A DNA stretch of 32,125 bases from an endosymbiont of Lamellibrachia barhami (GTDB lineage Bacteria > Pseudomonadota > Gammaproteobacteria > Chromatiales > Chromatiaceae), in NCBI RefSeq assembly GCF_011947365.2, contig NZ_JAAVSH020000001.1, forward strand, positions 3,101,504-3,133,628, in the 5' to 3' direction. The position numbers and the translations under genes are program-made. Below the pieces are notes generated by a model. It made no database searches. It saw nothing but the letters and a program-made list of their open reading frames with translations, and was not told the origin of the DNA. Shown here piece after piece: positions 1-32,125 of the stretch (positions within the stretch are counted from its first letter, which is position 1; each line of letters opens with the position of its first letter).

Positions 1-2
1 AT

Positions 3-821
3 CAGGGCGTTGGCCTATGGGACGAGGAAGATCAATTCTATTACGACGTGCTGCGTTTTCCCGATGGAAAGCTGATGCCGATGAAAATCCGCTCGATGGT
101 GGGACTGATACCGCTTTTCGCGGTGGAGATTCTGGAACCCGAACTCATCGAGCAGCTGCCCGACTTCAAACGACGCCTGAAGTGGTTTCTCAACTACCGT
201 CCCGACCTGGCCGCCCTGGTCTCCCACTGGGAAGAACCTGGCCGGGGCAATCGCAGGCTGCTATCACTGCTGCGCGGACATCGCATGAAATGTCTGCTTC
301 GGCGCATGCTGGACGAGACAGAATTCCTCTCCGATTACGGTGTGCGCTCCCTCTCCCGCGCGCACCAGGAGACCCCGTATATTTTCGACTTCATGAACCA
401 CTCCCTGTCAGTCTCCTTTCAGCCGGGCGAGTCGAATTCGAGCGCGTTTGGCGGCAATTCCAACTGGCGCGGTCCCATCTGGTTCCCAGTTAATTTTCTG
501 CTGATCACCTCGCTGCGTCGATTCGCCACCTTTTATGGCGACGAATTCAAGATCGAGTGTCCCACCGGTTCCGGAAAATATCTCTCAATCGATGAGGTAG
601 CCGATGAATTGGCACTACGTCTGACCCGGCTTTTTCGTCGCGACAAACAGGGTCGAAGAGCGATATTTGGTGACAACGTCAAACTGCAAGACGATCCCCA
701 CTTTCGCGATCACCTGCTGTTTCACGAGTATTTCCACGGTGATGACGGCCGCGGGATCGGCGCTTCTCACCAGACGGGTTGGACTGGATTGGTGGCATCA
801 CTCCTGGCACCCAGTTCGTAA
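3..821 (+). CDS. GH63/MGH1-like glycoside hydrolase, C-terminal part (5' truncated by window)
   Basis: The reading frame is open from base 3, with no start in view, so this is the C-terminal 272 residues of a longer protein. The sequence has hallmarks of the (alpha/alpha)6-barrel glycosidases of the GH63/MGH1 group: an N-terminal GLWDEEDQFYYD stretch, NWRGPIWFPVNFLL in the middle, and a terminal block with HEYFHGDDG followed by GASHQTGWTGLVA. Family members hydrolyse alpha-glucosyl or mannosyl linkages, including glucosylglycerate and mannosylglycerate, in the cytoplasm; the substrate here cannot be told from this part. It ends with TAA 25 bases before the glutamate-synthase-like gene on the same strand, so the two are probably co-transcribed. 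No link to the T6SS is evident. The family call is good, the substrate unknown. Confidence 0.8.
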   Translation, partial: QGVGLWDEEDQFYYDVLRFPDGKLMPMKIRSMVGLIPLFAVEILEPELIEQLPDFKRRLKWFLNYRPDLAALVSHWEEPGRGNRRLLSLLRGHRMKCLLRRMLDETEFLSDYGVRSLSRAHQETPYIFDFMNHSLSVSFQPGESNSSAFGGNSNWRGPIWFPVNFLLITSLRRFATFYGDEFKIECPTGSGKYLSIDEVADELALRLTRLFRRDKQGRRAIFGDNVKLQDDPHFRDHLLFHEYFHGDDGRGIGASHQTGWTGLVASLLAPSS

Positions 822-846
822 CACCAATTTATTAACAGGAAACAGC

Positions 847-2577
847 ATGCATTCAACGTTCATCAAGGTCTTGTCGGCCACACTGATTACGGTCGCAATT
901 ATCTACGCTTTCTGGCCAGCCGTTGTGTGGCTGTTGGTTTTCATCGCCCCTTTCACTGCACTGGGATTTTACGACATGTTCCAGAAGCAGCACTCCATTC
1001 GCCGAAACTTCCCCCTGTTCGGGCGCGGCCGATGGATCATGGAGGAGATCCGACCTTTTATCCGTCAGTATTTCGTCGAGTCCGACACTGACGGAGCACC
1101 CATCAACCGGATGTTCAGGAACATTGTCTACCAACGCGCCAAAGGGGCGTTGGAGACGGTGCCTTTCGGTACGCGGGTCGACACTTACCGAACCGGATAT
1201 GAATGGATCGGGCACTCACTCTCCGCGATAGATGTCTCAGATGTCGACAGGGATTTACGGGTCAGCGTCGGCGGACCGGATTGCAGGCAGCCTTACTCGG
1301 CCAGCATCTTCAATATCTCCGCCATGAGTTTTGGCGCACTCAGCCAGAATGCCATCCTGGCGCTCAACAAGGGGGCAAGATCAGGCGGATTCGCCCACAA
1401 CACCGGTGAAGGCGGGATCAGCCCATACCACCTGGAACATGGAGGCGATCTGATCTGGCAGATTGGAACAGGCTACTTCGGCTGTCGTGACCAGAGTGGC
1501 AAATTTTCCCCTGATCTGTTCAAAGAGAAGGCATCCCTCGAAAGCGTCAAAATGATCGAGATCAAGCTCTCCCAAGGCGCCAAGCCTGGCCATGGCGGAA
1601 TCCTGCCAGCTGAAAAAAACACCCCTGAAATCTCCAGGATACGTGGTGTGGAACCCTATACACAGGTCAACTCACCCGCCACCCACAGCGCATTCGATTC
1701 ACCGCTGGGATTGGTGCAATTCATCGCTCAACTGCGTGAACTCTCTGGCGGCAAGCCGGTCGGTTTCAAACTCTCGATTGGACGCAAAAGCGAATTCGTC
1801 GCCATCTGTAAGGCGATGGCTGAAAGCGGCACTCTTGCAGACTTTATTACGGTTGATGGCGGTGAAGGAGGCACCGGCGCCGCTCCCCTCGAATACACCA
1901 ACTCCATCGGCATGCCGTTGCGTGAAGCCATTACCTTTGTTGCCGACTGCCTGACAGGTTTCGACCTGAAACAGCATATAAAGATCATTGCATCCGGCAA
2001 GATCATTACCGGATTTCATCTGGTCAAAAACATGGCCCTGGGCGCAGATATCTGCAACAGCGCCCGTGGCATGATGCTCGCAGTCGGCTGTGTACACTCC
2101 CTTATCTGCAACAGCAACCGGTGCCCCTCCGGGGTTGCCACGCAGAATCCTCAACTCTTCAGCGGACTGGTTGTACCAGATAAAGCGCAACGTGTTGCGC
2201 AATATCATGCCAAAACGGTACATGCGACTGCGGAAATCATCGCGTCAACCGGCATCTGTCACACCTCCGAGTTGAATCGCACCCATATCTACCGGCGCAT
2301 CAGTCAGTATGAAATCAAACGATATGACCAGATCTTCCCCTATCTGCCTGCAAACTGTCTGTTGGATGGTTCAATACCCGGCTCATTCAAACTCATTATG
2401 CAGGAGGCGAGTTCCGATACATTCGCACCCCACTGCTGTCTGACGCGCACTGGCAACGAGTGCAGAGGTGCAGAGAAGTTGATATACCGGATGAAATGGC
2501 TGCCACTCCTTCAAGTTGAGGACTTACAACCCGGCTCACCAACTTGCATTCATCGAACCTGTATCCTAGCTTGTTAA
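847..2577 (+). CDS. FMN-binding glutamate synthase family protein, membrane-anchored
   Basis: The protein is 576 residues, starting at the ATG preceded by AGGAAAC rather than at in-frame codons further upstream, which would overlap the hydrolase gene. Residues about 4-42 are hydrophobic and probably form one or two membrane helices. The rest matches the FMN/Fe-S domain of the glutamate synthase large subunit: SAMSFGALS, GEGGISPYH, a GAKPGHGGILP block, DGGEGGTGAAP, and Cys415, Cys421 and Cys426 in CNSNRCPSGVATQNP with the spacing of the GltB 3Fe-4S cluster. Stand-alone proteins of this family lack the glutamine amidotransferase domain, so the physiological reaction is not settled. The last 45 or so residues, after a natural-looking end near SSDTFAP, are rich in Cys and Pro and look unlike the family, so a small 3' frameshift or lost stop is possible. 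Confidence 0.85.
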   Translation: MHSTFIKVLSATLITVAIIYAFWPAVVWLLVFIAPFTALGFYDMFQKQHSIRRNFPLFGRGRWIMEEIRPFIRQYFVESDTDGAPINRMFRNIVYQRAKGALETVPFGTRVDTYRTGYEWIGHSLSAIDVSDVDRDLRVSVGGPDCRQPYSASIFNISAMSFGALSQNAILALNKGARSGGFAHNTGEGGISPYHLEHGGDLIWQIGTGYFGCRDQSGKFSPDLFKEKASLESVKMIEIKLSQGAKPGHGGILPAEKNTPEISRIRGVEPYTQVNSPATHSAFDSPLGLVQFIAQLRELSGGKPVGFKLSIGRKSEFVAICKAMAESGTLADFITVDGGEGGTGAAPLEYTNSIGMPLREAITFVADCLTGFDLKQHIKIIASGKIITGFHLVKNMALGADICNSARGMMLAVGCVHSLICNSNRCPSGVATQNPQLFSGLVVPDKAQRVAQYHAKTVHATAEIIASTGICHTSELNRTHIYRRISQYEIKRYDQIFPYLPANCLLDGSIPGSFKLIMQEASSDTFAPHCCLTRTGNECRGAEKLIYRMKWLPLLQVEDLQPGSPTCIHRTCILAC

Positions 2578-2612
2578 TATAGGCCGAAACGAAAAACTGT
2601 AGGAGAGTGACG

Positions 2613-4121
2613 ATGTTCAGGATTGTTCGCCTTTTCTTGATGCTGTTTCTGATGAGTGTGCCGCTCTCTCTTTTGGCACTCGATTTCGAGGTGACAGCCC
2701 AGACCACCGACTGCTCCGGTGATATAGGATTCTCCTCTTTCGATTCCAGAAACCTCTATAAGATGCAATCGGCAGACTGCAGCGACCCCAATACCGGACA
2801 GAAGCTGCAGCAGGTGCTGCTGAAATCCAAATCGGGTCTGGTCACCTACGACGTCATCTGGGTCACTCAGGAGGAGGCCCGAAACATCCTGCAGCAGATC
2901 AGGGAGATCAAGTCAGCCAAGATCAAACGCCTGACCCGTCCCGAGGTGGTGATTCAGAAAGAGACCGTGATCCGCCACGAACGCCCGGCTGCGGCTGCGG
3001 CCCCCACTGCCACCCGTTCGGCCCCTTCGGCGCGTAGCGATCTGCCCGGACCGGTAATCAACATCATCGACCCGCCAATCGCCAACACCCGTTCCATCAC
3101 CAATGTCATCACACCATCGGATGCCGACAAACGGATCGTAGTCGGCAAAATCAACTCACCCGCCGGCCTGATCTCCCTGACCATCAATGGCCAATCTCAC
3201 GAAGTAGACAAACACGGCATCTTCAAGGCAGAGGTAGCGGTAAGCCGTTCAAAAACACCGGTAACCATCATCGCCGTGGATAATCAGGGCAAACGGGACA
3301 CGGTGGAGTTCAGACTACTGCCCGAACCCCTGCAGGAACAACCCGACGCTGTCGCCGGTGCGGACAGCGACTCTGACATCTTCGGCACCTATCATGCCCT
3401 GATCATCGCCAATACCCGATACGACAAACTGGATGACCTCAGCACCCCGAAAAACGACGCAGACGTGATCGCCGACATCCTCAAACAGCGTTATGGATTC
3501 ACCGTCACCCGTGTCTACGATGCTACCCGCTATGAGATTCTCTCCGCCCTGAACAAGGCCCGCCGGGAACTCACGGAAAAAGACAATCTGCTGCTCTACT
3601 ACGCTGGCCACGGAGAGTACGACAAGGCCAATAACCGGGGCCACTGGCTGCCTGTGGACGCGGAGACCGACAGCACCGCTAACTGGATCTCCACCGTGGC
3701 GATCACCGACATCCTCAACGCCATGTCGGCGAAACATGTGCTGGTGGTGGCGGACTCCTGCTACTCCGGCGCCCTCACCCGGGCTGTCAACACTGAACTC
3801 GATCCCGGCATGTCGGAAGAGACCCGTATGAAATGGCTCAGGGTCATCGCCAAGACCCGCTCACGTTATGTGCTGACCTCGGGCGGCGTGAAACCGGTAT
3901 TGGACGACAGCGGAAACGGTCACTCCATATTTGCCAATGCACTCATTGATGTACTGAGTGGGAGCAAAGGGGTGCTCGAGGGCTCCAAGCTGTTCCGCGA
4001 GGTCAAGTCACGAGCGTCGGCCCGGGCAGAAGAACTCAATGTCGATCAATCCCCTCAATACGCCCAGCTCAAGCGCACCGGCCATGAGTTTGGAGAGTTT
4101 CTCCTGGTGGGTCAGCGTTGA
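2613..4121 (+). CDS. Secreted caspase-like (peptidase C14) protein
   Basis: This is a 502-residue protein. The ATG at 2613 is chosen over the GTG at 2607 because AGGAGAG (2601-2607) lies five bases before it. Residues 1-22 form a signal peptide (hydrophobic core, likely cut after LSLLA). A linker rich in Ala and Pro follows at about 120-150, then an Ig-like beta domain at about 175-237. The caspase fold begins near residue 258 (YHALIIANTRYDKLDDL). The catalytic dyad is visible: His333 in YYAGHGEYD and Cys383 in VVADSCYSGAL. Bacterial C14 proteases of this type are metacaspase or orthocaspase relatives, often cutting after Arg or Lys; the substrate here is unknown. The gene precedes a membrane Ser/Thr kinase by 36 bases, suggesting a joint role in the periplasm and envelope. 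Confidence 0.85.
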   Translation: MFRIVRLFLMLFLMSVPLSLLALDFEVTAQTTDCSGDIGFSSFDSRNLYKMQSADCSDPNTGQKLQQVLLKSKSGLVTYDVIWVTQEEARNILQQIREIKSAKIKRLTRPEVVIQKETVIRHERPAAAAAPTATRSAPSARSDLPGPVINIIDPPIANTRSITNVITPSDADKRIVVGKINSPAGLISLTINGQSHEVDKHGIFKAEVAVSRSKTPVTIIAVDNQGKRDTVEFRLLPEPLQEQPDAVAGADSDSDIFGTYHALIIANTRYDKLDDLSTPKNDADVIADILKQRYGFTVTRVYDATRYEILSALNKARRELTEKDNLLLYYAGHGEYDKANNRGHWLPVDAETDSTANWISTVAITDILNAMSAKHVLVVADSCYSGALTRAVNTELDPGMSEETRMKWLRVIAKTRSRYVLTSGGVKPVLDDSGNGHSIFANALIDVLSGSKGVLEGSKLFREVKSRASARAEELNVDQSPQYAQLKRTGHEFGEFLLVGQR

Positions 4122-4157
4122 TCGCGGATACTTGTTGTAGCTGGAACCCTTCACTCC

Positions 4158-5957
4158 ATGGATGAATTCAGAGCGGCGCTGGACGACTTTTTCACCGGAC
4201 GATTGGATCTGGAGGGGCTGTTGGGCAGGCTCGACGCCCAACTGCTGCTCTACCCGGAAAGCCAGGCAGCGCTTGCTGTGCTGCTGGACGAGTTGCAGCG
4301 CAGCAACCGGGTTCCGACCCAGATCGTCGCCAGCCTGCGTGCACGCCTCGACCAATACGCACAGCCCGCCCAGGATGCTGCGGGAGGGGAAACCCGAATC
4401 CGTTCGGATCTAAAAACAGACCATCCGGCTCCGCTTCCCGACGAGGCGACCCGTATCGCCGAAACCCCGGCACCATCGCCCTCTCCCGCTGCTAAAACAT
4501 GGGCCGCCCCTGCACCTCATCACGCTTCAGGCCGTGCCGCTCACCCGCTGGTAGGCGACACCCTTAACGGGCGTTTCGTGCTGGAGGATGAGATCGGCCG
4601 TGGCGGCATGGGCGTGGTCTACCTGGCAAAGGACCTGCGCAAGGAAGAGGCGCGGGACCGGGAACCCTATGTCGCCATCAAGGTACTGAACGAGGCGGTA
4701 CAGCAGAACCCCGATGCCTTTATCGCCCTGCAGCGGGAGGCCAAGAAGGCCCAGCGCCTGGCCCATCCTAACGTGGCTACGGTCTACGACTTCGATCGGG
4801 ACGGCGACACAGTCTACATGACCATGGAACTGATGCAGGGTGAGTCGGTGGAGCATCTGATCAAGCGAATCCGGCCCAGCGGACTGCCCCTGGAGAAGGC
4901 CCTGCCGATCATCGTGGGAATGGCCCACGGCCTGGCCTACGCCCATAAAAAGGATATCGTGCACGCTGATTTCAAGCCGGGAAACGCCTTTATCCTGCAG
5001 AATGGCGAGATCAAGGTACTCGACTTCGGCATCGCCCGCGCCTTCAAACCACCGGGACAGAGCTCCGGCGACGCCACCGTCTTCGATCCCGCCAAATGGG
5101 AGGCCCTCACTCCTGCCTACGCTAGCTGCGAGATGTTCGACCAAGCGGCACCCGATCCACGGGACGACATCTACGCCCTTGGCTGCGTCAGCTATGAATT
5201 GCTCACCGGACACCACCCCTTCGACAAGCTGCCGGCAAACCAGGCCCGTGGCAGAAAGTTGATACCCAAACCCATCCCCGGACTCAGCCGCCAACTGAAC
5301 CAAGCCCTGACCCACACCCTGGCCTTTGAACGCAGCGAACGCACCCCAAATCTGGAGCAGTTTCTACAGGAGCTGAAGGGCGGGAACGGGACGAATCTCA
5401 AGTGGTGGGGATTTGCAGTGACTATCCCCCTGCTGCTGGCAGTTGTGGGCATTGGGATCTATCTCTTGATCGGCGGAGAGACAGACAGGCCGAAGGATCC
5501 GCTCCTGCCGACACCAGCGGTTGAGCCACTGGCAAAAACGACTCCGGTCCCGACGGTCCCACTGAAGTCATCGGAGCCGGATGTATTCGAAGAGACACCG
5601 ACTGTCGAAACCCAACCCGAACCTGAACCCAAGCCCAAAAAACTCAATGCCGAAACCCAGGCCAAGGTTGAGCGCATCCTGGAGGTAGCCGAACTTCATC
5701 GGATGATAGGTCGCCATCTGGAGCCGAAAGGCAGCAATGCAGTAGAGGCCTATCGGGCGGTTCTTGAGATGGATCCAGGAAACCGAATGGCCCTGGAGGG
5801 CCTGAATCAGGTGGCCAAACATTTTGTGAATCAGGCCAGACAGGCCATGAAACAGGGAGATGATTCAGCGGCGCAAGCCCTGCTCGATCAGGGTCTTCAG
5901 GCAGTCCCCGAACACAGAGAACTCCAAATCTTGAAAAAGCGACTGCAATCAGAATAA
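4158..5957 (+). CDS. Transmembrane Ser/Thr protein kinase, PpkA/PknB-like
   Basis: The 599-residue protein has a cytoplasmic N-terminal region (1-130, helical then Pro/Ala-rich), a Hanks-type kinase domain at about 131-405, one membrane helix at about 417-438, and an external tail with a Pro/Thr/Glu-rich linker and TPR-like helices from about 490. Kinase landmarks are the Gly loop IGRGGMGVVY, Lys175 in VAIK, the catalytic loop HADFKPGN (Asp271, Lys273, Asn276) and DFG with Asp289. The usual Arg of HRD is Ala, so it is a non-RD kinase. In HSI-I-type T6SS a membrane kinase (PpkA) phosphorylates an FHA protein to trigger assembly; proximity suggests a similar job, but neither the FHA protein nor a PppA-type phosphatase is in the window. 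No strong ribosome site precedes the ATG, so coupling to the caspase gene is likely. Confidence 0.87.
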   Translation: MDEFRAALDDFFTGRLDLEGLLGRLDAQLLLYPESQAALAVLLDELQRSNRVPTQIVASLRARLDQYAQPAQDAAGGETRIRSDLKTDHPAPLPDEATRIAETPAPSPSPAAKTWAAPAPHHASGRAAHPLVGDTLNGRFVLEDEIGRGGMGVVYLAKDLRKEEARDREPYVAIKVLNEAVQQNPDAFIALQREAKKAQRLAHPNVATVYDFDRDGDTVYMTMELMQGESVEHLIKRIRPSGLPLEKALPIIVGMAHGLAYAHKKDIVHADFKPGNAFILQNGEIKVLDFGIARAFKPPGQSSGDATVFDPAKWEALTPAYASCEMFDQAAPDPRDDIYALGCVSYELLTGHHPFDKLPANQARGRKLIPKPIPGLSRQLNQALTHTLAFERSERTPNLEQFLQELKGGNGTNLKWWGFAVTIPLLLAVVGIGIYLLIGGETDRPKDPLLPTPAVEPLAKTTPVPTVPLKSSEPDVFEETPTVETQPEPEPKPKKLNAETQAKVERILEVAELHRMIGRHLEPKGSNAVEAYRAVLEMDPGNRMALEGLNQVAKHFVNQARQAMKQGDDSAAQALLDQGLQAVPEHRELQILKKRLQSE

Positions 5958-6087
5958 GCGTATAAAATATATTCTCACAATAAGGCTATCATCAGATACC
6001 TCAATCAGAGCGCCGATTTGATCTTATACTTCAGATTAAGGACAGAGATTATTCGCCTCACCCGCATTCATGGGAAGGAGCCAACAG

Positions 6088-7320
6088 ATGTTGAAACTCA
6101 AGCACGGGTTATGTCTACTCACCGCCGCACTGACCCTGGGACTCGCCTCTCTGGCGCAGGCGGACTACGTCGCCTATTCGATCATAAAGGAAGGTGGCGC
6201 CAAACAGCCGCTACCTGAATATATCGGCGACATCGATGTCAAATACCTGGTCAATCTTGAGTGGGGCAGATACAGCGGCAAGAAGACCCGTATCGGCGTG
6301 TTGCCGGTAGAGAACAACTCCTCCAGCCATAGCGTCAGCGTCAGCGGCCCCGGCGGCACCTACACCTATAACTCAGCCACCGGCAGCGGTGGCGTTCCAG
6401 TCCAGGGTATCGAGGCGATGCTGATGGACGTCATGCACAAATCCAAGCGTTTTCGCCTGGTGGAGCGCAAGGTGTTGGACCAGACCCTGAAAGAGCAGGA
6501 TCTTGGAGCCACCGGCCGCATTGCCAAGCCCTCTGCCGCCAAGATCGGCAAGATTCTCGGCGCTCAATATCTGTTTCAGGCGGTGATCACCCACTATGAG
6601 GCGGGGGTGGAAGAGAAAGGCGGCGGCCTCGGTGGCTTGCTAGGCGGCAGTGCCGGCGCGCTGCTGGGAGCACTCTCTGTAAAGGAGTCAAAGGCGGTGC
6701 TGGGTATGAACTTCCGCCTGATCAACTCGGAAACCAGCGAGATCATCTACACCGATCAGGTGGAGGCTGAACTGAGTGAATCCGGACTCACCTTCGGCGG
6801 AGCGGGCATAACCGGCGGCGGCGGGTTGGGGGGCTTCATGTCCAAGTACGCCAAGACCCCCATCGGCCAGGCAGTGCTCTCCACCATCAACCGAGGCGTC
6901 TACGGCCTGGTCAAACAGACCGGCACCTCCCCCGCCACCGGTTCGGTGATCAAGGTCAAGGGCAACAAGATCTATCTCAATCTGGGTCAGGATACGGTGG
7001 AACCCGGCGAGAGCCTGGATCTGATGCGCATGGGTGAACAACTGATCGACCCGGAGACGGGCATCTCTCTGGGTGGAGAAGAAGAACTGGTCGGCTCGGT
7101 CAAGGTCACTGCAGCGAAGGAAAAATACTCCATTGCCAAACCGACGGGGCGTCTCAAGGCATCGCGTATCAAACGTGGTGACAAGATAGTCTCCCAACGT
7201 GCCCCCGAACCGATGAAATTCGCCACTTCCTGGAAACCACCGAAGAAGAAAAGCGGGTTCTTCGGCGGCGGCAGTAAAAAGGAAACCAGCAGTCCATTCG
7301 GGGACGATTCGCTCTTTTAA
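6088..7320 (+). CDS. CsgG-family exported protein with FlgT-like C-terminal region
   Basis: The protein has 410 residues. The start is the ATG with GGAAGGAG seven bases upstream. A signal peptide ends near residue 25 (LASLAQA), with no lipobox Cys, unlike the curli secretion lipoprotein CsgG. Residues about 55-275 match the CsgG fold: TRIGVLPVENN, GIEAMLMDVMHKSKRFRLVER, a LGAQYLFQAVITHYE strand, Gly-rich loops and VLGMNFRLINSETSEIIY. The C-terminal part (about 278-370) resembles the FlgT C-terminal beta domain (KVKGNKIYLNLGQDTVEPG), and the tail is basic and Gly-rich. It probably acts in the periplasm or at the outer membrane. It lies between the kinase and the PAAR gene. Its 3' two-thirds is duplicated, in decayed form, at 8199-9049. 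Confidence 0.8.
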   Translation: MLKLKHGLCLLTAALTLGLASLAQADYVAYSIIKEGGAKQPLPEYIGDIDVKYLVNLEWGRYSGKKTRIGVLPVENNSSSHSVSVSGPGGTYTYNSATGSGGVPVQGIEAMLMDVMHKSKRFRLVERKVLDQTLKEQDLGATGRIAKPSAAKIGKILGAQYLFQAVITHYEAGVEEKGGGLGGLLGGSAGALLGALSVKESKAVLGMNFRLINSETSEIIYTDQVEAELSESGLTFGGAGITGGGGLGGFMSKYAKTPIGQAVLSTINRGVYGLVKQTGTSPATGSVIKVKGNKIYLNLGQDTVEPGESLDLMRMGEQLIDPETGISLGGEEELVGSVKVTAAKEKYSIAKPTGRLKASRIKRGDKIVSQRAPEPMKFATSWKPPKKKSGFFGGGSKKETSSPFGDDSLF

Positions 7321-8198
7321 CAAGAGCGATTGAAGTGGGGCACCATCCCCTCTCCCGCCTGAATAACAGAAACTGACATAGGACGATAGATCACATGGGC
7401 ATGCCAGCAGCGAGAATGGGGGATAATGTCATCCAGCAGGCCCCCCATTGCCATGCACCGATCCATCCGCCTGCGCCGGTCCCCACCCCGGTACCCCATC
7501 CTCCCCTGCCTCTGGCCATCATCAAAGGCGAACCGACGGTACTGATTGGCGGTATGCCAGCGGCCCGGGTTACCGACCAGACCGCACCCTGCGCCCTCCC
7601 CGGCTGCGTTCCCAACGGCCCCGGCATGGTTGCGATGGGTTCTTTTACCGTGCTTATCGGCAACCTGCCGGCGGCACGCATGGGAGACATGACTGCCCAT
7701 CCGGGGTGTGTGGCACCCATCCCCAGTCCGGTGGGCAAGATTCTGCCACCTGGATGTCCCACTGTCCTGATCGGCTGAGGCGGATTGAGCATTGCGTCTA
7801 AGTCATTTTGAAACCCTCGCCCCAGTCTGCCCCCGGTGCCGGCTGGAGACGGCGCAAGCACATCCATTAGCGGTGGCAGCCGTGGAACAGCAGATCGGTG
7901 AACAGATTATCGAAGGCGTGATCCACTGTTCCAATCCGGCCTGCCAGTTGGAATATCCGATCATCGACGGCATCCCTATCATCGTCCCCAACATCCGCCA
8001 GTATCTCGCGGACAATCTGTTCTACCTCACCCTGCGCAGCGATCTCTCACCCACAGTAACATCCATGCTCGGCGACGCTGCAGGACCGGGCACTCCCTTC
8101 GACAGCAACCGCCAGTACCTGAGCACTTACACCTGGGATGCTTACGGGGAGTACGATCCCGAAGAACCGGAACCCCAACCGGGTGTATCGCCCGGCGC
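6452..8198 (+). repeat. Tandem duplication, unit A
   Basis: Unit A runs from inside the csgG-like gene, through PAAR copy 1, to codon 136 of the methyltransferase. Unit B (8199-10002) repeats it directly. The junction at 8198/8199 joins methyltransferase sequence ending CCCGGCGC to csgG-like sequence starting TTCGCCTGG. Both parent sequences continue normally elsewhere (at 10002 and 6452), which fixes the boundaries. There is almost no homology at the joint, pointing to illegitimate recombination. Confidence 0.85.
7395..7778 (+). CDS. PAAR-domain protein, copy 1 (T6SS spike tip)
   Basis: This 127-residue protein has the PAAR pattern: two PAAR motifs (MPAARMGD at 3-10 and LPAARMGD near 94-101), a further MPAARVTD, repeated TVLIGG/TVLIGN strands, and His and Cys residues for the tip metal. 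PAAR proteins cap the VgrG spike and carry effectors. This one has no C-terminal toxin extension, so cargo would have to bind non-covalently. TAGGA lies 11 bases before the ATG. The methyltransferase start follows 13 bases after the stop. It differs from copy 2 (9199-9582) only at residues 3, 43 and 62, although the DNA differs at many silent sites, so both copies look maintained. Confidence 0.9.
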   Translation: MGMPAARMGDNVIQQAPHCHAPIHPPAPVPTPVPHPPLPLAIIKGEPTVLIGGMPAARVTDQTAPCALPGCVPNGPGMVAMGSFTVLIGNLPAARMGDMTAHPGCVAPIPSPVGKILPPGCPTVLIG

Positions 8199-8337
8199 TT
8201 CGCCTGGTGGAGCGCAAGGTGTGCTGGACCAGACCCTGAAAGAGCAGGGATCTTGGAGCCACCGGCCGCATTGTTGTCTCTGCCGCCAAGATCGGCGTAA
8301 GAGATTCTCGGCGCTCAACATCTGTTTCAGGCGGTGA
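7792..8337 (+). pseudogene. Truncated methyltransferase copy, N-terminal Trm112-like part only
   Basis: Residues 1-136 copy the N-terminal part of the methyltransferase at 9596-10681, including the zinc-ribbon cysteines (CPRC and CSNPAC). After base 8198 the match stops abruptly and the sequence continues as the middle of the csgG-like gene. The ORF runs on for about 45 unrelated residues to a stop at 8337. It lacks the whole SAM-binding domain and cannot be a methyltransferase. An in-frame TGA at 7786 leaves TTG at 7792 as the only plausible start, as in copy 2. The zinc-ribbon part could still be translated, because it sits 13 bases after PAAR copy 1. Confidence 0.8.
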
Positions 8338-9049
8338 TCACCCACTATGAGGCGGGGTGGAAGCAGAAAGGCGGCGGCCTCGGTGGCTTGCTAGGGTGGC
8401 AGTGCCGCAGCGCTGCTGGGAGCACTTCGTAGCGAGCCAAAGGCGGTGCTGGGTATGGTCTCCGCCTGATCAACCGGAAACCAGCGAGATCATCTACACC
8501 GATCAGGTGGAGGCTGAACTGAGTGAATCCGACTCACCTCGGCGGAGCGGATAACCGGCGGCGGCGGGCTGGGGGCTTCATGTCCAAGTACGCCAAGACC
8601 CCATCGGCCAGGCAGTGTCAACATCAACCGAGGCGCTCTGGCGGCCTGGTCAAACAGACCGGCACCCCCGCCACCGCCTGGTGATCAAGGTCATGGCAAC
8701 AAGATCTATCTCATCTGGGTCAGGATACGGTGGAAACCCGGCGAGAGCCTGATCTGATGCGCATGGGTGAACAACTGATCGACCCGGAAGACGCATCTCT
8801 GGGTGGAGGATGAAGAGTTGGTTGGTTCGGTCAAGGTCACTGCAAAGAAGGAAAATACCCATTGCCAAAACCAACAAGTGTCTCAAGGCATCGCATATCA
8901 AACGTGGCGACAAGATAGTCTCCCAACGTGCCCCCGAACCGATGAAGTTCGCCACTTCATGGAAACCGCCAAAGAAGAAAAGTGGGTTCTTCGGCGGCGG
9001 CAGTAAAAAGGAAACCAGCAGTCCATTCGGAGACGATTCGCTCTTTTAA
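8199..9049 (+). pseudogene. Decayed 3' copy of the csgG-like gene
   Basis: The stretch matches 6452-7320 throughout, ending at the same TTTTAA. Between about 8230 and 8900 it carries many one- to four-base deletions and a few insertions. Examples are shorter G or C runs near 8575 and 8600 and losses near 8530, 8620 and 8715. No single frame stays open. The last 50 codons or so, from about 8900, are intact and almost identical to the parent. It has no start of its own, since its 5' edge is the duplication junction. It is either a true pseudogene or a badly sequenced stretch, because deletions outnumber substitutions. Confidence 0.8.
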
Positions 9050-9085
9050 CAAGCGCGAATAATGATCCCCGGACGGGGTATTAAA

Positions 9086-9156
9086 TCGTAGGAGCGGCGC
9101 CTCGCCGCGATGGCACCGTATATGGACAAATCGCGGCGGGGGCGCCGCTCCTACGA
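9086..9156. repeat. REP-like palindromic doublet
   Basis: The arm at 9086-9110 (starting TCGTAGGAGCGGCGCC) pairs with 9131-9156, whose reverse complement starts the same way and differs by a short indel and substitution in the middle. The loop is 20 bases. GTAGGAGCGGC-type palindromes are a widespread REP class in Gammaproteobacteria. It lies between the csgG-like pseudogene and PAAR copy 2 and is absent from the matching spacer of unit A (7321-7394), so it was gained after the duplication or lost from unit A. Confidence 0.85.
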
Positions 9157-9198
9157 AGGCTTCGCAGCAGACTGCACTGACATAGGACGATAGATAAC

Positions 9199-9582
9199 AT
9201 GGGCAATCCAGCAGCGAGAATGGGGGATAATGTCATCCAGCAGGCCCCCCATTGTCACGCCCCGATTCACCCCCCAGCACCGGTTCCCACCCCGGTACCC
9301 CATCCTCCGCTGCCTCTGGCGATCGTTAAGGGCGAGCCGACCGTGTTGATCGGAGGCATGCCAGCGGCTCGGGTGACCGATATGACCGCTCCCTGCGCCC
9401 TCCCCGGCTGCGTCCCCAACGGCCCCGGCATGGTTGCGATGGGTTCTTTTACCGTGCTTATCGGCAACCTGCCGGCGGCACGCATGGGAGACATGACCGC
9501 TCATCCGGGGTGTGTGGCACCCATCCCCAGTCCGGTGGGCAAGATTCTGCCGCCTGGATGCCCAACTGTCCTGATCGGCTAA
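9199..9582 (+). CDS. PAAR-domain protein, copy 2 (T6SS spike tip)
   Basis: The protein has 127 residues and is identical to copy 1 except N3, V43 and M62. The same motifs are present (PAARMGD near the N-terminus, MPAARVTD, LPAARMGD) together with TVLIGG repeats. The first half of the gene differs from copy 1 at many silent positions, while the second half is almost identical in DNA. That pattern suggests local gene conversion. It is followed after 13 bases by the full-length methyltransferase, so this pair is the intact version of the PAAR-methyltransferase unit. Confidence 0.9.
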   Translation: MGNPAARMGDNVIQQAPHCHAPIHPPAPVPTPVPHPPLPLAIVKGEPTVLIGGMPAARVTDMTAPCALPGCVPNGPGMVAMGSFTVLIGNLPAARMGDMTAHPGCVAPIPSPVGKILPPGCPTVLIG

Positions 9583-9595
9583 GGCGGGTTAAGCA

Positions 9596-10681
9596 TTGCG
9601 TCCAAGTCATTTTGAAACCCTCGCCCCAATCTGCCCCCGGTGCCGGCTGGAGACGGCGCAAGCGCATCCATTGGCAGTGGCAGCCGTGGAACAACAGATC
9701 GGGGAACAGATCATCGAGGGCGTGATCCACTGTCCCAATCCGGCCTGCCAGTTGGAATATCCGATCATCGACGGCATCCCAGTTATCGTCCCCAACATCC
9801 GCCAGTATCTCGCGGACAATCTGTTCTACCTCACCCTGCGCAGCGATCTCTCACCCACAGTAACATCCATGCTCGGCGACGCTGCAGGACCGGGCACTCC
9901 CTTCGACAGCAACCGTCAGTACCTGAGCACCTACACCTGGGATGCTTACGGGGAGTACGATCCCGAAGAACCGGAACCCCAACCGGGTGTATCGCCCGGC
10001 GCGGTAAAACGCTGTCTTAAAGCCGGGATGGAATTATTGCCGGGAACACCGAAGGGATCCGCCATCGATCTGGGCTGTGCAGTGGGAGGCGCCACCTTTG
10101 AACTGGCCCTTCACACCGACGGACTGGTCCTCGGCATCGACAACAACTTCTCCCTGTTGCGGCTGGCCCAGCGGGTCCTGCAGGAGCGGAGAGTCAGCTA
10201 TCCCAGACGGCGGATCGGTATCGTCTACGACCAGCGGGAGTTTCCTGTACCTGTGACCCATGCGGAGCGGATCGATTTCTGGGCATGTGATGCACTGGCG
10301 CTGCCCTTCGCCGATACGACCTTCGGTTTGGCGGTGGGGTTACAGTTGGTAGACTCTGTCAATTCTCCAACGTCCCTGCTGGAAGAGACGGCCCGCAACC
10401 TGCACTCCGGTGGCACCATGATCATGGCGACCCCCTACGACTGGTCGCCTGCGGTCACTCCCCTCGAAGGCTGGATCGGCGGCCACTCCCAACGCGGTCC
10501 CAACTCAGGCGCCGCAGAACCTCTGTTGAGGTCGTTGCTAACCCCCGAAGCCCATCCCCAATCCATCAAAGGAATGCAACTCACCAATGAGATCACCGAT
10601 TTCCCCTGGCACACCCGCATCCATGACCGCAGCATTATGCAGTACCGTGTTCATCTGGTAACTGCGGTGTCGGTTGAGTAG
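9596..10681 (+). CDS. SAM-dependent methyltransferase with N-terminal Trm112-like zinc ribbon
   Basis: The 361-residue protein starts at TTG; an in-frame TAA at 9590 excludes anything further upstream and the next in-frame ATG is near residue 92. Residues 10-66 form a Trm112-like zinc ribbon (Cys13, Cys16, Cys46, Cys51, then YPIIDGIPVIVP). Residues about 150-290 are a class I methyltransferase: motif I AIDLGCAVGG (Asp158), an acidic residue at motif II (Asp182 in LGIDNN), and a later CDALALPFADTTF block typical of UbiE-like enzymes. The substrate is unknown. Tight linkage to PAAR, kept in both halves of a duplication, suggests a T6SS-related role such as modification of a spike component or cargo, or being cargo itself; this is inference. 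Confidence 0.85.
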   Translation: MRPSHFETLAPICPRCRLETAQAHPLAVAAVEQQIGEQIIEGVIHCPNPACQLEYPIIDGIPVIVPNIRQYLADNLFYLTLRSDLSPTVTSMLGDAAGPGTPFDSNRQYLSTYTWDAYGEYDPEEPEPQPGVSPGAVKRCLKAGMELLPGTPKGSAIDLGCAVGGATFELALHTDGLVLGIDNNFSLLRLAQRVLQERRVSYPRRRIGIVYDQREFPVPVTHAERIDFWACDALALPFADTTFGLAVGLQLVDSVNSPTSLLEETARNLHSGGTMIMATPYDWSPAVTPLEGWIGGHSQRGPNSGAAEPLLRSLLTPEAHPQSIKGMQLTNEITDFPWHTRIHDRSIMQYRVHLVTAVSVE

Positions 10682-10812
10682 TGTCCATCCGGAAATCCAC
10701 ATCTAACCACAAAGGACACGAAGAGCACGAAGGTAAAAGATTGATTAACCATGAATTTTCTTCGTGTTCTTCGCGCGCTTCGTGGTGAAAACAGTGTTTC
10801 CGGACGGGCACT
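10679..10812. repeat. Intergenic inverted-repeat element I
   Basis: Outer arms (AGTGTCCATCCGGAAA at the left, TTTCCGGACGGGCACT at the right) and inner arms at 10706-10732 and 10760-10786 are imperfect inverse complements. The inner arms are of the ACCACAAAGGACACGAAG type. The element sits directly downstream of the methyltransferase, between convergent genes, and may serve as a bidirectional end of transcription, although no T-run follows. Confidence 0.75.
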
Positions 10813-10814
10813 AA

Positions 10815-10897
10815 GTAGGCTGCGTTGGGTTACGATGCGCGCTAATAGAATCGAAAAACGGAAAGCATGCGGATTTTGCGCATCTAACCCAACCTAC
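10815..10897. repeat. Intergenic inverted-repeat element II
   Basis: The arm at 10815-10840 (GTAGGCTGCGTTGGGTTACG and on) pairs with 10878-10897 (GCGCATCTAACCCAACCTAC). A T-run follows at about 10899-10905. GTAGGTTGGGTTAG-type palindromes are common intergenic repeats in Gammaproteobacteria. Reading in the + direction, a hairpin with a following T-run could end transcription from the methyltransferase side. Confidence 0.75.
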
Positions 10898-10923
10898 ATT
10901 TTTTTACAAAACAACACACCCTT

Positions 10924-11367
10924 CTACGGAAGCTGCATCGCGTTGGGCGTAAAACTGCGAAATATCATATCGAACAGTGGGTCGGTTGCAGCTTGGTTGG
11001 AGGCCAGGGAGATCGCCGTCAGCTTGTAAAGATGGACGGTTTCACCGCACTGCAATATGAGCAACTGTTTCTGCCGCACCCGCGCAGGACCCTCACCCCA
11101 TTCACAACTGCTCATGATACCGTCACAACCCGATCGCTGGCCTGCTGCCTGGCTGATAAGTTGAAACGCCTCGACCTTCTCACTCAGGGCTTCCATCTCC
11201 TGATCAGCAACGACCTTGAGATCCGGCCCATCAGACCGCTTCTCCACCCGGATCGTCATATAGGGTGAATCATTGCCCTTTGCCGGAAACGCGAAGGTAT
11301 AGACCGAGGCATCGATACACTGCTCCGGCAGTTCGACGGCAAATCCGGAGCCCTGAAACTTGGGCAT
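10924..11367 (-). CDS. DUF1795/DcrB-fold protein, EagR-type T6SS chaperone candidate
   Basis: This is a 147-residue protein without a signal peptide. Its start is preceded by AGGAGGGAG. The pattern (FAVELPEQCIDASVYTFAFPA, then MTIRVEKR, DQEMEALSEKVEAFQLI, QKQLLILQCGETVHLYKLTAIS, and FDMIFRSF at the end) fits the DUF1795 fold. In T6SS loci this fold includes EagR/EagT6 chaperones that hold the membrane segments of PAAR or Rhs effectors before loading on VgrG. It is encoded 81 bases after the TssB-TssC fusion gene on the same strand. Known EagR genes sit beside an effector with N-terminal membrane helices. None is seen here, since the PAAR proteins lack them, so its client is unknown. Confidence 0.7.
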   Translation of the reverse strand: MPKFQGSGFAVELPEQCIDASVYTFAFPAKGNDSPYMTIRVEKRSDGPDLKVVADQEMEALSEKVEAFQLISQAAGQRSGCDGIMSSCEWGEGPARVRQKQLLILQCGETVHLYKLTAISLASNQAATDPLFDMIFRSFTPNAMQLP

Positions 11368-11448
11368 AACTCCCTCCTACTGGATCTTTCAGAACAGGCC
11401 ACACTATCAGACCGACACTAAGCCCCCAATATCACTGCCGCATCGACT

Positions 11449-12966
11449 TCATCGCCACACTCCCGCCAGATTAACCGGCGGCAAAGCCAATGACTGAAAC
11501 CGCATCACCCTGACCATATTGCGAGTGCGGTGGCTGAGCAGCGGCATGACGCCCTGTTTGAGCATCACCTCCCCTGCACGCTCGCTGATCCATGCCTCGG
11601 CGCAGGGCAGCATCTGCCGTTCGCCGTCGACTTCAAAGGTGAAGGCCGGAAGATCCTCGATATCGAGGCGGTCACCGGGCTCCATGGCCCAGCCTCGTTT
11701 GGTGAAGGCTTCCGCCAACAGTTGGGCACAGGCAAAGGCCGGGCCACCCCAAAGATAGTCTTCATGATCCCCCGGCTGTAGTGGGATCTCTTCGAAGGCA
11801 AAGCTGTCGATCTCCTCACTCCCCTTGCCGTAGGGCAGCCGCATCAAAGGTCGCGGCAGGGCCACGCCGAGCCAACGGGCCGCAGGAGTCTGACGCAACG
11901 TCTGCCAACGCTGTGCCGCATCCCCGTCTAATCCAGTCCACTTCTCCACCGGCTCGGTGATAGCATCACAACCGAGCAGTTGTGGTAAAGCGGTGGCGAG
12001 AAAAGGGCCACCCGCCTGAGAACCCAGCAGCCCCATTGCGTGGAGCGCGGAGACATCCTCTTCTCCCGCGCCGAAGACAAAGTCACCCGCCAGCACAGAC
12101 CAGGGTTCGCCACCCGTGCTCCCCACCCCCTGTTCCACCAGCAGACGATAGAGCGACGATCCGGACGGGTTGTCCGACAAGGTAGTGATGTCGGCCACAA
12201 GCTCCGACTTTGTGATGTCGAGTGTGTAAAGCTTCAGAGTCTCATCTGTCTCCACGCCTGTGACCAGACGGTGTAATGCAAGCCAGGTGGCCTCCAGCGC
12301 CTGAAACCCGGGTGTGTGCAGCAGGCTTCGCATCTGTTCGCTGATGGCATCATCCACTGAGGCAACGTAAGCCGCCTGTTGAGGATCGGCATCGGGAACG
12401 ATATGCGCTGCGACAATACGCTGGATAAACTGTTCTATCCCTGCCTTGGGAGCATGCGCTCTTGCAGCCGGGCTGCTGGACTCACGGCCTAACAGGCGCT
12501 CGAACACGTCGCCTTGCGGCTCAGGGGTGGCAGAATCGCCGACTGTCTCTTCACTGGTTGATGTTACGTCGACGACTGAGGCTTCTCGCCGAAGTTCGGC
12601 AGCGGCGGCGGAGAATGTGTTTGCATCCAGTAACCTGCCACGCAGTTGACGCAATGTCTTGAAAAGATCGAGGCGCTGAAACAAGGCATCGGGATGAAAG
12701 TCTTCCAATTCACTGAAGGCAAGATCGATCCGGGTACTCTCTCCCTCACCAAGTGGAAGGCTCACACTCGGCGCATAGCGGGCCATCAGCTGTTCAAAAT
12801 TATCCACGTCCACCTGACGAACGGCACGTTCATCCAGTGGCCCCGCTTCCTCAGGATGGCCGCTGAAGTCACCCATCAACAAGATACGCATAACCGAAAC
12901 CGGTTTGCGTTGTGGCGTTGCGCCACCACCGCGAAGACCATACTCAAATTCCATGTGTGCAGCCAT
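11449..12966 (-). CDS. TssB-TssC fusion-like T6SS sheath protein
   Basis: The protein has 505 residues. Residues 1-120 resemble TssB: MEFEYGL, ILLMGDFSG, QVDVDNFEQLMARYAP and LAFSELEDFHPDALFQRLDLFKTL parallel the TssB at 17409-17936 (MGVMADLSG, DVDNFDDRLKSMKP, FESMDDFSPAAVARKVGAL). After a linker (about 125-165), residues 170-505 resemble TssC: ISEQMRSLLHTPGFQALEATWLALHRLV, GGEPWSVLAGDF, LGVALPRPLMRLPYG and VMPLLSHRTRN. It ends soon after this last block, so it lacks roughly the last 115-130 residues of the TssC encoded at 17940-19436. It is transcribed away from vgrG. A specialised sheath cap, nucleator or regulator is possible; it is unlikely to replace TssBC. Confidence 0.82.
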   Translation of the reverse strand: MAAHMEFEYGLRGGGATPQRKPVSVMRILLMGDFSGHPEEAGPLDERAVRQVDVDNFEQLMARYAPSVSLPLGEGESTRIDLAFSELEDFHPDALFQRLDLFKTLRQLRGRLLDANTFSAAAAELRREASVVDVTSTSEETVGDSATPEPQGDVFERLLGRESSSPAARAHAPKAGIEQFIQRIVAAHIVPDADPQQAAYVASVDDAISEQMRSLLHTPGFQALEATWLALHRLVTGVETDETLKLYTLDITKSELVADITTLSDNPSGSSLYRLLVEQGVGSTGGEPWSVLAGDFVFGAGEEDVSALHAMGLLGSQAGGPFLATALPQLLGCDAITEPVEKWTGLDGDAAQRWQTLRQTPAARWLGVALPRPLMRLPYGKGSEEIDSFAFEEIPLQPGDHEDYLWGGPAFACAQLLAEAFTKRGWAMEPGDRLDIEDLPAFTFEVDGERQMLPCAEAWISERAGEVMLKQGVMPLLSHRTRNMVRVMRFQSLALPPVNLAGVWR

Positions 12967-13114
12967 CGGTCGATACCCCCCTGTGATCTCCTGTCTTTAG
13001 TGTAGCCGCTCACTCCTGCTTAATGTCATAGGGATCTGGCGGAACTTGGCAATGCAGGGCAAAAGAAAGCAAAATCAGCTAAACTCGGATTGACAATGCA
13101 GGGAGAGTTGCCAG

Positions 13115-15205
13115 GTGCCTAAAATCACACAATCCACCAGGAGTGTGTCCGTATCCACCCCCCTCGGTGAGGATACGCTGGTATTCAAAAGCATGAGTGC
13201 CAGCGAGGGGATGAGCCAGCTCTTCGAGTACGAACTGGAATTGCTCAGCGAACAAGGCGACATCGACCTCAACGATATGTTGGGACAAAGCGTTACCGTT
13301 CGTCTGGAGACCAATACCCCGGCGGCCCGGGGGGGCAAGGATCGCTTTTTCAACGGACTGGTCAGCCGTTTCAGCTACGCGGGCACTCAAGACCGCTACC
13401 ACCTCTACCAGGCCACTCTGCGACCCTGGTTTTGGAACCTGACCCGAACGTCGAACTGCCGCATCTTTCAGGAGATGACCGTTCCCGATATCGTGGCCGA
13501 GGTTTTGCGAAAAAACGGCTTTTCCGATTTTGAATTCAGCCTCAGCAGTGGCCGGTACCGCACCTGGACATACTGCGTTCAGTACCGTGAAACCGACTTC
13601 AACTTCATCTGCCGCCTGTTGGAACAGGAGGGTATCTACTTCTATTTCCACCACCAGGATAACCAACACTTCCTCGCCATGACCGATTCGGTCAGCTCCC
13701 ACAACAGCGTGGGTGCCATCCCCTACTTTCCGCCCCAGGATAATATACGGCGTGAAGGTGAGATCATTAGCGAGTGGTATGTGGCCTCGGAGGTGCGTCC
13801 GGGCAAATTCGTTACCGACGATTTCAACTATGAGACACCGAGTACGGAACTGGAGGCACGCCTGGACAATCCGGAGAGCCATGCGGCCGCCGACGGGGAG
13901 ATCTACGACTATCCCGGGGAGTACAGCAAACCGAACGAAGGCGAGACCTACGCTCAGATCCGCCTGCAAGAGTTGCAGACTCCCCATATCGTCGCCGAGG
14001 CAACGAGTAACTGCCTCCGGGTCAGCGTAGGTGAGTTGTTCGATCTGGAGAATTTCCCCCGGGACGACCAGAACCGGGAGTATCTCATCACCTCTGTCAC
14101 CTACCAGATCAAGTCCGATGCCTATATCAGCGGTTCCGGCAGCACAGGCGAGAATTTCTACAGCTGCCAGTTCAGCTGCATCGACCGTACCCGCCAGTAT
14201 CGCGCCCCCCGACTGACGCCAAAACCCGTGGTGCAGGGGCCGCAGACCGCATTCGTGGTCGGACGAAAAGGTGAAGATATCGACACCGACAAACTGGGCC
14301 GGGTCAAGGTACAGTTCCACTGGGACCGGCAGGGCAAGATGGACGAAAAAAGTTCCTGCTGGGTTCGTGTCTCACAGAACTGGGCCGGCAAGAATTGGGG
14401 TGGGGTGTTTCTGCCGCGCATCGGGCAGGAGGTGATCGTTGACTTTCTCGAAGGCGATCCCGACCGGCCGATTATCACCGGCCGGGTCTACAACGGGGAG
14501 AATACGCCGCCTTATGCCCTGCCCGCCAACAAGACCCAGTCCGGCATCAAGAGCCGCAGTAGCAAAAAAGGCAGTGACGACAACTTCAACGAACTGCGCT
14601 TCGAGGACAAGAAAGGCGAGGAAGAGATCTATTTCCATGCGGAAAAAGACTTCACACGAATGGTGGAGAACGACGACACCCTGAACGTCGGCAACGATCA
14701 GACGCGCGAGATCCACAACAACCGGACTACCACCATCAAAGAGGGTGACGACCAACTGGAGATCGAAAAAGGTCATCGCAATACGCTGATCAGCGAGGGC
14801 AACGACACCCTCGAAATCAAGATGGGCAACCACGACATCATCGTTACTCAAGGCAATGACACCCTCTCCTTGGAACAGGGTGATATGAAGGTCAATATTG
14901 ATGTCGGCAAGCAGGTGGTCAAGGTCGCCGAAAACATCGAGATGAGCTCGGTCAACAGTTCGATCAAAATGGACGCCAGCACCTCTATCGAACTGTCGAC
15001 CAAAAAGTGCATCATTGAGGCATTGAGTTCGATCGAACTGAAGGTTGGCGGCAGCAGCATCAAGATTGAACCCGCAAAGGTCACGATAAAATCTCCGCAG
15101 ATCGCTATCAGCGCTGACGGCAAGCTCGATGTAAAGAGTCCCATGACCACGGTAACGGGAGATGGCATTCTGACCCTCAAGGGTGGGCTTACCAAGATCA
15201 ACTAG
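13115..15205 (+). CDS. vgrG: VgrG spike protein (TssI)
   Basis: The 696-residue protein starts at GTG with GGGAGAG seven bases upstream. The N-terminal gp27-like part (about 1-370) includes YCVQYRETDFNFICRLLEQEGIYFYF, a VgrG signature. An OB-fold follows near 390-465 (DKLGRVKVQFHWD, WAGKNWGGVFLPRIGQEVIVDFLEGDPDRP). From about 500 the gp5-like beta-helix shows short repeats (NDTLNVGNDQT, NDTLEIKMGNH, NDTLSLEQGD) and ends with a TVTGDGILTLKGG tail. There is no C-terminal effector domain, so it is a structural spike whose cargo would ride on PAAR or bind otherwise. It is divergent from the TssB-TssC fusion gene and followed by a small conserved gene ten bases or so later. Confidence 0.97.
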   Translation: MPKITQSTRSVSVSTPLGEDTLVFKSMSASEGMSQLFEYELELLSEQGDIDLNDMLGQSVTVRLETNTPAARGGKDRFFNGLVSRFSYAGTQDRYHLYQATLRPWFWNLTRTSNCRIFQEMTVPDIVAEVLRKNGFSDFEFSLSSGRYRTWTYCVQYRETDFNFICRLLEQEGIYFYFHHQDNQHFLAMTDSVSSHNSVGAIPYFPPQDNIRREGEIISEWYVASEVRPGKFVTDDFNYETPSTELEARLDNPESHAAADGEIYDYPGEYSKPNEGETYAQIRLQELQTPHIVAEATSNCLRVSVGELFDLENFPRDDQNREYLITSVTYQIKSDAYISGSGSTGENFYSCQFSCIDRTRQYRAPRLTPKPVVQGPQTAFVVGRKGEDIDTDKLGRVKVQFHWDRQGKMDEKSSCWVRVSQNWAGKNWGGVFLPRIGQEVIVDFLEGDPDRPIITGRVYNGENTPPYALPANKTQSGIKSRSSKKGSDDNFNELRFEDKKGEEEIYFHAEKDFTRMVENDDTLNVGNDQTREIHNNRTTTIKEGDDQLEIEKGHRNTLISEGNDTLEIKMGNHDIIVTQGNDTLSLEQGDMKVNIDVGKQVVKVAENIEMSSVNSSIKMDASTSIELSTKKCIIEALSSIELKVGGSSIKIEPAKVTIKSPQIAISADGKLDVKSPMTTVTGDGILTLKGGLTKIN

Positions 15206-15217
15206 GTCAGTGATGTG

Positions 15218-15799
15218 ATGGAAGAGATCAAACTGAACAAGATCAAAGTTGCTACCGCCAACGAGGTCTGTCTCCTTTTCGACCTGGATGAAGAGGCAGC
15301 GCCCCTGCTACAGGAGAACCAGACACCCGCCCAATTCCTGCAGATCCTGATGGAGCACGAACACCTGGCCGATGCCGCCCATTTTCTCGCTTTCGCCCTG
15401 CCCGAGCGTGAAGCCGTCTGGCTGGCCTGCCTTGTTGCTCACAGCGTGGTCGATGAATCAACCTCCGAGGCCGAGAACAAGGCCATCACCCAAGCCGAAC
15501 AGTGGGTCTACAAACCGACCGATGAACTGCGCCGAACCCTGATGGATATCGCAGAATCCGCCGGACTCGACACTCCCGCAGGTTTCGTCGCAGCCTCTGC
15601 TTTCTGGAGCGGTGACGTCATCGCCCACGCCGATCTGCCTCCGGTCCCACCCCCCGCCGGCATCACCGGCAAGATGGTCTGGGGGGCCATGATTTTGGCG
15701 GCGTACCATAAGACACCGGAACTGGCGAACGATAGATACCGCACTTACATCAGCCAGGGGATCGATATCGCCAATGGCGGCGACGGCAAGAACCTTTGA
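15218..15799 (+). CDS. Conserved T6SS-associated protein, possibly DUF6931-like
   Basis: This 193-residue soluble protein has no signal peptide or membrane helix. ATG at 15218 is chosen; GTG at 15215 is equally possible. The sequence is mainly helical (ADAAHFLAFALPEREAVWLACLVAHSVVD, then AITQAEQWVYKPTDELRRTLMDIAE). A Pro-rich turn and MVWGAMILAAYHK close the recognisable part. It recalls small proteins annotated DUF6931 near T6SS genes, but this cannot be confirmed by eye. Its place 12 bases after vgrG suggests co-transcription and a role in VgrG or effector handling. The function is unknown. Confidence 0.7.
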   Translation: MEEIKLNKIKVATANEVCLLFDLDEEAAPLLQENQTPAQFLQILMEHEHLADAAHFLAFALPEREAVWLACLVAHSVVDESTSEAENKAITQAEQWVYKPTDELRRTLMDIAESAGLDTPAGFVAASAFWSGDVIAHADLPPVPPPAGITGKMVWGAMILAAYHKTPELANDRYRTYISQGIDIANGGDGKNL

Positions 15800-16290
15800 T
15801 AGTGAGCTTTAGTGAACGGATTAATCCCCTGATCAGTAAGGAGACAAGGACATTTTTATATCTTATTACCCCTACCACTCAGCGACTAGAGGGAAAGAGA
15901 TTTGCCTGCGAACAACGCAAAAAGCGCAAATGCATTAATTTTGTATGAAAACCTGATGGTTAATCATCTGCATCGGCCGGTTCAATGATGACAGAATAGG
16001 GCCTATTGGACGGATGCAATGACTTAATGCGTCAGGAAAAATCGCGTTATTTGCCGATTGAAAAACACTCTCCGATCATGGCTGAATTTTAGGGGTAATC
16101 AGGTTTTTATATGACATCCATCAGGCAATATGCAGCTTTTTCCGGGAAGAATTTATTTTCTTTCCCCGTTCATTGCAGGGGTCTGTAGAGTGTGCTAATA
16201 AAAGAGTATGCAAGACAATAAATTTGCCGGATTTTGTATAAGAAAATCAGGGTAGTCTACAATCCTAGATAGATTGGATTGCGGCAATGG
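15800..16290. other. AT-rich intergenic region upstream of the T6SS core operon
   Basis: About 490 bases hold no convincing gene on either strand. The region is visibly richer in A and T than its flanks. A ten-base inverted pair, ATTACCCCTA at 15865-15874 and TAGGGGTAAT at 16090-16099, lies 215 bases apart, and TTTTTATAT occurs near both copies. It is the natural place for the promoter and regulator sites of tssA-tssG. Confidence 0.6.
16234..16263 (+). promoter_or_regulatory. Candidate sigma-70-type promoter of the T6SS operon
   Basis: TACAAT at 16258-16263 is a good -10 box. TTGTAT at 16234-16239 is a weak -35 box, 18 bases away. The predicted transcript would begin about 20 bases before tssA. 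No convincing sigma-54 (GG-N10-GC) site was seen. Confidence 0.3.
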
Positions 16291-17346
16291 ATGGGGACGC
16301 CGGTGACAAGTGTGATCGATGTAGAGAGCATCCTGCAAGAGATATCGGCTGACAGCCCTTGCGGTGAAGACATGGAGTACGATCCCGCCTTCATTGAGCT
16401 GGTACAGCTGGCTGTCGGCCGGGCAGAGCAACAGATCGGGGATACGCTCGTAGAGGCGGAAGAACCCAACTGGGAGGCCATGCAAAACACCTCCCTGGAA
16501 CTCCTTTCCCGCACCAAAGACATCCGCATCCTCATCTATCTCATCCGTGCAGTTCTCCATACCGAAGGTTATAACGGCGCGGCCAAAGGCATCAAACTCC
16601 TGCATGGCCTGGTCGAACAAAACTGGGAACAGATTCATCCTCAACTCGACGCAGAGGACAACAATGATCCCACCATGCGTATCAATGCGATCAGTGCGCT
16701 GACCGACCGTACTGCCATGCTGACCCCCTTGAGCAAGGCGCCTCTGGTTAGTTCCCGAATGTTAGGGCAGTTCAGCCTGCGGGATTACGCCATCGCCAAC
16801 GGCGAACTTGAGCCGTTGAATGAAACCGACACGGTGGACATGGCCCAGATCAAAGCCGCCTTCATGGATGCCGATTTGGAGGAACTGCAGGCAACATTTG
16901 ACGCTGTGGCCGAATCCATCGATCACCTGACCGAACTCGAAGACTTCATCACGGAACAGGTCGGTGTAGCCAACGCCATCAGCCTTTCCGGCCTTGTAAA
17001 ATCATTCAAAGAGGCAAAACAGGTTCTGAACGGACAACTGCAAGCGCGTGGCGTCGGCTCTGCGGAAGAGACGAATTCATCCAACGAAGAAGGAGCGGCA
17101 ACCCCGGCTTCAGGCGCAGCCCCAGCGCTGAGCGGAAGCATCAACTCACGGGCGGACGTAACACGGGCTCTGGACAAAATCATCGATTACTACAGCCAGA
17201 ACGAACCCTCCAGTCCGATCCCTATCCTGATGGAGCGGGCAAAAAGGCTCGTCTCTCTCGATTTCCTGGAAATCATCAAAAATATGGCGCCGGATGCCAT
17301 GGATCAGGTGGATCTGATTCGCGGCCCGGACGAGGAAGAGGAGTAA
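16291..17346 (+). CDS. tssA: T6SS protein TssA (ImpA family)
   Basis: The protein has 351 residues from ATG 16291; TTG 16279 and GTG 16303 are alternative starts, none with a clear ribosome site. The ImpA N-terminal domain is evident: SPCGEDMEYDPAFIELVQLA, EEPNWEAMQNTSLELLSRTKDIRILIYLIRA and GLVEQNWEQIHPQLDAEDNNDPTMRINAISAL. The C-terminal part (about 285-345) has SRADVTRALDKIIDYYSQNEPSSPIPILMERAKRLV, as in TssA. TssA sits at the baseplate and guides tail-tube and sheath polymerisation. The gene is first in an operon with tssB 62 bases downstream, as in HSI-I (PA0082). Confidence 0.95.
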   Translation: MGTPVTSVIDVESILQEISADSPCGEDMEYDPAFIELVQLAVGRAEQQIGDTLVEAEEPNWEAMQNTSLELLSRTKDIRILIYLIRAVLHTEGYNGAAKGIKLLHGLVEQNWEQIHPQLDAEDNNDPTMRINAISALTDRTAMLTPLSKAPLVSSRMLGQFSLRDYAIANGELEPLNETDTVDMAQIKAAFMDADLEELQATFDAVAESIDHLTELEDFITEQVGVANAISLSGLVKSFKEAKQVLNGQLQARGVGSAEETNSSNEEGAATPASGAAPALSGSINSRADVTRALDKIIDYYSQNEPSSPIPILMERAKRLVSLDFLEIIKNMAPDAMDQVDLIRGPDEEEE

Positions 17347-17408
17347 AAGGCGTCATAAGGCAATTTGGTAAAGCAGCATCATCCGAACAACAAACTTGGA
17401 GGTAATCC

Positions 17409-17936
17409 GTGGTCCAGAGCAGTCAGAAATTCATAGCCAAGAATCGCGCACCGCGCGTTCAAATAGAATATGACGTAGAGGTTTACGGTGCCGAAAAGAA
17501 GGTGCAGCTTCCCTTCATCATGGGCGTCATGGCAGATCTCTCAGGCAAACCCGCAGAGGCCCTGCCCCCGGTTTCTGAGCGCAAGATGCTGGAGATCGAT
17601 GTCGACAACTTCGACGATCGTCTCAAGTCGATGAAACCCCGTGCAGCCTTCCAGGTGCCCAACACCCTCACTGGCGAAGGCAGCCTCAGTGTGGATCTCA
17701 CCTTTGAGAGCATGGATGATTTCTCTCCCGCGGCTGTGGCGCGCAAGGTGGGCGCTCTGAACGAGCTGCTGCAGGCACGCACCCAACTCGCCAACCTGAT
17801 GACTTACATGGACGGAAAGGCCGGCGCCGAGGAACTCATCTCCAAGGCCCTGAACGATCCCACCCTGCTGCAATCCCTGGCCTCGGCACCAAAGCCTGGG
17901 GACGATGAATCAGCGGCAGAGGAAGAGGAGGGTTAG
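17409..17936 (+). CDS. tssB: T6SS sheath small subunit TssB
   Basis: This is a 175-residue protein with a GTG start and GGAGGT five bases upstream. Canonical TssB (VipA/ImpB) features are FIAKNRAPRVQIEYDVE at the N-terminus, LPFIMGVMADLSG, EIDVDNFDDRLKSMKPR and the LNELLQARTQLANLM helix. It ends with an acidic tail. TssB pairs with TssC to build the contractile sheath in the cytoplasm; its helix is also the contact for TagJ in HSI-I-type systems. The end of the gene carries the AGGAGG ribosome site of tssC. Confidence 0.97.
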   Translation: MVQSSQKFIAKNRAPRVQIEYDVEVYGAEKKVQLPFIMGVMADLSGKPAEALPPVSERKMLEIDVDNFDDRLKSMKPRAAFQVPNTLTGEGSLSVDLTFESMDDFSPAAVARKVGALNELLQARTQLANLMTYMDGKAGAEELISKALNDPTLLQSLASAPKPGDDESAAEEEEG

Positions 17937-17939
17937 ACC

Positions 17940-19436
17940 ATGGCAGAGCTGGAAAAAGACGTCCAGGCGCAAGCGGAAGCAACAACCCTGGAAGCCGGTG
18001 ATTTCGCGTCACTGCTGAATCAGGAGATCCGCCCGAAATCGGACCGCGCCCGCGAGGAAGTGGAGAATGCCGTACAAACCCTGGCGGAGCAGGCCATCGC
18101 CGCCTCCGTCACAGTGTCGGCTGATGTCACAGTCACCATTCGGGAGATGATCGCCGAGATCGACAAACGCCTCACCGAACAGGTCAACCAGATCCTGCAC
18201 AATGAGGATTTTCAGAAACTCGAAGGCGCCTGGCGCGGCCTGCACCATCTGGTCAACAACACAGAAACTGACGAGATGCTCAAGATCCGGGTCATGAGCA
18301 TCTCGAAGAAAGATCTGCACAAGACCCTGAAGAAGTTCAAGGGCACCGCCTGGGACCAGAGCCCCATCTTCAAGAAGCTCTATGAAGAAGAGTTCGGCCA
18401 GTTTGGCGGGGAACCCTACGGCTGTCTGGTGGGTGATTACCACTTCGACCAGAGCGCTCCCGACGTGGAGTTATTGGGTGAGATGTCCAAGGTCGCCGCC
18501 GCAATTCATGCACCCTTCATCGCCGGCGCTGCACCCACCACCATGCAGATGGACTCCTGGCAGGAACTGAGCAACCCTCGTGACCTGACCAAGATCTTTC
18601 AGACCCCGGAATATGCGGCCTGGAACTCCCTGCGAGAATCCGATGATGCCAAGTACATCGGCCTTGCCATGCCCCGTTTCCTCTCCCGGATGCCGTACGG
18701 TGCCAAGACCGACCCGGTGGACGAGTTCGATTTTGAGGAAGAAACCGGCAACGCCGACCACGATAAGTACACTTGGGCCAATGCCGCCTACGCCATGGCA
18801 GTCAACATCAACCGTTCTTTCAAGATGTACGGCTGGTGCTCCCGCATCCGTGGCATCGAGTCCGGCGGCGCGGTGGAAGGCCTGCCGGCACACAGCTTCC
18901 CCACCGACGACGGCGGGGTGGACATGAAGTGTCCCACGGAGATCGCCATCAGCGACCGGCGGGAGGCAGAACTGGCCAAGAACGGCTTTATGCCGCTGGT
19001 GCACAAGAAAAACACCGACTTCGCCGCCTTCATCGGCGCCCAGTCATTCCAGAAACCTGCGGAATACGATGATCCCGATGCCACCGCCAACGCAAATCTG
19101 GCGGCCCGCCTGCCCTACCTGTTCGCCACCTGCCGCTTCGCGCACTACCTGAAGTGCATCGTGCGTGACAAGGTCGGCTCATTCAAAGAGCGGGAGGAGA
19201 TGCAGCGTTGGTTGCAGGACTGGATCCTGCAGTACGTGGACGGGGATCCGGCCCACTCTTCCGAGACCACCAAGGCGGAACAGCCGTTGGCAGCAGCGGA
19301 AGTGGTGGTTGAAGAGGTGGAGGGAGATCCGGGGTACTACACCTCGAAGTTCTTCCTGCGTCCCCACTATCAACTTGAAGGCCTGACGGTTTCGCTACGC
19401 CTGGTATCGAAGCTGCCATCGGCTAAAGCAGGGTAA
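17940..19436 (+). CDS. tssC: T6SS sheath large subunit TssC
   Basis: The protein has 498 residues, starting three bases after the tssB stop, with AGGAGG eight bases upstream. Canonical TssC (VipB/EvpB) blocks are ILHNEDFQKLEGAWRGLHHLV, GGEPYGCLVGDYHFD, LAMPRFLSRMPYG, FMPLVHKKNTDFAAFIGAQS and LPYLFATCRFAHYLK. The C-terminal part (GYYTSKFFLRPHYQLEGL and on) supplies the strand that links neighbouring sheath subunits and is complete here. TssC forms the sheath with TssB, and ClpV disassembles it after contraction. Confidence 0.97.
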   Translation: MAELEKDVQAQAEATTLEAGDFASLLNQEIRPKSDRAREEVENAVQTLAEQAIAASVTVSADVTVTIREMIAEIDKRLTEQVNQILHNEDFQKLEGAWRGLHHLVNNTETDEMLKIRVMSISKKDLHKTLKKFKGTAWDQSPIFKKLYEEEFGQFGGEPYGCLVGDYHFDQSAPDVELLGEMSKVAAAIHAPFIAGAAPTTMQMDSWQELSNPRDLTKIFQTPEYAAWNSLRESDDAKYIGLAMPRFLSRMPYGAKTDPVDEFDFEEETGNADHDKYTWANAAYAMAVNINRSFKMYGWCSRIRGIESGGAVEGLPAHSFPTDDGGVDMKCPTEIAISDRREAELAKNGFMPLVHKKNTDFAAFIGAQSFQKPAEYDDPDATANANLAARLPYLFATCRFAHYLKCIVRDKVGSFKEREEMQRWLQDWILQYVDGDPAHSSETTKAEQPLAAAEVVVEEVEGDPGYYTSKFFLRPHYQLEGLTVSLRLVSKLPSAKAG

Positions 19437-19440
19437 GGCG

Positions 19441-19494
19441 ATGTCGCCGGTTATTGAGTATGGGCATTTTCCATATACCAACATCCGGCGATGT
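19441..19494 (+). promoter_or_regulatory. Stem-loop between tssC and hcp
   Basis: ATGTCGCCGG (19441-19450) pairs with CCGGCGATGT (19485-19494), ten pairs including two G-U. Inside, TATGG (19459-19463) pairs with CCATA (19471-19475). A shorter competing hairpin, GGCGATGTCGCC, lies at 19437-19448. No T-run follows, so it is more likely an RNA-processing or stabilising element than a terminator. It would let hcp be expressed at a different level from tssC. Confidence 0.55.
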
Positions 19495-19529
19495 CAGGTA
19501 CAACACATTGAGCATTAAGGAGAGATATC

Positions 19530-20021
19530 ATGGCTGTTGACATGTTTATCAAGATTGGCGATATCAAAGGTGAAGCGCAAGACAAAACGCACAAAGAAGA
19601 GATCGACGTTCTGGCATGGAGTTGGGGCATGAGTCAGTCCGGCACCATGCATACGGGCGGCGGTGGCGGTGGCGGTAAGGTGTCAGTGCAGGATCTGTCA
19701 TTGACAAAATATGTGGATAAGTCCACACCGAATCTCTACAAATATTGCGCTTCAGGTGAGCAATTCGACGAGGCCAAATTGACCGTGCGCAAGGCCGGTG
19801 GCAAGGCCCCTTTGGAGTACGTCATCATCACCATGAAAGAGGTGATTGTTACCTCGGTGTCCGCAGGTGGCAGCGGCGGCGAAGACCGGCTGACCGAAAA
19901 CATCACATTGAATTTCGCGGAGGTAAAGTACGAATATCAACCGCAGGATCAGAAGGGTGCCAAAGACGGCGGCCTGCTCAAGTTTGAAATGGATATCGCA
20001 AAAAATGATGTGAAAAAGTGA
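19530..20021 (+). CDS. hcp: T6SS tube protein Hcp (TssD)
   Basis: The 163-residue protein has a very strong ribosome site (AAGGAGAG, five bases before ATG), in line with the high output needed for the inner tube. It shows the Hcp pattern: MFIKIGDIKGEAQDKTHKEEIDVLAWSWGMSQ, a Gly-rich loop, SLTKYVDKSTPNLYKYCASGEQF, and a C-terminal ITLNFAEVKYEYQPQD strand. Hcp hexamers stack into the tube inside the sheath, and some effectors ride in their lumen. There is no C-terminal effector extension. Confidence 0.97.
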   Translation: MAVDMFIKIGDIKGEAQDKTHKEEIDVLAWSWGMSQSGTMHTGGGGGGGKVSVQDLSLTKYVDKSTPNLYKYCASGEQFDEAKLTVRKAGGKAPLEYVIITMKEVIVTSVSAGGSGGEDRLTENITLNFAEVKYEYQPQDQKGAKDGGLLKFEMDIAKNDVKK

Positions 20022-20139
20022 CGGATCTCCGTCGATGGCTATATGGGATGGCCCCGCGAACGGGTGGGGCTGTCCTCTCCTGTCATCCTGAAGGCGGTGA
20101 ACCACTACACCCCTTCGCTGAATTGATCGGGGTGTGAAT

Positions 20140-20967
20140 ATGTTGGCGCAACAATCCCTGCGCGATGGGAATCTCGACGAGGCTCTGGCACAACTCCAGG
20201 ACCAGGTGCGCAAAGCCCCCGCCAAGGCCGAATACCGGACCTTCCTGTTTCAACTGCTTTCGGTCATGGGCAGTTGGGAGCGGGCGCTCAACCAACTGAG
20301 TGTGGTGGCCGACCTGGATGACGGCACCCTGGCCATGGTGCAGACCTACCGCGAGGCGATCCGTTGCGAGGCATTACGGGAAGATATCTTCGCCGGCAAG
20401 CGCTCTCCCCTGCTGTTCGGCGAGCCTCCAGAATGGGTGGCCCTTTTGATCGAAGCCCTGCGCCTCGGTGCGGAGGGCAACCTCACCGAGTCCCAGGCTC
20501 TACGAAACCAGGCCTTCGAGGCGGCCCCCGCTATCAGTGGCACCCTCGACGGCCAGCCCTTCGAATGGATCGCCGATGCGGACCCCCGCCTCGGCCCCGT
20601 CCTCGAAGCGGTGGTCAACGGGCACTACTACTGGGTGCCGATGCAGCAGATCCGCCACATCAACATCGAGGAACCCGAGGACCTGCGTGATCTGGTCTGG
20701 ATGCCCGCTTACTTCACCTGGGCCAACGGCGGTGAAGCGGCAGGGCTGATCCCCACCCGCTATCCCGGCTCGTTTGCCAGCCAAGACCCGCAGATTCAAC
20801 TGAGCCGCAAAACCGAGTGGGTTGACGCCGGCTCAGATCTCTATCTGGGTTTGGGACAGCGTATGCTGACCACCGACTGCGGTGAATTTCCCTTGATGAA
20901 TATTCGCGAGATCAACCTCGATACAGCGGAAGAGTCCGCAGAACAAACTGCTGAAGAAGGAACCTGA
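20140..20967 (+). CDS. tagJ: T6SS accessory protein TagJ (ImpE family)
   Basis: The protein has 275 residues; ATG 20140 is preferred over GTG 20134 because GGGG at 20129-20132 is then well spaced. An N-terminal TPR-like region (SLRDGNLDEALAQLQDQVRKAPAKAEYRTFLFQLL) precedes the ImpE/SciE part (LFGEPPEWVALLIEALRL, PFEWIADADPRLGPVLEAVVNGHYYWVPMQQIRHI, GLIPTRYPGS, DCGEFPLMNIREI). In HSI-I the TagJ protein binds ClpV and the TssB helix and modulates sheath recycling; it marks the subtype with this gene order. It lies between hcp and tssE, as PA0086 does. Confidence 0.92.
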   Translation: MLAQQSLRDGNLDEALAQLQDQVRKAPAKAEYRTFLFQLLSVMGSWERALNQLSVVADLDDGTLAMVQTYREAIRCEALREDIFAGKRSPLLFGEPPEWVALLIEALRLGAEGNLTESQALRNQAFEAAPAISGTLDGQPFEWIADADPRLGPVLEAVVNGHYYWVPMQQIRHINIEEPEDLRDLVWMPAYFTWANGGEAAGLIPTRYPGSFASQDPQIQLSRKTEWVDAGSDLYLGLGQRMLTTDCGEFPLMNIREINLDTAEESAEQTAEEGT

Positions 20968-20982
20968 TGGGTTCGACAAGCC

Positions 20983-21498
20983 TTGGCTGAACTCACCCAA
21001 AAAGAGCGCCTGCAGCCCTCCCTGCTGGATCGGCTGACCGACGACCACCCGGACAAAAAGAACGAGTCCCGTGATCAGCGGGTACTCTCGATCCAAAAAC
21101 TCCGAAAGAGCGTGCTACGGGATCTGGAGTGGTTGCTCAACACAGTAAACCTGAGCACCATGCAGAACCTGGATGAGTACCCGGAAGCTGAACGTTCGGT
21201 ACTCAACTATGGGGTCCCGGACTTTGCCGGCCACACGGCCTCCAGCGTCGATGTACCCGCATTGGAGAGATTGTTACGTCAGGCAATCATCGACTTCGAA
21301 CCCCGCCTACTCAAGAATAGCGTCAGGGTCAAACTTCAGATTGCCGAGAGCCACATGAGCCACAATGCCATGACCTTCGATATCGAAGCCGAACTATGGG
21401 CTGAACCCGTACCGCTGCACATGTACATGAAGACAGAGATCGACCTGGAGGCCGGCAACGTCACCATCTCCGACTATTCCGGCGGAGGCAGGGGCTGA
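20983..21498 (+). CDS. tssE: T6SS baseplate protein TssE (gp25-like)
   Basis: The 171-residue protein starts at TTG 20983. An in-frame TGA at 20965 excludes any ATG or GTG upstream, and the N-terminus AELTQKERLQPSLLDRLTDD fits TssE well. The gp25-like core is RVLSIQKLRKSVLRDLEWLLNT, LNYGVPDFAG and IIDFEPRLLKNSVRV with the conserved EPRL. TssE joins the baseplate wedge with TssF, TssG and TssK. Its stop overlaps the tssF start (TGATG), indicating coupled translation. Confidence 0.95.
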   Translation: MAELTQKERLQPSLLDRLTDDHPDKKNESRDQRVLSIQKLRKSVLRDLEWLLNTVNLSTMQNLDEYPEAERSVLNYGVPDFAGHTASSVDVPALERLLRQAIIDFEPRLLKNSVRVKLQIAESHMSHNAMTFDIEAELWAEPVPLHMYMKTEIDLEAGNVTISDYSGGGRG

Positions 21499-23366
21499 TG
21501 GATCCACGGTTGCTGCAATACTACAACCGGGAATTGCAGTTCATCCGTGAGATGGGCGGCGAATTCGCCAAGGAGTTTCCCAAGATCGCCGGTCGGCTCG
21601 GGCTTGAAGGTTTCGAGTGCGCCGACCCTTATGTGGAACGCCTGCTTGAAGGTTTCGCCTTTTTGGCAGGACGTATCCAGCTCAAACTCGACGCCGAATT
21701 TCCCCGTTTCACCCAACACCTGCTGGAAGCGGTCTACCCCCACTACCTTTCGCCAACGCCTTCTATGACAGTCGTCCGGTTTCAGCCCGACCTTATGGAG
21801 GGGGGACTGGCGGACGGTTTCACCCTGCCCCCGAACAGCGCCATGCGCAGCCTGATGGGAGTACACGACCAGACCGCCTGTGAATATCGTACCGCCAGGG
21901 AGACGGTCCTCTGGCCGCTGGAGATGACCGACGCCACCTATCTGCGCTCTCTTGCCGGCATCGGTTTGCCCGACCTGCCGGAAGCCAAGGCGGGCATTCG
22001 ACTGCGCTTGCGAGTCACCGCAGGACTCAGCTGCGACAAGCTGGCTCTGGAAAGTCTGCCACTCTATCTGCAGGGCGCGGACGAACTCCCCATGCACCTC
22101 TACGAGCAGATCCTGGGCAACGCAGTGGCGGTGGTAGCGCGCCCCACCAGTCGTCCCGCACCCTGGCAGGAAGTGATGGATCGGCAATCGATCAAACAGA
22201 TAGGCTTTGACGACAGCGAGGCTCTGCTGCCTTTCACCGACCGCTCCTTCGAAGGCTACCGTCTGCTGCACGAATACTTCGCCTTTCCGGCACGTTTCAT
22301 GTTTGTCGAACTGACCGGCCTGGCACCCGCTTTCAAACGCTGTCCACACGATGAGATCGAACTGATCATCCTGCTCAACCGCAGTGATGCCTATCTGGAA
22401 AAGGTGGTCAACGCAGACAATTTCGTCCTCTTCTGCACACCGGCGGTCAACCTCTTTCCCAAGCAGTGCGACCGCATCCACCTGACCCACAAAGAACACG
22501 AACACCATCTGGTGCCGGACCGGACCCGCCCATTGGACTACGAGGTCTATTCAGTCACCGGCGTCACCGGCTACGGTGTCGGCACCAAAGCGGAGCAGGA
22601 GTTCCTGCCGTTTTACGCCTCCCACGACCTGGCGGCACAACAGACCGACGAGGGATTTTTTACGCTGAGACGTGATCCACGAGTCATCTCCTCCCGTCAA
22701 CGGCGCAACGGGCCGCGTTCGAGTTACATCGGCAGCGAGGTATTCCTCTCACTGGTGGATGCAAAAGAGGCGCCCTACCACCCGGACCTGCGGCAGTTGG
22801 GCATCTCCATCCTCTGCACCAACCGGGATCTCCCGCTGCAGATGCCGGTGGGCAAAGGCGCCACCGACTTCACCCTGGAGAGCGGCGGGCCGTTCGAAAG
22901 CGTGCGGGTGGTTGCCGGCCCCACCCGCCCCAGACCCTCCTGGGCGGAGGGCGACACCACCTGGCGGCTGGTCAGCCACCTGTCGCTCAACTACCTCTCG
23001 CTGATCGACAACGACGAGGCCCAGGGTGCGGCGGCCCTGCGGGAGTTGATGAGCCTTTACAGCAACGTCGCTGAAGCACCCGTGCGCAAGCAGATCGGCG
23101 GCGTCAAGAGCATCACCTCAAAACCCATCATCCGCCGTGTTCCAATACCCGGGCCAATCGCCTTCGGCCGCGGCCTGGAGATCACCCTGATCCTGAACGA
23201 GGACGAATTCGAAGGCACCGGCGTATTCCTGTTGGGCGCGATTATGGAACGGTTTTTTGACCGCTATGTCTCTCTCAACTCATTCACCCAAACCGTCATC
23301 CGCACCACGGATCGCGGGGAGATCATGCGATGGCCGTTACGCACCGGACAGCAACACTTGCTCTAG
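21498..23366 (+). CDS. tssF: T6SS baseplate protein TssF
   Basis: The 622-residue protein has the TssF (VasA/ImpG) N-terminal block DPRLLQYYNRELQFIREMGGEFAKEFPKIAGRL, followed by DPYVERLLEGFAFLAGRIQLKLDAEFPRF and YPHYLSPTPSM. Later marks are HEYFAFPARFMFVEL, CTPAVNLFP and the C-terminal ITLILNEDEFEGTGVFLLGAIMERFFDRYVSLNSFTQ. It overlaps tssE by one base at its start and tssG by 37 bases at its end. Two TssF and one TssG form the wedge around the spike. Length and motifs are complete. Confidence 0.97.
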   Translation: MDPRLLQYYNRELQFIREMGGEFAKEFPKIAGRLGLEGFECADPYVERLLEGFAFLAGRIQLKLDAEFPRFTQHLLEAVYPHYLSPTPSMTVVRFQPDLMEGGLADGFTLPPNSAMRSLMGVHDQTACEYRTARETVLWPLEMTDATYLRSLAGIGLPDLPEAKAGIRLRLRVTAGLSCDKLALESLPLYLQGADELPMHLYEQILGNAVAVVARPTSRPAPWQEVMDRQSIKQIGFDDSEALLPFTDRSFEGYRLLHEYFAFPARFMFVELTGLAPAFKRCPHDEIELIILLNRSDAYLEKVVNADNFVLFCTPAVNLFPKQCDRIHLTHKEHEHHLVPDRTRPLDYEVYSVTGVTGYGVGTKAEQEFLPFYASHDLAAQQTDEGFFTLRRDPRVISSRQRRNGPRSSYIGSEVFLSLVDAKEAPYHPDLRQLGISILCTNRDLPLQMPVGKGATDFTLESGGPFESVRVVAGPTRPRPSWAEGDTTWRLVSHLSLNYLSLIDNDEAQGAAALRELMSLYSNVAEAPVRKQIGGVKSITSKPIIRRVPIPGPIAFGRGLEITLILNEDEFEGTGVFLLGAIMERFFDRYVSLNSFTQTVIRTTDRGEIMRWPLRTGQQHLL

Positions 23367-24358
23367 CGCTGGAACAGAGCCTCAGCCAGAAGCCGTATAC
23401 CTACGACTTCTACTGGGCCATGCGGGCGTTCGAAGCTTACCATCCTGGCAATCCCCGGTTCGGCGAGTCCCTGCGCCCCGCAGACGATGCGATCCGGCTG
23501 GGAGAGGAGGCATCTCTGGCGTTCGCTCCCTCCAGCATCTCCGGCTTCACCCCCGGCAAGGAGGGTCGGCACCCACGCATGGAGGTGCTGTTCTTCGGCC
23601 TGTTCGGACCCAACGCGCCCCTCCCACTGCACCTGACAGAATACGCCAGAGATCGGATACGCAATGCGGACGATCCCACCTTCAGCCGTTTCACCGACCT
23701 GTTTCATCACCGCTTTCTTTCGCTCTTCTACCGTGCCTGGGCCAACGCCCAGCCAGCGGTCAGCCATGATCGACCTGAGCAGGACCGTTTTGCCACCTAC
23801 ATGGGCGCCACCTGCGGTTACGGCATGCCGTCGCTTCGCGAGCGGGACGAAATGCCCGACTTGGCCAAGCTGCACTACTCGGGCTGGATCTCCAACCAAG
23901 TCCACAACGCCGATGGTCTGCAGTCGATTCTGGCTGGGTTTTTCCAGTTGCAGGTATCCATCGAGCAGTTCGTGGGACACTGGATGACCCTGCCGAAAGA
24001 TACCCGCTGCCGATTAGGTGAGTCCCCGGAGACCGGCACCCTCGGTCTGACTGCCGTCATCGGCGCCCAAGTGTGGGATTGTCAGCATAAGTTCCGCATC
24101 GTATTGGGGCCGCTCGAACTTGAGGACTACCGGCGTATGTTGCCCGGTGGAGAGAGTTTCAAACGTCTGACAGCCATTGTGAAGAACTACATCGGCGACG
24201 AATTGCACTGGGACCTGAACCTCATCCTGAAAAAGGAGCAGGTACCGCCAATCCGATTGGGCACAGAGGGAGAGTTGGGCTGGACCACCTGGTTGAGCCA
24301 TAAGCCGCCCGCAGATGACCCGCGTGACCTGATGCTCAACCCCTTTTTCAAGCCGTGA
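23330..24358 (+). CDS. tssG: T6SS baseplate protein TssG
   Basis: The 342-residue protein has the typical TssG (VasB/ImpH) marks: YDFYWAMRAFEAYHPGNPRFG, LFGPNAPLPLHLTEYARDR, FLSLFYRAWANAQPAV, a central FFQLQVSIEQFVGHW and the end block LGTEGELGWTTWLS. It begins inside the tssF 3' end, with GGGGAG before its ATG. It is the last gene before a 252-base gap that holds a palindromic repeat. Confidence 0.96.
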   Translation: MAVTHRTATLALALEQSLSQKPYTYDFYWAMRAFEAYHPGNPRFGESLRPADDAIRLGEEASLAFAPSSISGFTPGKEGRHPRMEVLFFGLFGPNAPLPLHLTEYARDRIRNADDPTFSRFTDLFHHRFLSLFYRAWANAQPAVSHDRPEQDRFATYMGATCGYGMPSLRERDEMPDLAKLHYSGWISNQVHNADGLQSILAGFFQLQVSIEQFVGHWMTLPKDTRCRLGESPETGTLGLTAVIGAQVWDCQHKFRIVLGPLELEDYRRMLPGGESFKRLTAIVKNYIGDELHWDLNLILKKEQVPPIRLGTEGELGWTTWLSHKPPADDPRDLMLNPFFKP

Positions 24359-24451
24359 CCCGGCTGGAGCCAACTATACTTATCACAAGCGTCAAAAACA
24401 GAAAAAACCAGGGGTAGAATATCGCAGATATATTGATTTAGCCGCCAAAAG

Positions 24452-24523
24452 AGTAGGCCCGATCAAGCGTAGCGGATCGGGCGTTCGCAAGTTGCCGGTT
24501 CCGCACGCTTGAACCAGCCTACT
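24452..24523. repeat. Composite palindromic repeat between tssG and tssH
   Basis: Outer arms AGTAGGC (24452-24458) and GCCTACT (24517-24523) enclose a second stem, GCCCGATC (24457-24464) with GATCGGGC (24475-24482). CAAGCGTAGCGG is partly complementary to CCGCACGCTTG in the other half. This GTAGG...AAGCG-AGCG-ATC layout is a common gammaproteobacterial intergenic repeat. It may separate tssH expression from the upstream operon. There is no T-run, so it is not an obvious terminator. Confidence 0.7.
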
Positions 24524-24610
24524 TCAGTTCAGTGGCAGCGCGTGCATATCGTTCCTTGAACATTTGTGTGGATACAAGATCATCAGGAAAACAACAAAGG
24601 GGATATCAGG

Positions 24611-27367
24611 ATGTCTGAAATCAGTCGCACCGCCCTGTTCGGCAAACTCAACAGCGTCGGTTACAAGTCCATCGAAAGCGCCACAGTCTTCTGCAAGATG
24701 CGGGGCAACCCCTACGTGGAACTGGTGCACTGGATTCACCAGATTTTGCAACTGAAAGACTCCGACCTTCACCACATCATCAAGTATTTCAGCCTGGATC
24801 CCTCTCACTTGGTCAGGGACATCACCGAAATCCTGGACAGCCTGCCTCGCGGTTCCACCTCCATCTCCGACCTCTCCGCACACATCGAGGAAGCAGTGGA
24901 ACGGGGCTGGCTCTACGGCACGCTGATGTTCGGAGAATCCCAGGTGCGCACGGGTCATCTGGTGGTCGGCATCCTCAAGACCCGTAGCCTCACGCACGCT
25001 CTGAGCAGCATCTCCAAAGAGTTCCAGAAGCTCAAATTGGAGACCCTCACCGACCGATTCGACGAAGTGGTAGGCGACTCCCCTGAAGCGACCCTGCACG
25101 CCACGGACGGCTTCCAGGTGGGTGGCGGCGTTGCCCCCGGTGAGGCCAGCGGCGCCATCGCCCCGGCTCAGATGGGCAAGCAGGAGGCGCTAAACCAGTT
25201 CACCGTGGACCTCACCGCCGAGGCGGCATCCGGCAAGATGGATCCGATCGTCGGCCGCGACGAGGAGATACGCCAGATCATTGATATCCTCATGCGACGA
25301 CGCCAGAACAACCCAATCCTCACCGGTGAGGCTGGAGTGGGCAAGACCGCCGTGGTTGAAGGCTTCGCCCAGCACATTGCCGCTGGCGACGTTCCCCCCC
25401 CGCTGCAGAACGTCACCCTGCGCTCCCTGGACGTAGGTCTGTTACAGGCCGGCGCCAGCATGAAAGGTGAGTTTGAAAACCGCCTGAAACAGGTAATCGA
25501 AGAGGTACAGTCTTCTGAAAAACCGATCATCCTCTTCATCGACGAGGCCCACACCCTGGTGGGCGCCGGCGGCGCAGCTGGTACCGGCGATGCGGCCAAT
25601 CTGCTGAAACCGGCTCTGGCTCGCGGCACCCTGCGCACGGTGGCGGCCACCACCTGGGCCGAGTACAAGAAATACATCGAAAAAGATCCCGCCCTCACCC
25701 GCCGTTTTCAGGTGGTCCAGATAGACGAGCCATCGGAGGAGAAGGCCATCCTCATGATGCGGGGCATGGCAAGCACCATGGAGCACCACCACAAGGTGCA
25801 ACTGCTGGACGAGGCCCTGGAGGCATCGGTCAAACTCTCCCACCGTTACATCCCGGCGCGCCAACTGCCCGACAAGTCAGTGAGCCTGCTCGACACCGCC
25901 TGTGCCCGGGTGGCCATCAGCCAGTACGCAGTGCCTGCGGAGGTGGACGATTCGCGTAAGCGCATCCAGGCCCTGAAAACCGAACTCGAAATCATCGGAC
26001 GGGAGAAAAACGTCGGTATCGACACCACCGTACGGGAAACGGAGGCCAATGAGTCTCTGGCAGCAGAGGAAAAACGGCTGGAAGACCTGGACGAACGCTG
26101 GAACAACGAAAAAACACTGGTCGAACAGATCCTCGACATCCGGGGAAAACTACGGGCCACCACCCGCAAGGTGGAAGGTACCGACAGTGATTTAGAGAGA
26201 GCGGCGGATGCCGCAGCAGAAGATATCTCTGTCGAAGACACGACAGGCAGAGACGAAGAGGCCCTCTCCGACGAGGAACGTCAGGCGTTACTGACACGGC
26301 TGAAGGGACTGCAAAACGAACTCCACGAACTTCAGGGAGAGCATCCCCTCATCCTGCCCTCAGTGGACGGGCAAGCCGTCGCCTCGGTGGTTCAGGACTG
26401 GACAGGCATCCCCGTGGGCCGCATGGTCAAGAATGAGATAGAGACTATTCTTCATCTGGCAGACGCCCTGGAGCAGCGTATCATCGGCCAGCGCCACGCC
26501 CTGGAGATGATCACCCGCCGCATCCAGACCTCCCGCGCCAGCCTCGACAATCCGAACAAACCTATCGGTGTCTTCATGCTGGCAGGCACCTCCGGCGTAG
26601 GTAAGACTGAAACCGCCCTGGCCCTGGCCGAAACCCTCTATGGCGGTGAACAGAATATCATCACCATCAACATGAGCGAATACCAGGAGGCCCATACCGT
26701 ATCCACACTCAAGGGTGCCCCTCCCGGTTATGTCGGTTATGGCGAAGGTGGTGTGCTTACCGAAGCGGTGCGCCGCCGCCCCTACAGCGTGGTGCTGCTG
26801 GACGAGGTGGAGAAGGCCCACCCTGACGTGCACGAAATCTTCTTCCAGGTCTTCGACAAGGGATGGATGGAGGACGGCGAAGGCCGGGTGATCGACTTCA
26901 AGAACACCCTCATCCTGCTCACCACCAACGCCGGCACCGACCTGATTACCAATCTGTGTGCTGACCCGGAGCTGATGCCGGAACCCGAAGGCATCGCCAA
27001 GGCCCTGCGCGAACCACTGCTCAAGATCTTCCCGCCCGCCCTGCTCGGCCGTCTGGTGGTTATCCCCTTCTACCCGCTCAGCGACGAGGTGATCGGACTT
27101 ATCGCCAAACTGCAGCTTGGGCGCATTGAAAAACGCATCCGCGAGAATCACAAAATCCCCTTCAGCTACGACGACGACGTGATCAAACTCATCACCGACC
27201 GCTGTACCGAACTGGAGAGCGGCGGGCGCATGATCGATACGATCTTAACCAATACTGTGCTACCCACCATCAGCGAGGAATTGCTCAAGCGGATGATGGA
27301 AGCCAAGCCTATCGAACGGGTACATGTTGGCGTTGAGGGGGGTGAGTTTAGTTATGGGTTTGAGTAG
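24611..27367 (+). CDS. tssH: T6SS sheath-recycling ATPase TssH (ClpV)
   Basis: The protein has 918 residues. ATG 24611 with AAGGGG eight bases upstream is preferred to GTG 24566. The N-terminal ClpV domain (1-160) is followed by two AAA+ modules. Walker A is GEAGVGKT at 239-246 and GTSGVGKT at 659-666; Walker B motifs are ILFIDEAHTL and VVLLDEVEKAHPDV. A coiled middle region (about 430-560) is longer and more acidic than in plain ClpB, as in ClpV proteins. It ends with GGRMIDTILTNTVLP. ClpV pulls TssC out of contracted sheaths. The position after tssG matches clpV1 in HSI-I. Confidence 0.97.
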   Translation: MSEISRTALFGKLNSVGYKSIESATVFCKMRGNPYVELVHWIHQILQLKDSDLHHIIKYFSLDPSHLVRDITEILDSLPRGSTSISDLSAHIEEAVERGWLYGTLMFGESQVRTGHLVVGILKTRSLTHALSSISKEFQKLKLETLTDRFDEVVGDSPEATLHATDGFQVGGGVAPGEASGAIAPAQMGKQEALNQFTVDLTAEAASGKMDPIVGRDEEIRQIIDILMRRRQNNPILTGEAGVGKTAVVEGFAQHIAAGDVPPPLQNVTLRSLDVGLLQAGASMKGEFENRLKQVIEEVQSSEKPIILFIDEAHTLVGAGGAAGTGDAANLLKPALARGTLRTVAATTWAEYKKYIEKDPALTRRFQVVQIDEPSEEKAILMMRGMASTMEHHHKVQLLDEALEASVKLSHRYIPARQLPDKSVSLLDTACARVAISQYAVPAEVDDSRKRIQALKTELEIIGREKNVGIDTTVRETEANESLAAEEKRLEDLDERWNNEKTLVEQILDIRGKLRATTRKVEGTDSDLERAADAAAEDISVEDTTGRDEEALSDEERQALLTRLKGLQNELHELQGEHPLILPSVDGQAVASVVQDWTGIPVGRMVKNEIETILHLADALEQRIIGQRHALEMITRRIQTSRASLDNPNKPIGVFMLAGTSGVGKTETALALAETLYGGEQNIITINMSEYQEAHTVSTLKGAPPGYVGYGEGGVLTEAVRRRPYSVVLLDEVEKAHPDVHEIFFQVFDKGWMEDGEGRVIDFKNTLILLTTNAGTDLITNLCADPELMPEPEGIAKALREPLLKIFPPALLGRLVVIPFYPLSDEVIGLIAKLQLGRIEKRIRENHKIPFSYDDDVIKLITDRCTELESGGRMIDTILTNTVLPTISEELLKRMMEAKPIERVHVGVEGGEFSYGFE

Positions 27368-27443
27368 ATTGTTTATTGGAGTGAGTCTCGCTGGTTGCAA
27401 CTGAATTTAATCGAGTCTGAGCCTATTGATCGCTATTGATCGG

Positions 27444-27462
27444 TCCTATTGACGCATAGGAG
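27444..27462 (+). promoter_or_regulatory. Hairpin covering the ribosome site of the metallopeptidase gene
   Basis: TCCTAT (27444-27449) can pair with ATAGGA (27456-27461) around a six-base loop. The right arm contains most of AGGAG (27458-27462), the ribosome site nine bases before the ATG at 27472. Just upstream, CTATTGATCG-like units occur three times at 27423-27454. If the hairpin forms, it would lower translation. Confidence 0.4.
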
Positions 27463-27471
27463 TTTTTCGCC

Positions 27472-28176
27472 ATGCCGGATTACACAGAAAAGGAGCTCCA
27501 GACAGCTTTCGAGTATCTGAAGCACGAGGATATATTGAAGTACGTTCCCGTAGATAAGCTGGGGAACAAGAAGGATGCCCTTACCGCTCTCTGCACCATG
27601 CTGACCCTGGACATTGATGAACTGATGAAATCAGCGAAAGAGCTGAAAGAAGGAATTGCGACCATCAAGAATTTCAAGTACTACCTGAATCAGGGCCTTG
27701 GCAGGTACGGATCGGCAAAACCCTTCGAGAATATGGATGCAATCCTGGTGTCCAAAGGCATTGCACTAATGAAAGAGAGCTGCAGCAGCTTGAGTTATGC
27801 CAATCCTTCCAAGGCAATCCATACGACTGAGAACAAGAGTGGCACCATAAAGATTTCCTGTGATATCTACAGATGTGGAAAGTTCGTCACATTGTTCGCC
27901 CTGTGCCACGAAGCTGGGCATGCAGTAGACTATCCACTACGCAAAGCATTCCTTGCAATGCAGACCGCTATATATCCAGGCTTCACCGGGGCGGGCAAGG
28001 AGTACGAGCACTTTGCGGATCTCTTCGCAACTTCTTTCCTCATGTTTATAGAAAAAGACAAGACTGCCATACAGAATGCCGCAACGAAGATATTCGAAGA
28101 CGCCAACAACGATGGAGTTCATCCCTCGAAATCGGACCGAAGCTTAAAAGTGTCCACTCACATATCCAGCTACTGA
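27472..28176 (+). CDS. Putative zinc metallopeptidase, ImmA/IrrE-like motif
   Basis: This 234-residue protein has AGGAG nine bases before its ATG. The zincin signature is clear: His146-Glu147-x-x-His150 in CHEAGHAVD, with a downstream Glu179 in EHFADLFA, the spacing and E-x-x-A-x-x-F-A pattern seen in ImmA/IrrE-type (DUF955) peptidases. No signal peptide or membrane helix is present. The N-terminal 90 residues are helical and not recognised. Base composition is lower in G+C than the T6SS genes and a RAYT/REP-like palindrome follows, both hinting at acquisition. ImmA/IrrE enzymes cut repressors of mobile elements or stress genes. Its position next to tssH also allows a T6SS effector, but no immunity gene is visible. 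Confidence 0.65.
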   Translation: MPDYTEKELQTAFEYLKHEDILKYVPVDKLGNKKDALTALCTMLTLDIDELMKSAKELKEGIATIKNFKYYLNQGLGRYGSAKPFENMDAILVSKGIALMKESCSSLSYANPSKAIHTTENKSGTIKISCDIYRCGKFVTLFALCHEAGHAVDYPLRKAFLAMQTAIYPGFTGAGKEYEHFADLFATSFLMFIEKDKTAIQNAATKIFEDANNDGVHPSKSDRSLKVSTHISSY

Positions 28177-28185
28177 AGGATATTT

Positions 28186-28256
28186 GGGGTCAGAGTGAAA
28201 ATGGATATTTGAAGCAGCTCTACTGGTTAGGTAAGCAGGAATTTTTACTCTGACCC
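28186..28256. repeat. GGGTCAGAGT-type palindromic repeat
   Basis: GGGTCAGAGTGAAAA (28187-28201) pairs with TTTTTACTCTGACCC (28242-28256) with one mismatch. GGATATTT is repeated inside and GACCCTAAA recurs just downstream (28252 and 28271). GGGTCAGAGTAAA palindromes commonly accompany REP-associated Y1 transposases in Gammaproteobacteria; no such transposase is in the window. Confidence 0.75.
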
Positions 28257-28328
28257 TAAAGACCCAACATCGGACCCTAAACATCGCAGTTTTCCCATAT
28301 CCGGCGGGTTCTTTGTCAAATACCATTG

Positions 28329-28359
28329 TTGAAAATTTTCAGTAGAATAGTTGTTATAA
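28329..28359 (+). promoter_or_regulatory. Weak candidate promoter of the SNF2 helicase gene
   Basis: TTGAAA (28329-28334) and TTATAA (28354-28359) are 19 bases apart, longer than ideal. The surrounding stretch is AT-rich and lies about 35 bases before the ATG. No strong ribosome site precedes that ATG. Confidence 0.25.
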
Positions 28360-28392
28360 ATTCGTAAACCATCCATACGATACCTACCCATC

Positions 28393-29616
28393 ATGTCGAA
28401 AACAAAGAAACGCAATAAAAAATCCCAAAGACTGGCCCGGCCATCAGGCTGGTCAACCAGTGACGCAGATGAGATCGAACGCCGTCGTTTGCGCGGTCTG
28501 AATGAACCTTCACGGATTGAATCCCAAGCGCAGGACGACAATTTTTTCGGTGTCTACCAAGTCGACTCCAACAACGAGCAAACTTACCGTGTAGAGATTC
28601 GCTCACTTGCAGAACCCATCAATAGCTGCGACTGCCCCGACCACCGTATCAATGGCCTGGGCACCTGTAAGCATATCGAGGCAACGCTGAACCGGCTCCA
28701 GTACAGGCGCAAGCGCGCTTTCCAGAATGCGGCTGCCAAAGGCAGTCCATACATCGAAATCTTTCTGGACCGGCGGGACCACCAAGTCCGGATACGCTGG
28801 CCGGAAGGGGGCCATCGCCGTTCCAAGGCTCGGGATCTTATCACCCCCTTCTTTTCCAGCGACAACATTCTGGCAGGTAATCCCCTCGACACACTGCCTG
28901 CCATGCAACGGACAATTAACACCGCTCATCCAGCTGTCAGGCGCAGGTTTCGGAGTTCACATGAGTTGAATACCTGGCTCGATACACTGGACAGGAGCGC
29001 GCAACGGATCCGCAGCCGTCAACACTTCGAGACCGAGGTGGCAGCAGGAAATGCGAGCCTCGATCTTGTCAAGCACCCTCTCTACCCTTACCAGCAGGAA
29101 GGCATGCTGCACCTGGCATTCACCGGCCGTGCCCTGCTGGCGGACGAGATGGGCCTGGGCAAAACGGTGCAGGCAATCGCCGCCTGTGAGCTGCTGCGCC
29201 GTACCTCGGGCATCCGGCGGGTACTGGTAATCTCCCCCGCTTCGCTCAAGGGCGAATGGGAGGAACAGATCGACAAATTCACCAGCCTGCCTGCAAGCAT
29301 TATCCAGGGGACGCGTGCCAAACGTCTGCGCCAATACGAAGACCCCGCATTCTTCTCACTTGCCAACTATGAGCAGATTCGATCAGATGCAGAGGAGATC
29401 AATACCATCCTGATCCCGGATGTCATCATTCTGGATGAGGCTCAGCGCATCAAGAACTGGCAAACCAAGACGGCTATCTCAATCAAGCGCCTGAAAAGCC
29501 CCTACGCTTTTGTGCTTACCGGCACACCGATAGAGAACCGCATCGACGAGATCTACTCGATCATTCAGTTCCTCCGACCCACATATCTTCGGCCCCCTGT
29601 TCCGCTTCAACCGTGA
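28393..29616 (+). CDS. SWIM-SNF2 helicase, N-terminal fragment (frameshifted)
   Basis: The ORF encodes 407 residues; the last eight or nine follow a frameshift and are not native. A SWIM zinc finger is present at residues 79-94 (Cys79-x-Cys81, Cys92-x-His94). The SNF2 ATPase N-lobe follows: Walker A DEMGLGKT at 251-258, VLVISPASLKGEWEEQI, DEAQ at 348-351 and LTGTPIENRIDEIYSIIQFLRP. Near 29587 one extra T in the CTTCGG stretch shifts the frame. Without it the sequence would read YLGPLFRFNRDFY and continue into the C-terminal part. SWIM-SNF2 proteins remodel nucleoprotein or act in DNA repair; some relatives belong to phage-defence systems, but no other defence gene is adjacent except AbiEi. 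Confidence 0.8.
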   Translation: MSKTKKRNKKSQRLARPSGWSTSDADEIERRRLRGLNEPSRIESQAQDDNFFGVYQVDSNNEQTYRVEIRSLAEPINSCDCPDHRINGLGTCKHIEATLNRLQYRRKRAFQNAAAKGSPYIEIFLDRRDHQVRIRWPEGGHRRSKARDLITPFFSSDNILAGNPLDTLPAMQRTINTAHPAVRRRFRSSHELNTWLDTLDRSAQRIRSRQHFETEVAAGNASLDLVKHPLYPYQQEGMLHLAFTGRALLADEMGLGKTVQAIAACELLRRTSGIRRVLVISPASLKGEWEEQIDKFTSLPASIIQGTRAKRLRQYEDPAFFSLANYEQIRSDAEEINTILIPDVIILDEAQRIKNWQTKTAISIKRLKSPYAFVLTGTPIENRIDEIYSIIQFLRPTYLRPPVPLQP

Positions 29617-29695
29617 TTTTTACAAACTGGACGAAAAAGGGCGCGCCGTTGGCTATAGGAACCTCGATCAGCTGCATAAAAGACTGCGGCCCATC

Positions 29696-31177
29696 ATGCT
29701 GCGCCGACGTAAAGAGGAAGTAGAGGGGCAGCTGCCGGGTCGCACGATAAACACCTATTTCGTCCCCATGCACAAAGAGCAGGTGCTGCGCTACGGGGAG
29801 TATGAATCGAGAGTGGCGCGTCTTGCCGCTACGGCCAAAAAGAGGCCACTGAAAAAAGAGGAGATGGAACAGCTTCAACGCAATCTGGCCTGCATGCGCA
29901 TGCTCTGTGACACGCCCTATATTCTGGACCAGAATTGCCGCATTTCACCCAAGCTGAAGGAGCTTGGCAGCATCCTCCAGGAAATCATGGAAGATGGCGA
30001 CCACAAGATCATTATCTTTTCCGAGTGGGAGCGCATGCTGCAGCTGGTCCGATCACAGGCCGAGGAGATGGGGCTGCACTACGCTTTGCATACCGGCAAG
30101 ATCCCACAGCCAAAACGCCGTGAAGAGATCCGACGATTCAAGGACGATCCCGAGTGCCGATTATTCCTCTCCACCGACTCGGGCTCCGTAGGACTCAACC
30201 TGCAGGTGGCCGATGTAGTGATCAACCTGGATATGCCCTGGAATCCGGCAAAACTGGAACAACGCATCGCCCGTGCCTGGCGCAAACATCAGAAACGCCC
30301 GGTGCAGGTAATCAATCTTGTATCCAGAGACTCCATCGAACACCGCATGCTCTCTCTGCTGGAGCAGAAGCGTTCCCTGGCTGAAGGTGTGGTGGATGGT
30401 AAAGGCAAAAATGAAATGGATCTCCCCTCCGGTCGAGCCGCTTTTTTGGAACGAATCGATGCCCTGATAACGGGTGCGTCAAAAGAACCACAAATGCCAC
30501 CCAGCGATCCGCTCGATCGTCTGCGGGACAATATTCTTTCACAGTGGAGCCATCAACTGAAACTGATGGAACTGCACGGCGAGGGAACACAGCAGACTCT
30601 GCTGGTGGTGGCAGACCGGCTGAGCGACGCTCTGCAGAATGCCCTTACCCGGCAATTGCAAGAACAGTTCCCCGAGCAGACGCCGCAATTGAAACTGCTG
30701 GACCGGGATGCCTTCGCGACCATCCAGCAACTGATCGAAGCCGGCGTCTTGAACACCAACCAGGATACAGTCAGAACGGTGTACCGCGCCCCGGCCGCAG
30801 ATAAGCCAAAAGATGACGAACAATCAAAACATCTGACCGAGGCCCGCAACCGCCTGGCCCAGAGTGAACATAAACGGCGAATGGCGAAAGTGCTCACCGA
30901 AGGCGGTTTTTCAACAGAAGCACTCGCCCCGATGCGTGAGGCCGTGGAGACAGCCTTGCACGCCCTGCTCTTTTGGCGGGGTCACGACACTGAAAACCCA
31001 CCAGCCCAGGAACTGATCGAGTCAACGCTAGTACAGACGAACCTGCTGCCAGCCGAAACTTTATCCCTGATCGCCCGTCTGCGGGAGGATCAACCCGGGG
31101 TGGATGAAGCTCAAGCGGACAATCTTATCAGACAAAGCGACGAGCTTCTTTCGCAGGCTGCTTCTGTCCTGGAGTAG
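29696..31177 (+). CDS. SWIM-SNF2 helicase, C-terminal fragment (frameshifted)
   Basis: This reading frame really begins at 29591 (GPLFRFNRDFYKLDEKG and on). The ATG at 29696 is only the first in-frame ATG and falls inside a conserved block (IMLRRRKEEV). The SNF2 C-lobe is complete: KIIIFSEWERMLQLV, LFLSTDSGSVGLNLQVADVVINLDMPWNPAKLEQRIARAWR with the motif VI arginines, and NLVSRDSIEHRMLSLLEQK. A C-terminal helical region of about 250 residues follows. Joined with 28393-29590 it would give about 927 residues. Both halves are otherwise undamaged, so the break is either recent or a sequencing error. Confidence 0.8.
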   Translation: MLRRRKEEVEGQLPGRTINTYFVPMHKEQVLRYGEYESRVARLAATAKKRPLKKEEMEQLQRNLACMRMLCDTPYILDQNCRISPKLKELGSILQEIMEDGDHKIIIFSEWERMLQLVRSQAEEMGLHYALHTGKIPQPKRREEIRRFKDDPECRLFLSTDSGSVGLNLQVADVVINLDMPWNPAKLEQRIARAWRKHQKRPVQVINLVSRDSIEHRMLSLLEQKRSLAEGVVDGKGKNEMDLPSGRAAFLERIDALITGASKEPQMPPSDPLDRLRDNILSQWSHQLKLMELHGEGTQQTLLVVADRLSDALQNALTRQLQEQFPEQTPQLKLLDRDAFATIQQLIEAGVLNTNQDTVRTVYRAPAADKPKDDEQSKHLTEARNRLAQSEHKRRMAKVLTEGGFSTEALAPMREAVETALHALLFWRGHDTENPPAQELIESTLVQTNLLPAETLSLIARLREDQPGVDEAQADNLIRQSDELLSQAASVLE

Positions 31178-31219
31178 ACTAAACGAGACTGACATTCAGT
31201 ACTTACCGGGAAAGCATCC

Positions 31220-31360
31220 GTGGCCAAATCGAAACGACAGGGTTCTAACAAGGATCGACAGTGGGTCGAGGCCAAACGACGCTGCCGCTTCAGCAGGCAT
31301 GAAGATTTCGAGCTGAATGCCTCTGCGCTGGCACCAGAGAGGAGTATCCCCCTCGTATGA
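31220..31360 (+). CDS. Small basic protein of unknown function
   Basis: This is a 46-residue ORF with a GTG start and GGGAAAG seven bases upstream. It begins AKSKRQGSNKDRQWVEAKRRC and is strongly basic in its first half. The start resembles small proteins of about 60-75 residues with a KDRxWxxAKRRC-like opening, and this one may be shortened. It follows the helicase gene by 42 bases on the same strand. Function unknown; it could be chance. Confidence 0.4.
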   Translation: MAKSKRQGSNKDRQWVEAKRRCRFSRHEDFELNASALAPERSIPLV

Positions 31361-31381
31361 ATATGCAAAGCAAGTCATGAG

Positions 31382-31403
31382 GGAGTAGTTAAACTTTAAC
31401 TCC
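31382..31403. promoter_or_regulatory. Imperfect palindrome upstream of the AbiEi gene, possible operator
   Basis: GGAGTAGTTAAA faces TTTAACTCC around a single central C. A second short palindrome, AATGT-A-ACATT, lies at 31487-31497, just before the start codon and over a possible -10 box (TAACAT, 31491-31496; TTGTAT at 31467-31472). AbiEi antitoxins are known to bind inverted repeats in their own promoter, so both are candidate sites. Confidence 0.35.
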
Positions 31404-31505
31404 TATTAACTATACCGATGACCACCCCCGGTCTTTCTACCTGCCTGTGTTACAATTCCTCGGGCTTTGTATATTTTTTCCTATGTAATGTAACATTCAT
31501 ACTTA

Positions 31506-32114
31506 ATGACTCAAACAACACAGACAGACAAAGTGCTGGAACTGGTACAAAAGGAAGGGGTTCTGCGTCCCCGGGACCTCGATCCTTACGGCATCCCACG
31601 GATCTATCTCAGTAGGCTCCATGCAGCCGGTAAGGTGCAACGAATCAGTAGGGGACTCTACGTGCTTTCTGACACTAACGTGAGCGAGCACCGCTCTCTG
31701 GCCGAGGCCTGCAAACGCGTACCGAAAGGGGTGGTTTGTCTCCTGTCTGCGCTTCGATTTCATGAACTCACCACACAGTCACCCTTCGAAGTCTGGCTGG
31801 CCATTGGTGAGAAGGCCTGGCGGCCACGTATGGAGTACCCTCCTCTACGTATTGTCCGTTTCTCTTCGGCAGCGCTCGATGCTGGCGTGGAGGAGCACCG
31901 GATTGAGGGGGTAGTCGTACCCGTATTCACACCAGCAAAGACTGTGGCCGATTGCTTCAAGTATCGAAATAAAATTGGGCTGGATGTTTCCATCGAGGCA
32001 CTCAGGGAATGCTGGCGGTCGCGGCGCTGCACCATGGATGACCTCTGGCAATACGCTAAGGTTTGCCGTGTTCAGAACGTCATGCGGCCCTATCTGGAAT
32101 CGCTTGCGACATGA
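31506..32114 (+). CDS. AbiEi-type antitoxin / transcriptional regulator (type IV toxin-antitoxin)
   Basis: The 202-residue protein has the AbiEi layout: an N-terminal winged helix (DKVLELVQKEGVLRPRDLDPYGIPRIYLSRLHAAGKVQRISRGLYVL), then the AbiEi core (SLAEACKRVPKGVVCLLSALRFHELTTQSPFEVWLAI, RIVRFSSAALDAGVEEHRIEGVVVPVFTPAKTVADCFKYRNKIG). AbiE systems pair this repressor with an AbiEii nucleotidyltransferase toxin and can cause abortive phage infection. A four-base ATGA overlap at the stop points to a following gene. The ATG has no clear ribosome site and may be leaderless. An alternative is a solitary AbiEi-like regulator. Confidence 0.85.
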   Translation: MTQTTQTDKVLELVQKEGVLRPRDLDPYGIPRIYLSRLHAAGKVQRISRGLYVLSDTNVSEHRSLAEACKRVPKGVVCLLSALRFHELTTQSPFEVWLAIGEKAWRPRMEYPPLRIVRFSSAALDAGVEEHRIEGVVVPVFTPAKTVADCFKYRNKIGLDVSIEALRECWRSRRCTMDDLWQYAKVCRVQNVMRPYLESLAT

Positions 32115-32125
32115 TAGGTAACACC
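32111..32125 (+). CDS. Start of a downstream gene, probable AbiEii toxin (cut by window end)
   Basis: ATG at 32111 overlaps the antitoxin stop in ATGA and reads MIGNT before the window ends. Five codons cannot identify a family. The call rests on the usual abiEi-abiEii gene order with overlapping genes. Confidence 0.35.

Follow-up and report, generated by a model that had tools for sequence, protein, structure and literature searches.

Why would a type VI secretion system (T6SS) locus that encodes an ordinary TssB and an ordinary TssC also encode a single protein made from parts of both? This question is raised by a 32,125-nucleotide stretch of the genome of an endosymbiont of Lamellibrachia barhami (the window), in which an earlier reading made from the letters alone (the sequence-only reading) had recognized a TssB-like half and a TssC-like half in one open reading frame. 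Profile searches bear this out, and the gene and its parts are as follows (all on the minus strand).

11449..12966, minus strand: tssB'-tssC' fusion gene, single frame with an ATG start, 505 aa
12586..12891, minus strand: TssB/VipA-like half, residues 26-127 (PF05591, T6SS_VipA, E 3.9e-16, profile positions 28-135 of 155)
12493..12507, minus strand: FERLL segment, residues 154-158, at the position occupied in the window TssC by FASLL, close to the N-terminus
11491..12369, minus strand: TssC/VipB-like half, residues 200-492 (PF05943, VipB, E 6e-60, profile positions 3-299 of 301)
11452..11502, minus strand: C-terminal tail RFQS...LAGxW, standing at the expected start of TssC domain 1

The fusion cannot be classed simply as TssB or as TssC, because its matches to both NCBIfam equivalogs fall below cut-off (208.4 bits against 271.5 for TIGR03355, TssC; 58.7 bits against 97.25 for TIGR03358, TssB). 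Apart from the score, it differs from TssC/VipB in the added TssB half and in the C-terminal domain of TssC, VipB_2 (PF18945), which a Pfam search did not find in the 505-aa protein. It shares the PF05591 domain with TssB/VipA and, by inspection, is without the stretch preceding the first strand, which in HsiB1 is described as binding TagJ (PMC4239648). Past the common alignment point, 44 residues remain in the fusion vs. 160 in the window TssC, so that about 116 are missing, within the shortfall of about 115-130 residues given in the sequence-only reading. TssC chains in the PDB also align with the fusion, and the alignment ends before their C-terminal part. When the structure of the fusion alone was predicted with AlphaFold as a single chain, the two halves packed as one sheath protomer, and this modelled protomer ends where the inter-ring domain should begin. 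The parts forming sheath domains 2 and 3 are retained, as is, judged by eye, the TssB-like N-terminal strand.

In the Pseudomonas aeruginosa sheath, domain 1 is described as TssC beta11 and beta12, joined by TssC beta13 and TssB beta1 of a neighbour (PMC5807055). The sequence-only reading had spoken of the loss of a C-terminal arm. Its truncation stands, whereas the restriction to the arm does not: going by the published strand assignment (PMC5807055), the missing domain 1 would comprise the acceptor strands together with the C-terminal donor strand.

The fusion lies within a T6SS cluster, divergent from vgrG and 148 bp away from it, and the ordinary tssB and tssC that the sequence-only reading had reported are both present. 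PAAR and CsgG genes are followed by the genes below, with the fusion between the DcrB-family gene and vgrG.

10924..11367, minus strand: DcrB-family gene, directly downstream of the fusion (PF08786, E 4.2e-8)
13115..15205, plus strand: vgrG (tssI), divergent from the fusion (PF05954, E 8.1e-99)
15215..15799, plus strand: DUF6931 gene (PF22011, E 2.8e-46)
16279..17346, plus strand: tssA, 355 aa, with ImpA_N as the sole Pfam match (PF06812, E 1.7e-32)
17409..17936, plus strand: ordinary tssB (PF05591, E 1.6e-58)
17940..19436, plus strand: ordinary tssC, with VipB and VipB_2 both present (Pfam)
19080..19415, plus strand: VipB_2 (gp25-like domain) of TssC, residues 381-492 (PF18945, E 1.8e-43), the counterpart of which is missing from the fusion
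19530..20021, plus strand: hcp (PF05638)
20134..20967, plus strand: tagJ/impE (PF07024, E 2.4e-48)
20983..21498, plus strand: tssE (gp25) (PF04965)
21498..23366, plus strand: tssF (PF05947 at contig positions 3123001-3124857)
23330..24358, plus strand: tssG (clusters with RefSeq-annotated TssG)
24566..27367, plus strand: clpV/tssH (AAA domains; clusters with RefSeq TssH)

The T6SS of this genome is split over distant loci, because its single TssK match (1606732-1608003) is located 1.5 Mb from the window.

A local artefact, which the sequence-only reading had named as a way in which it could fail, is ruled out by near-identical, full-length copies in tubeworm-symbiont records (91% identity in L003 and 88% in L004), by copies in three genomes of the same genus, and by homologues of the same architecture across phyla. 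A scan of genome contigs, with search seeds that included the string ELEDFHPD, returned 48 loci, of which 47 are fusions or pieces thereof; L043 was rejected as an ordinary tssB-tssC pair. The fusion loci are distributed over seven phyla (Pseudomonadota, Acidobacteriota, Planctomycetota, Gemmatimonadota, Lentisphaerota, Myxococcota, and Thermodesulfobacteriota), with alpha, beta and gamma classes represented in the Pseudomonadota, and most of the genomes in this set are metagenome-assembled. All 34 unsplit, full-length members chosen from the 47 loci for alignment match VipB (34/34) and T6SS_VipA (34/34), and none matches VipB_2 (0/34 at E 0.01).

The truncation is equally regular. When the C-termini of 46 fusions (41 from the contig scan and the window, and five others) were lined up with seven TssC/ImpD rows, the distance from a reference point to the C-terminus was 36-49 residues in 44 of the 46 fusions vs. 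157-172 in the TssC/ImpD rows. The consensus C-terminus of the 34 aligned members is RFQSxAxPxxxLxGxW, and a G/I-x-W ending is found in 10 of 16 members recovered by profile. The two remaining fusions (L081 and L083) have acidic tails, as does L141, and these three share the motif E/D-M/L-D-x-E-L-A-A-L-L-x-x-L at the very end, a pattern that matched only these three frames in the ORF set scanned. An invariant ELEDFHPD was considered as a family signature and withdrawn: the string had been a search seed and occurs exactly in 0 of the 16 profile-found members, 13 of which contain the looser [LI][DE]D[FL]HPD.

A protein of this kind was published in 2022 as TssCL of roseobacters, with two VipA domains and one VipB domain and 1,684 aa in the example given (PMC9515649). 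Like the window fusion, TssCL as described there combines a VipA-like domain with a VipB domain in a single polypeptide beside ordinary tssB and tssC; it differs in its second, near-canonical VipA, the window protein being a bare 505-aa core with one VipA match and with neither a second canonical VipA domain nor a long linker. Our search matched 21 records, and ten loci were read (eight Leisingera, one Phaeobacter plasmid, and one Parasedimentitalea). The nine intact genes (L081:16492-20949 and L152-L159) are single open frames of 1328-1690 aa that encode, in order, a near-canonical TssB, an acidic linker, the fusion module, and an acidic tail, and the gene in Parasedimentitalea (L160) is broken. 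The linker is of low complexity, with about 1% Lys/Arg, and spans 547-914 aa (703-914 aa among the eight Leisingera loci). In the records, the annotated CDS starts downstream of the TssB part, which is thus missed.

According to the 2022 paper, TssCL was not detected outside Alphaproteobacteria and was judged likely recent (PMC9515649). This view is corrected here, as the module is older and wider than published because the fusion core occurs in seven phyla. In a tree of the TssC halves (quick maximum likelihood without bootstrap; 46 fusions, 41 TssC, and 9 ImpD-like sequences, with several fusion branches long), all 46 fusions fall on one side of a single branch (SH-aLRT 100). They include the Phaeobacter module (L159), which represents the roseobacter branch, with Leisingera L081 left out. 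A tree of the TssB halves likewise splits 48 fusion halves from 16 TssB with a support of 100. The simplest reading of both trees is a single old origin of the family, and the position of the Phaeobacter module inside the fusion clade indicates common descent, with TssCL as a derived branch of an older and wider family. The window fusion is a widespread, minimal variant of this known but barely described kind. New here are the breadth of the family, its common clade, the finding that its members share the loss of domain 1, the prediction of a protomer-like structure, and the variable length of the linker.

In some cases, the sequence relationships of the fusion and of TssC agree across phyla. 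The window and a Polarisedimenticolaceae genome (L005) are mutual nearest neighbours for either protein, and two deltaproteobacterial loci (L009 and L014) group with Brocadia (L010) in both comparisons. Over all 35 genome pairs, fusion and TssC distances (mirror tree) are weakly correlated (Spearman 0.15, a value equalled or exceeded in 55 of 5000 permutations).

What could such a protein do in a sheath? From each sheath subunit, two linkers are reported to extend to the adjacent ring on the baseplate side, with TssE proposed as the acceptor of the first-ring linkers (PMC5813253), and subunits are reported to be added only at the distal end (PMC5511345). The fusion, as modelled, has the sheath fold without an acceptor for a further ring, which is a statement on fold and absence and not on binding. 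We propose that the fusion would dock at the distal, growing end of the TssBC sheath, using the N-terminal strand of its TssB half and the surfaces of domains 2 and 3. A further ring would find no acceptor sheet there, and addition would stop. The fusion would terminate or cap the sheath at its distal end, determining the time and place at which elongation ceases, and it would be removed by ClpV along with the contracted sheath. This proposal, in which the stop function follows from geometry alone, is tentative, and we give it somewhat less than an even chance of being right. The sequence-only reading had suggested a cap, a length limiter or an initiator. A cap would fit the sheath geometry and an initiator would not: because the acceptor is missing, growth is distal and linkers are passed toward the baseplate, the fusion could end but hardly start a sheath, and an initiator role is unlikely. 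A search of open papers in PubMed Central found neither a functional study of the fusion nor direct support for a cap or length limiter (localization, binding or deletion).

An old, widespread, sheath-derived protein in which precisely the acceptor between rings is missing offers a candidate that can be tested directly. In a bolder version, which we consider doubtful, the family would be the tail terminator whose absence from classical T6SSs had been asserted; in roseobacters it would be leashed to the canonical TssB by the linker of 547-914 aa as a disordered, variable-length tether, and this device made of sheath parts would act like a tape measure.

The same geometry would serve a soluble antagonist equally well, i.e., a protein that poisons sheath growth as a brake on the host's own or a rival's system and is not a built-in part. 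The fusion is sometimes unlinked from tssC, as in G299, where the two genes are 3.9 Mb apart on one 5.0-Mb contig (nearer if it is circular). Against this, 24 of the 47 fusion loci, over several phyla, have at least one recognized T6SS gene in the fetched flank, and we regard an antagonist as very unlikely. No recognized T6SS gene was seen in the fetched flank of the other 23 loci, some of which are on short contigs. In 18 genomes searched from these, VipB_2 was present elsewhere in 16; the exceptions are G071, in which TssF is matched and TssK is matched twice, and the Phycisphaerales genome G055 (L006).

In a survey of 369 gammaproteobacterial genomes, up to four candidates per genome were scored. 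The fusion was found in at least 18 of them, a lower bound that includes G256 and G258, counted from pieces at contig ends, and VipB_2 (TssC) was found in 71, including 17 of the 18 fusion genomes (Fisher 1.9e-12). In the genomes sampled, therefore, the fusion nearly always occurs alongside ordinary TssC. A sheath can do without the fusion, because only 17 of the 71 TssC-bearing genomes were seen to carry it (a lower bound). The sequence-only reading had asked whether homologues always accompany tagJ-type clusters; they do not, as tagJ was present in 17 of 22 fusion genomes tested. TagJ occurs in 23 of the 71 TssC-bearing gammaproteobacteria, and the fusion is found in at least 13 of these 23 vs. 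at least 4 of the 48 without TagJ. Overall, the fusion is an optional, T6SS-linked gene that is enriched in systems with TagJ.

Several of these results count against a cap: the share of TssC genomes with a fusion, the weak mirror tree, and two fusion-bearing genomes in which VipB_2 and TssF matches are missing. One of the two, G264 (L135; an assembly of about 290 contigs), also lacks TssK and ImpA_N matches, and the other, G055, has a TssK match; either assembly loss or a T6SS-independent role may account for them.

In a number of loci the gene adjoins vgrG; this also counts against a cap, as a role on the spike side would suit it equally well. Some sheath paralogues in extracellular contractile injection systems (eCIS) are position-specific, first-ring adaptors. 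The fusion might similarly be a baseplate-side adaptor that makes up, or is incorporated into, the first ring next to TssE/VgrG. The immediate neighbour is vgrG in 7 of 50 rows of our locus neighbourhood table and in 6 of 20 rows of a second table (with one duplicate, and L148 without a labelled fusion), and structural matches of the fusion model include baseplate-state eCIS chains. We judge such an adaptor unlikely. The single-chain sheaths of R pyocins, AFP, and PVC differ from the fusion, as their chains continue into a C-terminal part unmatched by the fusion model.

Genomic neighbours also bear on whether the fusion is a cargo- or spike-loading protein of a vgrG/effector module, built by chance from sheath domains. 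The DcrB-family gene adjoins the fusion in the window and in L003 and L004 (it is farther downstream in L005), and single small enzyme-like genes stand beside it in L009, L010, and L011. Elsewhere, however, the neighbours are ordinary genes (MnmE/MnmG, ParAB, S7; AhpC, CBS, NUDIX), and the 23 of 47 loci without a recognized T6SS gene in the fetched flank also speak against a loader, a reading to which we give little chance. Small effector-like neighbours as a rule were rejected, the neighbours being mixed across loci.

Another possibility is that the fusion acts on the ClpV/disassembly side, showing a TssC-type N-terminal motif to ClpV and steering recycling or holding contracted pieces without ending growth. 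ClpV is described as recognizing LLDEII-type helices in one TssC class, the EFASLL class being without that motif (PMC4239648). The FERLL segment of the window fusion (residues 154-158) is a helix in the predicted structure. With patterns chosen after looking at the sequences, fusion and same-genome TssC fall into the same motif class in 21 of the 22 rows classed on both sides (9 FxxLL and 12 LLDxII, with L020 as the mismatch; 19 of 20 without two near-duplicates). In 28 of the 50 rows (one genome twice), however, the fusion, TssC, or both could not be assigned to a class. Because the match amounts to one independent pair on the tree, common descent would explain it, and the agreement, which we retain as a lead, may reflect co-inheritance only. 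A disassembly-side factor is, in our estimate, rather unlikely.

Two known proteins invite comparison with the fusion. TagA of Escherichia coli and Vibrio cholerae is reported to halt sheath extension at the far membrane (PMC6745524, PMC6450956); it is an ImpA_N membrane protein, unrelated to the fusion. ImpA_N was matched once in 22 of 23 fusion genomes and not at all in one, and among 54 fusion-free TssC genomes it was matched once in 35, twice in 3 and not at all in 16. The absence of TagA as a special trait of fusion genomes was rejected, as these counts do not discriminate. ImpD/TssC40 (Agrobacterium Atu4340; Rhizobium L084) is likewise an additional TssC homologue encoded in a T6SS cluster, and in A. 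tumefaciens it is reported to be required for Hcp secretion (PMC3702570). Judged by the Rhizobium sequence, with Agrobacterium's own left out, ImpD is not the fusion: it retains the C-terminal domain of TssC, lacks a TssB half, and falls in a separate clade of the TssC-half tree with eight gammaproteobacterial second-TssC sequences (9/9).

It is highly improbable that the fusion is merely a decaying or functionless duplicate. It evolves faster than TssC, and the frame is split in L022, L041, L042, L044, and L049, as might be expected under decay. Against this stand the one common architecture across phyla and dN/dS values well below 1. In six pairs per gene from the window genome and three same-genus genomes (Nei-Gojobori), dN/dS was 0.17-0.25 for the fusion, 0.01-0.04 for TssC, and 0.01-0.06 for TssB. 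The fusion is under purifying selection that is far looser than that on the TssB/TssC lattice subunits, as would be expected of a low-copy or peripheral part.

A few further features of the window lie outside the genes listed above. The intervals 7395-8337 and 9199-10681 each contain a 127-aa PAAR gene, the two having nearly equal Pfam scores, and behind each stands a related gene; the followers belong to one cluster (c17), the full copy of which has methyltransferase matches, and the pairs look like a duplicated module. A SNF2-type helicase appears to be split over two frames (28393-29616 and 29696-31177). Upstream of the T6SS cluster, at 2607-5957, are a caspase-domain gene and a Ser/Thr kinase gene, kinds of gene that also adjoin the T6SS cluster of Leisingera.
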